Assembly: GCA_020348985.1 (NCBI GenBank)
Contig: CP070761.1
Span: forward strand, 1,651,227-1,708,364
Reading direction: 5' to 3'
Origin: Candidatus Thorarchaeota archaeon
Lineage (GTDB): Archaea; Asgardarchaeota; Thorarchaeia; Thorarchaeales; Thorarchaeaceae
Length of the DNA: 57,138 nt
Shown here: positions 1 to 57,138 of the stretch, one piece after another
Layout of the letters: each line of letters starts with the position of its first letter
Numbering within the stretch: the first letter of the stretch is position 1
The notes under the pieces: model-generated
Databases searched by the model: none
What the model was told of the DNA's origin: nothing
Seen by the model: only the letters and a program-made list of their open reading frames with translations
Translations under genes and position numbers: made by a program

Positions 1-108
1 TTGGGGTGAGGTGTCGTCCACTGGGCGATGACGAATCTTGGGTTCGCAAGTAGGGAGAAGTCGTAACAAGGTATCCGTAGCGGAAGCTGCGGATGGATCA
101 CCTCCTTT
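1..108 (+). rRNA. rrs: 16S ribosomal RNA, 3' end (partial)
   Basis: The first ~108 bases are the end of a small-subunit rRNA: the helix 44/45 region with GTCGTAACAAGGTATCCGTA and the terminal GGATCACCTCC carrying the anti-Shine-Dalgarno core. The form (GTATCCGTAGCGGAAGCTGCGGATGGATCA) fits archaeal 16S. The 5' part lies outside the window. No tRNA-Ala or 23S follows; the next gene runs toward it from the opposite strand, so this 16S is not in a classical rRNA operon. The exact mature 3' end (about 106-108) is inferred from the conserved CCTCC. Confidence 0.96.
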
Positions 109-113
109 GATTG

Positions 114-208
114 CCCATCCTTAGGATGGGTAGAAGTGGAGGCTGGCGGTGGTAGAACTACGGGTAATTACCCCACTGGCATTGCTGAGCACCCTTTTCA
201 TTTTTACA
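114..208 (+). repeat. 16S trailer / dispersed repeat, copy 1
   Basis: Directly after the 16S gene is a structured element: a perfect hairpin CCCATCC-TTA-GGATGGG (114-130), a purine-rich linker, a perfect 12-base palindrome GGGTAATTACCC (162-173), then GAGCACCC and a T-rich tail (about 187-208). The same order recurs at 8317 and 14211, and partial copies lie at 1159, 9357, 12313 and 25750. Here it probably acts as the 16S trailer or terminator; what it does elsewhere is unknown. Confidence 0.8.
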
Positions 209-238
209 GTGTTTGATTTCTTGACGGATTGAATTTAT

Positions 239-1003
239 TCATCGTTTTCTCAATAGTACTATCAGTACAACAAGACTGATTGCAACACCACCTACAATCA
301 GGTACAATTCAATACCAAAATTTGGAATTCCATCATTTCCAGTGTTTGAGGGAGGAGTATCTCTTGTGATTATTCCCAAATCCGATGTCACATGGTCACT
401 AAAAATCAAGGACATATTTGTAAATGAGTTTGCTAAAACTCCATCTTGCTTGTGATAGAGCTTTTCTCCATAACCAACATAATTACTGGATACGTAGGAC
501 TGTTGATATCCCCAAAAAGATGAATTCTCAAACACTTCAAAATCGTATGAATTGTCAACTCCTTCATAGGATGCTTCCATCAGTGTCGTTAGCAAGCTCC
601 AATTTCCAAGAGGTACTGCGAAATACTCATTCATTATCGCAATCCAAAATTGGTAAGAAGCAAGACTCTCATTATCATGAGGTATTGATGTCCCATTTAA
701 CCAGGAACCTGATATCCATGGAAAAGGTAATGTTTCACCTTCATCATGTCCAGGAATTCGATGAAACAAATCCACCTCTTGAGGGATATCGGGTAAGTGA
801 TAGAATTTAACGACTGTGATCTCACTCATTGTTTCTGAATGAATCTCACTTGCATTAGTCAATATGTTGGCAATTTCGACATTATAGTTGATTTCATAAT
901 CCTCTGCTATTCCCCAATTGAGTATAGAAGCATCATCTGCGTTTACAAAAGGTGCCCCAATGAATAGAATAGAAATTACTGCTATTACCAAGTACCTTCT
1001 CAT
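239..1003 (-). CDS. secreted, C-terminally membrane-anchored protein of unknown function
   Basis: 254 residues. An N-terminal signal peptide (MRRYLVIAVISILFIGAPF, cleaved near VNADD) is followed by an acidic, aromatic-rich extracellular region of about 200 residues with several N-glycosylation-like NxS/T sites, then one C-terminal membrane helix (IELYLIVGGVAISLVVLIVLL) and a short RKR stop-transfer tail. This is the architecture of an archaeal surface protein held by a C-terminal anchor. I recognise no enzymatic domain. It stands alone, running convergently toward the 16S trailer. Confidence 0.75.
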   Translation of the reverse strand: MRRYLVIAVISILFIGAPFVNADDASILNWGIAEDYEINYNVEIANILTNASEIHSETMSEITVVKFYHLPDIPQEVDLFHRIPGHDEGETLPFPWISGSWLNGTSIPHDNESLASYQFWIAIMNEYFAVPLGNWSLLTTLMEASYEGVDNSYDFEVFENSSFWGYQQSYVSSNYVGYGEKLYHKQDGVLANSFTNMSLIFSDHVTSDLGIITRDTPPSNTGNDGIPNFGIELYLIVGGVAISLVVLIVLLRKR

Positions 1004-1600
1004 AACTCAGTACACCCTCTTATTCCATAAAATGGCTAGTGGCATATCAAATATCCTACGAAAATGTGTCTACTCTACACCTGAATCACAAGGCATCAAT
1101 GAGGATTGGAGTCGTACATGGCGTGCGGGGTCAGGCAAGAAGGGACTTGCCCTCCAAAGCATTGCTGAGCACCCTTTCATTTTGAATTGCTATTGCGTCT
1201 TGAAGCACAATAATTGGCTGGCACTCGGTCGCTCCGTTGGGTAATGACATTGGGAATCTGGAAAGAATACGACGACAGCCATGGCCATTCTTATGGGACA
1301 GAAGTATGGGTTTACAATAAGGGACTTTCAAAACCTATTGTTCCCTTATCTGGTGCAAGTTGAGGGATTGAAACTTGCTGTACTTCCATTTGATAAGGAT
1401 GCGTCCAAGCTATCATACTGTGCCTGAAGAAACCTGAACAGATGAGTTGTTGGGTCCGTTTCTTTTGGAGTGGGAGGAATGTTTGTGCAGAATGTTGTTC
1501 ATCGAACTGGATGACCATCGAATTATTCAAATATACCACTAAGTCCATATACTGTTTGTCATAGGTCCGATGAATGTAGAAAAGGAGGAAGTGATGCAAG
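1004..1600. other. intergenic stretch with a repeat fragment, no convincing gene
   Basis: About 600 bases without a supported gene. Open frames here on either strand are short, lack a plausible start signal and resemble no family I know. The stretch holds a partial copy of the 16S-trailer repeat (1159-1183). Its end carries the GGAGG ribosome binding site of the following gene (1584-1588). Confidence 0.5.
1159..1183 (+). repeat. 16S-trailer repeat, 3' fragment (copy 2)
   Basis: GCATTGCTGAGCACCC followed by TTTCATTTT matches the 3' end of the element after 16S (from 179) with one T fewer. The two upstream hairpins are not recognisable here, so only the tail remains. Confidence 0.7.
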
Positions 1601-2212
1601 ATGAAGACACATACAACAGATGACTTTACTTATTCCGTCACCGAAATCAAGCCCTGCCTAGCTGATGAAAAGCGAATCCGAGTAATCGCTAGTTTCGAGG
1701 CTGATCTTACTCCAATTCTGGAGATTCTGTTCCTCCATCTACGAAATGCCAACTACTCCCGAAGTCTTGCCTGTGTCACATCAAAGCGTGCTGGGTGCTC
1801 AACGACAGTCTTCGGGAGTGGAAAGATAGCCATGACCTTCCTCAAAGATGAACAGGAAGCACTGGATCAACTATCAGCCCTCGCAAGGACTTTCACGAAA
1901 GCCTTTGACTATCTAGAGGCAAATGGAAGTCCCGACCCAAATGTCGTGCATGCTAAGGAGAACATCAACGCACTCGAGATTCACAAACTTCTTCCTCGAA
2001 CCGACTGTGGTGATTGCGGAGAATCGGGTTGCTTTGCATTTGCCATTGTACTCATGAATGGGGACAGGGATATTGCTAATTGTGAGCCCCTCGAGCGGAT
2101 CGAGTATTCAGACAAGCGGAACGCTCTAGTCAGGGTCATTCAGCCAATTGATCTGGATGCAACAAAAGATGGTTGCTCTGACCTTGCAGAATTTCTAGGA
2201 CTGAAGATTTGA
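1601..2212 (+). CDS. Fe-S cluster (PF04060-type) protein
   Basis: 203 residues. Residues ~125-165 carry Cys136, Cys139, Cys144 and Cys161 in a C-x2-C-x4-C-x16-C pattern with the surrounding LPRTDCGDCGESGC, the signature of the single [4Fe-4S] 'FeS' domain known from acetyl-CoA decarbonylase/synthase gamma and RnfB-like proteins. The ~110-residue N-terminal domain, also containing Cys19, Cys58 and Cys66, is not one I recognise. The ATG at 1601 has GGAGG 12 bases upstream. It lies before the arsenite exporter gene with a 139-base gap that contains its own operator, so it is probably a separate transcription unit. Likely a cytoplasmic electron-transfer or metal-binding protein; partner unknown. 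Confidence 0.75.
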   Translation: MKTHTTDDFTYSVTEIKPCLADEKRIRVIASFEADLTPILEILFLHLRNANYSRSLACVTSKRAGCSTTVFGSGKIAMTFLKDEQEALDQLSALARTFTKAFDYLEANGSPDPNVVHAKENINALEIHKLLPRTDCGDCGESGCFAFAIVLMNGDRDIANCEPLERIEYSDKRNALVRVIQPIDLDATKDGCSDLAEFLGLKI

Positions 2213-2294
2213 GGATGACTCGCCAACAATGGCGAAGCCAAGCAGTTTCAGTTCAGCCGAAGCCCACCACTATGAACCCCTCAAAACAGTTAAA

Positions 2295-2318
2295 TATCGA
2301 GATTATTCGATAAATCGA
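2295..2318 (+). promoter_or_regulatory. putative ArsR operator, site A (before acr3)
   Basis: TATCGA-GATTAT-TCGATA is a perfect 6+6+6 dyad, followed by AATCGA as a third half-site, 34 bases before the acr3 start. Related sites stand at 4228, 5459 and 9550. The inverted-repeat size suits a dimeric ArsR/SmtB protein; the assignment is inference. Confidence 0.65.
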
Positions 2319-2351
2319 AAAACCAAGAGACGCGTTATGAGATGAAACATA

Positions 2352-3461
2352 TTGGGTGAATCTGAAACCGGTACCAAATCTGTGGTGGGCAGTCCAATAA
2401 CGGGCCTTTCTACACTCGACAAATTCCTGCCGCTTTGGATCATCTTGGCTATGGCCCTGGGTGTCTTGCTCGGCTATCTGGTACCCGGACTTGCCGCAGC
2501 ACTGGACTACTGGAGCATTGGGACCGTATCCATTCCCATTGCAATTGGTCTCTTGTGGATGATGTATCCTGTTTTGGCAAAGGTCAAGTATGAAGAACTG
2601 GGAAAGCTGAAAGGAGAGAAGAAGATGTTTGGGGTCTCCTTGACCCTGAACTGGTTGGTTGGCCCATTCCTGATGTTTGCCCTAGCCTGGATATTCCTAG
2701 CTGATCTCCCGGACTACCGAACTGGCATAATATTGGTAGGCCTTGCTCGGTGTATAGCGATGGTTCTAATCTGGAACATGATGGCAGGAGGATGTAGTGA
2801 GTCGTGCGCAGTTCTCGTTGCACTGAACTCAGTCTTCCAGATATTCATGTACAGCCCTGAAGCGTGGTTCTTTGTCACATATCTCTCTTCTATTGTATCG
2901 CCCGGAGCTGGCTCCGTTGTAGAGGTCTCGATTCTTGAGATTGCTTGGAGTGTCATCATCTTCCTTGGGATTCCACTAGCAGCAGGAATCGTCACAAGGT
3001 TCAGCCTGATGAAACGTAGGTCAAAAGAGTGGTACGACAAAGAGTTTGCACCAAAGCTGGGACCTTACGCTTTGATTGGGCTTCTATTCACGATAGTGGT
3101 CATGTTCTCTCTGAAGGGGGACACGATTGTTGCCCTTCCATTGGACGTACTCAGAATCGCTCTTCCACTTCTTTCATACTTTGTCATCATGTTCCTAGTA
3201 TCGTTTGGAGTCTCATACGCGATGAAGTTTACGTACGACAAGAATGCGACCATATCATTCACTGCAGCAAGCAACAATTTCGAACTGGCCATAGCTGTTG
3301 CAATTGGAGTGTTCGGTATTGGCTCGGGACAGGCACTTGCGGCTGTTGTTGGTCCTCTCATTGAGGTACCAGTCTTGGTCGGGTTAGTTTACGTTTCCAT
3401 GTGGCTGGGCCGACGATTCTACGGATGGACGCAAGAGGACTCAATCCCTGCTGAAACATAA
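2352..3461 (+). CDS. acr3: ACR3-family arsenite efflux permease
   Basis: 369 residues with about ten hydrophobic segments, a normal ACR3 length. Family hallmarks are GLARCIAMVLIWN with the conserved membrane Cys134 needed for As(III) transport in ACR3 proteins, LVALNSVFQIFMYSP, and FTAASNNFELAIAVAIGVFG near the C-terminus. It exports arsenite (or antimonite) across the cytoplasmic membrane using the ion gradient. The start is a TTG at 2352. The perfect dyad at 2295 and the nearby ArsR gene indicate arsenic-controlled expression. It is followed at once by a decayed DGC gene and an intact thioredoxin-like gene, probably as one transcript. Confidence 0.92.
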   Translation: MGESETGTKSVVGSPITGLSTLDKFLPLWIILAMALGVLLGYLVPGLAAALDYWSIGTVSIPIAIGLLWMMYPVLAKVKYEELGKLKGEKKMFGVSLTLNWLVGPFLMFALAWIFLADLPDYRTGIILVGLARCIAMVLIWNMMAGGCSESCAVLVALNSVFQIFMYSPEAWFFVTYLSSIVSPGAGSVVEVSILEIAWSVIIFLGIPLAAGIVTRFSLMKRRSKEWYDKEFAPKLGPYALIGLLFTIVVMFSLKGDTIVALPLDVLRIALPLLSYFVIMFLVSFGVSYAMKFTYDKNATISFTAASNNFELAIAVAIGVFGIGSGQALAAVVGPLIEVPVLVGLVYVSMWLGRRFYGWTQEDSIPAET

Positions 3462-3465
3462 GATA

Positions 3466-3845
3466 TTGCTCAACTGCTCTCGTGAGGTATGTTCTGGAGG
3501 CAATGTCTCTCGTGCTGCAACGCTTGAGGTCCTCCACCGTCTGAGACCAACTGCATCAGTGACCATTTGTCTTCCCCTTTTCCTAGCTGGAGATGAAGCA
3601 GAGAGGGAGTTTGCAAGGAATTCCTTCAAACCACAATTGATGGATGCGACAAGCTCTGTGCCGCTAAGGGCACGAAGAAGTATAGCAGTAAACCAGCCAT
3701 GGAGATGAATCAAGAGGAATATCTGGGCGAATCTTGCATAGATGTTGACGAAAGATGGAGAATAGAATGATGTAGTGAGCTAGTTGACAAAATCGCTCAA
3801 GACATTGCATCGTATATCGATCGTTTAAGAGATGAATTTAGGTGA
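3466..3845 (+). pseudogene. decayed DGC-domain (putative zinc-binding) protein gene
   Basis: The DNA is a clear homologue of the intact DGC gene at 11494. The shared parts include CSGG-N-SRAATLEVLH, RPT..VTICLPLFLAGDE and EREFAR. The original start region is replaced by a possible TTG five bases after the acr3 stop. Compared with the intact copy, one base is missing near 3628 (GCAAGGAATTCC against GCGAGAAGCTTCC), which destroys the DGC motif frame. A CGA codon has also become TGA near 3769. The last codons still align up to the TGA at 3843-3845. Confidence 0.85.
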
Positions 3846-3849
3846 TAAC

Positions 3850-4128
3850 ATGTCTGACAAGGTTCTGGTGATGGTATTCGTGGCTATGGGGGTATGCGGC
3901 TGTAGCCAGTCTGGATTCCTAGGGCGCATCTATGAAGCCATCAGGAAATATAGAAATATTGCTGATTATAGGGAATACCAAGCCGACAGTGACATAGCAA
4001 AGAAATACGGAATTGGTTACTGTGGTGTAGTGGTTAGCAGCAAATCAGTGGGAAGCAATCCCACCACAGCTAAGATTGAAGAAGCCATTCTCAAGGAGAT
4101 TAATCAACAAGGCACAGAAGCAATATGA
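3850..4128 (+). CDS. small thioredoxin-like protein (copy 1)
   Basis: 92 residues from ATG 3850; an in-frame ATG at 3832 would add six residues. The pattern is a hydrophobic first strand (VLVMVFVAMGVCGCSQSGFLG) with a C-x-C motif where thioredoxins have C-x2-C, then a helix (IYEAIRKY), a second strand with ADYREYQADSDIAKKYGI, and VGSNPTTAKIEEAIL at the end. This fits a glutaredoxin/thioredoxin fold redox protein, by inference. It is about 75% identical to the gene at 11889. Both copies follow a DGC gene, which indicates a duplicated two-gene module. Likely redox partner of the DGC proteins or of the arsenic system. Confidence 0.75.
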   Translation: MSDKVLVMVFVAMGVCGCSQSGFLGRIYEAIRKYRNIADYREYQADSDIAKKYGIGYCGVVVSSKSVGSNPTTAKIEEAILKEINQQGTEAI

Positions 4129-4227
4129 AGGATGAGCAGCATCCGCATCTTTTCTCACCTGACCTTGGACATAGCTTATACCTAAGTGCAAGTCTACAGA
4201 TGAATGAGGCGCAAGGAAAGATTGATT

Positions 4228-4251
4228 TATCGAGATATACAGTGAAGCACA
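4228..4251 (+). promoter_or_regulatory. putative ArsR operator, site B (before arsR)
   Basis: ATTGATTTATCGAGATATAC at 4221-4240 matches site C (5452-5470) almost base for base through TATCGAGAT. The right half-site is degenerate (CAGTGA). It lies 76 bases before the ArsR start, consistent with autoregulation, and overlaps a TTTAT stretch that could be the TATA element. Confidence 0.5.
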
Positions 4252-4326
4252 GCAATCCACTGAAGACAGTGAAGTGGTTTGAATGTTTCAGAGAACAGAT
4301 CTCACGATGTCAAGTTCTGACGAAGC

Positions 4327-4653
4327 ATGCTTGATTTGCAAAATTGGGGTGTCGTTTTGAAAAGAGACAAACAAGCTGAATGGAGAGTCCACTTCCACAA
4401 GGCCCTAAGTAATCCTGAAAGACTGAGAATAGTGGATTTCCTTGCAGACGGCGAGCAATGTCAATGCGATGTGTTTCCGCAAATTGGACTGTCTCAGTCT
4501 ACAGTCTCTTCATACCTCACTCAACTTGTGAGAGCCGGTATCCTGAATGTAAGGCGCGATGGCACCAGGAAGCTCTATAGTCTCAGTGACCCACGCATAC
4601 GCAGAATGATACAAGACATACGTGGTCTTGCTGCCGAAATGACAGCTACATGA
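4327..4653 (+). CDS. arsR: ArsR/SmtB-family metalloregulator
   Basis: 108 residues, a normal ArsR length. The winged helix-turn-helix covers ~21-100: FHKALSNPERLRIVDFLADGEQCQCDVFPQIGLSQSTVSSYLTQLVRAGILNVRRDGTRKLY in two joined pieces of the fold, with the recognition helix SQSTVSSYLTQL. The CQCDV motif at the start of the metal-binding helix matches the C-x-C-D of As(III)/Sb(III)-sensing ArsR (alpha-3 site). Such dimeric repressors leave DNA on binding metal(loid). It sits between the acr3 operon and the DUF5714/lipoate ligase operon, and TATCGA-type sites precede it and three neighbouring units. Regulator of this local regulon by inference. Confidence 0.92.
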   Translation: MLDLQNWGVVLKRDKQAEWRVHFHKALSNPERLRIVDFLADGEQCQCDVFPQIGLSQSTVSSYLTQLVRAGILNVRRDGTRKLYSLSDPRIRRMIQDIRGLAAEMTAT

Positions 4654-4723
4654 GGATTACTCCTCAGTGCGCTCAGTGGTTTTGCGAATGCAATGTGAGA
4701 CACAATTCAATCTTTTATTGTGA

Positions 4724-5347
4724 GTGTTAACCTTGATCATCAAAGACCTGGATCAGACTGGTATCACAACTGAGTTAGAACACGATGCGAATGGTAAGTT
4801 GAGGATTAGAAGTGTCATAAAACTTCAGCAAGGATCTTGTATTGGGATTGAGTCACTATGGAAACCAGATTACAGGAATTCGAATCCTGAGATGCTTGAG
4901 TCCAACATCCAAATTGGTGGCTTGGCCCTACCTTTAGCAAAGGCGCCAGCACTTTTGGCGCATAGAAATCTGATACAAGATGTAAAAGAGTGTCCCCATG
5001 AGGTCCAGACTTTGCCACATGGAGCAGAACACCCAAAAACCAGCTTGAACACAGTTCATTTGGCGACGCGTCATGACGGTGCTGAGGTTTTCCTAGACCC
5101 TTTATCTGCTGCTTTCTGGGCGCGTGACTGCAGGAGGGTGAAAGAAGTCAGTGTGGAATCAGCCGCTTTCGCTCTCAAGACAGACAGGAACAGTGTAGTT
5201 GAGAGCGCCACATGCGCCTCAGAAGAAACTTGGGAAATAATCAATGTAGTTCTTTCCATTTTGTCATTGGCTAAAGAACTTGATTCGCACGTTAGTCAAA
5301 TGGGCATATCCCTCAAGGATTTACGCACCAAGAGGCCAGAAACCTAG
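4724..5347 (+). CDS. hypothetical protein downstream of arsR
   Basis: 207 residues from a GTG at 4724, 70 bases after arsR and in the same direction, so probably cotranscribed. There is no signal peptide or membrane helix. I do not recognise a family. Visible features are a basic/polar N-terminal half, a Pro/His-rich centre (LPHGAEHPK), scattered Cys residues (~39, ~88, ~135, ~164) without an obvious cluster motif, and an amphipathic C-terminal helix (TWEIINVVLSILSLAKELD). The opposite strand also has open frames here, so coding status is probable rather than certain. Confidence 0.5.
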   Translation: MLTLIIKDLDQTGITTELEHDANGKLRIRSVIKLQQGSCIGIESLWKPDYRNSNPEMLESNIQIGGLALPLAKAPALLAHRNLIQDVKECPHEVQTLPHGAEHPKTSLNTVHLATRHDGAEVFLDPLSAAFWARDCRRVKEVSVESAAFALKTDRNSVVESATCASEETWEIINVVLSILSLAKELDSHVSQMGISLKDLRTKRPET

Positions 5348-5458
5348 TCTGGTGGTGCGATTTGCGTCGAATCCCATCAGCCACACTCTGTCAAGGCCAT
5401 ATCTTTGAGTAACCATAACCTAGCGAATATCACCTCACGACTCTCCGAAAAATTGATT

Positions 5459-5482
5459 TATCGAGATTATACGGTAAATGAG
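5459..5482 (+). promoter_or_regulatory. putative ArsR operator, site C (before the DUF5714/lipoate ligase operon)
   Basis: TATCGA-GATTAT-ACGGTA: the left half-site and spacer are identical to site A and the right half has two changes. It is preceded by AATTGATT exactly as at site B. It lies about 150 bases before the first gene of the operon (5609). Confidence 0.55.
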
Positions 5483-5608
5483 TGTGATGCATACCAGGAA
5501 TCTGAATCTTAGCACTCTGTGAAGGCAGTTGTTCTCTACACCATTGTCTTACAGAATGGTATCCATTATCACCGAGACCAGTGAGGCGCTTTGTGGAGGA
5601 AGGAATCA

Positions 5609-6331
5609 ATGAATGAAATTGGATTTCCTTGTGTGGTGTGTGGGAAGAGACTTCTTGAGACTCGAGGCGATGTCATCTCCTGCAGCTACTGCGGGCACGA
5701 CGAGAAGAGCGATTTCGTATGCAAAGACCGTCATTTTGTCTGTGAGACCTGTCGAACGTGCACTCCTACAGAGATAATCCTGAAAACATCCGTGGCTACA
5801 CCTACGGATGACTCTCTGTTTTTGGCGAATCTCCTTATGCATCATCCGGCAATACCAATGTCCGGCCCAGAACACCACCTTCTAGTCCCTGCGATTTTGC
5901 TGACAGCCACACATAATGCTGGGCATAGAATGGCTCTTGAATCACGGTTACGCCAAGCATTGAAACGTGCTAATAGATTCGGATTAGGGAGCTGTGCGAA
6001 TCTGGGTGCCTGCGGCGCGGCAATGGGCGTACCGATAGCAATCAGTCTGTTAATTGGCGCCGAATACACAAAACCAGAAGAGCGTAAGACCGTGCTTCGC
6101 GCTTCTGCCGTTGCCATGACCGCGGTTGCCAATCTGCCTGCACTCAGATGCTGCAAAGCATCAGTCTATTCATCTCTGAGTGTAGGAACTGATTTCATCA
6201 GGCGGGAGTTGGAATTAGGAGTCCCGCCGGTCCCTCATCCGACTTGTCATTTCGAGGGCAACAGCCTCGAATGTGTACGACAGGAGTGCCCATACTTCGA
6301 ACAGAGCAAATTGGACGGCGATTTGACGTGA
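5609..6331 (+). CDS. DUF5714 domain protein with N-terminal zinc-ribbon-like region
   Basis: 240 residues from ATG 5609, chosen over the TTG at 5591 because GGAGGAAGG (5595-5603) is a good ribosome binding site for it. The first ~50 residues carry Cys pairs (CVVCGK, CSYCG, CETCRTC), probably binding zinc or an Fe-S cluster. The remainder has GPEHHLLVPAILLTATHNAG, LGSCANLGACGAAMGVPIAISLL and CRQEC-like Cys at the end (CHFEGNSLECVRQECPY), which I associate with DUF5714. The biochemical role is unknown. It overlaps the next gene by four bases (GTGA), so it is co-translated with the two lipoate ligase homologues. Confidence 0.8.
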   Translation: MNEIGFPCVVCGKRLLETRGDVISCSYCGHDEKSDFVCKDRHFVCETCRTCTPTEIILKTSVATPTDDSLFLANLLMHHPAIPMSGPEHHLLVPAILLTATHNAGHRMALESRLRQALKRANRFGLGSCANLGACGAAMGVPIAISLLIGAEYTKPEERKTVLRASAVAMTAVANLPALRCCKASVYSSLSVGTDFIRRELELGVPPVPHPTCHFEGNSLECVRQECPYFEQSKLDGDLT

Positions 6332-7410
6332 AACAGGCGTCAGTAGTCCGATTCTATACTGGCCCAAATCCGGGCGGGATCTGGGACGCCGCTCTGGATG
6401 AAGCGATTCTTCGTGTTACGTGTGAGGACCACGGGCCTCTCACGGTTCGAGTTTGGTTGAATAAGAGTCCTGTTTTGGTTCTTCCAAGAAGCCCAATGCA
6501 AAAAGAAGGAGCTTTTATCCAAGAATGCAGCACAAGAGGAATTCATGTCACCCGCGGACTCAGTGGTAGAAGATGTCTCCTACATGGTCCTAGTGTCCTG
6601 AGCTTTTCCCTTGTTGACGAATCGAATGCTTTAGCATCTGGAGATCTAGAAAGAGAGATTTGCCAATTGCTCTCTCCTGTAATACGGGGAATCCAGTCGG
6701 AGATTCCAACAAGTGAGATTGCGTTTGACCAAGGCCATGTTATCGTAGGAGAATCGATTGTAGGTGCATTCAACACATCCTACTACTTCGACTATCTTAT
6801 GCTTCAAGGTGTTGTTCATGTTCATAGCAATCAACACTTCACGACCCTCAAGATTACGAAAGAGGGAACACGTCTTACGTGTCTTGATCAAATCCAGTCT
6901 CATGTTTCAAGCCAACATATCATGGATGCAATTAAGAAGTCAATTGCACAGAATCATGGATTGCAGATGACCAACATGCCTGCCAGTGTCAGAGTAACTG
7001 AACTCATGACTGAACTTCATCAGTGGAAATACACGAATAATGACTGGGTGTACCATCAATTAGAACCACTTGCATTGGGTCGAATTCTATTGGAATCTTA
7101 TCTTGCTTATCCACCTACTAATCGCTGCCGCGAAATAATAGCCATAGTTGATGAAATATCGAAGAAATATGCGGACAAAGTGGAATGTCGAAAATGGTTA
7201 CGAGGTCGGGGTTTGATGTCGTGGCTCAAGGGTGTGCCGCCGGGCCTTCGTCCAAGCGGGGGAGTTGTCCAAGCTTCCAAGAAGAATATCGTGCCAGCTG
7301 TAGTAGTGCAGGGGAATATCACACATGAGAGGAAAGTGCCGGTTTATGATGACCTCTGTGAAATCGTCGAGACGGCCTACAACGTGACATTTGGTGGGAC
7401 ATCTGAGTAA
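6328..7410 (+). CDS. lipoate-protein ligase paralogue with degenerate active site
   Basis: 360 residues from GTG 6328, which overlaps the upstream stop as GTGA; an upstream ATG at 6244 would overlap that gene by 88 bases. It aligns with the biotin/lipoate ligase fold: WDAALDEAILRVT and RVWLNKSPVLVLPRS match the N-terminal part of the next gene. The lipoyl-AMP loop RRCSGGGTVY is replaced by TRGLSGRRCLLHG, and the catalytic Lys of the K-x-S-G motif is replaced (GESIVGAF). The C-terminal ~120 residues include KYTNNDW, like the accessory C-terminal lipoate ligase domain. It is probably not a ligase on its own. A regulatory or accessory subunit of the neighbouring enzyme, or an altered transferase, is likelier. 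Confidence 0.8.
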   Translation: MKQASVVRFYTGPNPGGIWDAALDEAILRVTCEDHGPLTVRVWLNKSPVLVLPRSPMQKEGAFIQECSTRGIHVTRGLSGRRCLLHGPSVLSFSLVDESNALASGDLEREICQLLSPVIRGIQSEIPTSEIAFDQGHVIVGESIVGAFNTSYYFDYLMLQGVVHVHSNQHFTTLKITKEGTRLTCLDQIQSHVSSQHIMDAIKKSIAQNHGLQMTNMPASVRVTELMTELHQWKYTNNDWVYHQLEPLALGRILLESYLAYPPTNRCREIIAIVDEISKKYADKVECRKWLRGRGLMSWLKGVPPGLRPSGGVVQASKKNIVPAVVVQGNITHERKVPVYDDLCEIVETAYNVTFGGTSE

Positions 7411-8237
7411 TGGATACGACGTGGCGTGTTGTAATCTCAGAAGAAACTGACCCAACGTGGAATCTTGCAGTTGATGAAGCTATTCTTAGAAGTGTTATAG
7501 ACGACAACTCGCCAAACACTGTACGTATCTGGCGAAGCAGCGAGTCGGTCATAATAGGTCGCAGTCAAGATACAAGAGCGGAAGTAGACATTAGATTGTG
7601 TAATGAACTCAGCATACCAATTCTTCGACGTTGCAGTGGTGGAGGAACGGTATACATGGACCTTGGTAACTACAACTACTCTGTCATCGCAAATAGTAGC
7701 GTTTTCACTCAAGTGAAGGCAGTCCACCACATTGCACGTTTCATGTGTATGGCAGTAGTTAACCTGTTGTCGCGGCTGGATTGTGATTCAAGATTTGTTC
7801 CCCCTTCCAGCGTCTTCATTGAAGATTCGAAGGTTTCTGGATCTGCTCAGTACTTTCTCTACGAAGGCATTCTCCATCATGGCACGCTGCTGGTCAATGC
7901 AGACCTAGAACTGATGCAAGAGGTCCTGGCTCCAAATCCCACGCTTGCCAAAAGACTACGGTCTGTCCCAAGCGTATCAACCCCTGTCGTAAACCTGTCA
8001 TCGCTTTTCGGAAAGCAGTATCAATTCGAAGAGATAGCAAATCTACTGGTTGATGCAATCATGGGCACTTTGGGAGCACACAATTGGGATTTGGGACCGA
8101 CCAGCACGAGTGAGAACGAACTTACACAGCTGCTCTATGATACCAAATACTCGGACCCCTGCTGGCTTTTGGGAGTACAACGGCAAAAGCAGATTACTAT
8201 TGATTCGACAGCCCTCCCTACTAATAGAATCCAATGA
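7410..8237 (+). CDS. lplA: lipoate-protein ligase A
   Basis: 275 residues. ATG 7410 shares one base with the preceding stop (TAATG). All key motifs are present: NLAVDEAIL, RIWRSSESVIIGRSQD, the Gly-rich loop RRCSGGGTVYMDLGNYNYS (73-91), the catalytic Lys141 in DSKVSGSAQ, and LHHGTLLVNADL (155-166). A short C-terminal KYSDPCWLLG resembles the accessory domain. It would adenylate lipoate (or octanoate) and attach it to a lysine; the only lipoyl-domain substrate visible in the window is the fusion protein at 10271 (Lys204). Its operon partner is the degenerate paralogue upstream, a pairing like the two-part LplA/LplB or sLpl systems. Confidence 0.92.
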   Translation: MDTTWRVVISEETDPTWNLAVDEAILRSVIDDNSPNTVRIWRSSESVIIGRSQDTRAEVDIRLCNELSIPILRRCSGGGTVYMDLGNYNYSVIANSSVFTQVKAVHHIARFMCMAVVNLLSRLDCDSRFVPPSSVFIEDSKVSGSAQYFLYEGILHHGTLLVNADLELMQEVLAPNPTLAKRLRSVPSVSTPVVNLSSLFGKQYQFEEIANLLVDAIMGTLGAHNWDLGPTSTSENELTQLLYDTKYSDPCWLLGVQRQKQITIDSTALPTNRIQ

Positions 8238-8316
8238 GAATCTCAACTCATCTATCATCATATTCCGAGTTCATTCCGTGGGGCGGTTGTTGAGAGCGGC
8301 AATGGAGCGAAGTGTC

Positions 8317-8405
8317 ACCATCCTTAGGATGGGTAGAAGTGGAGGCTGGCGGTGGTAGGACTACGGGTAATTACCCAACTGTCATTGTTAAGCACGCTTT
8401 CTCTT
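8317..8405 (+). repeat. 16S-trailer repeat, full copy 3
   Basis: It has the same structure as copy 1: CCATCC-TTA-GGATGG hairpin (8319-8333), an identical linker through GGAGGCTGGCGGTGGTAG, the GGGTAATTACCC palindrome, and a T-rich end. It is very close to copy 1 up to about 8377 and then diverges. It lies 80 bases past the lplA stop. Confidence 0.8.
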
Positions 8406-8510
8406 TTGCAGTTATCATCTTTCAATAGACGATTCTATTCTGATTTCAAGCAAGTTCTCGAATTGTGCCTAATCCTTTGAGGGAACTATGTTGATATTCA
8501 GATGCAGTTT

Positions 8511-9101
8511 TCAATGATCATTTAATCCCTTTCCATTGAGAATTCTCTGAACATGTTTTTCAACCCTTGACTCCCGAGTTTTGGATTGCTTGGGTGCAGA
8601 AAAATATAGAATGTATGCTCTTTGCCGTCCCGGCGTCAATGCATCAAAAGCAGTTTTCAAGGCAGGGCTTTCATCTAATTTCCTTTGAAACTCTTCGGGA
8701 ATCATGAATTCTGTAGTCTTTTTGAAATCCACCTTCAAACCGGCTTTTTCTACTTCAACGGCTTCATGAATATAGACTTTCAAGATTGTTTCCATCTCAG
8801 CTATTTCCTGAACATTGGTGAACCGAATCTGGCGCACCGCCTGCGTATTTTCCCCGGGTTTGGATAGTATACCATTGGCATCTTCTATCAAGGCACCTTT
8901 GAAGAAACTGAGCACGCAGTATTCTTTGAATCCCCCTATTATTGCCACGTTATTTCCCTGAAACGTGTAACAAGGTTGACGCCACTTCAATTCTTCCGTC
9001 AGCCCACAGTCAAGTATGATCCTTCTCAATTCGCCCAATTCCTTCTGCCACTTTTGGGCTCTTGCCAAAAATTCATCAACCTTAGGATTCATTCTATTCA
9101 T
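8511..9101 (-). CDS. YdeI/OmpD-associated family protein with DUF1801 domain
   Basis: 196 residues. The N-terminal DUF1801-like region (KVDEFLARAQKWQKELGELRRIILDCGLTEELKWRQPCYTF) is followed by FIPEEF-like sequence and the C-terminal YdeI signature TPGRQRAYILYFSAPKQSKTRESRVEK with RILNGKGLND. The family is widespread in bacteria, and its biochemical role is poorly defined. It is more AT-rich than its neighbours, and the close match to the bacterial consensus suggests acquisition from bacteria (inference). It is oriented against the surrounding operons, between two copies of the trailer repeat. Confidence 0.88.
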   Translation of the reverse strand: MNRMNPKVDEFLARAQKWQKELGELRRIILDCGLTEELKWRQPCYTFQGNNVAIIGGFKEYCVLSFFKGALIEDANGILSKPGENTQAVRQIRFTNVQEIAEMETILKVYIHEAVEVEKAGLKVDFKKTTEFMIPEEFQRKLDESPALKTAFDALTPGRQRAYILYFSAPKQSKTRESRVEKHVQRILNGKGLNDH

Positions 9102-9159
9102 TTGTTGGCGCTCCGAAACGAAGTGAGCCTATATCTGCCTACAATTCCTATCTATTCTT

Positions 9160-9182
9160 TAACAAGGTATCCGTAGCGGAAG
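9160..9182 (+). repeat. fragment of the 16S rRNA 3' end
   Basis: TAACAAGGTATCCGTAGCGG plus AAG is identical to positions 64-86 of the genuine 16S end. The match breaks off before the CCTCC end, although TACCTCC follows 45 bases later. Too long to be chance; a duplicated rRNA piece. Confidence 0.8.
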
Positions 9183-9356
9183 TTACGAATAAAAGAAGAT
9201 GAGAGTCAATCTAGCCTTCCATCAATTACCTCCTGTGATTTCTCTCTCATAGAAGTAGAAGCAGATTGATCTCTCTTCAGAGAGAGAGGTTCGGGTCTTC
9301 GACGGGGCAGGCGGTGCATTCGAAGAAGTTGTCCATCGCCACATTCAGACTTGCCA

Positions 9357-9386
9357 CACTCATGCTGCCGAGCACCCTTTCATTTT
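9357..9386 (+). repeat. 16S-trailer repeat, 3' fragment (copy 4)
   Basis: CACT-ATGCTGCCGAGCACCC-like sequence followed by TTTCATTTT matches the end of copy 1 with few changes. It follows the 16S fragment at 9160 in the order seen at the real 16S locus. Confidence 0.6.
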
Positions 9387-9549
9387 GCATATGTTGTCCT
9401 GTGACTAGGCAGCATCCTCATTCTCTCCTCAAGGTCATCTTGAATCGAGATTCTGCCGTTCTGGTTGTCGAATGACTCCAAAGGCTCGACATCAAGATCC
9501 GGTAAACGACTTTCAAGAAACACGGCGCGCCTCCGCAGCAACACTGATA

Positions 9550-9573
9550 TATCGAAATAAACCGATAAATCGA
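9550..9573 (+). promoter_or_regulatory. putative ArsR operator, site D (before the HdrA-like/DGC operon)
   Basis: TATCGA-AATAAA-CCGATA followed by AATCGA matches site A in both half-sites (one change) and in the third AATCGA element. It lies 22 bases before the ATG at 9596, in a position to block transcription of the whole 9596-12182 operon. Confidence 0.6.
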
Positions 9574-9595
9574 ACATTGAAACGAGCTGATTGCG

Positions 9596-9970
9596 ATGAG
9601 TTCCGAAAGACCCGCGTTCATCATGTGTGTGTGTACGGGCAAGTGCCCGGGTTTTGGGAAGATGGATATTTGGGACTTCATCAATACAGTTCGAATGGCC
9701 CTTCCGGTTCAATATGGGATTATCCATCCCCAATTATGTGAGGAGGATGGTGATCGGTACCTGGAAGATGTTTTGAAACCCAATCAGAAGTTCTTCATTG
9801 GAGGTTGCGCTCCAACAATGCAGTACAAGCTCTTCCGGGATGCGTTCCAGAAAAGGAACCTGGACGTGAAAGGCGATCTTGTACCGATTGATGTGCGCGA
9901 CATGACTACCGAAGAGGCCATTGGTCGAGTGTCTGAGGAGCTGAAGAAACATGGATATCACCTCGAGTAA
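9596..9970 (+). CDS. HdrA-like N-terminal domain protein
   Basis: 124 residues. FIMCVCTGKCPGF near the N-terminus, GIIHPQLCEEDGDRYL in the middle, and FFIGGCAPTMQYKLFRDAF with VDVRDMT-like sequence toward the end follow the cysteine layout of the N-terminal domain of heterodisulfide reductase subunit A (CxC, then C, then a GC-P-M motif). The FAD domain of HdrA is absent, so this is a stand-alone domain, probably binding an Fe-S cluster. First gene of an operon with a ferredoxin, three DGC proteins and a thioredoxin-like protein. Operator site D lies 22 bases upstream. Probable electron-transfer component; partner unknown. Confidence 0.72.
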   Translation: MSSERPAFIMCVCTGKCPGFGKMDIWDFINTVRMALPVQYGIIHPQLCEEDGDRYLEDVLKPNQKFFIGGCAPTMQYKLFRDAFQKRNLDVKGDLVPIDVRDMTTEEAIGRVSEELKKHGYHLE

Positions 9971-10259
9971 TCCGAGTCCAGATTTGACCTTCATGGGCGT
10001 TGATCGGGAGAAGATTCCTTGGTGGCCAACCATTGACCTGCAAGATTGTGATGGGTGCAGTGGTGACTACGACTGTCTGAAGTTCTGCCCGCACGGCGTC
10101 TACAAGCCCCTTGAGAATTCCTCGAGAATTGCCGTTGAGAATCCCTACAACTGTGTGGTCTTTTGCCAAGCGTGTAAGAAGATGTGCCCGAAGAATGCTA
10201 TCTCCTTTCCCTCAAAACGAGCCATTCTCGATTTGATCAAGAATGAGCGTGCAAAATAG
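9951..10259 (+). CDS. dicluster [4Fe-4S] ferredoxin-like protein
   Basis: 102 residues from ATG 9951, overlapping the previous gene by 20 bases; ATG 9993 is an alternative start. Residues ~15-30 read FMGVDREKIPWWPTID, a conserved lead-in for this ferredoxin type. Two cluster motifs follow: C-x2-C-x5-C-x3-C (CDGCSGDYDCLKFCP) and CVVFCQACKKMCPKNAI. A small soluble electron carrier. Its placement directly after the HdrA-like protein and before the lipoyl-DGC fusion suggests it feeds or drains electrons for that system. Confidence 0.85.
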   Translation: MDITSSNPSPDLTFMGVDREKIPWWPTIDLQDCDGCSGDYDCLKFCPHGVYKPLENSSRIAVENPYNCVVFCQACKKMCPKNAISFPSKRAILDLIKNERAK

Positions 10260-10270
10260 GGTGGTGTTGG

Positions 10271-11107
10271 GTGGAACGAAAATACATCCTTCCATGCGCA
10301 GGATATGACCGTCCCGGCGGTCAGGTTTCAAGAGCCGCCGCAGAAAGACTTGCCATCATTCGTGACGATGTGATTATCGGAAGCATGGGGGCACTCTTCA
10401 AGGAACGTCCTGGTGAGATGCGTGACTATAGGACCTCCGATGTATTCTGTCTTGATGGTTGCGGAGAGAACTGCGCCTCTGAACTTGCACGTGCTAGAGG
10501 TAGGAATGACAGCACCAGCATTGTCATCCATGAGGTTGTGGGCTCAATTGAGAACTTCGAAGGAAAAGTAGACCGCTTGATGCAGTCTTTGACCCAAGAA
10601 ATTGACAAGACAAGGCCTAGGGTTTCGTCCAAGATCACTTCGGAACCTCCACATGAGATTGAGCTCATTGAGGAGAAGTTCGACAAGTTTACACTCAAGG
10701 TGGCCAAGGGTTTGAAATACTCTGACAATGACTTCTGGGTCAGCACTGAAGGAGAACAGGTTCGTGTAGGAGTCTCAGACTTCCTTCAACAGATGATGTC
10801 CGATGTGTACTTCGTGGAACTCGCTGAGATTGGCACACATGTAGACATGTTTGACGACGCAGGTCTGATGGAATCGACAAAGATTCTCGTCGAGATTATA
10901 GTCCCTGTGTCGGGGTCTATAGTAGAAGCCAATATCTCCCTTGAGGACAGCCCTGAGTTCATCAATGAGAGTCCATATGATAAAGGCTGGCTCTATGTCC
11001 TTAAGCCGGATGACATCAATGAACTGGAACTACTCCGAGATGCTCACGACTACATGACTTATGCCTTGGCGAAAGCAAAGGAGGAGATTGGAAAAAGGGT
11101 GGAGTAG
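10271..11107 (+). CDS. DGC zinc-binding domain fused to a GcvH-like lipoyl carrier domain
   Basis: 278 residues from GTG 10271. Residues 1-100 form a DGC domain: Cys9 in ILPCAGYDRPGGQVSRAAAE, then LDGCGENCASE with Asp62-Gly63-Cys64 and Cys68. Residues ~140-262 match glycine cleavage H protein: YSDNDFWVSTEGEQVRVGVSDF, VYFVELAEIGTHVDMFD, a lipoylation-type motif MESTK with Lys204, VPVSGSIVEANISLEDSPE, and INESPYDKGWLYVLK. The lysine, the PVSG turn and the EDSPE-type loop are all kept, so lipoylation is plausible. No glycine cleavage P or T proteins are in the window, which argues for a role outside glycine cleavage, as with LbpA of sulfur-oxidising Hdr systems. Fused to a metal-binding domain, it may carry sulfur, thiol or arsenic groups. 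The function is inference; the domains are visible. Confidence 0.85.
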   Translation: MERKYILPCAGYDRPGGQVSRAAAERLAIIRDDVIIGSMGALFKERPGEMRDYRTSDVFCLDGCGENCASELARARGRNDSTSIVIHEVVGSIENFEGKVDRLMQSLTQEIDKTRPRVSSKITSEPPHEIELIEEKFDKFTLKVAKGLKYSDNDFWVSTEGEQVRVGVSDFLQQMMSDVYFVELAEIGTHVDMFDDAGLMESTKILVEIIVPVSGSIVEANISLEDSPEFINESPYDKGWLYVLKPDDINELELLRDAHDYMTYALAKAKEEIGKRVE

Positions 11108-11110
11108 AGA

Positions 11111-11494
11111 ATGAAGAAAGTAGTAATTCCATGCAGTGGAATAGGAAAAGCATTTGGTGCTGTTGCACGTGAAGCAACGTATCTTTTGACCGACTCTGAT
11201 CATTCTAATGAATATGTGACAATATGCCTTCCATTGTTGATGACCGACGATGTAGAGTCCAAACAGAGGGTTACGGAATCCAATGTCTATACAGTTGATG
11301 GATGTCCAAAGCGCTGCGCATCAATCCTTGTTAGACATGCAGGGGGAAAACCAGTCATGGAGATAATGACGCCGAAGGTTCTTGCCGCTAACAAGGAACA
11401 CAAGCCCGAGACGGTTCTGAACATTGGCGATGGTGGTCAGCTGCTGGCAACAGACATAGTGAATCTAATTCTTAATCATGGAGATGACAAGTGA
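11111..11494 (+). CDS. DGC-domain (putative zinc-binding) protein
   Basis: 127 residues beginning MKKVVIPCSGIGKAFGAVAREATYLL. Cys8 and the motif TVDGCPKRCASILVRHAGG give the DGC Cys-x3-Cys arrangement seen in the neighbouring proteins. CLPLLMTDDVE matches the CLPLFLAGDE of the next gene. The family (DGC domain) is predicted to bind zinc and has no settled biochemical role. It starts three bases after the fusion protein and overlaps the next gene, so it belongs to the same operon. Possibly a free counterpart of the DGC half of the fusion. Confidence 0.82.
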   Translation: MKKVVIPCSGIGKAFGAVAREATYLLTDSDHSNEYVTICLPLLMTDDVESKQRVTESNVYTVDGCPKRCASILVRHAGGKPVMEIMTPKVLAANKEHKPETVLNIGDGGQLLATDIVNLILNHGDDK

Positions 11495-11898
11495 TGGCCT
11501 TCAAACCCAAGGTGGGTCTTATCTCTTGTAGTGGTGAGGCATGTTCCGGAGGGAATATCTCTCGTGCCGCGACACTTGAGGTCCTACACTATCTGAGACC
11601 AACTGAAACGGTGACTATTTGTCTTCCTCTTTTCCTGGCTGGAGATGAAGGAGAACGGGAGTTTGCGAGAAGCTTCCCTACAATCACAATTGATGGGTGC
11701 AGCAAACTCTGTGCGGCTAGGGGTACGGAAAGGTATAGCAGCACACCAGCCATGAAGATGAATCTAGAAGAATATCTGGGAGAATCCTGCACTAGCACTG
11801 ATGAGAGATGGAGACTAGAACGAAGTAGCGAGCTTGTCGATAGAATTGCTCAAGACATCGCATCTCATGTTAATCGTCTAAGAGAAGAATGGGGGTGA
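11494..11898 (+). CDS. DGC-domain (putative zinc-binding) protein
   Basis: 134 residues from ATG 11494, sharing one base with the previous stop (TGATG); GTG 11491 is also possible. Motifs are LISCSGEACSGGNISRAATLEVLH, VTICLPLFLAGDEGEREFARSF, and TIDGCSKLCAARG with the DGC Cys-x3-Cys, followed by a long charged C-terminal helix. It is the intact relative of the broken gene at 3466. Together with the next gene it forms the two-gene module that was duplicated behind acr3. Cytosolic, predicted metal binding; its role in the system is unknown. Confidence 0.85.
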   Translation: MAFKPKVGLISCSGEACSGGNISRAATLEVLHYLRPTETVTICLPLFLAGDEGEREFARSFPTITIDGCSKLCAARGTERYSSTPAMKMNLEEYLGESCTSTDERWRLERSSELVDRIAQDIASHVNRLREEWG

Positions 11899-12182
11899 AT
11901 CAAATATCCGATAAGATTCCAGTAATGGTGTTCCTTGCAGTGGGAGTTTGCAGTTGCAGCCAGACTGGATTCCTAGGGCGCGTTTATGAAGCCATCAGGA
12001 AATACAGAGATGTTGTTGACTATAGGGAATACTCCGCTGGAAGTGATATCGCAAAGAGATATGGGATTAGCTATCGTGGGGTCGTGGTTGGCAGCAAATC
12101 AGTAGGTAGCAATCCCACCACAGCAAGGATTGAAGAGGCCATTCTCAAGGAAATCGAAAAGCAAGACTTAGATTCAATGTGA
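11889..12182 (+). CDS. small thioredoxin-like protein (copy 2)
   Basis: 97 residues from ATG 11889 (overlap of ten bases) or from GTG 11895 (four-base GTGA overlap). It has the same layout as the copy at 3850: VMVFLAVGVCSCSQTGFLGRVYEAIRKY with a C-x-C motif, DYREYSAGSDIAKRYGI, and GSKSVGSNPTTARIEEAIL. It fits a thioredoxin-like fold with an unusual CSC active site. Last clear gene of the operon that starts at 9596. Probably a disulfide or metal/sulfur transfer partner of the DGC proteins. Confidence 0.78.
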   Translation: MGVNQISDKIPVMVFLAVGVCSCSQTGFLGRVYEAIRKYRDVVDYREYSAGSDIAKRYGISYRGVVVGSKSVGSNPTTARIEEAILKEIEKQDLDSM

Positions 12183-12325
12183 TGAATCTACGTGATCTAT
12201 TATACCGTGAGACACACTCCGTCTACTACTATGGAAGTGAATTCCCTTCCAACCTAACTGAATCTGCCAAGGCCCGATACTTCAACAACCACATTCTGAC
12301 GAATGTCAGTCTGCATTACGGGTAA
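12182..12325 (+). CDS. possible 47-residue protein ending inside the trailer repeat
   Basis: ATG 12182 shares a base with the preceding stop (TGATG). The frame reads MNLRDLLYRETHSVYYYGSE and stops at a TAA in the TACGGGTAATTACCC of the repeat at 12313. The composition is protein-like but no family is recognised. It may be a gene truncated by arrival of the repeat, or chance. Confidence 0.3.
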   Translation: MNLRDLLYRETHSVYYYGSEFPSNLTESAKARYFNNHILTNVSLHYG

Positions 12326-12362
12326 TTACCCACCCGTCACTTTTGAGCACCTGTTCATTCTT
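12313..12362 (+). repeat. 16S-trailer repeat, partial copy 5
   Basis: It contains TTACGGGTAATTACCCACC, then GTCAC and GAGCACCTGTTCATTCTT, matching the second palindrome and tail of copy 1. The first hairpin is missing. A further hairpin CTTGGTC-n10-GACCAAG (12429-12452) lies downstream. Confidence 0.7.
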
Positions 12363-12512
12363 CCGTCTGCTATTTGCGACTCCGGACTATTCTCATCGAT
12401 AAACAGAATTAAACTCACACACATTGATCTTGGTCAATCGCGAAGGACCAAGATTGCTTCAAACCCTCTTGAGAGCTTGATATCAAGTACATAAATGGCG
12501 AAATCTCTGCAG

Positions 12513-12545
12513 GTGCGTCTGACTAGGACGCACAAAACGAAAAAG
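12513..12545 (-). terminator. probable terminator of the ferredoxin gene
   Basis: Just past the stop of the minus-strand ferredoxin gene the transcript would read TTCTTTTTCGTTTT followed by a perfect 7-base-pair hairpin GTGCGTC/GACGCAC (12513-12533). The T-rich run is the archaeal termination signal; the hairpin may add to it. Confidence 0.45.
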
Positions 12546-12549
12546 AATG

Positions 12550-13269
12550 CTACGCTGTAACTACTCCCTTGACATTTTCCTTCAGTCTTGTTCCATCCCG
12601 ATCGATTCTTGAGATTATGCCCTTTAGAGTGTGCAGCAGACCCGCAAGATCTTCATCCAGTTTCCTATGAGTAAGAATCTTCTCGACATTCAAGAGAGCG
12701 AGCTGCGCTTCATAGATTGTATCATAAACCGTACTGGGATACTTGAGGATGTATTCCTCTGACAGAACATGCTGGATTAGATCCAACAACTCGCCTGTTC
12801 CATAAACCTTCATGTCAATGGCCATTTTGGGACACGCGGAAACGCAGACACCACAGCCATGACATCTCTCTTGACGAACAAACAGTGTTCTGTCCTCTAT
12901 GATCGGAGCTTTCCACGGGCACATTTCGGTGCATAGGCCACAAAGAATACAACCTCTAGCACCATCCATTCTTACTTCAATGGTTGATAGCAATGCAATC
13001 TCTTCAGCATCCAGAGTTTCCTTCGAATCCCCAAAAACAATTGGATCCGGCACCTTTGACTTAAGCTCATCTGGATCGTGAAGGATTGCAGTAGTGCTTC
13101 CTCTCTTTCTGAGCTCTCTCTCAATCCGAGAGATGTAGATTGTGCAAGCCTGGATCGTATTCTTCAATGAAACAAGCATGTGCTTGAGATCAACGTCTGG
13201 ATGTTCAGGGAGCTTTCTAGGAAGAAGGACCCTGAATTCATGTGTCCGCCATTTCAGAGTTTTACCCAT
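12550..13269 (-). CDS. dicluster [4Fe-4S] ferredoxin domain protein
   Basis: 239 residues. Central residues ~105-155 have two classical motifs, CILCGLCTEMCPWKAP and CHGCGVCVSACPKMAI, for two [4Fe-4S] clusters. The N-terminal ~100 residues and C-terminal ~85 residues are helical and charged, without recognised domains; the C-terminal part has repeated amphipathic helices. It is nine bases from the OsmC-like gene upstream, so the two form an operon that converges on the DGC operon. Likely an electron-transfer subunit; whether it works with the lipoyl-DGC proteins is inference from position. Confidence 0.83.
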   Translation of the reverse strand: MGKTLKWRTHEFRVLLPRKLPEHPDVDLKHMLVSLKNTIQACTIYISRIERELRKRGSTTAILHDPDELKSKVPDPIVFGDSKETLDAEEIALLSTIEVRMDGARGCILCGLCTEMCPWKAPIIEDRTLFVRQERCHGCGVCVSACPKMAIDMKVYGTGELLDLIQHVLSEEYILKYPSTVYDTIYEAQLALLNVEKILTHRKLDEDLAGLLHTLKGIISRIDRDGTRLKENVKGVVTA

Positions 13270-13278
13270 TATACCACC

Positions 13279-13710
13279 TCACCTATACCTTTGATCAACG
13301 CGAAGCCCCACTGAAAGTGTGACTTCCGGTGTGATCAACCCATTGTTAAGGAGGAATCTATCAACTTCATTCTGAAAGATCTGCTGAAGCGACTCCTCCT
13401 GCTTTCCCTCGGGCACGATGACCCGAGTCTGCACTTTGAGCGAGGTCAGATTCTTTTGCTCGGCCATCTTGCTTTTCGCATACTCGCCCATTGCATTCGA
13501 TTGGAGTTCTATCACTCCCACTCCAATGTCTTTCGTAGCCATCTCTAGAAGAAGATTAATGCAGGCCTCGCCAGCCGCCAAACACAAGTACTCTGAGTAG
13601 TCTGGATCGAAACATTCAGGCGCAACCGTCGAATAACGTAGAACGGGGGATTCCGAGTCTGTTGTTCTGACCTCGTGTTCACCAAGTTCATCTATTCTTT
13701 TCAACTTCAT
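13279..13710 (-). CDS. OsmC/Ohr-like protein
   Basis: 143 residues. The segment YLCLAAGEACINLLLEMATKDIG resembles the central OsmC helix with its active-site-type Cys, and VIELQSNAMGEY plus LTSLKVQTRVIVP fit the following strands. OsmC-like proteins act in thiol or peroxide chemistry, and some in sulfur transfer. Only one obvious active-site-type cysteine is placed in the helix; another Cys (ECFDP) sits near the N-terminus. Family assignment is moderate. It is the upstream partner of the ferredoxin gene in a two-gene operon. Confidence 0.6.
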   Translation of the reverse strand: MKLKRIDELGEHEVRTTDSESPVLRYSTVAPECFDPDYSEYLCLAAGEACINLLLEMATKDIGVGVIELQSNAMGEYAKSKMAEQKNLTSLKVQTRVIVPEGKQEESLQQIFQNEVDRFLLNNGLITPEVTLSVGLRVDQRYR

Positions 13711-14366
13711 ACGAAGTATGTCTTCCGTGTATATTCACCTCCATGACCAGAACCACCTCTTTTGACACAGACATCAATCGTCTCATTGATTGAGGTCTAC
13801 GTGTGGTTTAGGCAACAGAGGGTGAATTCATTCAGACCTTTGTTTCTGGCTCCTTCAATTACTCTTTGGAGAACCCTTGATGACATCTGTGCATCAAAGG
13901 ACTGGTTCTCATGTACATATTTCGATTGAAGTCTAATATATTTGATGAGTTATGAATCAAAAGAACACCAGAGAATAATGCACGATAAGCGACTCCTTCG
14001 TCATGAAGCTGTCCGTTTTGTGCCATAGGAACTCCGTTCTTGAAGAAGCCATATTTTCAACTAAAAAGCAACTCTTCGATTGCTGCCTATTTCAACAGAA
14101 TCCTTTCAGATGTGAGACTGGGGCAATTTCGGTCAGTTTCGCCTCGTCGTCGAGAGTGAAGACATCTATTATGGTTTCTGAAGCGTTTGCAGTCTCGAAC
14201 ATCACAAAGTCCCATCTTTGGGATGAGTAGAAGTGGAGGCTTACGGTGGTATAACTACGGGTAATTACCCAACTGTCACTGTAGAGCACCCTTTCATTCT
14301 ACATCAGTCAAGTTTGAGCTTTCGTTGAACTGCATGCTTATTACTAATCTCTCGCTCGGTTTTGTC
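13711..14366. other. intergenic region between divergent genes, with repeat and possible gene remnant
   Basis: About 650 bases. At 14211 lies a full copy of the trailer repeat. On the minus strand, 14092-14210 encodes FVMFETANASETIIDVFTLD, which looks protein-like and is cut off exactly where the repeat begins; it may be the remnant of a gene, but I recognise no family. The rest shows no supported gene. Confidence 0.45.
14211..14300 (+). repeat. 16S-trailer repeat, full copy 6
   Basis: CCCATC-TTTG-GGATGAG (first hairpin, one pair lost), the TAGAAGTGGAGGC linker, GGTGGTATAACTACGGG, the intact GGGTAATTACCC palindrome, and AGAGCACCCTTTCATT. It lies 67 bases before the flavoprotein start at 14367, so here it cannot be a simple downstream terminator. 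Confidence 0.8.
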
Positions 14367-14936
14367 ATGAGCAGAGTTCTAATTCTGAACGGGAGCGCTA
14401 GAGCAAAGGGCAATACCCGTTTTCTAATCAATCAGTTGAACAGGGTTCTAGAAGAGAAAGGATTGGAATCAAGTATTCTTCAACTTCACGAACTCAATGT
14501 CAAGCACTGTCGAGGATGCTTCTGGTGTTACAAGGGTTTTCCACTCCGATGCGTTCAAGATGACGATGATATGAATGGGATCTACCCTACTATAATCGAA
14601 GCTGATGTAATCGTTTTTGCATCACCCATTTACTGGTTCAATTATTCTGGTCAACTGAAATTATTCATAGATCGATTGGTGGCATTGCATGTCAAAGGCG
14701 GTCACAAGCTAGATGGAAAACGATTTGCTGCCATCTTTGTATATGGAGACACTAATGTTGAAGAATCCGGTGTTCAACATGCTATAGCGTCCATCAAACA
14801 TCTAATACGTTACATGAAAGGGGAGACCATAGGGATTGTTCATGGAACTGCAAACGATATTGGGGATGCCGAAAAGAATACCACATTAGTTGCTGAGGTT
14901 CGTGAATTAGCTAACAGGATTTGTGATGCATCTTAG
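14367..14936 (+). CDS. flavodoxin-like NAD(P)H-dependent FMN reductase / iron-sulfur flavoprotein family
   Basis: 189 residues from ATG 14367 (MSRVLILNGSARAKGNT), preferred over an ATG at 14325 because the family begins at this strand. ILNGSARAKGNT is the FMN phosphate-binding loop. HCRGCFWCYKGFPLRCVQDDDD has the compact Cys motif of iron-sulfur flavoproteins, though only three cysteines are spaced as C-x2-C..C. ADVIVFASPIYWFNYSGQLKLFIDRL is the second flavin-binding segment. It probably uses FMN for electron transfer to an unknown acceptor. It stands alone downstream of a trailer repeat copy. Confidence 0.88.
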   Translation: MSRVLILNGSARAKGNTRFLINQLNRVLEEKGLESSILQLHELNVKHCRGCFWCYKGFPLRCVQDDDDMNGIYPTIIEADVIVFASPIYWFNYSGQLKLFIDRLVALHVKGGHKLDGKRFAAIFVYGDTNVEESGVQHAIASIKHLIRYMKGETIGIVHGTANDIGDAEKNTTLVAEVRELANRICDAS

Positions 14937-15017
14937 ACAGTCAAACAATCCTCCAATAATGATGGTCAAGTGGATTTCTTCAAGACCTCATGGCGTGAAC
15001 CATGATATCTCACAGAT

Positions 15018-15395
15018 TCATCCTGCCATTTGAGACCTATCCAGGTAATATCCAACCAAGAACGCAGCAGTGAAAATCAAGGCAAATGGAATCCAGGTTC
15101 CAATGGGACTGTAGAACATCTCATAGCTTTGGAGTATGATTGTGGCAGTCAAGAAGAAGTCCAACAATATGACTGTTGCAACTATCACCAATGCAGTCAC
15201 GATTGGACTAGTGTGGTTGAACTTCTTGTAGTAGATAAATGAGAATGTTGCAGAAACGAACGGCGCGGCAGCAGCATGAACCACCAAGGCCGTGCTCTCA
15301 TCTAGAGTAGCCATAGAAGCACCCATCACTGCAAAACATACGAAGTAGATTACGATTGCATGAACAAGCAGAATCATCGATTCTTTCGGATCCAT
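15018..15395 (-). CDS. small four-helix membrane protein
   Basis: 125 residues with four predicted membrane helices: LLVHAIVIYFVCFAVMGASM, VVHAAAAPFVSATFSFIYY, TALVIVATVILLDFFLTATI and WIPFALIFTAAFLVGYYL. There is no signature of a known transporter or enzyme. Divergent from the next gene. I cannot name a family. Confidence 0.7.
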   Translation of the reverse strand: MDPKESMILLVHAIVIYFVCFAVMGASMATLDESTALVVHAAAAPFVSATFSFIYYKKFNHTSPIVTALVIVATVILLDFFLTATIILQSYEMFYSPIGTWIPFALIFTAAFLVGYYLDRSQMAG

Positions 15396-15585
15396 TTCTT
15401 CTCGCTCCAGGTGAACAGTGTTTAGGCCTAAGTTTCAAAACGTAACTAAATCTGTTTTGGTACTCTTTGAACTGCACACGAAGCTGACCCCGTCTGATAT
15501 GCATCCATCTCTCATCCATAAACAGATTCAAATCCAAACTATTCTCAAAACAGACGCCTGCTTCAGTACGTTGGGGAGATGTGTG

Positions 15586-16416
15586 TTGAGATTTGGCATT
15601 CAAGAGAAGCTGTTAGGACTAATGATTGCCATTATTGCAGCCTTCGTGGTTTGGCTAGCCACCGCAGATGCTCTGTCCTCCATTTTGGTTGCACTTGTAA
15701 CAGAGCTGGTCGCGTTGACTTTGGAAACGCAGGCTGAGTTGTCACATACCACAGAAGTAATCTCCGACACGTTGTCAATCTCAGAAGTCAGTGCCACGTA
15801 CGGGCCTCTGAGAGAGGTTGTGACCGAATACGACGAGATCATGAGACAAGGAAGTCCACTTCACACGCAAGAAGCACAACGAGGACTGTCAAAGTTCGGA
15901 GAGATGATCAAGGACCTCAAGAGAGGTCGGATTAGCATCCCACGTGAGGAAGCCTACGTGAGAGCAGGACAGATATTCGACACCATTGAGAAGGGCGCAG
16001 TCATAACGGATGTCGTCATGGACCCGGACAAATGGTCAAGTGGTGATTATCCGTTCTGGCATGGGACAAACATCAAAGCGGCCCAGAGCGGACTGGAAAT
16101 GACTAGAATCTTCATTATCAAGGATATGAGTTACCTGGGAGAGGAATTCTCACTTTTCAACACAATGAGGCAACAGGGCGAGGCTGGAATATCAGTACGC
16201 TATGTGACCATTGATGAGCTTGAGCCTGAACTCATCCGAGACGGAGGGATTCTTGATGACAGAATTGTCATAACAACCCTGTTCACGCCTGCTGGGGAGT
16301 TTGGGCTTTTCAAACTTGAGACGGCAAGTTCTGTTGTGGATGACAGTCGCAGGTACTTCGAACGAATTCTGGCACGTTCACATCCATTCGAGAATCTTGG
16401 TGGTTCTGATATTTAG
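15586..16416 (+). CDS. membrane-anchored protein of unknown function
   Basis: 276 residues from TTG 15586, preceded by GGGGAG; GTG 15583 is an alternative. The open frame extends to 15418, but that part has little coding character. One or two N-terminal membrane helices (KLLGLMIAIIAAFVVWLA, SILVALVTELVALTL) are followed by a ~220-residue soluble domain. The stretch FWHGTNIKAAQSGLEMTRIFII and the later ISVRYVTIDEL with DDRIV have the rhythm of phospholipase-D-like sensor domains, without a catalytic HxK motif. The function is unknown; a membrane-tethered signalling role is speculation. Confidence 0.6.
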   Translation: MRFGIQEKLLGLMIAIIAAFVVWLATADALSSILVALVTELVALTLETQAELSHTTEVISDTLSISEVSATYGPLREVVTEYDEIMRQGSPLHTQEAQRGLSKFGEMIKDLKRGRISIPREEAYVRAGQIFDTIEKGAVITDVVMDPDKWSSGDYPFWHGTNIKAAQSGLEMTRIFIIKDMSYLGEEFSLFNTMRQQGEAGISVRYVTIDELEPELIRDGGILDDRIVITTLFTPAGEFGLFKLETASSVVDDSRRYFERILARSHPFENLGGSDI

Positions 16417-16502
16417 CAGTTCATCAGTCAGATACATTGAATGAAGACAATAGCGTCTTACTCCGCCCAGTGTCGGCGAAGCAAAGAAAGACCCTTGTCA
16501 GG

Positions 16503-17222
16503 TTACTTTTGGAGCAGTTTACTCAATCGCATCTTCTCCTCAGGAGCCAACAATCGGTAACCATCCAGTTTCTCAAGCGGAATATAAAACGTCGGGGCGA
16601 TACACTTTGGGTGATGCCATCTATAGGATAGGTGTTCTTCATAGAAATATGGCTCCCCTATTCTGAATCGTCCTTCTTCTATTGGTCTTCCACAAGATCG
16701 GCATTTAGATCGTCCTGATTTTGCAGTCTCAACCTTCCATACCGGCTCGGGTTCTTTCTTACTTCGCTTCAGTTTTTCTAGGAAGTCGATAGGCTTCTGA
16801 CCCACCATCTCGATTGTGAATCTAAGATTGAACGAATCATATTCACTAGGAGAGAATAGAATCACAATGTCACCATCCTTTAACGAGTCTTTGATAGTCA
16901 TGTCTGGCGGCCATCGTTTGGTCTGTTTCATGTATTCAAGCGCTTGCTCTGCTAGTATCATACTGGCTTCCTTCTTTGAAATATCCCTTACCCCAGTTTT
17001 TTCGGCAATCCCATAATCTGTTTCAATGTACTTTGCACCCTCTTCTGTAACACCTCTAGATTTTATCAATACCACAGACCCTACCAGTACTGATTTTTGC
17101 AGGCGCCTTAGTCTGAATGTTTTAGTATTTACCCAGTATGCCCAATCCACTTCATAATCCACTTCGGACATCCAATATCGACCTGCCCGATTTGCTGCCT
17201 TAGCCCCTGGCGGCTCTCCCAT
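16503..17222 (-). CDS. PARP-type zinc finger protein (paralogue 1)
   Basis: 239 residues. Residues ~165-230 match the PARP-type zinc finger: VETAKSGRSKCRSCGRPIEE, FRIGEPYF, then RWHHPKC, giving C-x2-C-x26-H-x2-C ligands and the conserved A-K-S-G and R-I-G. In eukaryotes this finger detects DNA nicks and ends in PARP1 and DNA ligase III. The N-terminal ~150 residues (beginning VDWAYWVNTKTFRLRRL) are shared with the protein at 17779 but not recognised. No PARP catalytic domain is present. Possibly a DNA-damage or DNA-end binding protein; paralogue and finger are seen, role is inferred. Confidence 0.85.
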   Translation of the reverse strand: MGEPPGAKAANRAGRYWMSEVDYEVDWAYWVNTKTFRLRRLQKSVLVGSVVLIKSRGVTEEGAKYIETDYGIAEKTGVRDISKKEASMILAEQALEYMKQTKRWPPDMTIKDSLKDGDIVILFSPSEYDSFNLRFTIEMVGQKPIDFLEKLKRSKKEPEPVWKVETAKSGRSKCRSCGRPIEEGRFRIGEPYFYEEHLSYRWHHPKCIAPTFYIPLEKLDGYRLLAPEEKMRLSKLLQK

Positions 17223-17330
17223 ACGATTGGGAGTGTTCGTTTGTGGTGTGGCGAATAACCGATTTCATAACACAAGCTTGTGTCACGCCAAGAACAGCCG
17301 CATCAAGAAAGATGCCTATCGAGTTTAACA

Positions 17331-17756
17331 TTATTCCACTTTGACCCTGTATCCCAGAGCATCCTTTGGTTCGATTGGTTTCAAAACAACCTCAAGGACT
17401 CCATTGTTGAAGGCAGCCTTTGTCTTTGAGGGGTCGAATCTCCTCGAAAACGAGTAGCTACGTCTGTACTTCCTGTTTTCACTCTCTGCCTTGACTACCA
17501 CATCGTTCTCAGTAACTGAAATGTCAATATCACTCCTGTCTACACCAGGCATCTCAAGAATGATTGTTGTCGTTCCTGTTTTTTCATCAGTGTTTATTTC
17601 CGAGAGCGGGGTGCGAAATCCCTCTTCAAAGCCACGCGCCCAATCCCAAGGATATCTCACCATTGATCTGAATACTCTTTCTATGTCTGATAGACCAAAT
17701 GAATCGAAAGGGGCCCGTCTTTCTGCAATATCTCTTCGCTCATCATCATCATTCAT
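17331..17756 (-). CDS. Hsp20/alpha-crystallin small heat shock protein
   Basis: 141 residues. The alpha-crystallin domain runs from about 50 to the end: TTIILEMPGVDRSDIDISVTENDVVV in consensus form, RRSYSFSRRFDPSKTKAAFNNGVLEVVLKP with the A-x-x-x-N-G-V-L motif, and KVE at the C-terminus. The N-terminal arm is short and acidic/basic (DDDERRDIAERR). It is an ATP-independent holdase chaperone that forms oligomers. It sits between the two PARP-finger genes on the same strand with short gaps, which may mean shared stress-linked expression. Confidence 0.95.
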   Translation of the reverse strand: MNDDDERRDIAERRAPFDSFGLSDIERVFRSMVRYPWDWARGFEEGFRTPLSEINTDEKTGTTTIILEMPGVDRSDIDISVTENDVVVKAESENRKYRRSYSFSRRFDPSKTKAAFNNGVLEVVLKPIEPKDALGYRVKVE

Positions 17757-17778
17757 CGATGTTCTCTCTCCAGAATCT

Positions 17779-18522
17779 CTACTGTCTCAAGAGCCGCTTC
17801 AGACGCAATCTCTCGCTTGCGTTCAGGTTCTTGTATCCATCAAGGTTTTCAACATCATCCGCATCAATCCTTTTTGCCACACATCTCGGATGATGCCATC
17901 TACAAAAGATGCTCCCTTCACTGAAGATTGGTTCACCGATTCGGAATCTGCTTTTTAGGATTACATCTTTGCAGGAATAGCACTTTGTCTTCCCTGACCT
18001 GGCAGTTTCAACTCTCCATGATGGGTGCTGTCGTGTATCATCTTTCCCGAGTCGTGCCAAGAACATCTCCGGATCATCACCAATCAACTCTCGTGTCATA
18101 ATAAGAGCAAAGGAGTCATACTCAGTGGGCTCGTACCAAACCTCCACATCTCTCGATTCTAGAACTCTCTTCCTCGATGTGAATGGAGGCCAATGATTCG
18201 TCCCTTGCATGTACTCAAGAACTTGCCTAGCAAGTATAGTGCATGTTTGTTTCTTTGTTAGCTCCACTATGCCTGTTTCATCAACTATGCCAAAAGAAGA
18301 CCTTACGTACGTTCTCTCATCATCAATACTCTCTCGACTCTTCACCACGATGATTGCACCAACAGGAGCATGCTTCTTGACTCGCTTGAAGTTCAACGAA
18401 TCCACATCAATCCAATACGCCCACTCGGTTTCTATCTTAACCCAAACCGGTCCATGTCGATTGGGTTCCGATATTGCCCCAGATTGCATCATGTTTGCTT
18501 TCAACATGTTAATCGCCCGCAT
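17779..18522 (-). CDS. PARP-type zinc finger protein (paralogue 2)
   Basis: 247 residues from ATG 18522. The open frame reaches 18558, but those codons lie between a TATA-like box (18562-18570) and the expected transcript start; ATGs at 18507 and 18492 are also possible. The C-terminal finger reads VETARSGKTKCYSCKDVILKS, FRIGEP, CRWHHPRC: C-x2-C-x26-H-x2-C, as in the paralogue at 16503. The N-terminal domain (EWAYWIDVDSLNFKRVKKH...) aligns with that protein along its length. A TTGTATACAA palindrome (18541-18550) just upstream suggests control by one of the nearby ribbon-helix-helix proteins. Confidence 0.83.
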   Translation of the reverse strand: MRAINMLKANMMQSGAISEPNRHGPVWVKIETEWAYWIDVDSLNFKRVKKHAPVGAIIVVKSRESIDDERTYVRSSFGIVDETGIVELTKKQTCTILARQVLEYMQGTNHWPPFTSRKRVLESRDVEVWYEPTEYDSFALIMTRELIGDDPEMFLARLGKDDTRQHPSWRVETARSGKTKCYSCKDVILKSRFRIGEPIFSEGSIFCRWHHPRCVAKRIDADDVENLDGYKNLNASERLRLKRLLRQ

Positions 18523-18540
18523 TACACATACTGTAAACGA

Positions 18541-18570
18541 TTGTATACAATATGTCATCAGATTGTTATA
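18541..18570 (-). promoter_or_regulatory. promoter and palindromic operator of the PARP-finger gene
   Basis: On the minus strand GTTTATAAC (18562-18570) is a TATA-like box. The perfect 10-base palindrome TTGTATACAA (18541-18550) sits where transcription would begin. The same palindrome occurs at 19534-19543, and related ones at 19493 and 23144. Confidence 0.55.
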
Positions 18571-18666
18571 AACTTGTCTACAAAAATGATCAATCCGGAG
18601 ACTTACGCTATCATGACCTTGCTACAGTCTGATTCTCGAATTGACCGTTCATTTGACACGTCGAAT

Positions 18667-19239
18667 CTAGGTCGCAACCGTCCTTGTTTTCTTCCTATCC
18701 CATCCTAGTTTCTTCGCTCTCTTGAAGGCAGAGCTCGCCTCGTCGTATCTGCCCAGAATCCATAGAACGAGTCTATGCTGGTTCCACGTCTCAGGATCGT
18801 CTGGTTTCTCTTTCAACTGAGCTGAAAGCTGCTTCTCCATTCTCTCGTATCTCTCAATCTCTCTTGTGTTTACGACCTGAGCAGCGCGTAGAACTCCGCT
18901 TATGAACTCGCCCGATCGTATGAGTGCATAGGACTGAAACTCTACTGGGGTGTCTTTCAGAAACATGTTGATTGTAGCACTAGGTGTATCTTTTTCTCGT
19001 CTAAGATCACCCGCTAGGAGCCGACGTTCATAATCACTGCGCATGAAATTGAGAAGCTCGCCCAGATGAATTGTCACTGGATCATTGTCGCCGAGGCTCT
19101 TTGTTGCTTCCTGCCACTCAAAGTAGACAACCTCGGTGCCGATTGTGTATAGCACATTTGGCGTGAGTTTCAGTTTCTTCAGGTCATTGAGGAGCGTCTT
19201 CACAGTGTATGCGTCTCTAATAGGAAGTCTTCGTCCCAT
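18667..19239 (-). CDS. TPR-like protein of unknown function
   Basis: 190 residues without signal peptide or membrane segment. The C-terminal ~45 residues (KPDDPETWNQHRLVLWILGRYDEASSAFKRAKKLGWD) have the W-x-x-x-x-x-L-x3-G-R-Y-x-E-A pattern of one tetratricopeptide-like repeat pair. The rest is mixed alpha/beta (VLYTIGTEVVYFEWQEATKSLG, TIHLGELLNFMRSDYERRLL) and includes VEFQSYALIRSGEFISGVLRAAQ. Probably a protein-interaction component. It lies upstream of the PARP-finger gene on the same strand, but with a 100-base promoter-containing gap. Confidence 0.6.
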   Translation of the reverse strand: MGRRLPIRDAYTVKTLLNDLKKLKLTPNVLYTIGTEVVYFEWQEATKSLGDNDPVTIHLGELLNFMRSDYERRLLAGDLRREKDTPSATINMFLKDTPVEFQSYALIRSGEFISGVLRAAQVVNTREIERYERMEKQLSAQLKEKPDDPETWNQHRLVLWILGRYDEASSAFKRAKKLGWDRKKTRTVAT

Positions 19240-19307
19240 ATTTCTCCCTCTATGCTACTATTCTTCTTTGAACGGGTCATAGGCAACATGAACTACCTGC
19301 CACAATT

Positions 19308-19457
19308 TTATCTCTCGTTTCTCTCATGATGGTCAAGATGGAAACGTATTGCCTCTCTCACAAAGGACGGGAATCCTTTCCAAGAGTCTTTCTTCTCTAG
19401 ACTCTCAAAACGTTTTCTGAGTTCACGAGGTACTCTCATCATAATATCTTCAGTCAC
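19308..19457 (-). CDS. 49-residue ribbon-helix-helix regulator
   Basis: A very short gene read from GTG 19457 (an in-frame TAG lies 15 bases upstream) to TAA 19308-19310. The product begins VTEDIMMRVPRELRKRFESL and continues EKKDSWKGFPSFVREAIRFH, nearly the same as the regulator at 22932 (IMIRVPRDLKTRYENL, KKDSWKGFPSFVREAIRSH). The beta strand MMRVP followed by two helices is the CopG/Arc RHH fold; it would bind DNA as a dimer. TTGTATACAA-like sites in its own upstream region suggest autoregulation. Confidence 0.75.
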   Translation of the reverse strand: MTEDIMMRVPRELRKRFESLEKKDSWKGFPSFVREAIRFHLDHHERNER

Positions 19458-19490
19458 AAGATCAGCTTCCTAGTTCAATGAACAGGGTTT

Positions 19491-19543
19491 GCGTATACAA
19501 GAATAGACATATTTATATACATTTCGATTACAATTGTATACAA
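19491..19543. promoter_or_regulatory. divergent promoter with paired palindromes
   Basis: GCGTATACAA (19491-19500) and TTGTATACAA (19534-19543) flank TATTTATATACATT (19510-19523), a strong TATA box readable on both strands. The layout is copied at 23144-23236, upstream of the other RHH gene. Likely operator pair of the RHH regulator on the left, also controlling the gene at 19601. Confidence 0.6.
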
Positions 19544-19600
19544 TAGTTCTGAAGATTTGGAAATTTCAAGTCTCAGAGCTGAACGCGAGGTGAAGGTCGA

Positions 19601-19960
19601 ATGCCTTTGAGATTCCTAACTAGATTGACGAAAGGTGCGGGTCGCTACCACATGTTCTACGTGCCAAAGTATGTGAAGGAGTTTTATGGTCTCAAATCCG
19701 GAAGCTACAAGGGTGGAGTAACCCTAAAGAATGGCAATACAGCCAGTTATAGGATTCAGCTATCAACGTATAGGAATACCTTACGTGGTCGTGTTCCAGA
19801 ATCAGCCGGGCCTTCGAAGAGCATTGTTGAGATCTGGATGTACGCACACACTTGGATTCCACCTGTCAACAGACAATTTCAATATGAGGCCAAAGCGCCA
19901 GAATGGTCCATGCAGGCCACTGGATATCCTAGGCCACTTACCAGCAGTCATGGATCATAA
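19601..19960 (+). CDS. hypothetical protein, divergent from an RHH regulator
   Basis: 119 residues, ATG 19601, with GAGGTGAAGG a few bases upstream as a possible ribosome binding site. MPLRFLTRLTKGAGRYHMFYVPKYVKEFYGLKSGSYKGGVTL has beta-strand character and resembles SpoVT/AbrB-like or similar small beta-barrel sequences (YVPK...LKSG..KGGV), but the match is weak. The C-terminal half is Pro/Trp-rich. The promoter between it and the RHH gene carries paired operators, so the two are probably co-regulated. Confidence 0.5.
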   Translation: MPLRFLTRLTKGAGRYHMFYVPKYVKEFYGLKSGSYKGGVTLKNGNTASYRIQLSTYRNTLRGRVPESAGPSKSIVEIWMYAHTWIPPVNRQFQYEAKAPEWSMQATGYPRPLTSSHGS

Positions 19961-20214
19961 TGAATGACTGCATTAAGTTGACTTGGAGCAGGCAAAACAT
20001 TAGAGAAAGGGATTGCTTGTCCTGCTACTAGAGGATCAGTACAATCACCCGAATGACAAGAAATCCTATGATACCTGTTGAACGATCCCAGCTGTGGATA
20101 TGCATCAATGTGCTAGGAACCTCCAAGATAATGGAGCTTGATGCCAGAGGGAGTCCCATTCTAGAATGAAGTTGTAGTCTCGTGAATGCACGCATGAGTT
20201 GAGGATACGAAACC

Positions 20215-21263
20215 TTGCGTGATGAGCCGCTGGGGAGCCCTACCAAGGGCTCTCATATATCATCTGATGAAACTGAAGGCGTGGAGGAGATATCCGCGAT
20301 GCTTTCGATGATTGATTTCAGTACAATTCACATGAAAGTCCATGACAAGATTTCTATCGACGATTGTGTTCTACCACAAGATTCTGCGTTGACAAGGTCG
20401 GTCCATCTTGCGGGACTTCAAGATAGACAATCGATTGAGCAGATTGGCAGGCAGTTTGGTATTCACCCACTCCTTGTTGAAGACATCCTCAATCCTAGAC
20501 ACCGTCCCAAGTTAGATGCTGAGTCCGATCAATTCTGTCTGATTCTTCGAGAGTTCAGATTGATCCCATCACTGCAAATGGAGTCTGAACAGGTTAGTAT
20601 TGTTGTAGGTTCTGGATTCGTCCTATCATTTCAAGAAAGCAATGTTGATCTGTTCTCTGACATTAAACTAAGACTATCAAATCCAAAGAGCAGGGTGAGA
20701 AGAAGCAAGTCTGACTTCTTGGGTTATTTGTTGATTGATGCCTTGATTGACCGTTACTTAACCATAATGGACGCATTTGATGACAGGATTCAGACACTTG
20801 AGGACACGTCAGAATCATGGGACAGGATGACCCTAAACGAAATCTACAGGCTAAGATATCTGATGGAATCCTGCAGAGAACTGTCCGCCCTCTCCGAGAG
20901 GCCATTTCGAGACTTGTACGAAGCGAGTCTGAAGTTGTCATTGAAACGTCTCGTCCCTACCTAAGAAATCTCTATGACCATCTTCTTCAGATCGGAGAAA
21001 TGGCAGAAGCATACTTAGATAATCTGTCCAACATGCTAGAGATTCATCTTTTGCGGCTTGATACAAAGACGAACGAAACCGTCAAGATTGTTACAGTTGT
21101 TTCAACGATTCTAATGCCAGTTACATTCATTACAAGCATTTTTGGGATGAACTTCGAAAGTATGCCTTTTCAGTTAGAGTATGGATATCCACTGGTTGTC
21201 ATATCAATGACCGTAGTTGGCTTTTTTCTCATCCACTACTTCCGAAGAAAGCAATGGATTTGA
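20215..21263 (+). pseudogene. corA: CorA-type Mg2+/Co2+ channel gene with a frameshift
   Basis: Two frames together spell one CorA. The first (TTG 20215, or ATG 20299) covers the cytosolic N-terminal domain to LRYLMESCRE. The second continues TVRPLREAISRLVRSE through the long helix, the membrane segment TVVSTILMPVTFITSIF, the signature GMN in FGMNFESMP, and the last helix. Restoring one A in AGAGAACTG at about 20879 joins them cleanly as SCRETVRPLREAI. This is either a real single-base loss or a sequencing/assembly error. If intact it would be ~349 residues, a normal CorA length, forming a pentameric divalent-cation channel. Confidence 0.8.
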
Positions 21264-21397
21264 GCCGTTCTCCCAAAGACCACATCATTCAATTCCCACT
21301 TCTTTGGCCTCAATTCTATGAACTCTTTGGGTCAAGGGAATTCATAGTCATGATATGGTAGGCAGATGAATCTCAGGGGAAAGGACTTGGCTCGAAA

Positions 21398-22906
21398 TCA
21401 CTCTAGGCCTTCCAAATTTTCTTCGTTGATTCTTTCCGTGCTACGAGTGCGACGTCGTCTTTTGGACAGTGGCAAATGAAAAGTCTGTCTGAGGCCATCG
21501 ACAGTCGAAAGGGTCTTCACATTACGTCGAGTCTCAGCGATAATGGCTTCAACCACCACCCTTTCTTCAACTTCTCCTATCTCATTCACCAATGCTAGTC
21601 TATGAAGTGCAAAGACCCCAATTATGACAGATAACAAGAAGACAAAATCCAGCCCCTGAATGTGATATGTGTGAATGACTGTCACACCGCCTGGATCCAC
21701 CCAAGTGAACGAAAAATACAGCTCACGTGATGCAAAGAAATCAGCAAGCAATCCACCTATGACCGATGCAACTCCACCAGCCGCGGCATTGATTGTTCCC
21801 CTTGCAGCCAAATACGAATGCGCCTCTCCTCTTGGGGCAATCTTTAGATCGATGTTACTCCCAGCCAGGTTTACGCCGGCTGAAGCAAACCCTGTCATTA
21901 CATGAATTATGATGAGTAGTGGCAAGAGCAGTGAGACTGATTCTGCAACACTGCTGAAGGTCCACAGAAGCGTTCCTATTATGTAGATTGGAACAGTGAC
22001 TTGAAGGATGGATTTATTGCTGAATCGATCTGAGAGCCGACCCCAAAACCGAAGAAAGATGATGCTTGTCATCTGTGTCAAAGCGACGAAGGCCGCTGCA
22101 ATCTGGAGGCCAAACCCTAGTCGCACGAGAAGGTATACGCTGAAGAATGGTGCAGCAAGATTAGCACTCAGAACCCAGACAAGCGAAAACCACATCACGT
22201 TTCTGAAATTGCCATCCTTGAATGGTTTTGCTACCAATTCTAGGAAGGCTGGCTTCTTATCATAAAAAAAGAGCAAGGGTTCCGGAGTTCTTGAAGTGAA
22301 GTATACTGCTATCATACCTGAAATGAACGCTATAAAGAAGAGAATCGAGTACGCGCGTGCAAGGTCGGCCGGACTCCAGCTTAACCACAGTGCCACAAGA
22401 ACACCCCCTCCTAGAGAGGTGGCAACAGAAACCGCACCCATAATCGACATTCTTCTAGAGAAGAAAGCCCCTAGCTGATGTTGAGGGACCAGGTCTCGCA
22501 ACCAAGAATTCCAACTCGACGTTCCAAGGGACGTGAAGATTGCTTGAATGCTGACAGAGAGAAGAAGCAGTATTAGGCCTTGCGTTGTCATTGATATATA
22601 CGGTATCAGCACCATAATGAGAACTGCTAGCCTGTTCCCTAGCTGAGTTATGAAGTTCAGTTTCTTTCTACTTCCAAATCTGTGGATCAGATAGATTGAA
22701 GGTATCTGAAGAAACTGGGCAAGGAATGGAATAGCTGCGAAAATTCCAATGACCGAATTTGACGCTCCAAGCAGCAGTGCAAATCCAACCAGAAAGACAC
22801 TCTCGGTAAGTGAGAGTCTCACTTGAGCGGTGATGCCCTGCAGTATTACTCTCTGCTGGGCGACGGCGACTTCGTCGTCGGTCAAATGACCTTTAATCTG
22901 AGACAT
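21398..22906 (-). CDS. major facilitator superfamily transporter
   Basis: 502 residues with about twelve hydrophobic segments. Features are FAAIPFLAQFLQIPSIYLIHRFGSRKK (the loop 2-3 G-x-x-x-D/R-x-x-G-R-K/R type motif, here HRFGSRKK), a central loop after SGMIAVYFTSRTPEP, and the second-half equivalent RFWGRLSDRFSNKS. A ~70-residue charged C-terminal tail ends in RRRRTRSTER. The family resembles MFS proteins related to the lysosomal/bacterial multidrug type; the substrate cannot be told. It is a single gene, 25 bases from the RHH regulator gene on the same strand, and could be cotranscribed with it. Confidence 0.87.
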   Translation of the reverse strand: MSQIKGHLTDDEVAVAQQRVILQGITAQVRLSLTESVFLVGFALLLGASNSVIGIFAAIPFLAQFLQIPSIYLIHRFGSRKKLNFITQLGNRLAVLIMVLIPYISMTTQGLILLLLSVSIQAIFTSLGTSSWNSWLRDLVPQHQLGAFFSRRMSIMGAVSVATSLGGGVLVALWLSWSPADLARAYSILFFIAFISGMIAVYFTSRTPEPLLFFYDKKPAFLELVAKPFKDGNFRNVMWFSLVWVLSANLAAPFFSVYLLVRLGFGLQIAAAFVALTQMTSIIFLRFWGRLSDRFSNKSILQVTVPIYIIGTLLWTFSSVAESVSLLLPLLIIIHVMTGFASAGVNLAGSNIDLKIAPRGEAHSYLAARGTINAAAGGVASVIGGLLADFFASRELYFSFTWVDPGGVTVIHTYHIQGLDFVFLLSVIIGVFALHRLALVNEIGEVEERVVVEAIIAETRRNVKTLSTVDGLRQTFHLPLSKRRRRTRSTERINEENLEGLE

Positions 22907-22931
22907 CAGTCTACCCGCTGAGAAGTAGGAT

Positions 22932-23111
22932 TCAATTCCGGTCAGTCATTGTGGCCTGTTCGATTCTTTCCCTTTCCTCATACTCATCCAAGTGAGAACG
23001 AATTGCTTCTCGAACGAATGAGGGAAACCCCTTCCATGAGTCCTTCTTGGCAAGGTTTTCGTAACGGGTCTTGAGATCCCGCGGCACTCTAATCATGATG
23101 TCATCTGACAT
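22932..23111 (-). CDS. ribbon-helix-helix (CopG-like) regulator
   Basis: 59 residues from ATG 23111 (MSDDIMIRVPRDLKTRYENL). The open frame extends further upstream to 23174, but that part overlaps the TATA box (23163-23174). IMIRVP is the DNA-contacting strand, followed by two helices (DLKTRYENLAKK and FPSFVREAIRSHLDEYEER). Nearly identical in its core to the 49-residue protein at 19308. Upstream palindromes of TGTATACA type suggest autoregulation. It is the leading gene before the MFS transporter on the same strand and may repress it. Confidence 0.82.
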   Translation of the reverse strand: MSDDIMIRVPRDLKTRYENLAKKDSWKGFPSFVREAIRSHLDEYEERERIEQATMTDRN

Positions 23112-23425
23112 AGCAAACGCCACACTGATGGTCCGAACATGCCTGTATACATATGGCAGCATCTTTATATACATTCAGTTTACAATGTGTATGCCAAGAA
23201 GCTACAAATCTATACAATGGGTATACCAAATGTATACTCGTCCAAACAGATTGAGCTGATTGGCGTTTGTGGGGAGCTAATGCTCTCCCATGTGCTTGTG
23301 AAAACACAGAGGACAGGAAGGTCTCCACCGAGATCATCCGTGTCCTCACTATGCTGGATACATAATCATCTTGCACATCTTATATCGTGCCTGCAAGCTG
23401 AGTCCAGTCCAAACACCATCGAAAA
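23112..23425. other. promoter region of the RHH gene with a possible short coding remnant
   Basis: Apart from the operators (23144-23236), a frame from ATG 23217 begins MGIPNVYSSKQIELIGVCGE and stops at 23429, overlapping the next gene by four bases (ATGA). Its first ~35 codons look protein-like and the rest does not, so it may be a decayed gene. Nothing else is supported. Confidence 0.35.
23144..23236. promoter_or_regulatory. promoter with TGTATACA-type operators
   Basis: TGTATACA (23144-23151), TATA box TTTATATACATT (23164-23175), then CTATACAATGGGTATACC and TGTATACT (23210-23236). This matches the arrangement at 19491-19543, including TTTACAAT after the TATA box. It probably binds the RHH regulator encoded just to the left. 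Confidence 0.55.
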
Positions 23426-23638
23426 ATGAAGCGAATGCAATCGAAGACAGCTGTGAAGTCAGGCAAAGGCGACTCCACAAAGTCCGCTACAAAGAACCAA
23501 CGAAAGAAAGAGCGCAGGAGAATGATGCTCGACCAGCTCTCAAAGACCTCAAGGAGAAGCTCCAACGATAGTAGAGCCGGAGCCGGGTCAAAGAAGAAGC
23601 AGGGTGGCGGCGGGAAACCTAAGAAGAAGCGGAAGTAG
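23426..23638 (+). CDS. highly basic 70-residue protein
   Basis: MKRMQSKTAVKSGKGDSTKS, then NQRKKERRRMMLDQ, a Ser-rich stretch, and GSKKKQGGGGKPKKKRK at the end. About 40% of residues are Lys or Arg, the rest mainly Ser and Gly. It has no fold signature, so it is probably disordered and nucleic-acid binding. It abuts the next gene with no gap (TAG/ATG). The composition rules out a normal globular protein, and coding status rests on the tight junction and on the improbable protein (Pro/Phe-rich) on the other strand. Function unknown. Confidence 0.5.
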   Translation: MKRMQSKTAVKSGKGDSTKSATKNQRKKERRRMMLDQLSKTSRRSSNDSRAGAGSKKKQGGGGKPKKKRK

Positions 23639-23911
23639 ATGCAAGATGAGAATCCAACAGGTATACCATCACCACCTAGTTTGAAAATGACGCAAAAGAC
23701 AGTCAGTCCTCGAAGGACACGAGAAAATGTGAGTGTCCAAGAACGGCCCGGGATCAAGAGAAAGAAATCACGAAAGCGAAACACCAAAGCTGAGCCCATT
23801 CGAGTGATGTCTTCTGAGCTGGTATTTGAATATACTATGATTGCCATTCCAATCTTTATTCTTGTCAGCCTGCTTTTCATTCTGGCTTTGATGGGTGGGT
23901 TTAGGATTTAG
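23639..23911 (+). CDS. basic protein with C-terminal membrane anchor
   Basis: 90 residues starting right at the end of the previous gene. Residues 1-60 are Pro, Arg and Lys-rich (TVSPRRTRENVSVQERPG, IKRKKSRKRNTK). Residues ~63-90 are one membrane helix (YTMIAIPIFILVSLLFILAL) followed by MGGFRI. It looks like a tail-anchored protein with a basic cytosolic arm. The arm is similar in character to the preceding protein, so they may act together. No family recognised. Confidence 0.55.
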   Translation: MQDENPTGIPSPPSLKMTQKTVSPRRTRENVSVQERPGIKRKKSRKRNTKAEPIRVMSSELVFEYTMIAIPIFILVSLLFILALMGGFRI

Positions 23912-24040
23912 GACTCACGAGGTTCCCTTGGTCTGGATGTCCATCTTGGCATTCTCCTTCCGGAATCTTTCTGTAAACCGATTTATTGCAGAAGTGCGAT
24001 ACACAAATATGTCCCAAACTCAGACCTTCGTATCTCTATT

Positions 24041-24541
24041 ATGACACCTGACGAATCAGCTCCTCCCGATGTTGGTGATCTAGCACCTGATTTCGCATTG
24101 CCATCTACTCAGGGGGAGACAGTCCAGCTGTTGTCTTTGAGAGAATGTCCTGTTATCTTGTTCTTCCTTACTGACACCTTTACTTTCTTCTCACGTGGTT
24201 TTTCCAAGATTTTCGAAGCACTACACGAATCTCTAAGCATGATGGAAGTCAGGGTCGTCGGTGTATCCACCGAACCAGTGGAAACTCTTTGTACATTCTC
24301 TGATGATCAGCATATCCCCTACACGCTACTCAGCGACTTTGACCGTCATGTTTCACGTGCATATGGCACACTAACAGATAGAATCGCTGGTTTGACCATG
24401 GTAACCCGTGCGGGTATCTTTGTCATCGACACGAAGGGGAGAATCGCGTACAGATGGATTTATGATGAAGAGGGTCCGGTTCCAGATGCCGACCAGATAG
24501 TTGAACTAGTTTCAAAGCTCCAGAGCGAAACAAGCAGCTAG
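24041..24541 (+). CDS. peroxiredoxin/redoxin-family protein lacking the peroxidatic cysteine
   Basis: 166 residues with the AhpC/TSA layout: GDLAPDFALPSTQGETVQLLSL, CPVILFFLTDTFTFFSRGFS, VVGVSTEPVETLCTFSDDQHIPYTLLSDFDRHVSRAYG, and AGIFVIDTKGRIAYRWI. The position of the peroxidatic Cys (after T/F-T-x-x) is Ser51 in TFTFFSRGF. Cys36 and Cys84 remain but are not at catalytic sites known to me. So it probably is not a normal peroxidase. It overlaps the convergent exchanger gene by four bases. Confidence 0.85.
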   Translation: MTPDESAPPDVGDLAPDFALPSTQGETVQLLSLRECPVILFFLTDTFTFFSRGFSKIFEALHESLSMMEVRVVGVSTEPVETLCTFSDDQHIPYTLLSDFDRHVSRAYGTLTDRIAGLTMVTRAGIFVIDTKGRIAYRWIYDEEGPVPDADQIVELVSKLQSETSS

Positions 24542-25647
24542 ACACCGCCAAGCTGCAGTATGCTGAAGACAGCAATCTGAGCGAAAACATAACACAATAT
24601 AAGTAAAACCCCCTCTCTCCTTGTAACACGCCAGTCCACTTTGATAACAAAGTAGAACAGTGTTGAGATTGCGAGAGAAAGTCCCATCAGCAGTCCCGCC
24701 GTGAGCATGTCTATTGAGACGGATACAGCCAAAACGCCGATACCCAATCCCAGTGTAATGTTGATTATGTTGCTTCCAATCACGTTTCCAATGAGTAGCC
24801 TGCCAAATCCCTTGCGGGCACTGTTAACAGAAACCATGATTTCCGGCAGAGATGTACCCAAGGCAACTACTGTAAGTCCAATCAACCCCTCATTTACTCC
24901 CCAAAAGAGACTAAGGTGTGTTGCTCCTTGGATCACGAATTGCGCTCCTACAACCACTCCCAAACATGAGAGAATGACGATCATGCTATCACGATACGGT
25001 CGAACGAGTTGCTTTTGCTGTGCTGATTCGTCATGTTCTTCTTCATGATTGGAATCAACCACCTTTGATTTGGTGGCATGGGATTTACGTGCGAGTCCTT
25101 GAAGCGTTGTTAGGAACCGCAACCTAATCAGATAGTCTACGAAGACTTCGAACTGATAGCATGTTTCACATTCATCTCGGTTATCATAAAGAAATAGAAC
25201 GTACGCGACAAACAAAAGCAGCAATACGACACCCTCGTAGGCAACAATCTGTGCTGGTGTGACTGGATCAAACATCGAGAACCCCAAGAAGAGGAGAATA
25301 AAGATCATGACCTTGGAATCTCGACCAAGAAGTGCTGCGTTTGACGCGAGAGGCGCAAGCACTGCGCTAAGACCAATAACCAAAGTCAGGTTTGCTATGT
25401 AACTCCCTAGGACATTACCAAAGGCCAAATATGCACTGCCTGCCACAACCGCTAGAGAGCTCGAGACTATCTCCGGAAGCGAAGTCCCAACGGCAACAAG
25501 TGTAAGACCTATGAAGAGCTCGGATATGCCTGCAGATCTTGCTAGTTTGGATGCTGTCTCTACAAAGTATTCGGAACCTTGACTAAGCATGATAAGGCCA
25601 AGGGCTAGGAGCCCGACATTGAAGATTGCTGCCAAGGACTGCAACAA
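24538..25647 (-). CDS. Na+/Ca2+ exchanger family (CaCA) protein
   Basis: 369 residues with two related halves, each holding the alpha repeat: FIGLTLVAVGTSLPEIVSS with NVLGSYIANLT (first), GLIGLTVVALGTSLPEIMVS with NVIGSNIINIT (second). The conserved acidic residues in G-T-S-L-P-E are present in both, and about ten membrane helices are visible. An acidic/His loop (HEEEHDESAQQKQ) joins the halves. Exchanges Na+ (or H+) for Ca2+ across the membrane. No ion-regulatory domain is present. Convergent with the peroxiredoxin-like gene. Confidence 0.94.
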   Translation of the reverse strand: MLQSLAAIFNVGLLALGLIMLSQGSEYFVETASKLARSAGISELFIGLTLVAVGTSLPEIVSSSLAVVAGSAYLAFGNVLGSYIANLTLVIGLSAVLAPLASNAALLGRDSKVMIFILLFLGFSMFDPVTPAQIVAYEGVVLLLLFVAYVLFLYDNRDECETCYQFEVFVDYLIRLRFLTTLQGLARKSHATKSKVVDSNHEEEHDESAQQKQLVRPYRDSMIVILSCLGVVVGAQFVIQGATHLSLFWGVNEGLIGLTVVALGTSLPEIMVSVNSARKGFGRLLIGNVIGSNIINITLGLGIGVLAVSVSIDMLTAGLLMGLSLAISTLFYFVIKVDWRVTRREGVLLILCYVFAQIAVFSILQLGGV

Positions 25648-25749
25648 GACTCACCATCGGAAAACGCTGTATCACTGCATTCTATCATGAATCTATCCTT
25701 TTCTATTAGGTCTGAATCTCGTCTCAAAATCAGTCATCGACATAATGCT

Positions 25750-25810
25750 ATCAGTAGTAGGACTACGGGTAATAACTCCGCCGCCACTATTAGACAACCT
25801 TTCGTTTTCC
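25750..25810 (+). repeat. 16S-trailer repeat, degenerate copy 7
   Basis: AGTAGGACTACGGGTAATAA matches the second-palindrome region of copy 3 (GTAGGACTACGGGTAATTACC), but the palindrome is broken. The tail (CCACTATTAGACAACC, TTTCGTTTTCC) is recognisably derived. It lies between two divergent genes. Confidence 0.6.
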
Positions 25811-25945
25811 AACTTCACATATTGACAAAACAACAATGAATTCTTGAGATTCGTGCCATTGTGAATTTGGACAATCCTGAGAATGAATTGATACTGGAGG
25901 GTTTTTATTGCAGTGCACACTCGAGTCATGGAGTGAGGGGCAGAA

Positions 25946-26710
25946 ATGACCATACAATCCGACACAAGAGATGAATTTGCCGCTGACGCTATCGAGGACA
26001 CCAGAATAGCTCAAGGAATGCAGGCAATGAGTATTGTCCGTTCTCGACGTTCTATTCGACATTTCACAGGTCAAAAAATACCTGATAATCACATTGAATT
26101 CATCCTGGAAGCTGCTCGACACGCCCCAAGTCCTGAGAACATGCTGAGTATACGGCTCATTGTAATCAGAGATGATCAAGAGACAAAGGAGTTCTTGGCA
26201 GGCATCGCTCAGGAGAACGCACAGAAAGTATTCGGGTCAGCGCCCTTCGAGCTCACGAGCGGCCGGAATTGGTACATTGAAGATCAATTCAGAGCTGCTG
26301 TCTATTCTCGACTCCGTGATGGCGAGCTGTTCAGGTATCCTGAGAAGAGTGACACTGTAATCATAGTCTGTGCAAGTGATGCATGGAATGATGCGACAAA
26401 GTTGTATCCAAATGAGCTGTTTGGCTCCGTCACTGCAGGCATGGCTGTCCAAAACATGTGGATGGTAGCCTCTGCAATGGGCTATGGATGTGGGTACGAG
26501 GCTCTGGTTTGTTCTGACCCTAGGATTACAATGCTCATTCGCGACAGGCTCGGGATTCCTCCGACCTGGACCCCGCTTACAGCGTTTTGTATTGGTGTGC
26601 CTAGTAGGGCCAGACAGCTAGGACCAAGCAGACCGCCACTTGAAGGGCTGCTTTATGATGAGCGTTGGGGAAAACCATACAAGAGACTCGCCTTTAGGAG
26701 AAAGGAGTAG
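25946..26710 (+). CDS. nitroreductase-family protein
   Basis: 254 residues. The FMN-binding nitroreductase core starts at VRSRRSIRHFTGQKIPDNHIEFILEAARHAPSPENMLSIRLIVI. Later AVQNMWMVASAMGYGCGYEALV and GIPPTWTPLTAFCIGVPSR mark the dimer/flavin segments. It likely reduces an unknown nitro, quinone or enoate substrate with NAD(P)H. It is somewhat longer than the minimal family because of an insert (~100-145). A ribosome binding site GAGGGG lies just before ATG 25946. A second family member is at 49116. Confidence 0.9.
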   Translation: MTIQSDTRDEFAADAIEDTRIAQGMQAMSIVRSRRSIRHFTGQKIPDNHIEFILEAARHAPSPENMLSIRLIVIRDDQETKEFLAGIAQENAQKVFGSAPFELTSGRNWYIEDQFRAAVYSRLRDGELFRYPEKSDTVIIVCASDAWNDATKLYPNELFGSVTAGMAVQNMWMVASAMGYGCGYEALVCSDPRITMLIRDRLGIPPTWTPLTAFCIGVPSRARQLGPSRPPLEGLLYDERWGKPYKRLAFRRKE

Positions 26711-26744
26711 GCCCCTCTTTGTAAGTTAATGAGAGGTACTTGAA

Positions 26745-27869
26745 ATGAGTGTCAAAAAGATTGCAGTCATTGGTGCAGGCTTGATGGGTTCAGGAATCTC
26801 GTATGTTTCTGCATGGTCTAGCTATGATGTGACAATGGTAGACGTAAACGATGAAGCTCTAGAACGTGGAGTGGAGAGGTTGCGTTCTTATGTGACGTCT
26901 GGAATCAAGAGAGGCAAGCTTTCTGATTCTGAGGCGAAGGATCTCCTAGGTCGTGTGAAGACAACCACAAACCTGGAGGAAGCGGTGAGTGACATTGATC
27001 TAGTCATTGAGGCCGTCTACGAGAACATGGAGGTCAAGAAGGATCTTTTCAACAGAATGGATAGTGTCGCGAGTCCACGGACTATTCTCGCTTCGAACAC
27101 ATCCTCGCTCAGCATTAGTGAGCTCGGCAAGTCAACAGCAAGGCCTGCCAAGGTAATAGGCATGCATTACTTCTCTCCAGTCCCAGCGATGAAGCTGCTT
27201 GAGGTCGTTGTCGGAGAACAGACAAGCAAGTCCACGATTGACACTGCAATAGCAGTCGGCCATAGTCAAGGCAAAACCACTGTCAGAGCTAAAGATAGTC
27301 CTGGTTTCATTGTCAATAGACTCGGAGCGCAGATCCTGAGAGCATCCGTCTTGGTCTTCGAACAAGGGATAGCAACTGCTGGCGAGATTGATTCGGCAAT
27401 GAAGGAGCAATTCGGGATGCCTATGGGGCCATTGGAACTCACTGACTTCGTTGGAATAGACGTTTCATTTAGTACTATGACCACACTGTATAGGGCATTC
27501 GGCAATTGTTTCAAGCCTCCTGCAACTCTAACCGAACTGGTGGAATCAGGCACAATCGGAAGAAAGACAGGCAGCGGGTTCTACGAGTATGGTGACCAGC
27601 AACCTAGGACAGAAGAAGCCAAGGGTGCAGATCCAGTGAAGATAGCACTACGTATCATCGTGCCGTATCTCCGGGAGGCAATGATCGAAGTTGAAACAGC
27701 CATTGCAGTGGAGGAAGATATCGATAAGGCAATGAAGCTTGGCAGGAATTTCAAGGAAGGTCCATTCGAGACTATTGAACGTCTGGGACGTGACACAGTC
27801 CGTAAGGAGTTGAGGAAACTTCAGGAACAGTTTGGGGACTGCTACAGTCCTCCCAAAATGCTTCAATGA
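26745..27869 (+). CDS. 3-hydroxyacyl-CoA dehydrogenase
   Basis: 374 residues. NAD-binding Rossmann motif IAVIGAGLMGSGISYVSA at 6-23, SNTSSLSISELG and the catalytic HYFSPVPAMKLLEVV, then KDSPGFIVNRLGAQILR. The C-terminal domains follow (GPLELTDFVGIDV and GSGFYEY), plus an extra ~75-residue piece like a second 3HCDH domain (AMIEVETAIAVEEDIDKAMKLG). It oxidises (S)-3-hydroxyacyl-CoA to 3-ketoacyl-CoA with NAD+. It is followed after 28 bases by an enoyl-CoA hydratase, so the pair would run two adjacent beta-oxidation or butanoyl-CoA pathway steps in either direction. Confidence 0.95.
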   Translation: MSVKKIAVIGAGLMGSGISYVSAWSSYDVTMVDVNDEALERGVERLRSYVTSGIKRGKLSDSEAKDLLGRVKTTTNLEEAVSDIDLVIEAVYENMEVKKDLFNRMDSVASPRTILASNTSSLSISELGKSTARPAKVIGMHYFSPVPAMKLLEVVVGEQTSKSTIDTAIAVGHSQGKTTVRAKDSPGFIVNRLGAQILRASVLVFEQGIATAGEIDSAMKEQFGMPMGPLELTDFVGIDVSFSTMTTLYRAFGNCFKPPATLTELVESGTIGRKTGSGFYEYGDQQPRTEEAKGADPVKIALRIIVPYLREAMIEVETAIAVEEDIDKAMKLGRNFKEGPFETIERLGRDTVRKELRKLQEQFGDCYSPPKMLQ

Positions 27870-27897
27870 GCATTAATATGGAAGGAGAGTTTGAACA

Positions 27898-28683
27898 ATG
27901 ACTGAGCAAGTTGTGCTTTATGATGTAGGAGACGCTGTGGCAACAATCACAGTAAATCGACCAGAGAAATACAACGCTCTCAACATGGAAGTCAAGGAAG
28001 CACTTCTTGAAATGTTCATGAAAGCTGACAAGGACGAATCTGTTAGAGTAGTTGTATTGACTGGCAAAGGAGAAAAAGGCTTCATTTCCGGTGCAGATGT
28101 CAATGATTTCGTGGGCCGAGACTCGAAGACCATAAGACCCGTTGTTGAATCCAGCCGAAGAATATCTCGGCACATTGAATCCATGAGCAAACCTGTTGTC
28201 GCAGCAGTGAATGGCTATGCCCTGGGTGGCGGCTGTGAGATTGCAATGGCATGTGACATTAGATATGCATCTGTCAACGCTCGCTTCGGACAGCCGGAGA
28301 TAAATCTTGGAACAATACCCGGAAATGGGGGAACTGTCAGGCTAGCGAGAATTGTGGGTCTTGGGATTGCCAAAGAACTTGTTCTGACTGGAGGCTTGAT
28401 TTCAGCTGAGGATGCATTCAGAATAGGACTTGTGAATAGACTCTTTGAGTCTGTGAGTGCTTTGAGAGAGGGTGTTGCAGACCTTGCAACAAAGCTGGCC
28501 AAAAAACCCGGAGTTGCTGTTGGGCTTGCAAAGCAGTCTCTCAACAATACGTGGCGAATGTCACTTGATGAGCATCTAGAGTGTGAGCTCGAAGCCTTCT
28601 GCCAGACATTCGATACACAAGATATCAGTGAGGGGGTGGCGGCGTTTCTTGAGAAACGCAAACCCGAATTTGACCATCAGTGA
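27898..28683 (+). CDS. enoyl-CoA hydratase/isomerase
   Basis: 261 residues of the crotonase family. NRPEKYNALNMEVKEAL, GEKGFISGADVNDF (oxyanion-hole strand), GYALGGGCEIAMACDIRYAS with one catalytic-type Glu, and FGQPEINLGTIPGNGGTVRLAR with the second Glu are all present, so hydratase activity is likely. The C-terminal helices end KRKPEF. It hydrates 2-enoyl-CoA to 3-hydroxyacyl-CoA, the substrate of the dehydrogenase encoded just upstream, and a good ribosome binding site (GAAGGAGAG) precedes ATG 27898. Confidence 0.95.
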   Translation: MTEQVVLYDVGDAVATITVNRPEKYNALNMEVKEALLEMFMKADKDESVRVVVLTGKGEKGFISGADVNDFVGRDSKTIRPVVESSRRISRHIESMSKPVVAAVNGYALGGGCEIAMACDIRYASVNARFGQPEINLGTIPGNGGTVRLARIVGLGIAKELVLTGGLISAEDAFRIGLVNRLFESVSALREGVADLATKLAKKPGVAVGLAKQSLNNTWRMSLDEHLECELEAFCQTFDTQDISEGVAAFLEKRKPEFDHQ

Positions 28684-28784
28684 TGGATGACTGCTTGATC
28701 CGCTCTTCGCATCACCCGTGGGGTAGTTGGAGACTGATGGAGTTTTTAGGGCGAGAATCCAGCTAGATGTGATGTGGTAGCCTA

Positions 28785-29660
28785 ATGTATCTCAAAGGAA
28801 TGGACAAGTTTCGTGAGAAACTGCCGAAGTATACTGGGCGAAAGATAGCGCTTCTTGGGTTGGTAATACTCGCAACATGGACGGCTGTCTTCATTCTCCT
28901 TCTGTTGGCTGATTCTATTGCACGACTCTATCCACAGATCTCTGTTCTTGTCACTGCCGAGCCGGTCATTCCAGTTGTCGCGGCCCTCATTGTGCAGCTA
29001 ATGGCATTTGGGCTGATATGGCGAGTATGGCACAACAAGGATCGGTTTCGCAAGGAACTCGGGGATCTTGCCTATCAGAAGGCGATACCCAGAGGACTAT
29101 TCGGAGTCTCTTTAGTCGTTGCAGTATGCCTTCACATTTATGTCCCAATTGGAGCACTCCCATTTGGTCCTCCGGTCAATGACCTCACAACAGCGCTCTC
29201 CGAGCCTTTTCTATCCATTCTTGGTGTCCCCTTTGAGATCGACATATCGATTCGAGTTCTTGGTGCACTCTTCTTCATCATACTGGGTATGTTAACGGTC
29301 AGAAGTGCAGTCTTTACCTTCGGAATTGATTACATGGCATTGGTCTACCTGTATTTTCCAGAAGAATCTGAAATCCAACAGCACGAGATATACTCGGTTC
29401 TTCGTCATCCCGCTTATTTCGCGGTACTATCCTTCGCATTAGGTGGCTTCCTATTTCAGATGTCAGTCTATTCGTTCTCGTTCTTCTTCATGTTCTTCCT
29501 CGGTCTGATGGCCCACATTCTACTTGTCGAGGAAAAAGAGCTTGAAGAGAGATTTGGTGATTCGTTCAGAGAGTATAGACAAAGAGTGCCAGCGCTTCGA
29601 ATAAGGGCACAAGACCTCAGGAAGTTCTTCAGATTCTTGACCAAGAAAGGGACAGAATAG
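28785..29660 (+). CDS. ICMT/PEMT-like membrane methyltransferase
   Basis: 291 residues with six to seven membrane helices. The C-terminal part has the isoprenylcysteine carboxyl methyltransferase / phospholipid methyltransferase signature: HEIYSVLRHPAYFAVLSFALGG (R-H-P-x-Y), a hydrophobic hairpin, and LVEEKELEERFGDSFREYRQRVP (E-E-x-x-L ... F-G-x-x-Y/F). These residues bind S-adenosylmethionine in the family. The substrate here is unknown, perhaps a lipid. ATG 28785 is used; ATG 28800 is an alternative. A stand-alone gene. Confidence 0.83.
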   Translation: MYLKGMDKFREKLPKYTGRKIALLGLVILATWTAVFILLLLADSIARLYPQISVLVTAEPVIPVVAALIVQLMAFGLIWRVWHNKDRFRKELGDLAYQKAIPRGLFGVSLVVAVCLHIYVPIGALPFGPPVNDLTTALSEPFLSILGVPFEIDISIRVLGALFFIILGMLTVRSAVFTFGIDYMALVYLYFPEESEIQQHEIYSVLRHPAYFAVLSFALGGFLFQMSVYSFSFFFMFFLGLMAHILLVEEKELEERFGDSFREYRQRVPALRIRAQDLRKFFRFLTKKGTE

Positions 29661-29671
29661 AATCCTATCGA

Positions 29672-30139
29672 TTACCATTCAATCGTCTTGTCTTCATGCT
29701 TTGAGTAGCAAGATTCGCAGACTCGCAGAGGGAAGCTGGGTTTCGTGCACATCAGCTGATGAGATTCGACGCCAACGTCGCTGACCGGCAAGGTTGTTCC
29801 ACACAAGTTGCACCGGTATAGAGCTGTAATCTCAAACTTGATTTCCCGGGACGGACAATTATATACTCTCACATTTCGCTTGGAACTGCCTAGCTCTCTC
29901 ATATCGCCAAAAACTCTCAGAGAGTGTAGAACAGGATACATGCCAACAAGGCTCTCAGTACAGAGGCTTTTGGGGGATCCCCAGCTGAACTCATATGTCT
30001 GACCCTTCTTGTGACCTGCGCGGCAGTTTCCATCATCTGTGACTTTGACACAGAAATTGACTGGTTCAGCCCAATTGTCCCGAAGTCTAAGCAAGGATTT
30101 ATCCGGCGACTGTCTTCTTGTAGGCAAAAACATCACCAC
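29672..30139 (-). CDS. TIGR04076-family protein with C-terminal zinc-ribbon-like tail
   Basis: 155 residues. FCVKVTDDGNCRAGHKKGQTYEF, LCTESLVGMYPVLHSLRVFGD and VYNCPSREIKFEI follow the TIGR04076 pattern (V-x-G-x-C-x-x-G-H-K-x-G-D, C-P-D). The remaining ~50 residues add RCNLCGTTLP and RVCESCYSKH, two C-x2-C pairs likely to bind zinc. The family is small and its function unknown. An ATG at 30133 is an alternative start two codons in. Convergent with the preceding methyltransferase gene (12-base gap). Confidence 0.75.
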   Translation of the reverse strand: MVMFLPTRRQSPDKSLLRLRDNWAEPVNFCVKVTDDGNCRAGHKKGQTYEFSWGSPKSLCTESLVGMYPVLHSLRVFGDMRELGSSKRNVRVYNCPSREIKFEITALYRCNLCGTTLPVSDVGVESHQLMCTKPSFPLRVCESCYSKHEDKTIEW

Positions 30140-30520
30140 ATACGAAAGAATACTCTATGGTAATATCCGATTTGCTCGGTCCTTCTGAGTACACGTGTTG
30201 AACCTGTGTAATAAACCACTCTAAGCTGATAATGGAAGCTGCTGATAGTGGGAGTATTGCCCTTCTTCCCAGATTCAATATATGCGATTACCGGATTAGG
30301 AGACTTCCTGAACCCCCTAAAGGTTGTACTTGGAGCGCTAACCTTTCTCCTAATCATCATTGACTGGAAAAGACTCTGAAGTCATGACCCACCAAAACTA
30401 TCGATAGGGCTTCTAGTCTTCCCACATGTGAGAATGAACGAGACAGCTCTAGGTTTGACAGCTCCTTTCAGAAGCCTTTAATGATGCCAATCAGCGCACT
30501 CGTATTGACAAGGTTTCTTC
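30140..30520. other. intergenic region with a possible small membrane protein gene
   Basis: About 380 bases. The only coding signal I see is a 43-codon hydrophobic frame (30248-30379). The end of the region holds the upstream sequence of the GTG-started gene at 30521. Confidence 0.4.
30248..30379 (+). CDS. possible 43-residue membrane protein
   Basis: From GTG 30248 the frame reads VGVLPFFPDSIYAITGLGDF, then NPLKVVLGALTFLLIIIDWK and a stop. One strong membrane helix with a polar, Gly/Asp-containing N-terminal part and a basic end looks like a genuine small membrane protein. No ribosome binding site is obvious and no family is recognised. Confidence 0.35.
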   Translation: MGVLPFFPDSIYAITGLGDFLNPLKVVLGALTFLLIIIDWKRL

Positions 30521-31960
30521 GTGGAGGCATCCGACTTGAATAATCGAAACGTCGCAATCGTCCTGCTGGTGATCCTTATCGTCGCATCAGTTGGAATCGC
30601 AATCATGTTCCTGCCAGGCTCTGCACCACCGGAGGAACCAAACGTGCGTCCTCAAGTCGCGTTGACAAGCCCTAGCGAAGGCCTTACAGTCTCGGGTATG
30701 GTCACAATCAATGTCTCAGTAGTAGACGAAGAGGATCTAGTTGCGGATATCTTCATTGACGGCTCACTGATTGCAGTGGCCAACACCCTGGAGTGGAATA
30801 CAACTGCGTACCCGGATGGGAAACATTCGATACGTGTTGACGTGGTCGACAGCGATGGTCTGGATGACTCTGACAGTATTGAGGTCACTGTGGACAATGT
30901 TGAAGAAACGCTGCTTCCTTTCAGTGACCCTTTCAGCGTTTTGAACTACAACATCCTTGAATCTGGACATGGTGACGAATGGCTAACTGTCATCAAGGGC
31001 GCTAATCCGGATCTAATGATACTTGTCGAAACTGGCTACTGGGATGACAACTCGAATGAGGTACTCAACGCAGCAGTTAGTGAGCTCAATTTGTACTTCC
31101 CAGAGGAGAATCCATTCGTCGGATATTGCGCACAAAATGTCTACTATCCCACAACCGGAGAAGCCATTCTGAGTCGATTCCCCATCAAGAGCTTCAGGCA
31201 AATTGGTGTAGTACCTCTTGATGATGGTTCTGACTATGATGTCACACATGACTTCATTGAAGCAGTCGTTGATATCAATGGCACAGATGTCTACGTCTTC
31301 GGAGGTCACTTGAAAGCATCGCAGGGTGAAACCGAAGAATGGAGGCGGGAGAGAGAGATGGAGGGAATGATAAACTACATGGACAGTCTTGGCAATGTGC
31401 CCATATTGTACCTTAGTGATCAGAACTCCTTCTCACCGTATGATACTGATTCTCTGGGACCATTTGGTATGGAGTTGGGTTATGGTCCCATGACAATGAT
31501 GCTGAATCCAGATGACACGACCTATGGTCAGTATGCCTCAACAGTACACAATTTCACTGATGTCTTCAGGACCCTGAACTCCACAGATCCGGGCCACACT
31601 TACGGACATCAAGACCGTTACATATCATTTCGAATTGACTACATAGTTGTGAACTCCTTCTTCGAGGACATGCTTGTGAATTGCACAGTCATTGATGACC
31701 CACCAGCCCACACGGCATCAGATCACTATGCAGTTGAAGCATTCTTCCACTGGAACATAAGCCTAATTCATGAGCCAGGTTCATCTGGCAATGAAGGTTC
31801 ATCGGAAGCAATGCATCAAGCAGACTTACCTCGGACCGTGCAGTCTCAATCCAAAGCCACAACACATCTACGTTTTATTCTTCAGTGCCTGTCTGAAGAG
31901 TTGAATGTGAGGGACAAGGGCCTTGACCAGTTTGCTCTCCGCCTTGTTCAGGTGTTCTGA
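30521..31960 (+). CDS. membrane-anchored endonuclease/exonuclease/phosphatase-family protein with Ig-like domain
   Basis: 479 residues from GTG 30521. An N-terminal anchor helix (VAIVLLVILIVASVGIAIMF) is followed by a bacterial Ig-like domain (~45-127; VALTSPSEGLTVSGMVTINV..., SIEVTVDN). The EEP fold begins at VLNYNILESG, with DLMILVETGYW (catalytic Glu), a central GGHLKAS, VPILYLSDQN and the C-terminal RIDYIV ... ASDHYAVEAFF (Asp-His pair). It acts outside the cell, on nucleic acid or phosphoesters. The last ~60 residues lie past the fold and overlap the convergent regulator gene by 93 bases, so an ancestral stop may have been lost. Confidence 0.85.
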   Translation: MEASDLNNRNVAIVLLVILIVASVGIAIMFLPGSAPPEEPNVRPQVALTSPSEGLTVSGMVTINVSVVDEEDLVADIFIDGSLIAVANTLEWNTTAYPDGKHSIRVDVVDSDGLDDSDSIEVTVDNVEETLLPFSDPFSVLNYNILESGHGDEWLTVIKGANPDLMILVETGYWDDNSNEVLNAAVSELNLYFPEENPFVGYCAQNVYYPTTGEAILSRFPIKSFRQIGVVPLDDGSDYDVTHDFIEAVVDINGTDVYVFGGHLKASQGETEEWRREREMEGMINYMDSLGNVPILYLSDQNSFSPYDTDSLGPFGMELGYGPMTMMLNPDDTTYGQYASTVHNFTDVFRTLNSTDPGHTYGHQDRYISFRIDYIVVNSFFEDMLVNCTVIDDPPAHTASDHYAVEAFFHWNISLIHEPGSSGNEGSSEAMHQADLPRTVQSQSKATTHLRFILQCLSEELNVRDKGLDQFALRLVQVF

Positions 31961-32617
31961 AAACGTTGTTCGAGGAACCTGATTGTCCGCGGCTATGGTC
32001 TGAACGTTTGACTTCCTGGGGAAATTGAAGTAACCGTATATGTAGGCCGTCAGCAATGCGTCTATTTGCTTCTCGGTTAGGTCAGCAAACAGGGAATCAA
32101 CGGTTAAGGTCAGCGAGCCCGCAATTGATCCGTTGAAGGGAATCTTCCTCAGAATCTCCACTTCGAAATCTCTGGCTTTCAGCCTCTTTAACAGCTTCTT
32201 CACGTCCTCGTGCTTGAATGCAATTACCCTGCGGTACTCCCATCCGTTCTCATAAGTGACGGGTGGCAAATCTAGTATGTTCAAGCCTTCAAGTTGATTG
32301 GTGACCGAATCATATGAACCGATATCACATTTCTTTGTGATAAGGTGGACCTTGTTTCCATCATCTACCTCTTCCATGATGTGCGAAAACTCAGCGAACT
32401 GCTCGAGAACCGACTCGTATTGATCAACGTCTTCAGTGACGAGCTCAATAACATCATGTTCAAGATTGCACCATTCTACCATCTTCAGGGTCGGGAACCT
32501 TCTTGATATGTTTCCGGTTGGACAATCGTGCCTTACTTTGAGGAATACTTCGAACAGTGGCATGGATCGTAATCGACAGCTTTGACACTTATAGTATGGG
32601 CCGTCATATGACGGCAT
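31868..32617 (-). CDS. HTH_10 (bacterio-opsin activator-type) transcription regulator
   Basis: 249 residues from ATG 32617; an upstream ATG at 32653 would add twelve. The C-terminal ~55 residues are the HTH_10 domain: LTEKQIDALLTAYIYGYFNFPRKSNVQTIAADNQVPRTTFSEHLNKAESKL in consensus order (two helices, PR turn, recognition helix). The N-terminal half starts with YYKCQSC and an ACT-like sensing region. Such proteins are archaeal-specific regulators. A perfect 16-base palindrome covers its first codons, and a TGTCAA dyad lies in the divergent promoter shared with the gene at 32774. Confidence 0.88.
   Translation of the reverse strand: MPSYDGPYYKCQSCRLRSMPLFEVFLKVRHDCPTGNISRRFPTLKMVEWCNLEHDVIELVTEDVDQYESVLEQFAEFSHIMEEVDDGNKVHLITKKCDIGSYDSVTNQLEGLNILDLPPVTYENGWEYRRVIAFKHEDVKKLLKRLKARDFEVEILRKIPFNGSIAGSLTLTVDSLFADLTEKQIDALLTAYIYGYFNFPRKSNVQTIAADNQVPRTTFSEHLNKAESKLVKALVPHIQLFRQALKNKT
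32600..32615. promoter_or_regulatory. perfect 16-base palindrome at the start of the HTH_10 gene
   Basis: GCCGTCATATGACGGC is self-complementary and directly follows the ATG (minus strand). CCGTCGTACGACGG lies two bases before the GTG start of the other HTH_10 gene (51628), and CCGTCATATGCCGG occurs at 33822. A shared operator is possible. Confidence 0.4.
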
Positions 32618-32677
32618 CGTCTTCGAGGTCCATTGATCATCAGTTGATTGCATCAGTCTGATGCAGTTTCAAGCTAT

Positions 32678-32745
32678 TGTCAAAAGAAATTGACATGACC
32701 CAAAAGCCTTGTCAAAAAATCTAGTGGAGATTACTTAAATATCTC
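32678..32745. promoter_or_regulatory. divergent promoter with TGTCAA dyad and TATA box
   Basis: TGTCAA-AAGAAA-TTGACA (32678-32695) is a perfect inverted repeat, with a third TTGTCAA at 32709-32715. Then GAGAT-TACTTAAAT-ATCTC (32727-32745) frames the TATA-like TTAAATA of the gene at 32774. Positioned to control both divergent regulator genes. Confidence 0.55.
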
Positions 32746-32773
32746 TGAAACAGGTCATAGCCTGAGATTAGGA

Positions 32774-33565
32774 ATGAAATCCCAAATGACGCGTGACGAA
32801 GGTGTCTTGAAAGCACTGGCAAACTCGACCAGAAGAGAGATAATTCGACAGATTGCCGACAGGGGCACTGCAACATACTCCGAGATAATGCAAGTTCTTG
32901 GTTTGGATTCCTCACTTGAGAGTGGGCGATTCAATTACCATCTCAAGGAGCTAACCGACGCAGGTCTTATCGACAGAATCGATGGCGTCTATACTATCAC
33001 CGATCTTGGCACGGGGGCTCTTTTTTTGTTGGACCAAGTCAGAGATGACAGACATGTGGACAGACACGGTGTACTCTCGGCGGTCATCTCCATGAGCCCG
33101 AAAGAGGAGATAAAATTGTTCATCAATCAAAACCTGTTTGGACTTGGTCTGGTCACATCCATGGTCAGCTTGCTGCTTTCGTTTATCTTTCCTTGGCTTT
33201 TCCCAATCTTCCTTGTTCTCATGACCGTAGGACTGTTGACGCTAAGGGAATCAGCCATCTATCTATTAGGCATTGCCAAAAAACACAATCTGGGACTCTC
33301 CACGCTGTTGCTGATTGATAGCAACTGGTTCTTGATAAGATCACCCAATAGAGGAAGTTTCATGGCTTTCGCTTTCTTCTCCCTTACTTCTGTTGTTTCT
33401 TTGATTCTATTCATCATCTTGGTTGCTTCTGGAGGTATAATGGCTCTCCCAGGTGTAGGTCTACTCCTGTTTGCGGTTGTACTCTTCACTACACCTATTG
33501 CTTTCAGCATTGCAGAGACAGCGATTAAGAAGGCCGATGCACTGGAGCTGATGGAGAGTGAATGA
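32774..33565 (+). CDS. membrane-bound winged-helix (ArsR-like) protein
   Basis: 263 residues. Residues ~8-85 are a winged helix of the ArsR-like archaeal type: VLKALANSTRREIIRQIADRGTATYSEIMQVLGLDSSLESGRFNYHLKELTDAGLIDRIDGVYTITDLG in joined segments. After a linker come about four membrane helices (LGLVTSMVSLLLSFIFPWLFPIFLVL..., FMAFAFFSLTSVVSLILFIILV, GLLLFAVVLFTTPIAFSI). One-component membrane regulator; the signal is unknown. TATA box about 30 bases before ATG, so the transcript is probably nearly leaderless. Divergent from the HTH_10 gene. Confidence 0.82.
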   Translation: MKSQMTRDEGVLKALANSTRREIIRQIADRGTATYSEIMQVLGLDSSLESGRFNYHLKELTDAGLIDRIDGVYTITDLGTGALFLLDQVRDDRHVDRHGVLSAVISMSPKEEIKLFINQNLFGLGLVTSMVSLLLSFIFPWLFPIFLVLMTVGLLTLRESAIYLLGIAKKHNLGLSTLLLIDSNWFLIRSPNRGSFMAFAFFSLTSVVSLILFIILVASGGIMALPGVGLLLFAVVLFTTPIAFSIAETAIKKADALELMESE

Positions 33566-33710
33566 TGACACCCAGGACGAGAAGAAACTGGATGAGCTTC
33601 TTCTCTTGCTGTCTCAACCCCTTACGAGGCTAATACTCACACTATTAGCGGGATCTGATCCTGGACCTCTGCCTATTCAGAATCCAGACGTTGCACGAAT
33701 ATCGAAATGA
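33558..33710 (+). CDS. possible 50-residue protein overlapping the upstream gene
   Basis: From GTG 33558, overlapping the preceding stop by eight bases, the frame reads VNDDTQDEKKLDELLLLLSQ, PLTRLILTLLAGSDPGPLPI and ends at TGA 33708. The Leu-rich helix and tight overlap suggest a coupled small protein or a truncated remnant. No family recognised. Confidence 0.3.
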   Translation: MNDDTQDEKKLDELLLLLSQPLTRLILTLLAGSDPGPLPIQNPDVARISK

Positions 33711-34278
33711 GAAGAGAAGCAGGAGTGTATTGCTCTTATCGGACAATTGGAATGACAGTCATGCTGTGTAATATCCGCTTTCTGACGTCACATGAATTGG
33801 TCATTTTGGAATCTCTGAACACCGTCATATGCCGGTAGAAAGCTAATGCAGTTTGGGGCTTTGGTGAAGACAGAACTAACATGTCAGATTGCACAGCTGG
33901 TACACAATGTATAGTGAAGCGAGTTCGCCCAGCAGCTTTTGGTATTGAAGAAGAGAAGTCATCTATTACAGAGCGGAAGGGAGAATCTCTTCATTCAACA
34001 GATTCCCAGGAGACCCTCAAAGATGATAGACACCGTATCAGATCCGAACAACAGAAGGCAAGGGCACTTGCAGTGTGGCATAGGACATCTCTCATTCGCT
34101 GAACTCATCGAGGAAGGGAACTGTGTGGATGAGATAGAATTCCGGGGGAGTCTTTCGTCTCATCTCCAACACCGCGGCCAAACAAGAGTCCGAATTCAGA
34201 TTTCAGTAATGATGTATGAACCTGAGAACTCCTTTATAACTGGAAATCCTTCAAGAGTCCAGGTAGGAGGCATTTCAC
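33711..34278. other. region without a convincing gene
   Basis: Overlapping short frames at 33881-34102 and 33939-34310 resemble nothing known to me, and the latter runs into the broken Lrp-type gene. The palindrome CCGTCATATGCCGG lies at 33822-33835. The region looks like decayed coding DNA. Confidence 0.4.
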
Positions 34279-34513
34279 ATGCCTTCAGTGTACCTTCTGA
34301 TTCAAAGTAAAACCATAGTATGTGTGGGATGTACTTGATAATCTCACGAAGATTGAGGGGATTAACGAACCAAATGTCGTTACAGGTCCATATGACATAA
34401 TCGCCTACGTCGAAGTCTTCTCAAATGACGAGACAAATGACCTCGTCAGCAGCATTCATGAAGTAGAGTAGGTCATTCTTTCCGGAACTTGCATGTCCAT
34501 ATTAAGCGAATGA
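34279..34513 (+). pseudogene. broken stand-alone Lrp/AsnC ligand-binding (RAM) domain gene
   Basis: ATG 34279 starts MPSVYLLIQSKT, then the frame is lost. In another frame, from about 34322, it continues VWDVLDNLTKIEGINEPNVV and TGPYDIIAYVEVF, the classic V-T-G-x-Y-D-I-I segment of the AsnC/Lrp regulatory domain. An in-frame TAG at 34469 interrupts EVE-VI, after which TCMSI follows to TGA 34511. So there is at least one frameshift and one nonsense codon in a ~78-residue gene. Such domains sense amino acids as oligomers. Confidence 0.7.
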
Positions 34514-34521
34514 TAGTGAAA

Positions 34522-34923
34522 TCACTCGCTGCTCTTGACACGCGGATCCGACACGATCTGAATGGCGTTTCCCTCTGTGTCATCAATGTTGAAGTATGAG
34601 ACCATATCAGGGATGTCTTCTATCTCTGTAGCTTCAACTCCCTTTCCAATCAAGTATTCTCGTGTGGCATCAAGGTCTTCGACGACCAGGGTCAAGGTCC
34701 CAGAGCCTCTTTGAATTTCTCCCTCTCTCCTTAGATTGAGACCTAATCGTGCTCCAGTCACAGGTAGTGCTAGTTCTGCCCAGCCTGCTTCTTCGCCGCC
34801 GTCCCACACAGTCTCGAAACCTAGAACATCCATATAGAACGACTTGGCCCGATTAAAGTCCTTAACGTTGTACTGAAAGTAAACTTGGTCTTGTTTGTAA
34901 GGTATTGGATACTTTGCAGACAT
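34522..34923 (-). CDS. VOC (glyoxalase/bleomycin resistance) family protein
   Basis: 133 residues with one VOC module pair: YFQYNVKDFNRAKSFYMDVLGFETVWDGGEEAGWAEL, LGLNLRREGE, LTLVVEDLDATREYLIGKGVEATEI and YFNIDDTEGNAIQIVSD. The D-x-E-G-N-x-I end strand with its metal-binding-type acidic position is present. The substrate is unknown; members act in dioxygenase, isomerase or resistance reactions. ATG 34923. Divergent from the acetoacetyl-CoA synthetase gene. Confidence 0.88.
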   Translation of the reverse strand: MSAKYPIPYKQDQVYFQYNVKDFNRAKSFYMDVLGFETVWDGGEEAGWAELALPVTGARLGLNLRREGEIQRGSGTLTLVVEDLDATREYLIGKGVEATEIEDIPDMVSYFNIDDTEGNAIQIVSDPRVKSSE

Positions 34924-35074
34924 AATGCTCTCTCCTCAAAGATACCTATACGTTGGCTTCAGAAGACATAAGCCCATTGATGAGTACCTTTTGCGAGGTT
35001 CTAAATGGAGGATTGTCACTAGTAATTGAACATGGGGCAACAATCTGGTTGTCTGAGAGAGAGGCACAGCAGAT

Positions 35075-37030
35075 ATGAAAGAGGCTCTCTGGAACCCGAC
35101 GAAGCAGACAATCGAGAATGCAAACATCACGAAGTTTATCGATTCTGTAAACAAGAAACACAATCTGGGAATCAGTAACTACAATGAATTATACAGATGG
35201 TCCATAGACAACATCGAAGACTTCTGGGCCGCTATGTGGGAATTTGGAGATATACGTGCATCAAAGAAGTACAGAGCAGTTGTGGACGACCTGGGGAAGT
35301 TTCCCGGCGCAGATTGGTTCCCGGAAGCTCGACTGAATTTTGCAGAGAATCTCTTGAGGCACAGGGATGAATCAACGGCGCTCATCTTCAAAGGTGAGAC
35401 AAGAAGTATTACCAGAATGACCTATGCAGAATTGTACAATGCTGTTGCAGTGCTATCCGATTCACTGCGCAATATTGGGGTTCAGGCCGGAGATCGCATT
35501 GCATCATACATGCCTAACACTCCGGACACAGCAATAGCTATGCTAGCTACCACAAGCATCGGTGCAGTCTGGTCATCGTGCGGAACCGGACTAGGACCAA
35601 AAGCTGTTCTTGACAGGTTTGAACAGGTTGAGCCGAGAGTTCTATTCACAGTCGACAGCTACTCCTACAAAGGAAAGGATTTCGATGTGTTGTCGAAAGC
35701 TGAAGAAGTCGCCAATGGAATACCGTCAATTGAGAAGACAGTTGTAGTCCCCTATCTCAGAGAGGAGTTTGACATCAGTTCACTTCCACACTCTATTCTC
35801 TATAGTGATTTCACAACAGCAAGCATGAGGCCAGAAATCCAGTTTGAACAGTTACCCTTTGGCCATCCGGTCTACATCATGTTCTCATCTGGTACTACAG
35901 GCAGGCCGAAATGTATGGTTCAAAGCGCTGGAGGGGTTCTAATCAAACATCTCAAAGAGCTATTGCTTCACACCGACTTGAAGCGGGAAGACAGAATGTT
36001 CTACACCACAAGTCCTAGTTGGATGATGTGGAACTGGATGCTGAGCTCACTGGCTGTAGGTGCTACTGTCGTACTCTATGATGGCAATCCCAACTACCCA
36101 GATTGGCGTACAATGTGGCAGTTAATCCAAGACGAACGTGTTACAATCTTCGGCTGTAGTGCTACCTACATAAACTACCTGAAGAGCCAGAATGCAAGGC
36201 CTAGAGAGGATTTCGACTTATCCTCGCTGAGAGAAATATCTCAAACTGGATCTGCACTATCTGCTGAAGGATTCCAATACGTGTACAAGGAGATCAAAGA
36301 GGACTTGCACTTCAACTCAATCAGTGGCGGCACAGACATCAATGGATGTTTCGCCGCAGGAACACCGATACAACCTGTCTATGCCGGTGAGCTACAGGGC
36401 CCATGTCTCGGAATGAGGATTCGAGCATATGATGAAGAAGGAAACAGTGTACTTGACCAAGAAGGTGAGCTTGTCTGCGAAGCCCCGGCCCCTTCTATGC
36501 CTCTGTACTTTTGGGATGACTCCGATGGTACAAGATACAAGGAGGCATACTTCAATGTCTATCCTAATGTGTGGCATCACGGAGATTGGATTATAATGCA
36601 TGTTGACACGGGAGGGTTGACATTCCTCGGTCGGTCTGACTTTACATTGAAACCGTCTGGAGTTCGGATTGGGCCATCGGAGATCTACAACGTTATTGAA
36701 GAGATTAGGGAAATCGCAGATAGTATAGTGGTTGGACAGAACTGGGCGGGTGACCAACGTATACTGCTTTTCGTCAAACTGACAGATGGGGTTCAGTTGA
36801 CAGAGGAATTGAAACAAGAGATCAGGCGGGATTTACGTGTTAAGGCGGGTCCCAGACATGTACCTGAACTAATACTGGAGGTGCAGGCCATCCCATACAC
36901 TTTCAGCATGAAGAAGGTTGAGAGTGCTGTGTGGAATATCGTGAACAACAGGCCTGTCACAAATAGGGATGCAATCAGCAATCCGGAATCACTTGACCAC
37001 TACCAGAGAATTGTGGACAGTCTAAAGTAA
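35075..37030 (+). CDS. aacS: acetoacetyl-CoA synthetase
   Basis: 651 residues, full length for this family. ALWNPTKQTIENANITKFID and WSIDNIEDFWAAMWEF at the start are typical of acetoacetate-CoA ligases. The adenylate-forming motifs are IMFSSGTTGRPKCMVQS (P-loop-like), GTDINGCF, YWHHGDW-like VWHHGDWI, and FTLKPSGVRIGPSEIY, with a late Lys in FSMKKVES. It activates acetoacetate with ATP and CoA, feeding acetoacetyl-CoA to thiolase or the mevalonate pathway. It stands alone; the hydroxyacyl-CoA dehydrogenase/enoyl-CoA hydratase pair 7 kb upstream would suit the same C4 metabolism. Confidence 0.92.
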   Translation: MKEALWNPTKQTIENANITKFIDSVNKKHNLGISNYNELYRWSIDNIEDFWAAMWEFGDIRASKKYRAVVDDLGKFPGADWFPEARLNFAENLLRHRDESTALIFKGETRSITRMTYAELYNAVAVLSDSLRNIGVQAGDRIASYMPNTPDTAIAMLATTSIGAVWSSCGTGLGPKAVLDRFEQVEPRVLFTVDSYSYKGKDFDVLSKAEEVANGIPSIEKTVVVPYLREEFDISSLPHSILYSDFTTASMRPEIQFEQLPFGHPVYIMFSSGTTGRPKCMVQSAGGVLIKHLKELLLHTDLKREDRMFYTTSPSWMMWNWMLSSLAVGATVVLYDGNPNYPDWRTMWQLIQDERVTIFGCSATYINYLKSQNARPREDFDLSSLREISQTGSALSAEGFQYVYKEIKEDLHFNSISGGTDINGCFAAGTPIQPVYAGELQGPCLGMRIRAYDEEGNSVLDQEGELVCEAPAPSMPLYFWDDSDGTRYKEAYFNVYPNVWHHGDWIIMHVDTGGLTFLGRSDFTLKPSGVRIGPSEIYNVIEEIREIADSIVVGQNWAGDQRILLFVKLTDGVQLTEELKQEIRRDLRVKAGPRHVPELILEVQAIPYTFSMKKVESAVWNIVNNRPVTNRDAISNPESLDHYQRIVDSLK

Positions 37031-37067
37031 CCAAGGAATAGATCAACTGGACCGATTCTAACTAAAG

Positions 37068-38321
37068 CTAAACAAGTTTCTCACCGAGTCCCTTTCTGAT
37101 TATTATGATAATTACCAGAAGGGCGAGGATTTCCAGAAGACCGGCTACTACGAAAACACCCACGAAGTCGGTGAATATTGTCAATATCCCAAACACAAGC
37201 GGTCCAATGGTTATTCCAATATTGCCCATGAGATTGAAGAATCCCATTCCCATGGCGGAATCCTTCTGTTCCACAGTATCGCCTACCAGGGCCATAGCAG
37301 GTGGTGCCGTTACTCCAGAGAACAGTCCAAGGAGTGCTAGCATGAGCAATAGTGACTCAAAGCCAAGGACGCCAACAGCACCAAGTAGGGTCAGGATAAT
37401 GCCATAGCTGATGCTCCCGACAACTAGAGGTCTATAGCGACCGTACTTGTCAGATAACTTGCCCATTGGATACTGGAGGATTATGAATGGGGTTGCGAAG
37501 ATGGCCAAAGACAAACCTCTGAGAGATTCTGATAAGCCGAGAACAGTTGATAGGAAGAGGGGCAACGCTGTCAGTATGAACCCAATGTGAAGTCTGTCAA
37601 CCATATTGAACAGGCCAGGGACCACAAGCCTAGGATGGGTTCTTACTATATCGAGGCTTTCCCTCAGCTCCGGCCGGGCCTTCGTGAATTCGGGCTCTTT
37701 TAGGCCAGCGAGAGCAAGAATGAATGCCGCTATGTTCAGGCCAGATGCAACGTAATATGGCATGAACACTCCATACGATGCAATAACACCCCCTAGTGCG
37801 GGTCCCAATCCCATTGCCGTAGCCAGGAAGGCTCCAAAGAGGCCCATATTCTTCCCACGGGAACGCTCTCCCGAGAAGTCAATTGCAAGTGTCATGAAAG
37901 TCTGCCATGCCATGACTGTAAATGCACCCTGTATGAACCTGTAGACTAGAAGCAGTGGATACACTAGCGCAGTGGTCATCAGAAAATAGAACAGAACTGA
38001 CCCTGCTGTTCCAACGAAGACAAAGGCTCTTCTCTTTGCCCAAAGGTCAGAGAGTGCGCCTACGGTTATTCCTACTGTCAGATACGACAAATAGAGTGTT
38101 GTATCGAATAGCGAATACTCGAGCTCGCTGATTCCGACAAATCTGTCCAGAATGAACTCTGGCTGGTTTACGTGAAGTATGGCGGCCGCCGTGATGGTGA
38201 GTAGTGTCAAGAATCCAAGGAAGCCGATCCTTCTCGTTTCTCCGGTGCGGCCTTCTTGTCTATCTAGTGCGAGACTCTCTTGTTCAGACACCACATCGCT
38301 ATCTCCGTACTTCGAAATCAT
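37068..38321 (-). CDS. major facilitator superfamily transporter
   Basis: 417 residues, twelve membrane helices. Signatures are ITVGALSDLWAKRRAFVFVG (loop 2-3 G-x-x-x-D-x-x-G-R-K/R type), LVYRFIQGAFTVMAW, GAFLATAMGLGPALGGVIASYGV in helix 5 (antiporter-like G-x-x-x-G-P-x-x-G-G motif), and the second-half loop PMGKLSDKYGRYRP. These fit drug:H+ antiporter-type MFS proteins. The ~30 N-terminal residues are charged. Substrate not determinable. Convergent with the acetoacetyl-CoA synthetase gene (37-base gap). Confidence 0.9.
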   Translation of the reverse strand: MISKYGDSDVVSEQESLALDRQEGRTGETRRIGFLGFLTLLTITAAAILHVNQPEFILDRFVGISELEYSLFDTTLYLSYLTVGITVGALSDLWAKRRAFVFVGTAGSVLFYFLMTTALVYPLLLVYRFIQGAFTVMAWQTFMTLAIDFSGERSRGKNMGLFGAFLATAMGLGPALGGVIASYGVFMPYYVASGLNIAAFILALAGLKEPEFTKARPELRESLDIVRTHPRLVVPGLFNMVDRLHIGFILTALPLFLSTVLGLSESLRGLSLAIFATPFIILQYPMGKLSDKYGRYRPLVVGSISYGIILTLLGAVGVLGFESLLLMLALLGLFSGVTAPPAMALVGDTVEQKDSAMGMGFFNLMGNIGITIGPLVFGILTIFTDFVGVFVVAGLLEILALLVIIIIIRKGLGEKLV

Positions 38322-38415
38322 TCTGCGGCAGAATTGCAGCGTTTGCCTTGCGACTCACAGATAAGGCTTGTCTTTGAGTCTCAATATAGATGTGCACAGG
38401 GATACTGAATCAATG

Positions 38416-39231
38416 TCAGTCCGAAGGGTCAAGCGTCTCATCCATGGCTCCAGTTCTGTATCCATAAACATCTAAGGTCACGTACTTGAAACCATTCTCC
38501 CTCGCTAGCTCGTGAAGCGTATCCAGAAGAGATTCATCAAACAACTTGTTTCTCTCATCGCGCCCGACCTCAATGCGGACGACATCCCCGTGGAATCTTG
38601 CACGGACACAGTCAATGTCAAAGAGGTCTTTGACCCCCTGTTCGATTCTTTCGATTCTTCTTACTCTCTCTTCAGTAATCTCAATGCCGTAGGGGAACCT
38701 GCTTGACAAGCATGCCATGGAAGGTCTATCTGCTACAGACAGACCGATCTCTCGAGCATATTCACGAATCTCGTCCTTTGTGATGCCTGCTGTTCTGAAG
38801 GGGGAGACTATGCCTGCTTCCTGCAGCGCCTTAGCACCCGGTCTATGTCCTTCCATATCACTTGCATTCGTGCCATCAACCACAAGGTCCATACCCAGAT
38901 TATCAGCAGCATTCAACCACACGACTGCCAACTCCTGTTTACAATGGTAGCAGCGATCAACTGGGTTTTTCACAAGTTCTTCATTGGCGAGCTCGTCAAC
39001 TTCAATGATTTCTAGCCTAATTCCCAACTCCTTGGCTACATCCTGTGCAGCAGCTAGTTCGGATCTCGGAAAAGTAATACTGTCCACTGTCAGGAGAGCG
39101 GTTTCTTTCGCGTTTTGCTTTGAAAGGTGAGCCAAGACCGTGCTGTCTACTCCCCCACTGAATGCAACTAGGACCCTCTTCTCTCTAAACAGGTTTCGGA
39201 CTATGTCGAATTTGGCTTCAGCTAACATCAT
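38416..39231 (-). CDS. larE: LarE-family ATP-dependent sulfur transferase
   Basis: 271 residues. PP-loop VLVAFSGGVDSTVLAH at 20-35, NPVDRCYHCK with the sacrificial or cluster-binding Cys region, DGTNASDMEGHRPGAKALQEAGIVSPF, TKDEIREYAREIGL and PSMACLSSRFPYGIEIT all match LarE. LarE thiocarboxylates the pyridinium precursor of the nickel-pincer nucleotide of lactate racemase. Two further Cys (C-L-S-S-R and ID-C-V-R) may matter for whether it uses its own Cys or an Fe-S cluster. LarB and LarC are not in the window. An ATG three bases in (38416-39228 frame) is equally possible as start. Confidence 0.93.
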   Translation of the reverse strand: MMLAEAKFDIVRNLFREKRVLVAFSGGVDSTVLAHLSKQNAKETALLTVDSITFPRSELAAAQDVAKELGIRLEIIEVDELANEELVKNPVDRCYHCKQELAVVWLNAADNLGMDLVVDGTNASDMEGHRPGAKALQEAGIVSPFRTAGITKDEIREYAREIGLSVADRPSMACLSSRFPYGIEITEERVRRIERIEQGVKDLFDIDCVRARFHGDVVRIEVGRDERNKLFDESLLDTLHELARENGFKYVTLDVYGYRTGAMDETLDPSD

Positions 39232-39386
39232 CGGCTACTTCTCGAGGCAGACTGAATGAGCGGTCTTAAGCCTATGGAAAGCAACAACAGACTACTCTCA
39301 TTTCAGTTCCGACATTGCAAGAAATACAAAACGTTATTCATTGATCGCTCAGATTCATTGTCCCTAGCCGATATGCACAGCGAAAC

Positions 39387-39397
39387 ATAACAGTTAT
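39387..39397. promoter_or_regulatory. palindrome before tupA, putative tungstate/molybdate operator
   Basis: ATAACAGTTAT, an 11-base palindrome, lies 57 bases before tupA. The context GAAACATAACAGTTAT is nearly repeated before moaA (GGAACATAACAGTTAT at 42220). ModE/TunR-type regulators use related TAAC/GTTA half-sites. Confidence 0.6.
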
Positions 39398-39453
39398 GAG
39401 GACCCCTTTCTGCAATCGCTCAAGTCTACAGAAATGTCTGGTGAGGCTACATA

Positions 39454-40455
39454 GTGAAACGCGAAAGAAAGACTCTGGCGGCAATCTTTGTCGTCTGCAT
39501 CGTGGGTATAACGACTGGAGTAGTTATATACACCGGACAGACTCTAGGTAAGAGCTTGTTGACAGTGTCAACAACCACAAGCCTCTTCGATACTGGAGTG
39601 CTTGACACACTCAAGACCGAGTATGAGGCTAGTCATCCCGACATCATTCTGGCCTTCATATCAGCAGGCACAGGTATTGCGATCACCCATGCCAAGAACG
39701 GCGATGCAGATCTGATTCTCGTCCATTCTCCGTCGCACGAGAAGGCATTCATGGATGAGGGCTTTGGAGTCAACCGGAAAATACTCGCTTACAACTTCTT
39801 CACTATAGTGGGGCCAAGCGAAGATCCAGCAAACATTAGCGGAGTTGACGCGAGTACGGCGTTGTCTCGAATCTATGATTATGGTCAGAGCCTGAACTCG
39901 AGCATCTGGGTCACAAGAGATGATAACTCCGGGACGAACTCGAAAGAGAAACAGCTATGGGCTGCTGCAGGTTTTGACTATGAAACAATCAAGGAGGCCG
40001 ATTGGCTAGTTTCGTCCGGTACGGGAATGGGTGCAACATTACGAATGGCAACTGAACTCGAATTGTACACACTTTCTGACATCGGGACCTACTTGAAGTT
40101 CTTCGCTGATGGTCTTATTGACCTGCAGCAATTGGTTGTTCCCTCGGAGTCATTGCTCAATGTGTATAGCGCGATAGCTGTCAATGCGTCACGTGTTGAG
40201 GGTGCAAGATTCAATCTTGCGATGGACTTCATTGCCTGGTTGGTTGACAGTTCAGCTCAGGAGACCATCGGCAACTTTGGACTTGAGGACTATGGCCAAG
40301 CCCTTTTCCTTCCAGCCGTGGGGGTTATCGAGTCTCAGACATCCAATGAAATCTATGGTTGGATCCGAAGCTATGCATTCTTCGATTATGACGGCACGCT
40401 ATACGAGTGTCCTCCACCGTGGAGAGAAGGTGATTATGGACTGTATCAGTCCTAG
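39454..40455 (+). CDS. tupA: tungstate ABC transporter substrate-binding protein
   Basis: 333 residues from GTG 39454. An N-terminal signal/anchor helix (TLAAIFVVCIVGITTGVVIY) is followed by the TupA-type binding domain: VSTTTSLFDTGVLDTL, the oxyanion loop near AGTGIAITHAKNGDADLILVHSPSHE, WVTRDDNSGTNSKEKQLW and SGTGMGATLRMATE. The T-T-S and S-G-T-N motifs are those that hold tungstate in TupA. It catches WO4(2-) (or MoO4(2-)) outside the cell for the permease and ATPase encoded next. The gap to tupB is 18 bases. Confidence 0.93.
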   Translation: MKRERKTLAAIFVVCIVGITTGVVIYTGQTLGKSLLTVSTTTSLFDTGVLDTLKTEYEASHPDIILAFISAGTGIAITHAKNGDADLILVHSPSHEKAFMDEGFGVNRKILAYNFFTIVGPSEDPANISGVDASTALSRIYDYGQSLNSSIWVTRDDNSGTNSKEKQLWAAAGFDYETIKEADWLVSSGTGMGATLRMATELELYTLSDIGTYLKFFADGLIDLQQLVVPSESLLNVYSAIAVNASRVEGARFNLAMDFIAWLVDSSAQETIGNFGLEDYGQALFLPAVGVIESQTSNEIYGWIRSYAFFDYDGTLYECPPPWREGDYGLYQS

Positions 40456-40473
40456 CGGAGAGTAGGAAGTACC

Positions 40474-41136
40474 ATGACCCTAGCAAGTGAAATCGTGGAA
40501 ATAACCCTCAGAAGTCTATTCGTGTCTGGGTTTGCCGCATTCATAGCCACGCTGATTGGCCTTCCCATCGGCGTCCTAGTCGGATTGAGGAAATTCCGAG
40601 GGAGACCTTTGGTCAAAGGAGTTTTCAATGGTATGATGGCTATGCCAACCGTAGCTCTAGGGTTGATTCTCTACTTGCTATTCTCCCAGACTGGGCCCTT
40701 GGGCTTTCTTCAACTTCTGTACTCCCCTTATGCCATCATTGTTGGACAAGCAATTCTGGTTGTCCCCATAATGGTGAGCATAACTACTGAAACAATTGAG
40801 AACGTTGACCCCTCGATTCGAGAGCTTGCCCTCACGCTCGGGGCTGACGAAAGCGGCGCCCGGGCTGCAGTACTCCGTGAATCCATTGGGGGCATTCTCC
40901 TGGCCTCGTCTGCCAGCTTTAGTCGAGCTATCTCCGAACTTGGAGTGGCACTGATGCTTGGGGGAAACATCGTAGGGCTCACAAGGATACTAACGACTGC
41001 TATTGCACTTGAGACCGCGAGAGGAGAGGTTGCTCTAGGTATTGGCTTAGCCGTCGTTCTTCTAGTGGTTATGCTTGTGATTAACGTGTCTCTGCGTCTT
41101 GCTGAGAAAAGAGTGCGGTGGTGGTTATGGCAATAA
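40474..41136 (+). CDS. tupB: tungstate ABC transporter permease
   Basis: 220 residues with five to six membrane helices. The cytoplasmic coupling loop ELALTLGADESGARAAVLRESIGGILLASSASFSRAISELGVALMLGGN contains the permease E-x-x-x-x-L-G-A ... motif that docks on the ATPase. FVSGFAAFIATLIGLPIGVLVG and FNGMMAMPTVALGLILYLL match TupB-like inner membrane proteins. Works as a dimer with TupA and the ATPase. It overlaps the next gene by ten bases. Confidence 0.93.
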   Translation: MTLASEIVEITLRSLFVSGFAAFIATLIGLPIGVLVGLRKFRGRPLVKGVFNGMMAMPTVALGLILYLLFSQTGPLGFLQLLYSPYAIIVGQAILVVPIMVSITTETIENVDPSIRELALTLGADESGARAAVLRESIGGILLASSASFSRAISELGVALMLGGNIVGLTRILTTAIALETARGEVALGIGLAVVLLVVMLVINVSLRLAEKRVRWWLWQ

Positions 41137-42200
41137 TCGAACTCGTTGATTTGAGGGCTGGCTACGATGGCCAGCTTGCTCTAAAAGGTGTGAACCTAGA
41201 GATCGATCAGGGTGAGATTCTCTCGCTCATCGGCCCCAATGGCGCAGGGAAGACGACACTGCTAAAGACGATCGGGGGTCTCATATCGCCATCATCAGGA
41301 AGTCTAGTATTTCGGGACACGGATATAACAGACACAAACAGAGAGATTCTACGAGAAAACGCAACTCTTGTCTTCCAGAACCCGGTTCATTTTGGAACAA
41401 CTGTTTACAAGAATGTGGCTTATGGTCTTCGCATAAGAGGTGTCGATGAATCCGATGTTGACAAAAGAGTGAAAGAGACCCTCGAGCTCTTGGGCCTGTC
41501 GGGATTTGAGTCACGCAATGCCCGGAAGCTGTCCGGTGGGGAGCAGCGGAGAGTGTCTCTTGCTAGGGCAGTAGCTATTGACTCCTCAATACTCTTGCTG
41601 GATGAGCCCGGAGCGGACCTTGACCTAGAGAGCAAGCGAATTGTCGAGGAAACTCTAAGATCACTAAGCAAGGATAGAGGAACCACTGTTGTTATGGCAA
41701 CACACGATATGTTTCAGGCGAAGACGCTTGCAAGCAGAATAGCGACTGTTCAGGATGGACAGATTGAGCGCATCGGACGAGCCTCCACAGTATTCAGGCT
41801 TGAGCTGGAGAGCAGAATCGGAGACCATCCCGTCCTCAACAGATTCCGTGCACAAGCAGTCTGGATTGAATCTGATTGGACCAAAGGAGGACATCTCAGA
41901 TTGAGACTAGAAGGAGGCCTAACACTTGAGGCAACAGGCCATCGGGATGGCGATGTCACAATCATCATTCCTCCTGAAGACATCATAATCTCTAGGCAAG
42001 CCGTTTTATCAAGCGCTCGGAACTCGCTGAAAGGGAGTGTAATCAACATCGAGGCGTCCAACTCATCAGTTCTACTCACAGTTGATGTGGGTATTGAGTT
42101 AGTGGCACAGATCACAGAAGATTCCCTGAAACGTTTGAAGATAGAGAAGGGAGATGAAGTATTTGTCACATTCAAGGCGTCATCAGTGACTGTCTACTAG
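41127..42200 (+). CDS. tupC: tungstate/molybdate ABC transporter ATP-binding protein with TOBE-like domain
   Basis: 357 residues from ATG 41127, three codons after a GTG at 41118. Walker A GPNGAGKTT, Q-loop VFQNPVHFG, signature LSGGEQRRVSLARAV and Walker B SSILLLDEPGADLD are complete. After the ATPase, residues ~240-357 include a degenerate linker and a TOBE/Mop-like C-terminal domain (NSLKGSVINIEASNSSVLLTVDVGIELVAQIT), a site where oxyanions can feed back on transport. Hydrolyses ATP to drive tungstate or molybdate uptake. Confidence 0.92.
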   Translation: MAIIELVDLRAGYDGQLALKGVNLEIDQGEILSLIGPNGAGKTTLLKTIGGLISPSSGSLVFRDTDITDTNREILRENATLVFQNPVHFGTTVYKNVAYGLRIRGVDESDVDKRVKETLELLGLSGFESRNARKLSGGEQRRVSLARAVAIDSSILLLDEPGADLDLESKRIVEETLRSLSKDRGTTVVMATHDMFQAKTLASRIATVQDGQIERIGRASTVFRLELESRIGDHPVLNRFRAQAVWIESDWTKGGHLRLRLEGGLTLEATGHRDGDVTIIIPPEDIIISRQAVLSSARNSLKGSVINIEASNSSVLLTVDVGIELVAQITEDSLKRLKIEKGDEVFVTFKASSVTVY

Positions 42201-42224
42201 GATGGCCGAAGTGCATGATGGAAC

Positions 42225-42235
42225 ATAACAGTTAT
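42225..42235. promoter_or_regulatory. palindrome before moaA, putative tungstate/molybdate operator
   Basis: ATAACAGTTAT again, in the context GGAACATAACAGTTATCTCC, 21 bases before the first possible moaA start and 25 after tupC. It could let cofactor synthesis respond to the metal supply separately from transport. Confidence 0.6.
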
Positions 42236-42255
42236 CTCCAAACCGCATTGCCAGT

Positions 42256-43251
42256 GTGATGAAAATGGTCGACATGCAAGCCAAAGGCACTGCAGAGGAT
42301 TCAGCAAAGCAATTCGAACCTCTCATGGATGATTATGGTCGGCCAATAAACTACCTTAGATTGTCACTCACTCAGCGATGTAATCACTCTTGCCTCTTTT
42401 GCCACAGAGAGGGTGAGTACGAACCCGGATCCGAGATGACAATACAAGAGATTGAGCGCTTGGTTCAGCTTGCTGCTCGACACGGAATCAAAAGAGTCAA
42501 GCTAACGGGTGGAGAGCCTCTTCTGAGAGATGACATAATCGACATTGTCAAACTTCTCTCTCCACTTGTGGACGACCTATCTCTTACAACAAATGGATCG
42601 CTTCTCCAAGATCTGGCTCCAGACCTGAAAGCAGCTGGACTTGATAGAATCAACGTCAGCCTTCACACACTCAGAGAGGAAACGCACGGACGAGTCACTG
42701 GCAGCAAGGACTTGGACAGAGTGAAGAAGGGCATCAAAAAGTGCATTGAGGTTGGTTTGACCCCTGTCAAGATCAATATGACCTTGCTTAGCGGTTTCAA
42801 TGAGAATGAGGTCGAGTCAATGATAGACTTCGCCGGAGAGGTCGGTGCCACACTCCAACTAATTGAGCTTCAGGAGTTTTCTGGAGACACTGAGAGCTAC
42901 ACGAATCTATGGGTTGATCTCAATCCGATTGAAAAACATCTTGACAAAGTCAGCATCAAGGTGGAGCAGAGGTCACTGCATGGGCGCAGATTGTACACAG
43001 TTCCCACAGAGAAGGGATTGGTCAGAATAGAGGTTGTTCGACCGATGAACAACCCCTCATTCTGCGGTCAATGTACGAGACTGAGGGTGACTTCCGATGG
43101 TAAGCTGAAGCCATGTCTCAGACGAAATGACAATCTCGTGAACACTCGTGAGTATCAGGACATATCTGAGGCTGAAACCAAGCTCCTTGACGCCTTGCTG
43201 AAGGCGGTCCGACTTAGGGAGCCCTTCTGGAATGAGGAGGACAAAACATGA
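42256..43251 (+). CDS. moaA: GTP 3',8-cyclase MoaA
   Basis: 331 residues from GTG 42256; ATG 42259 and ATG 42265 are alternatives. Radical SAM motif C-x3-C-x2-C in RCNHSCLFCHREGE, VKLTGGEPLLRDDI, LTTNGSLL and RINVSLHTL are followed by the second cluster motif C-x2-C-x13-C (FCGQCTRLRVTSDGKLKPC). It makes the first intermediate of the molybdopterin path from GTP. I do not see the C-terminal Gly-Gly known from bacterial and human MoaA; the protein ends EEDKT. Overlaps the next gene by four bases. Confidence 0.94.
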   Translation: MMKMVDMQAKGTAEDSAKQFEPLMDDYGRPINYLRLSLTQRCNHSCLFCHREGEYEPGSEMTIQEIERLVQLAARHGIKRVKLTGGEPLLRDDIIDIVKLLSPLVDDLSLTTNGSLLQDLAPDLKAAGLDRINVSLHTLREETHGRVTGSKDLDRVKKGIKKCIEVGLTPVKINMTLLSGFNENEVESMIDFAGEVGATLQLIELQEFSGDTESYTNLWVDLNPIEKHLDKVSIKVEQRSLHGRRLYTVPTEKGLVRIEVVRPMNNPSFCGQCTRLRVTSDGKLKPCLRRNDNLVNTREYQDISEAETKLLDALLKAVRLREPFWNEEDKT

Positions 43252-44132
43252 TAGATGTTAGAGAGAATGACTTCTCAATCGATGAGGTAGTAGAAAACAC
43301 ACGTAAGCCCGAGATGGGAGCGATAGCGCTTTTCCTAGGAACAGTGAGAAACTTCAGCAGAGGAAAGGCTGTCGAGAGACTCGAGTTTGAGAGCTATGAA
43401 GGTCTAGATGTCGAGAAGCTTGAAGAAGTCCGGAAGGAGACCATAGATCGGTTTGGAGTCACAGACGTATCCATCATACACAGGATTGGTACGCTACAGG
43501 TCGGAGAGAACATTGTTGTCATTGTAGTTGGCTCTGCACATCGTGACGAAGCTTTCAAGGGTTGTCGATATGCAATTGACCGACTAAAAGAGATTGTACC
43601 AATCTGGAAGAAGGAGTTCTTCGAAGGAGGAAGCTATTGGGTTGGGGAGGAAGAAGCTATGGATAGAGAGTCCATGGCAAAAGACACTCGCGTTAGCATG
43701 GTCGACATATCACAGAAAGAGCTCAGTCTGAGGACCGCAATTGCTGAAGGGTTTGCCATCCTTGCACCAGAGACAGTCGAAGCAATTCGCCTCCAGAAGA
43801 CTAAGAAAGGAGACGTACTATCTGTTTCAGAAACAGCAGGTATTCTAGCCGCAAAGAAGACTTGGGATCTTATCCCGTTGTGCCATCAGATTCCGCTTTC
43901 CTCTGTCGGCGTTTCTTTCGAATTCCTTGAAGATCGCGTGAAGGCGGTCTGTGAGGTTACTGCGACCTATTCCACGGGCGTAGAGATGGAAGCACTCGTA
44001 GGAGTCACAACTGCTCTTCTTTCTGTGTGGGACATGGTCAAGTATCTGGAGAAAGACGAAGATGGCCAGTATCCAACGTCGCGTCTTGAGGGAATCCAAG
44101 TCACAGAGAAAAGGAAGAGTGTTGTGGAATGA
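43248..44132 (+). CDS. moaEC: fused MoaE (molybdopterin synthase large subunit) - MoaC (cyclic pyranopterin synthase)
   Basis: 294 residues. Residues 1-~138 are MoaE: GAIALFLGTVRNFSRGKAVERLEFESYEG, HRIGTLQVGENIVVIVV, SAHRDEAFKGCRYAIDRLKEIVPIWKKE with catalytic-type Lys121/122. Residues ~148-294 are MoaC: MVDISQKELSLRTAIAEGF, KKGDVLSVSETAGILAAKKT, LIPLCHQIPLSSV (208-220), TGVEMEALVGV (243-253) and WDMVKY with Asp262 and Lys265. So one chain would make cyclic pyranopterin monophosphate (MoaC step) and later convert it to molybdopterin (MoaE step). MoaD, the sulfur carrier, is not in the window. ATGA overlaps on both sides show tight operon structure. Confidence 0.95.
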   Translation: MIDVRENDFSIDEVVENTRKPEMGAIALFLGTVRNFSRGKAVERLEFESYEGLDVEKLEEVRKETIDRFGVTDVSIIHRIGTLQVGENIVVIVVGSAHRDEAFKGCRYAIDRLKEIVPIWKKEFFEGGSYWVGEEEAMDRESMAKDTRVSMVDISQKELSLRTAIAEGFAILAPETVEAIRLQKTKKGDVLSVSETAGILAAKKTWDLIPLCHQIPLSSVGVSFEFLEDRVKAVCEVTATYSTGVEMEALVGVTTALLSVWDMVKYLEKDEDGQYPTSRLEGIQVTEKRKSVVE

Positions 44133-44629
44133 AGGATGAACATAGTCGAGATCAGAAGATATCAACAGGATTCGCAGTTCTTGTTGTCAGCGATTCTCGG
44201 ACCATTGAGACCGACAAATCAGGAAAGTTGGCTCAAGAGCTTCTAGTCAGGGAAGGACATTCCGTTGAGAGGTACGACATCGTGCGGAATGATGAGACTG
44301 AGATCAGGCAGACTGTGGAAACCTACCTTCGTAATTCCGCAATACGTGTGATTCTTACGAGTGGTGGAACTGGTGTTGGCAGAAAGGATCTGACTGCAAG
44401 CGTCCTAGAATCAATGTTTGACAAGACCCTGACCGGATTTGGTGAGCACTTCCGTCGCCTCAGTATCAAAGAAGTTGGGCTCGCCGCTGTGTATAGCCGC
44501 AGTACGGCCGGACTAATCGGAAGCACAGTTGTGTATTGTCTTCCAGGTTCTAAGAACGCAATGAAGACTGCGCTCAAGAAAGTAATCCTGCCGAGCATTG
44601 GTCATCTGATTTGGGAGGTTGACCGTTGA
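44129..44629 (+). CDS. moaB: molybdenum cofactor biosynthesis protein MoaB
   Basis: 166 residues of the MoaB/MogA family: VLVVSDSRTIETDKSGKLAQELL, VRNDETEIRQTVE, ILTSGGTGVGRKDLTASVLE (the molybdopterin-binding S-G-G-T-G-x-x-x-x-D motif), and VYCLPGSKNAMKTAL. In archaea MoaB adenylylates molybdopterin before metal insertion by MoeA, the next gene. Four-base overlaps with both neighbours. Confidence 0.95.
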   Translation: MKDEHSRDQKISTGFAVLVVSDSRTIETDKSGKLAQELLVREGHSVERYDIVRNDETEIRQTVETYLRNSAIRVILTSGGTGVGRKDLTASVLESMFDKTLTGFGEHFRRLSIKEVGLAAVYSRSTAGLIGSTVVYCLPGSKNAMKTALKKVILPSIGHLIWEVDR

Positions 44630-45840
44630 GAGAAATGGAACCATTCAAACTACTTGTATCACAAGAGAAAGCCGAAGAGATAGTTCTCGAGAACTGTACT
44701 CCAATAGAGGACACAGAGAGTGTCAAGATTGAGGCCTCTGCAGGACGGGTTCTGGCAGTCGATGTCAGGGCTGACAGATCAGTTCCACCATTCGACAGGT
44801 CGGCGATGGATGGATATGCAGTCATCGCAAAGGACACTTTCGGAGCGGATACAAAGGAGGTACTTTTGCGGCTAGATGGAGTCATCCATGCAGGGGAAGT
44901 ATCAGACGTTCGAGTCTCAGGTGGTCGCTGCATTCAGATAGCAACAGGCTCTCCACTGCCCGAGGGAGCAGATTCGGTTGTCATGGTCGAATACACAGAG
45001 AAACGCGGCGATGAGATTCTCATCACCCGACCAGTGTATCCCGGGGCAAATGTATCAAACAAGGGCGAGGACATAGTCGAAGGTGACGTAGTACTAGAGA
45101 AGGGTACTTTCCTGACGCCGGCAAAGACTGGCACACTTGCTGCACTTGGACTGACTGAGATCGAAGTTTATTCGAAACCGCGCGTCGCTGTGATTCCAAC
45201 TGGAAAGGAAATAGTCTCTCCTGGAGAACAGCTCGCCCCTGGACAAATCTATGACATTAACTCCTACACACTTCTGACGGTTCTCGAGAAGCACGGCGTA
45301 TCGGTTGAGCAATTCCCTGTTGCAGCAGATGAAATTGAGACACTAAAGGAAGCACTGACCCAGGGATTGGAGTACGATATGGTAGTACTCTCTGGTGGTA
45401 GCTCTGTGGGAGAAAAGGACTTGTTGGCGGGAATCCTGACTGAATTAGGTGAGGTTCTTTTCCATGGCGTTCAGATTAAGCCAGGGAAGCCTACGCTTTT
45501 CGGTATAGTAAACAACACACCGGTCTTCGGAATGCCAGGATACCCCACTTCATGCCTAAGCAACGCATACATCTTCTTGGTTCCTGCAGTGAGGAAAATG
45601 GCACGTCTTCCCAGTGTGTACGAGAGAACAGTCACTGCTAAGATTGGAAAACGGATAGTGTCCTCGTCCGGACGAAGGCAGTTTCTCACTGTTAGACTGG
45701 AGGGTGATGTTGCACATCCAGTATACAAGCACTCTGGAGCTATCACTAGCATGGCACAGGCAGATGGTTATGTCATCCTTCCAGTCAATCTTGATGTGAT
45801 TGAGGAAGGCGAATCTATCGAGGTTATATTGCTTGACTAG
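44626..45840 (+). CDS. moeA: molybdopterin molybdenumtransferase MoeA
   Basis: 404 residues from TTG 44626, overlapping moaB by four bases; ATG 44635 is an alternative. VPPFDRSAMDGYAV is the conserved MoeA N-terminal motif. GRCIQIATGSPLPEGADSVVMVEYTE, VVLSGGSSVGEKDLL (the MogA-like site), IKPGKPTLFG and FGMPGYPTSCLSN follow, then a C-terminal beta barrel. It inserts molybdate or tungstate into adenylated molybdopterin. With tupABC next to it, tungsten is the likely metal (inference). Confidence 0.95.
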   Translation: MREMEPFKLLVSQEKAEEIVLENCTPIEDTESVKIEASAGRVLAVDVRADRSVPPFDRSAMDGYAVIAKDTFGADTKEVLLRLDGVIHAGEVSDVRVSGGRCIQIATGSPLPEGADSVVMVEYTEKRGDEILITRPVYPGANVSNKGEDIVEGDVVLEKGTFLTPAKTGTLAALGLTEIEVYSKPRVAVIPTGKEIVSPGEQLAPGQIYDINSYTLLTVLEKHGVSVEQFPVAADEIETLKEALTQGLEYDMVVLSGGSSVGEKDLLAGILTELGEVLFHGVQIKPGKPTLFGIVNNTPVFGMPGYPTSCLSNAYIFLVPAVRKMARLPSVYERTVTAKIGKRIVSSSGRRQFLTVRLEGDVAHPVYKHSGAITSMAQADGYVILPVNLDVIEEGESIEVILLD

Positions 45841-45841
45841 A

Positions 45842-46819
45842 TTAGTCGCTTTCAAACCAAATTCCATCAACAATCCTATCATACAGTGATTGCTCGATGT
45901 TTCCACCGCTTACAATTGCGACCACAGTCATTCCCTTGAATCTCTCTGGATCCTCAACTATCGGTCCAATGGAAGTAGCGCCGGCGCCTTCGACTATTTG
46001 ATTGTGCTCTAACCACAGTAATCGAATTGCTTTGGCGACTGTAACTTCTTCTGTGAGTACTAGCTCGTCAACATTCTGAGCAATCAAATCAAAGGTCATG
46101 GAATCAGGTTCGAGCCCTCCTAGAAACGCCTCAGCTAAAGTTTCGAACTCCTCTATCTGAACAATCTTCCCTGCGAGCCACGATTGATACATTGTTGCTG
46201 CGCCTTCCGTTTGCACTCCCATCACATGCGTTTCAGGGCGTAGCGCCTTGACTGCAATGGCGATTCCAGATATCAGCCCTCCACCTCCCACAGGAACGAT
46301 AATTGAGTCGAATGAATTCAGCTGTCTAATGATTTCCAATCCGATGGTGCCTTGTCCAGCGATGACGTCTGCGTCGTTGTACGGACTGATGTAGGGCTTG
46401 CCGGTATCTTCTGCCAGTTCTCTTGCCCTGGCTTCCACTTCATCAAAACCGCCTTCTAGGACAATGTCAACATCGTATCTCCGAATCTTCTCTAGTTTCG
46501 CTCCAGAGACATTCGCAGGGATGACTATCGTCGCAGGGATATTCAATTCTTGAGCAGCTCTAGCCACGGCCTGAGCATGGTTTCCAGACGATGCTGTGAC
46601 AACACCCCTTTCCCTTTCTCCTGGACTGAGTCGTGACATTCGATTGAGTGCACCTCGTATCTTGAAGGAGTTGGTGTGTTGAGTGTTCTCAAGCTTGAGG
46701 AAAACCTCGCCCTTCGTTATTTCGCTGAGTTTCTCAGACCTAATCAATGGGGTTTCAAGTACCAGTCCGCGGATAGTATCTTCTGCCTCCTCAATCATCT
46801 CAAGTGTAACCAAAGCCAT
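45842..46819 (-). CDS. threonine/serine dehydratase-like PLP enzyme
   Basis: 325 residues of the fold-type II PLP family. Schiff-base Lys in HTNSFKIRGALNR, SSGNHAQAVARAAQELN, SVGGGG-type phosphate loop IIVPVGGGGLISGIAIAV, and the end motif VAIVSGGN. It lacks the C-terminal ACT regulatory domain of biosynthetic IlvA, so it resembles catabolic threonine dehydratase/serine racemase. It is 24 bases after an ornithine cyclodeaminase-like gene; such pairs also occur in amino-acid degradation (for example EutB/EutC). Convergent with moeA. Confidence 0.92.
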   Translation of the reverse strand: MALVTLEMIEEAEDTIRGLVLETPLIRSEKLSEITKGEVFLKLENTQHTNSFKIRGALNRMSRLSPGERERGVVTASSGNHAQAVARAAQELNIPATIVIPANVSGAKLEKIRRYDVDIVLEGGFDEVEARARELAEDTGKPYISPYNDADVIAGQGTIGLEIIRQLNSFDSIIVPVGGGGLISGIAIAVKALRPETHVMGVQTEGAATMYQSWLAGKIVQIEEFETLAEAFLGGLEPDSMTFDLIAQNVDELVLTEEVTVAKAIRLLWLEHNQIVEGAGATSIGPIVEDPERFKGMTVVAIVSGGNIEQSLYDRIVDGIWFESD

Positions 46820-46843
46820 TCTTGTTCTCCACGCTCTTGTCGT

Positions 46844-47839
46844 CTATGTATCGAGAAGGTTGATTGTCCGGCCTAGGTCCCTTGATTTCGCCTGTTCCAG
46901 AACAACATAGGCGGCCGCAATGTCTTGAGCTGCGATACCCGTCGAATCAAAAAGTGTTATCTCATCTTCTGTTTCGCGGCCCGCTTTTTTCCCGATAAGA
47001 ATTTGACCTATCTCGGCATGGATATCAGTCTCGGCAATCAACCCTTGTGAGAGAGCATGCTGAATCTCTCCGATCTTTCGACACTGTGCCATGCTATCAA
47101 CCACTATCTTGTCAGCCTTCTTCACAATCATGGGATCTAGCTCTTGCTTTCCTGGACCATCAGCACCAATAGCATTGATGTGAACGCCCTTTTCTACCCA
47201 CTCTGCATTGACAAGTGCTTCTCTTGAAGGTGTTACAGTCACAACAATGTCAGCACCACGAACGACGCTCTCGACATTATCCTTTGCAGTCACATCAATC
47301 CCCATTCTGTCCGACATTTCCCTAGCATAATCGATTCCTGCCTTATCGATAATGTCCCAAACTTGGATTTCTTCCAAGGAGAACACCTCATTCAAAGCGA
47401 GTACCTGCATCCTTGCTTGAGTTCCTGCACCAACTAATCCGACCTTTGCCGAGTCCCTTCTGGCCAGCAAGCTTGCTGCTACGGCTCCCGCAGCTCCCGT
47501 TCGGTACGCCGTGATGTACGTCCCGTCCATGACTGCTAGCGGCATACTGGTTCTCAAGTCCATCAAAACGATTATCGCAACCCCTGGAGGGAGGCCCATC
47601 TTCTGATTGTCATAAAAACCACTTGCGATTTTGGTGCCAATTAGACCGAAATCTTCGACATATCCAGACTTTATGTCAATCTCTCCGTTGTGTATGCTGA
47701 CATCCAAATGGGCAACTGGCGCCAGCTCAACGGATCCTTTCGAAAAGGCAACATAGGCTTCTCGAACGGCCTCAATCGTCTTATCCATTGGCAGACATGA
47801 CTGGACTTCTTGCTGTGTCAAGATGCGTACTTCTGACAT
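46844..47839 (-). CDS. ornithine cyclodeaminase/mu-crystallin family protein
   Basis: 331 residues from ATG 47839 (MSEVRILTQQEVQSCLPMDK); an upstream ATG at 47893 would add 18 unconserved residues. GEIDIKSGYVEDFGLIGTKIASGFYDN, LAVMDGTYITAYRTGAAGAVAASLLAR and the NAD-binding KVGLVGAGTQARMQVLAL followed by VVTVTPSREALV are family hallmarks. Members act as ornithine cyclodeaminase, alanine or pyrroline-carboxylate (ketimine) reductase. First gene of the pair with the PLP dehydratase, suggesting an imine/enamine-linked amino acid pathway. Confidence 0.92.
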   Translation of the reverse strand: MSEVRILTQQEVQSCLPMDKTIEAVREAYVAFSKGSVELAPVAHLDVSIHNGEIDIKSGYVEDFGLIGTKIASGFYDNQKMGLPPGVAIIVLMDLRTSMPLAVMDGTYITAYRTGAAGAVAASLLARRDSAKVGLVGAGTQARMQVLALNEVFSLEEIQVWDIIDKAGIDYAREMSDRMGIDVTAKDNVESVVRGADIVVTVTPSREALVNAEWVEKGVHINAIGADGPGKQELDPMIVKKADKIVVDSMAQCRKIGEIQHALSQGLIAETDIHAEIGQILIGKKAGRETEDEITLFDSTGIAAQDIAAAYVVLEQAKSRDLGRTINLLDT

Positions 47840-47996
47840 TGCAATCGCAGTCGGTTTTGAATCCTGTCTAATGACTGTTCGGGAAAGAGACATGCGTTTG
47901 TCAAGGAGCTTTGGTCATGCTAGAACGAAATCTCCAGACTACGATGTTCCAAATCGAGGAATGATCGATGAAGCTTACGGGAACTGTGGCAAGCCG

Positions 47997-48086
47997 TAGG
48001 AAATCGCAGAAGGAATACTCTATCTTGTCACGGCAGAGTTCTGCACTGGAACGTCTCTCTCAGTGGATGGTGGTATGACTCTCTAG
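47997..48086 (+). pseudogene. C-terminal remnant of a short-chain dehydrogenase
   Basis: After a TAG codon the frame reads EIAEGILYLVTAEFCTGTSL and SVDGGMTL before TAG 48084, the standard C-terminus of SDR enzymes (E-I-A-x-x-x-L-x-L ... T-G-x-x-x-x-V-D-G-G). No Rossmann or Y-x-x-x-K part is found upstream. A decayed gene end. Confidence 0.7.
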
Positions 48087-48119
48087 AAAGGTTCATCACA
48101 GAGTCTTCTGCGTGTCTAG

Positions 48120-49070
48120 GTGATGAGTTCAGCAGACCAAGCTAGCGTTGCAAGTGAGACACAGCTTGAATTGATTGAGAGAGAATCATCAAGCGAACCG
48201 CGTCTCTTGCGAGTGATGAACGACAATCTTGTTGCCGCCACGTTCATTATTGAGTCCTCTTCGGCGCTTGAGATTCTGTTGGAACCATGGACCGTGGGTG
48301 CCAGATTGGCCCACCTTGCCCGGTCCAGCAGCGTGGACTTCCTCAAGGCCGCAGGAAGCCAAGTGAATGAGCTGAAGGAGGCCCGTTTTGAGAATGTCAC
48401 AGAGGTTGTTCCACTCGCCGGCGCACTCTACTACAGTATGGCCGAAGCTTTCGAAACAGTATTCGGAGAAGCAATCAACCGCTGTTTCATTGGTGCGAAA
48501 CGCAACCTAACTCCTACAGGTTGGATGACCGAACTGTCCTACGAAAACTTCGAGGCGATGTCTCCAGAGCCGATCATTCTGATAGGAGACACAATCGCAA
48601 CAGGTGGAACCATTGAAAGCATAATCAACGCCACCGTAGACAACTGCAAAAACATTGAGGCTATTGTGATCTACTCAATAGCCGGAGGATTGGTCGGCGC
48701 GATCCGTATATCGAAGCTTGCCGAGAAGCTGGAGATACCAATCTATCAATTCTACTCAAATGCAATCTTCGGCGTCGAACCAAACGGTACAGACATGCCT
48801 TGGCTACATCCGGGCACCATAGTATCTCAGCAGATTCGGGAGCGGGCAGAGTCAACGTACGGGCCGGACTTAGGCAGACGATGGTGCTCAATCTGGGACT
48901 GGGGGGATAGAGCAAAGCACCCGATCAAGCATCTCACTGAGCTTATTGAGAGATGTGAGGATGAATTAGCAAAGGATGTAACTGAAGAAACCAAGAGTGT
49001 CCTAGAGGAGTTTCTCCAAGAAACGCAAGACGCACTAAAGAAGTGGAAGGGACCAATTCAAAAGCTCTGA
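48120..49070 (+). CDS. phosphoribosyltransferase-like protein
   Basis: 316 residues from GTG 48120 or ATG 48123. PIILIGDTIATGGTIESII is the PRPP-binding D-T-x-x-T-G-G-T loop. VVPLAGALYYSMAEAFETVF and CFIGAKRNLTP with GWMTELSYENF fit the hood and flexible loop of uracil-phosphoribosyltransferase-like type I PRTases. A later acidic/Trp region (WCSIWDWGDRAKHP) and a charged C-terminal helix are extra; the protein is about 100 residues longer than a plain UPRT. The base it acts on cannot be told. Confidence 0.78.
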   Translation: MMSSADQASVASETQLELIERESSSEPRLLRVMNDNLVAATFIIESSSALEILLEPWTVGARLAHLARSSSVDFLKAAGSQVNELKEARFENVTEVVPLAGALYYSMAEAFETVFGEAINRCFIGAKRNLTPTGWMTELSYENFEAMSPEPIILIGDTIATGGTIESIINATVDNCKNIEAIVIYSIAGGLVGAIRISKLAEKLEIPIYQFYSNAIFGVEPNGTDMPWLHPGTIVSQQIRERAESTYGPDLGRRWCSIWDWGDRAKHPIKHLTELIERCEDELAKDVTEETKSVLEEFLQETQDALKKWKGPIQKL

Positions 49071-49115
49071 AGAGGCACCCTTCCGCCTGTCTGTATTCTG
49101 GTAGAGGATTACAAC

Positions 49116-49700
49116 TCAACCTCCCAGAGCCAGTCCGTACGCTTCGTGGAAAGCAATCTCTTCCAGAGTCTTCCTAGAAATGGGAGAGGGGCTCTCGTCC
49201 GGAACGCCGAGTAAAACAAGGGCAACGATACTCGCAGCCTCAGGGATTCGAAGTGCATTCTTTACTTCTTTGACGTTCTCGGTGTTTCTTGAGTCAAGCA
49301 TGGCAATCCAGCAGGAGCCATAGCCGAGGGCTGTGGCCGCTAATACCACATGCTCAGTTGCAATCATGGTGTCCAGAATATGCCACTGCGATGGATTTCC
49401 TGGGCAACACGATGCCTGTTTATCTGCTATGGCCACGATTATGGTGTTTGCATCGGCGATGAATCTCTGATTCCCAGCCACAAGCGTGAGAAGATCCTTA
49501 GTGGCCTGTTCCTTCACAACTATGTATTTCCAGGGTTGAGTATTGTTTGTGGAGGGTGCCAGGCGAGCCGCTTCCAGAATCTTGGCTATGTCTTCCTGAG
49601 GAATGTCTATCTCTTTGTATCTTCGTATACTGCGTCTATTCCCTACAACTTGGAAGAACTCTTCTGATCGAAAAGATTCAAAAATCTCGCTCCTAGTCAT
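49116..49700 (-). CDS. nitroreductase-family protein
   Basis: 194 residues. VVGNRRSIRRYKEIDIPQEDIAKILEAARLAPSTNNTQPWKYIVVK is the FMN-binding start (R-R-S-I-R, A-P-S-x-x-N-x-Q-P-W). TEHVVLAATALGYGSCWIAML and ASIVALVLLGVPDE complete the fold. It likely reduces an unknown substrate with NAD(P)H and FMN. Upstream are two copies of an 18-base direct repeat flanking a TATA-like sequence, so it is probably under a specific regulator. Confidence 0.92.
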   Translation of the reverse strand: MTRSEIFESFRSEEFFQVVGNRRSIRRYKEIDIPQEDIAKILEAARLAPSTNNTQPWKYIVVKEQATKDLLTLVAGNQRFIADANTIIVAIADKQASCCPGNPSQWHILDTMIATEHVVLAATALGYGSCWIAMLDSRNTENVKEVKNALRIPEAASIVALVLLGVPDESPSPISRKTLEEIAFHEAYGLALGG

Positions 49701-49722
49701 ATAATCCTACTCCGAACAGTCT

Positions 49723-49780
49723 TATCGGACACCCAATACATCAATAGATGGCTACTTAAATCTATCGGACATCCAATACA
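49723..49780 (-). promoter_or_regulatory. direct-repeat operator before the nitroreductase gene
   Basis: TATCGGACAYCCAATACA occurs at 49723-49740 and 49763-49780, 40 bases (about four helix turns) apart, with one difference. TACTTAAATCTA lies between them, a TATA-like box for the minus-strand gene starting at 49700. Confidence 0.6.
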
Positions 49781-49800
49781 AAATGAGCTCTGGCTGACAA

Positions 49801-50544
49801 TCATAGGCTAGAACATGTAGGACAATTCGGATTTCTTCCAATCTCGACCGAGTCGAAGTCCATGAACTCACCGTCGAAGTAGATCAGTCTGCCTTTCAGT
49901 GTTTCACCGATTCCTGTGATGAGCTTCAATGTTTCTATCACTTGAAGTGTTCCAAACAGCCCTGGTGTGGCGCCTAGGACTGGAAATGTGGTCACAGGCT
50001 CTGGTTCTTCCGGAATGATGCATTTGAGACAAGGACCCTCGCCAGGAATAATCGTCGTTATCTGACCTGATAACCCGATGATTCCGGCGTGGACAAAAGG
50101 TATCTTGCTTCTAACACACGCATCATTCACAATGAACCTTGTATCCCAGTTGTCCAGTGCATCCACTACAACTGTGGCTCCGTCGATTATGTTATCGACG
50201 TTGTGCATCGTTACCTCAGTAATCTTCTCTGTCACCGAAATCGCCGGATTGAAGCCGTTGAGCTTCTCTCTTGCAACTTCCACCTTGTGGCGACCAATGT
50301 CCTTCTCCCACCCGAGCACCTGCCGATTGAGATTGCTTAGCTCAAAGGTCTCTTTGTCGACCAGTACTAGATTACCTACTCCTGCAGCAGCCAAATAGAG
50401 TGAAACAGGACATCCAAGTCCACCCAATCCCACAACGACAACCTTCGCAGATTTCAGTAGAAGCTGACCTTCTTCTCCCCATCCAGAGATCATTATCTGA
50501 CGGTGATATCTATCCAGCTCGGAGTTTGACAGAGGGACATCCAT
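49801..50544 (-). CDS. ThiF/MoeB/HesA-family adenylyltransferase
   Basis: 247 residues. YHRQIMISGWGEEGQLLLKSAKVVVVGLGGLGCPVSLYLAAAGVG is the nucleotide-binding start, with DKETFELSNLNRQ and VVDALDNWDTRFIVNDAC typical of E1-like enzymes. Zinc ligands CLKC and CPTC are present. The usual Cys before G-V-L-G is missing (VTTFPVLGATPG), so it may only adenylate a MoaD/ThiS-like carrier without forming a thioester. With moa genes 4 kb away it may serve MoaD, whose gene is not in the window. Confidence 0.9.
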   Translation of the reverse strand: MDVPLSNSELDRYHRQIMISGWGEEGQLLLKSAKVVVVGLGGLGCPVSLYLAAAGVGNLVLVDKETFELSNLNRQVLGWEKDIGRHKVEVAREKLNGFNPAISVTEKITEVTMHNVDNIIDGATVVVDALDNWDTRFIVNDACVRSKIPFVHAGIIGLSGQITTIIPGEGPCLKCIIPEEPEPVTTFPVLGATPGLFGTLQVIETLKLITGIGETLKGRLIYFDGEFMDFDSVEIGRNPNCPTCSSL

Positions 50545-50591
50545 CTATGCAACCCAATCCCTCATAGTCATAATACGTGATAAATCGGTTG

Positions 50592-51581
50592 CTAGCCATC
50601 CTCTTCTGATGCCTTCCTAGCTTGGCTAATCTGAACGGCGGCCACACTCAGTCCAATCAGAATCAATCCAATCCAATCGAGTACATCTGGCATCTCCCCA
50701 AGAAACAAGATAGACAATACGACAATCTGAGGCAACATTGTGCTGTTGATTAGAGTCGTATCTATCGCGCGCAGAGTTTGCATCGCTTTATTCCACAGAG
50801 TGAACGCAAAGGCAGTGTTGACAACACTCAGCCACAGTATATAGAACCACGACAGGGGACTAATCGCCACTGGGCCTTCAAGAAGCAATCCTGCCAAGAG
50901 CAGAAGTGCAGAGCCAATCGCCATGCTCATACCTGTTACTACAACCGAAGGTGCTCGCTTTTCTCGATTGATTGCTCGGCCTATGATGGACGAGAATGCG
51001 TTTGCGATGACTCCACAGACAACTACCAGAAGACCGAGCATTTCAGCACCTGCTAGGCTGACGGGATGGAAGTACAAGAAAACGCCAATAACACTCAGGA
51101 CAATCCATGCAATCTGCGTAGAGGCTGGTCTCTCTCTTAGTAGGAAGACACCTAAGACAAGAACGACCATGGGAGTCAGGTTCAGCAGCATTGATACTGT
51201 GATCGCTTCCAGCAATGCAAGACCAACAAACTGTGCACCTTGTGTCACTGCAACAAATACAATCCCATAGATAGTAATCTGTGCCCACCAGTCTCTTCTC
51301 TGTGATCTCACAGAAACACGAAGATCCACTCTGGATGCGATGACTCCCAGAAGGATTACTGCTGCAATCGTGTATCTAAGGCCTGAAAATGTGACTGGGG
51401 GCAGCTCTTCCAAACCAAACTTGATAATCACCCACGAGGAGGACCAGAGAACAGTCACCAACAGTGCCAAACCAACGGCACGTAGCCAACCCAGGGCGTC
51501 GGTCTTCTCTTTCTTCTCAGTGACTTCGATATCACCCTTTGGAACTCCTTCTAAGTCCATTCTTTCCTTTTCTCCTGTCAA
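50592..51581 (-). CDS. EamA/DMT-superfamily transporter
   Basis: 329 residues, a ~35-residue charged N-terminus then ten membrane helices in two EamA halves. WSSSWVIIKFGLEELPPVTFSGLRYTIAAVIL marks the first half and NAFSSIIGRAINREKRAPSVVVTGMSMAIGSALLLL with INSTMLPQIVVLSILFLGEMPDVLDWIGLILIG the second. The family exports amino acids or other metabolites; the substrate is unknown. It lies between the ThiF-like gene (same strand, 48-base gap) and the divergent HTH_10 gene. Confidence 0.92.
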   Translation of the reverse strand: MTGEKERMDLEGVPKGDIEVTEKKEKTDALGWLRAVGLALLVTVLWSSSWVIIKFGLEELPPVTFSGLRYTIAAVILLGVIASRVDLRVSVRSQRRDWWAQITIYGIVFVAVTQGAQFVGLALLEAITVSMLLNLTPMVVLVLGVFLLRERPASTQIAWIVLSVIGVFLYFHPVSLAGAEMLGLLVVVCGVIANAFSSIIGRAINREKRAPSVVVTGMSMAIGSALLLLAGLLLEGPVAISPLSWFYILWLSVVNTAFAFTLWNKAMQTLRAIDTTLINSTMLPQIVVLSILFLGEMPDVLDWIGLILIGLSVAAVQISQARKASEEDG

Positions 51582-51612
51582 TGCGAAGGATTCATTTTGG
51601 AATTAGGATAAT

Positions 51613-51626
51613 GCCGTCGTACGACG
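51613..51626. promoter_or_regulatory. perfect 14-base palindrome before the HTH_10 gene
   Basis: CCGTCGTACGACGG is self-complementary and ends two bases before the GTG start at 51628. It shares CCGTC-RTAY-GACGG with the palindrome at the beginning of the other HTH_10 gene (32600-32615). Candidate autoregulatory site. Confidence 0.45.
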
Positions 51627-51627
51627 G

Positions 51628-52287
51628 GTGCATATAATGGTCGTTCAGTGTACGATTGAAGTGACCGCAGAGGACTATTACTCGTGCGATTTGACTAGGA
51701 GAATACCAGTGAGAGTCTCAATTATAACCATCAATGGTGATACTGGTTTTGGGATAGTTGAGCCAACAGATGGAAGGGAACAATCAATCAAGGACTACGT
51801 GAACGCAATGAGCTCGTCTGGAAGCATAAAGAGAGTCGACGTGACATTCAGTTCCCCCGCTGGCTATTGGACAGAGGTTGTTCACCACATGGGCCGGCCT
51901 TCAATCTACGAGACAGTTCTCCAGAGCGGATGCATGACTCAGCTCCCAGTCGTAATCCAACAAGGAATTCAGACACACAGAGTGCTTGCACCCTCTCGAA
52001 ACGCTCTCAGAGATCTTCTAAAGACCTTGAGATTGCGATTCGCAAAGGTCTCGGTTAAGCAGTTGAAGTCCACCAAACTCGGAGGTACCGGCATTACACT
52101 CACCGAGAAGCAGAAGGAAGCATTTCTCCTAGCAATACGTCGTGGCTATTACTCGATTCCTCGAGGAGTCAAGCTTGAGGATTTGTGCAAGGAGTTAAGC
52201 ATTAAACGCGTGGCAATACAAGAACGTCTGAGGAGGGCTGAGATTCAGATTCTCAACTCCTACGCTGAGGAATTACTCGGAAACTGA
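51628..52287 (+). CDS. HTH_10 (bacterio-opsin activator-type) transcription regulator
   Basis: 219 residues from GTG 51628; ATG 51637 is an alternative. The C-terminal HTH_10 domain reads LTEKQKEAFLLAIRRGYYSIPRGVKLEDLCKELSIKRVAIQERLRRAE. The N-terminal ~130 residues form a sensing region with CTIEVTAEDYYSCDLTRRIPVRVSIITINGDTGFGIVEP and an ACT-like stretch; the signal is unknown. It is divergent from the EamA transporter with only ~46 bases between them, so it may control that gene and itself through the palindrome at 51613. Confidence 0.87.
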   Translation: MHIMVVQCTIEVTAEDYYSCDLTRRIPVRVSIITINGDTGFGIVEPTDGREQSIKDYVNAMSSSGSIKRVDVTFSSPAGYWTEVVHHMGRPSIYETVLQSGCMTQLPVVIQQGIQTHRVLAPSRNALRDLLKTLRLRFAKVSVKQLKSTKLGGTGITLTEKQKEAFLLAIRRGYYSIPRGVKLEDLCKELSIKRVAIQERLRRAEIQILNSYAEELLGN

Positions 52288-52318
52288 TGTTTGTTCAAAT
52301 CATTGTTCGCTTGACACT

Positions 52319-54328
52319 TCATCTCTTCAAAATCTCAAGTGCCTTCTTTGCGATATGTTCTGATGTGAACCCATATTCCTTGAAGAGGACCTTGTGGGGC
52401 GCTGAAGACCCAAAGCACTCAATGGAGATTACATCTCCTCCCGCACCCACCCACTGCTCCCATCCTTGGGAGATTCCTGCTTCTACAGCCAAGCGCGCTG
52501 TTATCGAATCTGGCAACACAGACCTTCTGTATTCATCATCCTGCTCAGAGAATAGCTCCCAGCTCGGGAAGGATACCAGCCGCACGCCGATGCCATCTGC
52601 TGCGAGTTTTTGAGCCGCTTCCACTATCAAGTGCAGTTCTGATCCTGTTGCCATCAAGATAATCTCGACAGCCTCGTCACCGAGATCTGCAAGCACATAG
52701 GCACCTTTTCTGAGTCCCTCGGCAGATTGTAGACTCTTTCTGTCCAGAATTGGAATATTCTGTCTGGTTAGTGCGATCAATGTCGGACCTGTCTTACGAC
52801 TGACAGCAACCTTCCATGCTTCCACTACTTCATTAGCGTCTCCTGGGCGAATCACAACAAGATCTGGAATCGCACGGAGCGCAGCTAGATGCTCTATTGG
52901 CTGATGAGTTGGGCCATCCTCACCCAGTCCAATACTATCATGTGTAAATATCCAAATGGAGTGGTGTCGTGATAGTGATGACAATCTGATGGCCGGACGC
53001 ATATAGTCGGAGAAGACAAGGAAAGATGCTCCGTACGGAATGATGCCCCCATGGGCTGCGAGGCCGTTCACTATGGCCCCCATTGCATGCTCTCGCACAC
53101 CGAAGTATAGGTTGCGTCCTTCCGGACTATCTTTCTGAAACGCGACACTGCTGTCAATCCAAGTCTTGTTTGATCCGGTGAGGTCTGCAGACCCTCCCAT
53201 CAATTCACCCAACCGTGCAGCAAGCACATTCAAGGTTTTCCCAGAAGCCGCGCGCGTAGCAATTTCACCCTGGTCCGGAGTAAACACAGGAAGGTCCGAG
53301 TCCCAGTCATCAATCAAATCACGATCCATTCGTCGCTCAAACTCTGAAGCTGTCTCTGGATATCTTTGCCTGTAATCATCCAGCAAGGCTTGCCACTCAG
53401 TTTCAAACGCTTCACCATTCGTCACTGCTTGTCGGAAATGTTCAAGCACATCCTCTGGAATGTGGAACCAAGGCTCCAGAGGCCAACCCAAATTCTTTTT
53501 CGCGCCCGCCAACTCCTCTTCTCCTGCGGGCTCACCATGAGCCTTGGCGGTGTCTTGCTTCGTAGGAAGACCGTAGCCAATGTGCGTTCTACATAGAATT
53601 ATGGAAGGACGAGCATCTTGTTTTGCTTTTGCAATCGCCTTGTCGACTTTTTCAAAGTCATTACCATCATCGACTCTCTGTGTGTGCCATCCGAATGCCT
53701 CAAACCTAGCGGCTACATTCTCAGTGAATGTCAGGTCAGTACTGCCATCAATCGAGATTTTGTTATCATCATAAAGCACAATCAGTTTGCCCAATCCCAG
53801 ATGCCCTGCCAATGAAGCTGCTTCTGACGAAACTCCCTCCATCATGTCGCCATCGGTGGCGATAATGTAAGTATAGTGATCAACAATCTTTGCATCAGGT
53901 TTGTTGAGCACAGCACTGAGATGTTTCTCAGCAATCGCCATGCCAACCCCATTACCGAACCCCTGTCCCAATGGTCCAGTAGTGACCTCAACACCTGGAG
54001 TAAGCCAGCATTCAGGATGGCCTGGAGTCTTACTCTCCCATTGCCTGAAGTTCTTCACTTCGTCAATTGACAAGTCATAGCCAGTAAGGTGAAGAAGTGA
54101 GTAAAGGAGCATTGAGCCATGACCGCCAGAAAGAATGAACCTGTCCCGATTATACCAATCGGGATTCTTTGGATTGTGTCTAAGGTGCTTGGTCCACAAA
54201 GTGTATGCAATTACTGCGGTTCCCATTGGCATCCCGGGATGGCCTGAATTAGCCTTCTGAACTGCATCCGCGGACAGGAAGCGAATCGTGTTTACTGCCC
54301 TTTCCATGAGGTCTTCTGAGGGAGTCAA
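52319..54328 (-). CDS. tkt: transketolase, full length
   Basis: 669 residues carrying both halves of the enzyme in one chain. The N-terminal TPP part has [30 protein letters not shown] and the TPP motif [39 protein letters not shown]. The Pyr domain has [21 protein letters not shown] and [24 protein letters not shown]. The C-terminal domain ends [10 protein letters not shown]. It transfers two-carbon units between sugar phosphates. Many archaea have transketolase split into two subunits or lack it, so the single chain looks bacterial (inference of transfer). Confidence 0.96.
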
Positions 54329-54501
54329 ATGAGGGGTTCTCCTTTTCTTGAGAGCGGAGAGCTCTGTGGGCGTATGCTGTCTGAACCATTCCTCATCATA
54401 ACCGTTGTGGAATACGTTACCCGGAAGAGTCAGTCATCAGGAATGCTGTCTCCCACAAATCGAAACCTTGGATCTGTAATCATGCCCCAGGTGCAATTCA
54501 C

Positions 54502-55071
54502 CTACGATTCGGCAATTAGCTGTCCGGGAGGACACTCCTCAAGAAACTCCTCGCAGAGTATATCCATTGCAGCAAGATCGTGGTATTCACCATCTGAGAA
54601 CATGGCCTTTCTAAAGACTCCAGCGTGTTTGAAGCCTGCCTTTTCATAGGACCTTATCGCCCGCTTGTTCTGAGCCATCACATAAAGATACACGCTTCTT
54701 AGTCCTAGCACGTGAAATGCAATCCAAAGAGTCACGTTGGTGGCATCAGTTCCATAGCCTTTACCGTGCTTCTCGGGGTTGTGGATGGCAACCCCAAACT
54801 CAGCACGTCGGAATGGCTTTGAAATGTCAAACAGACTGGTAGTTCCCAAGAACTCTCCTGACTTCTTGTCCTCAATTACGAGAACCATGCTACCTTGTTC
54901 CCATGGCTGTGCCGTTGTCGCACGTTCAAGCCATTGCTTCTCGGTGGTCTCGGACATGGGGATTGCCGAGCCAAGGAACCGACGTGACTGATACGTATTC
55001 CAATACTTCATCACGTGTTCCAGATCAGTCATCTCCGGCGCTCTCAGCTTCACTAACTTGCCGAAGTACAT
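54502..55071 (-). CDS. GNAT (RimJ/RimL-type) N-acetyltransferase
   Basis: 189 residues from ATG 55071 (MYFGKLVKLRAPEMTDLEHV); the frame continues upstream to 55164 but without family similarity. RFLGSAIPMSETTEKQWLE, FLGTTSLFDISKPFRRAEFGVAIHNPEKHGKGYGTDATNVTLWIAFHVLGLRSVYLYVMAQNKRAIRSYEKAGFKHAG includes the acetyl-CoA loop R/H-G-K-G-Y-G-T and the N-x-R-A-I-R-x-Y-E-K-x-G-F motif. It acetylates an amino group on a protein N-terminus, antibiotic or small molecule; target unknown. Confidence 0.9.
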   Translation of the reverse strand: MYFGKLVKLRAPEMTDLEHVMKYWNTYQSRRFLGSAIPMSETTEKQWLERATTAQPWEQGSMVLVIEDKKSGEFLGTTSLFDISKPFRRAEFGVAIHNPEKHGKGYGTDATNVTLWIAFHVLGLRSVYLYVMAQNKRAIRSYEKAGFKHAGVFRKAMFSDGEYHDLAAMDILCEEFLEECPPGQLIAES

Positions 55072-55479
55072 AGCCTTGGAAGCGTGCAGATTCCTGATAA
55101 GGTCTGGGACGTCACCCCACACGGAAATACAGTGTGGGTAAGATCCCTCTGTCCCAAGCCGCATGCCTGGTATATGACATTGAGATCTTACCGCTTGAAG
55201 TAGACCGACGCTATTGCCTCTGTGGATTCGTTCTTTCTAGTCGACCTTCGACGTTTCTTGTTCTTTACTAGAGCCATTTTATTTCTCAAGATAGTATAGG
55301 GTGGTCACTGAATATGCTAATTCTGAGTAAAACTGCCCAAGACCGTGACCACAGAGTGACCATAAGGGCACAGATTTGGCGCATTTCGACAGACTCTTTT
55401 ACAGAAGGGCGAGCACTAGCTGACGGAAAGAAAGGGGCGGAAAACTCTGAGCCCGAAAAAGGAATACTTCGACGAACCG
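55072..55479. other. intergenic region, possible tiny basic peptide
   Basis: About 400 bases between the acetyltransferase and the next gene. The only candidate is a 29-codon basic frame on the minus strand (55188-55277). The rest shows no supported feature. Confidence 0.35.
55188..55277 (-). CDS. possible 29-residue basic peptide
   Basis: ATG 55277 starts MALVKNKKRRRSTRKNESTE and ends at TAA 55188 after AIASVYFKR. Its Lys/Arg-rich start resembles other basic small proteins in the window, but a frame this short may be chance. Confidence 0.25.
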   Translation of the reverse strand: MALVKNKKRRRSTRKNESTEAIASVYFKR

Positions 55480-56043
55480 TTGATACGGTCCAATTCTTCT
55501 AAAGTGAGATTTCCGAAGGTTTGTCCGGTATGTTCAGAACCTGCAACCAACAACACAAGAGTTACTATCGCTCCAAACAAGAGGCGGTACCTACGTCCCG
55601 AATGGGACCCTGCCTTCTACCCTTCCGCCCGGAGAAGAATGGGTCTTGGTCCCCTAGAGCTGAAGACCTTTGTCGTCCCAGTGTGTGAGGATCACCAATA
55701 CACGGACGAGTTTACATGCAGGCCAAGGGTCCTCTGCATGGTAGGAGATGGTCTCTGCCTAGCCGGCCTAATCTTTGCTCTAATGACATTCGGGAATCTA
55801 CTCTGGGCCGGTCGACCAGTATCAGTCATCGAGCTTTGGCCGTTTGCACTCTTCGGTCTATTCATGATTCTGACACTTGTAGCGTTTCGACCCAATAGGT
55901 TCCAAGCAATGTTCAGAATTGTCGGGTTTGACGTGAACCGCGATAATGTACTCTTTGAGTTCAAAAACAGTGATTATCGTGAAGCCTTTCTACGGGAGAA
56001 CCCAATGAATGCTGACTTGGTGAACTGGGTCATTCGAGTCTAG
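55480..56043 (+). CDS. two-helix membrane protein with N-terminal zinc-binding-like motif
   Basis: 187 residues from TTG 55480; GTG 55504 (VRFPKVCPVCSEP) is an alternative start. KVCPVCSEPATNNTRVTIAP holds a C-x2-C pair, and a later VPVCEDH could complete a metal site. Two membrane helices follow (GDGLCLAGLIFALMTFGNLLW and WPFALFGLFMILTLVAF), then a cytosolic ~50-residue end (FDVNRDNVLFEFKNSDYREAFLRENP) like those of other archaeal zinc-ribbon membrane proteins. Function unknown. Confidence 0.7.
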   Translation: MIRSNSSKVRFPKVCPVCSEPATNNTRVTIAPNKRRYLRPEWDPAFYPSARRRMGLGPLELKTFVVPVCEDHQYTDEFTCRPRVLCMVGDGLCLAGLIFALMTFGNLLWAGRPVSVIELWPFALFGLFMILTLVAFRPNRFQAMFRIVGFDVNRDNVLFEFKNSDYREAFLRENPMNADLVNWVIRV

Positions 56044-56139
56044 TCATAACTCTACTGATGAACACATCCAGAATGAGTATATAATGAACCTCTCCTATCT
56101 TGATTCAGTGTAGGGGGTTTTCTAACCTCTGGGTCACAG

Positions 56140-56388
56140 GTGAGAGTATTGAGCAGTGAACTGAAAGACATCACAGTTACTGGGCTTATCTCAAGAATTC
56201 TCGAACGTTATGTCGTAACAACAGATGATGGCACGGAATACGAACTATCGGCCATACTGCCTTGGGAGGCAGTTGCACCAGACCATGGTACACACGTATT
56301 TGCCCAAAATCTAGGGAAGAAGATGACAGTATCTGGTCAGTGTGATGGATACACAATATACGGTGCCAGCCTATCTCCTATCGATTGA
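56140..56388 (+). CDS. small beta-rich protein, OB-fold-like
   Basis: 82 residues from GTG 56140. ITVTGLISRILERYVVTTDDGTEYELSAILPWEAV, HVFAQNLGKKMTVSGQCDGYTIYGASL reads as alternating strands with G-x-I-x-x-I-x-x-x-Y at the start and V-x-G-x-x-D-G-x-x-I-x-G at the end, the pattern of a small OB-like barrel. No known family assigned. A GGTGAG-type site sits close to the start. Confidence 0.6.
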   Translation: MRVLSSELKDITVTGLISRILERYVVTTDDGTEYELSAILPWEAVAPDHGTHVFAQNLGKKMTVSGQCDGYTIYGASLSPID

Positions 56389-56426
56389 TTTGTCCACCAA
56401 TCGTGTTTCTACAGTTGCATCAACTA

Positions 56427-57138
56427 TCAAGGAGTAGTCCCCATCTGCCGCTTCTGACGGATTTGCTCGATCTTTCCTGTGAAGTCAGTTCTTGCAGCCC
56501 TATCGGCGATAGCCGGCGATATCAACAGAAACAAACAGGCTAAAACCCAGATCGTTGTTAGGTCGACTAGCAAGTGTGTGTAGGTTCCCTGAACCAACAT
56601 CTCAATCATCGTGCGGTAGACGTTGGAGAACGGTGAGTACTCATTGACCACAACAAAGCCCATTCCAACCAATGATAGCGGAGCTATTCCACCGCCAACA
56701 ATCCAATAGAATAGAGCACCCATCGCACTCAACGGCACGACGTAGACAGAGTTTCTCATGAAAGACCCAATAATCACACCCAATCCTGCTGAGAAGAGAG
56801 CCAGAGGCAGAGTCATTAGAAAGAACACAACCAGATCTCCTTTTGGCCAGAGGCCGAAGAGTCCCTGCGCCAAGAGCAATACGGCTGGAACTGAGATATA
56901 ACTCAGGATGACTCCACTGAACATCTTTGCTGTATAGATTGCATTCGCTGATTGATTGGACATTGTCAGCTCGTCCAAGGTTTCTTGCTCGAACTCTTGC
57001 GCTGCAGATGACGCAGACAAGAACAGTGCGCCAAAAGTCAGTCCATAGACGACCACTGTCCAAGCCATATACGCCAGCCTAGGAGGTGTGAACTCGTTAA
57101 GCAATTCAACCTCAAATTTGGAGATTGCAGCGTCTGGC
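56427..57138 (-). CDS. ABC-2-type transporter permease (partial, N-terminus beyond window end)
   Basis: The reading frame stays open to the window edge (DAAISKFEVELLNEFTPPRL precedes the first internal start), so the gene is cut at its 5' end. Visible are ~5-6 membrane helices, an early FLSASSAAQEFEQETLDELTMSNQSANAIYTAKMFSGVI (the E-R/E-x-x-x-T-L-x-x-L-x-x-x-P-x-x type coupling motif of ABC-2 permeases) and a C-terminal FLLISPAIADRAARTDFTGKI tail. It would form the membrane part of an ABC exporter; its ATPase is probably encoded upstream, outside the window. Confidence 0.82.
   Translation of the reverse strand, partial: PDAAISKFEVELLNEFTPPRLAYMAWTVVVYGLTFGALFLSASSAAQEFEQETLDELTMSNQSANAIYTAKMFSGVILSYISVPAVLLLAQGLFGLWPKGDLVVFFLMTLPLALFSAGLGVIIGSFMRNSVYVVPLSAMGALFYWIVGGGIAPLSLVGMGFVVVNEYSPFSNVYRTMIEMLVQGTYTHLLVDLTTIWVLACLFLLISPAIADRAARTDFTGKIEQIRQKRQMGTTP

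Follow-up and report, generated by a model that had tools for sequence, protein, structure and literature searches.

Why should a predicted lipoyl carrier be encoded beside an arsenic-type regulator and exporter? The question is raised by a locus of Candidatus Thorarchaeota archaeon (GCA_020348985.1, contig CP070761.1, positions 1,651,227–1,708,364 of the forward strand), and we analysed this whole stretch of 57,138 nt, here called the window, to which all coordinates refer. Twenty of its proteins were scanned with Pfam and ten with NCBIfam. A first-pass annotation had described positions 2295–13710 as one block in which arsenic genes accompany lipoate-, DGC- and Hdr-like genes. The block is genuine, and at its centre lies a conserved operon; Pfam recovers most of the parts, but neither the label of an OsmC-like protein nor the linking of four units by TATCGA sites stands. 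We put at roughly 45% the probability that the operon is a ferredoxin-driven dithiol system which reduces or carries arsenic for export by ACR3.

A core operon conserved among Asgard archaea

The core spans positions 9596–12182 and comprises six genes in the following order.

9596–9970, forward strand: stand-alone HdrA N-terminal-domain protein, HdrA-N (family profile, model)
9951–10259, forward strand: dicluster ferredoxin (Fer4 matches)
10271–11107, forward strand: DGC-GcvH fusion (GCV_H 108 bits, DGC 35.9 bits)
11111–11494, forward strand: DGC protein 2 (PF08859, 51.6 bits; conserved order)
11491–11898, forward strand: DGC protein 3 (PF08859, 57.8 bits; conserved order)
11889–12182, forward strand: thioredoxin-like CxC protein (CxC motif)

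Of 32 other Asgard loci, 28 keep the order of the first five genes. Three of the four that deviate do so at a contig edge or at unread bases, and the fourth, Odinarchaeum, lacks the DGC genes. The neighbourhood, whose absence from relatives the first-pass annotation had named as a refutation, is strongly conserved. In 20/32 loci a relative of the thioredoxin-like protein is encoded no more than 2 kb from the core, and the CxC motif is invariant in the 18 sequences aligned. The distribution of the system is nevertheless patchy: it is present in 31 of 227 Asgard genomes and absent from the two further genomes of this genus, one of which is 98% complete. We found no description of the operon in the open-access literature.

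Several further genes surround the core.

1601–2212, forward strand: PF04060 Fe-S domain protein, N-terminal half weakly TBP-like (Pfam FeS, 41.8 bits)
3466–3831, forward strand: third DGC gene, a frameshifted remnant duplicating 11491–11898 (DGC 17.4 bits, below the cut-off)
3832–4128, forward strand: thioredoxin-like CxC protein, duplicate of 11889–12182 (duplication; CxC motif)
4724–5347, forward strand: uncharacterised protein
12550–13269: ferredoxin, confirmed by Pfam
13279–13710: gene previously called OsmC-like

The Fe-S gene, which had been overlooked, is a conserved neighbour of the operon, found in six of the compared loci. Also overlooked was a duplication in which positions 3482–4128 match 11534–12182 with 79.4% DNA identity over 650 bp; both CxC thioredoxin-like genes that had been reported, at 3832 and 11889, are present. 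The protein at 4724–5347 matches nothing in Pfam or NCBIfam, and its relatives adjoin the thioredoxin gene in three Thorarchaeota loci. The supposed OsmC-like protein matches no Pfam family at E≤1 and no NCBIfam model, and its gene lies outside the conserved unit, as does the ferredoxin gene at 12550. Both free DGC genes and both ferredoxins (9951–10259 and 12550–13269) were, by the same Pfam scan, correctly named.

The predicted lipoyl carrier and its candidate ligase

The fusion protein, which Pfam confirms as such, consists of an N-terminal DGC domain (Cys 9, 60, 64 and 68) and a C-terminal H-protein lipoyl domain whose lipoyl lysine, Lys204, is invariant in 54/54 sequences. No cysteine occurs in the lipoyl half of the window protein, and no position there holds an invariant one; nine of the ten aligned rows from outside Thorarchaeota have one, in NDCW. 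The protein scores below the curated GcvH cut-off (TIGR00527, 109 versus 115.85 bits) and forms a tree group separate from the canonical H-protein. A canonical GcvH is encoded elsewhere in the same genome beside a GcvT-like gene, the latter identified by eye.

Three genes for DUF5714 and lipoate-ligase-like proteins lie upstream of the core.

5591–6331, forward strand: DUF5714 protein (145.3 bits; local partner only)
6244–7410, forward strand: degenerate lipoate-ligase-like protein (PF21948, 23.2 bits, under the cut-off of 27)
7410–8237, forward strand: intact lipoate-protein ligase LplA (PF21948, 158.1 bits)

Pfam bears out the DUF5714 assignment and the pairing of an intact with a degenerate ligase, the latter below the cut-off. 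The degenerate protein lacks the RRxSGGG and KxSG stretches, which we take to be lipoate-ligase motifs and which LplA retains. The closest relative of LplA (40%) follows ArsR in the operon of one other Thorarchaeota genome (G021), the only Thorarchaeota locus with an operon-linked relative, and linkage is found in few loci altogether. LplA is a candidate for the enzyme that would lipoylate the fusion protein. The fusion had been expected to co-occur with DUF5714 and with the degenerate ligase, which is not supported: DUF5714 occurs in 13/59 genomes and in only one of ten that bear the fusion, and among 59 genomes the degenerate ligase was found in this one alone (E≤1e-8). What survives of the earlier interpretation is an arsenic-type neighbourhood that encodes a predicted carrier of lipoyl thiols together with ferredoxin-type partners, and not a partnership with these two proteins.

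HdrA-N and its ferredoxin

HdrA-N has no Pfam match, but the proposed HdrA-like N-terminal domain is upheld by the family profile, which matches HdrA (7bkb_A) with an E value of 1.9e-4, and by a model whose best matches are HdrA chains. Five cysteines (11, 13, 17, 48 and 71) are invariant. At 124 residues and 11.7 bits against 1400 for NF041778, the protein is not the full-length flavoprotein, with which it has only the N-domain fold in common. The family comprises 493 proteins at E≤0.001, and the names among the 120 listed range from Asgard archaea to Chloroflexi.

The ferredoxin gene immediately follows HdrA-N in 31 of 32 loci, the remaining one being a contig edge. Outside the phylum, ACR3 adjoins HdrA-N in two genomes, and one archaeal genome has the genes of HdrA-N, ferredoxin, ACR3 and ArsR in succession. 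HdrA-N and ferredoxin would form a minimal arsenic-linked unit of which the lipoyl-DGC part would be an Asgard elaboration. Against an arsenic role, the genome G396 encodes HdrA-N with two ferredoxins and no ars gene within the 13 kb read.

Arsenic-type neighbours and a shared palindrome

The arsenic link is drawn from gene context. The genes concerned and the operator-like sites are as follows.

2295–2312, no strand: operator-like palindrome, 0 mismatches, upstream of ACR3 (similar site in relatives)
2352–3461, forward strand: ACR3-type (SBF family) exporter (PF01758, 173.3 bits)
4327–4653, forward strand: ArsR-family repressor (HTH_5, 43.2 bits; CQCD)
5459–5476, no strand: probable operator-like site, 2 mismatches, before the DUF5714-LplA unit (spacer identical to 2295–2312)
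9550–9567, no strand: operator-like palindrome, 1 mismatch, 28 bases upstream of HdrA-N and the core operon (same place in relatives)

The exporter, an annotation that Pfam confirms, belongs to a family that exports As(III)/Sb(III) and is 77–82% identical to the ACR3 directly preceding HdrA-N in two other loci. In five Thorarchaeota loci, no more than 115 bases separate ACR3 from the core, and both are on the same strand. An ACR3-like exporter is found within 6 kb in 14/32 loci, however, which is under half, and in two of the 14 the SBF match is weak. The repressor's reported CxCD site is likewise present; Cys 45 and 47 of the CQCD pair are its only cysteines, and we read such a CxC pair as the As(III) type. 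In 24/32 loci an ArsR with this pair is encoded no further than 1.5 kb away, and all 25 of the ArsRs compared carry the pair, with a later cysteine in only two. The window ArsR itself sits 4.9 kb from the core, a further point, with the patchy distribution, against an arsenic function.

Each TATCGA site represents one half of an 18-bp palindrome, TATCGA-N6-TCGATA. By itself the hexamer is frequent (39 copies in the window versus 22.9 expected), and at up to three mismatches the full pattern is not clearly enriched (28 versus 20.6, with 5 of 100 shuffles reaching 28). Across 12 other Thorarchaeota loci, 11 sites deviate from the palindrome by no more than one base, and every one of them is located immediately upstream of these genes (0.38 in shuffles). 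The sites at 2295 and 9550 tie two units firmly and the one at 5459 probably ties a third, although it is weak by itself since two-mismatch sites also occur by chance; the fourth unit drops out because the copy at 3815 falls within the DGC pseudogene remnant and that at 4228 is a half-site. The palindrome was not seen upstream of the operon in Asgard loci outside Thorarchaeota, and a role as ArsR operator is therefore drawn from Thorarchaeota alone.

If the operon instead responded to a different soft metal (Hg, Cd, Sb or organometals) and were related to SAO or HgcAB, ArsR and ACR3 would be mere neighbours in shared stress islands. CxC ArsRs are known also as Cd/Pb sensors, and the thioredoxin-like protein at 11889 and the ferredoxin at 9951 match SaoT (26.1 bits) and HgcB (32.3 bits), but far under the cut-offs of 65 and 99 bits. 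Given that ACR3 is a family of As(III)/Sb(III) exporters, and with no Mer, Hgc or Sao family above its cut-off among the scanned proteins, we consider this very improbable.

Sulfur genes beside the operon

A sulfur role is the main rival, because three loci have TusA, DsrE and sulfur-transporter genes as neighbours. The operon would then handle sulfane sulfur (or selenium), with the lipoyl arm as a persulfide carrier as in sHdr-LbpA, HdrA-N and ferredoxin as electron movers, the ArsR-family protein sensing reactive sulfur and ACR3 as a passenger. TusA and DsrE had been declared absent, which holds for the window but not for L074, L075 and L083 (two genomes of one family), where genes for TusA, a YeeE-type transporter and DsrE/DsrH adjoin the operon, an arrangement that fits sulfur chemistry; TusA (73.7 bits) and Sulf_transp (296 bits) are in L075, and DsrE genes in L074. 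The same DsrE pair adjoins the CxC thioredoxin gene of an unfused version in L031 and L034. Precedents exist in LbpA (PMC6067878) and in shdr genes under an ArsR-type repressor (PMC10451225). The TusA-type neighbours, however, occur in only 3/32 loci, on the opposite strand, and not in the window; the 20 proteins scanned include no Pfam match to HdrB or HdrC, as had been noted; and the uniform CxC pair of the ArsRs and the close, co-oriented ACR3 genes, also found next to HdrA-N outside the phylum, speak against it. We regard a sulfur role as rather unlikely.

Proposed function

From gene order, the invariant lipoyl lysine and cysteines, the CxC ArsRs and the Thorarchaeota palindrome, as read in the sequences, we infer the following chemistry for the arsenic reading. 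ArsR would release the palindrome once As(III) binds its CxC pair, and a lipoate ligase, here LplA, would lipoylate Lys204. Electrons would pass from the dicluster ferredoxin to an Fe-S cluster on HdrA-N, which would reduce the lipoyl disulfide in the manner of a ferredoxin:disulfide reductase. Oxidised (thio)arsenic could then be reduced to As(III), or As(III) be held, by the dihydrolipoyl arm together with the cysteine sites in the CxC thioredoxin and in all three DGC modules, and As(III) would leave through ACR3.

The window gave no LMWPc match, although the rest of the genome gave two, and the 20 proteins scanned with Pfam gave no ArsC-type match. LMWP-family proteins, potentially ordinary arsenate reductases, occur in 16/19 genomes, which together with the rarity of operon-linked LplA weakens the case for the arsenic reading above. 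The LMWP-family proteins also favour a scheme of thiol repair or arsenite buffering, in which DGC and lipoyl dithiols form an As(III) sink or chaperone and the ferredoxin side merely keeps them reduced, with no arsenate reduction. Dihydrolipoyl dithiols bind As(III) tightly and invariant cysteines are many, but a passive sink needs less electron supply than a dedicated HdrA-N and ferredoxin would give; we think it unlikely.

As the operon of the predicted lipoyl carrier usually lies beside an arsenic-type regulator and often beside a pump of the arsenite type, arsenic may in this case be detoxified with the help of the lipoyl group that it normally poisons. It is doubtful, though conceivable, that a swinging lipoyl arm, driven by ferredoxin by way of stand-alone HdrA-N, constitutes an Asgard arsenic or thioarsenic reductase with lipoate as detoxification cofactor, HdrA-N and ferredoxin being a wider archaeal arsenic module. 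To our knowledge, lipoate has few roles beyond central metabolism and sulfur oxidation, and a carrier under an arsenic-type regulator would, if real, be another setting for it. In the archaea closest to eukaryotes, metalloid detoxification would then draw directly on anaerobic ferredoxin electrons; the family of stand-alone HdrA-N proteins would acquire a lead to its function, and DGC domains, named for a motif only, a testable role.

Comparison with known systems

The operon resembles sHdr-LbpA in its GcvH-like protein with a lipoyl lysine, its HdrA-related protein, its ArsR-family regulator and, in this window, its lipoate ligase. It differs in lacking HdrB/HdrC (CCG-domain), in retaining only the N-terminal domain of HdrA, in the fusion of the lipoyl domain to DGC and in having ACR3 and a CxC ArsR; a ligase gene that might correspond to the dedicated one of sHdr-LbpA is present, among Thorarchaeota loci, only here and in G021. 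The extra cysteine pair that LbpA carries, except in some archaea (PMC6067878), is also missing.

With ars operons the block shares a CxC ArsR, an ACR3-type exporter and a thioredoxin-like protein, whereas a lipoyl carrier, HdrA-N and ferredoxin stand in place of an LMWP-type arsenate reductase. Arsenate reductases are usual, though not universal, in ars operons. Similarity to the SAO (selenocysteine-assisted organometallic) system, as known from a review and the NCBIfam models, is confined to the weak SaoT match, no other Sao model being matched among the ten proteins scanned, and the ferredoxin is likewise below the cut-off for HgcB of HgcAB mercury methylation. The H-protein of glycine cleavage has the same fold and lipoyl lysine as the carrier, which differs in its DGC fusion, its own tree group and the lack of adjoining GcvT/GcvP. 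HdrA-N, finally, shares the N-terminal fold and cysteine pattern of the HdrA of CoB-CoM heterodisulfide reductase but dispenses with its FAD and built-in ferredoxin domains, the ferredoxin being encoded by a separate gene.

A compact operon encodes the DGC-GcvH fusion

The gene content proposed in the first-pass annotation was compared with Pfam, which confirmed ACR3, ArsR, DUF5714, an intact lipoate ligase, the ferredoxins, the DGC-GcvH fusion and two further DGC genes. A second, degenerate lipoate ligase had also been proposed, but gave only a sub-threshold Pfam match, and the OsmC-like label attached to gene 13279 found no match in Pfam or NCBIfam. The genes discussed below are as follows.

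2352..3461, ACR3
4327..4653, ArsR
5591..6331, DUF5714 protein
6244..7410, degenerate lipoate ligase
7410..8237, intact lipoate ligase (LplA)
9596..9970 (+), stand-alone HdrA N-terminal-domain protein (HdrA-N)
9951..10259, dicluster ferredoxin
10271..11107 (+), DGC-GcvH fusion, lipoyl Lys204
11111..11494, DGC2
11491..11898, DGC3
11889..12182, CxC thioredoxin

The six genes between 9596 and 12182 overlap or almost touch, and we read them as one operon. Its 3' part has been duplicated in sequence: a 650-bp segment at 3482-4128 repeats 11534-12182 with 79% identity, and in this copy the CxC thioredoxin frame is open and the DGC gene is broken. The host genome is a single contig of 3.16 Mb, and the closest named relatives of the fusion are from Thorarchaeota.

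A short dispersed repeat (GGTAATTACCCA...GAGCACCCTTTCATTCT) flanks the block at 12317-12361, 14256-14300 and 9365-9390, the two long copies being 87% alike. Elsewhere in the window, inspection by eye revealed a fused MoaE-MoaC gene (43248-44132) within a molybdenum-cofactor cluster (42256-45840), adjoined by a tungstate/molybdate-type ABC transporter (39454-42200).

The core gene order is conserved across Asgard archaea

Of 227 Asgard genomes, 31 carry an HdrA-N gene, at 33 places in seven families, and gene order was compared at all 32 places apart from the window's own. The expectation that the neighbourhood would be conserved in relatives was borne out, with HdrA-N, ferredoxin, fusion, DGC2 and DGC3 following one another in the same order and on one strand in 28 of the 32 loci. 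Two loci lacking the full row (L090 and L076) meet contig edges there, and in one further locus part of the row consists of N; L088 (Odinarchaeum, by identical protein) carries HdrA-N, ferredoxin and ArsR without the DGC genes. The other HdrA-N proteins share 51-83% identity with that of the window, while for the fusion the figure drops to 26-34% beyond Thorarchaeota. A full-length fusion is present in 10 of 59 genomes searched, the system is missing from both other genomes of the window's genus, and its distribution is patchy. One fusion protein of 282 aa (P0114) is filed under an Acetobacterium MAG; the family may have a member in bacteria, or the contig may have been mis-binned.

In four genomes (G039, G042, G055 and G057) the lipoyl protein is not fused: the genes run DGC2-DGC3-GcvH and have thioredoxin-like genes beside them. 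The lipoyl domains of the fused and unfused proteins separate together from canonical GcvH with moderate support (93/86; 22 sequences). Next to the unfused operon, L035 also encodes a GcvH-like protein (667-1149) that is divergent and bears the motif GTEKMTQ; a partial LplA gene lies beside it.

DUF5714 and the degenerate ligase, put forward earlier as partners of the fusion, lie between ArsR and the core in the window only among the loci compared. The closest relative of the window LplA (40%) is in the operon of another genome, G021, and its other matches are to ligases at 31-35%. Since ligase-domain matches, some of them partial, number two to five in every genome with the fusion, the fusion may be lipoylated by a ligase other than the window LplA.

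Arsenic- and sulfur-type genes adjoin the operon

In 24 of the 32 loci an ArsR gene is no more than 1.5 kb away, and in 16 of those 24 it is divergent from HdrA-N. A CxC thioredoxin is found within 2 kb in 20 loci and an ACR3-like gene within 6 kb in 14. All 25 of the nearest ArsR proteins contain CxC, two of them with a later cysteine, and in the window ArsR this pair provides the only cysteines; persulfide-sensing relatives, as described in PMC10451225, have two cysteines far apart. Three HdrA-N loci were read outside the phylum. In G281 a single row holds HdrA-N, ferredoxin, ACR3 and ArsR. In G237 ArsR and ACR3 are opposite HdrA-N and ferredoxin, and this ACR3 shares 58% identity with that of the window. 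The third, G396, has HdrA-N and two ferredoxins, with no ars gene in the 13 kb read.

Other neighbours were noted. Relatives of the uncharacterised gene 4724 adjoin the Trx gene in three loci (L024, L025 and L026). Several loci of genome family f2 carry a fourth, divergent DGC protein after ArsR and the CxC thioredoxin (for example L069 8980-9459), and a DUF166-type gene follows DGC3 in seven loci outside Thorarchaeota (in L074 at 9964-10689, with 100.9 bits).

At three loci, from two genomes of the f2 family, genes for TusA, a YeeE-type protein (Sulf_transp), two DsrE and one DsrH lie past the operon, with Pfam run on members from L074 and L075.

Sulfur-type gene stretches
L074 12237-12967, opposite strand to operon
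L075 10313-12694, opposite strand to operon
L083, opposite strand to operon

With these genes as neighbours, the operon may instead have a role in sulfur, selenium or thioarsenic chemistry. A thioarsenate substrate would reconcile the two kinds of neighbour.

A palindromic site precedes HdrA-N in Thorarchaeota

TATCGA-type sites had been described as common to four units of the block. The motif stands as half of a palindrome, TATCGA-N6-TCGATA. In the window the sites at 2295 and 9550 come within one mismatch of it; the remaining six such sites of the host genome are inside reading frames. A scan of 12 further Thorarchaeota loci, together 143,879 bp, gave 11 sites carrying no more than one mismatch, spread over 10 of the loci, compared to a mean of 0.38 and a maximum of 4 in 50 shuffles. 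All 11 fall in the intervals upstream of HdrA-N (nine), ACR3 (one) or TrxB (one). The palindrome was not seen in the other Asgard loci, outside Thorarchaeota. The site upstream of DUF5714-LplA has two mismatches, yet its spacer is identical to that of the ACR3 site and, on this basis, the window LplA probably belongs to the palindrome regulon. ArsR is the putative binding protein of the palindrome.

Proposed mechanism and relation to known systems

For a role in arsenic handling, we suggest that the dicluster ferredoxin would give low-potential electrons to HdrA-N, which would hand them on to the lipoyl disulfide. The fusion linker could let the lipoyl arm reach the DGC sites, and the dithiols might then reduce arsenic or hold it, with As(III) exported by ACR3. 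The electron route, the dithiol chemistry and the export step are all matters that we infer beyond gene order and residues. The component families are already known; neither their combination in such an operon nor a stand-alone HdrA-N linked to arsenic was found described in the open-access literature searched.
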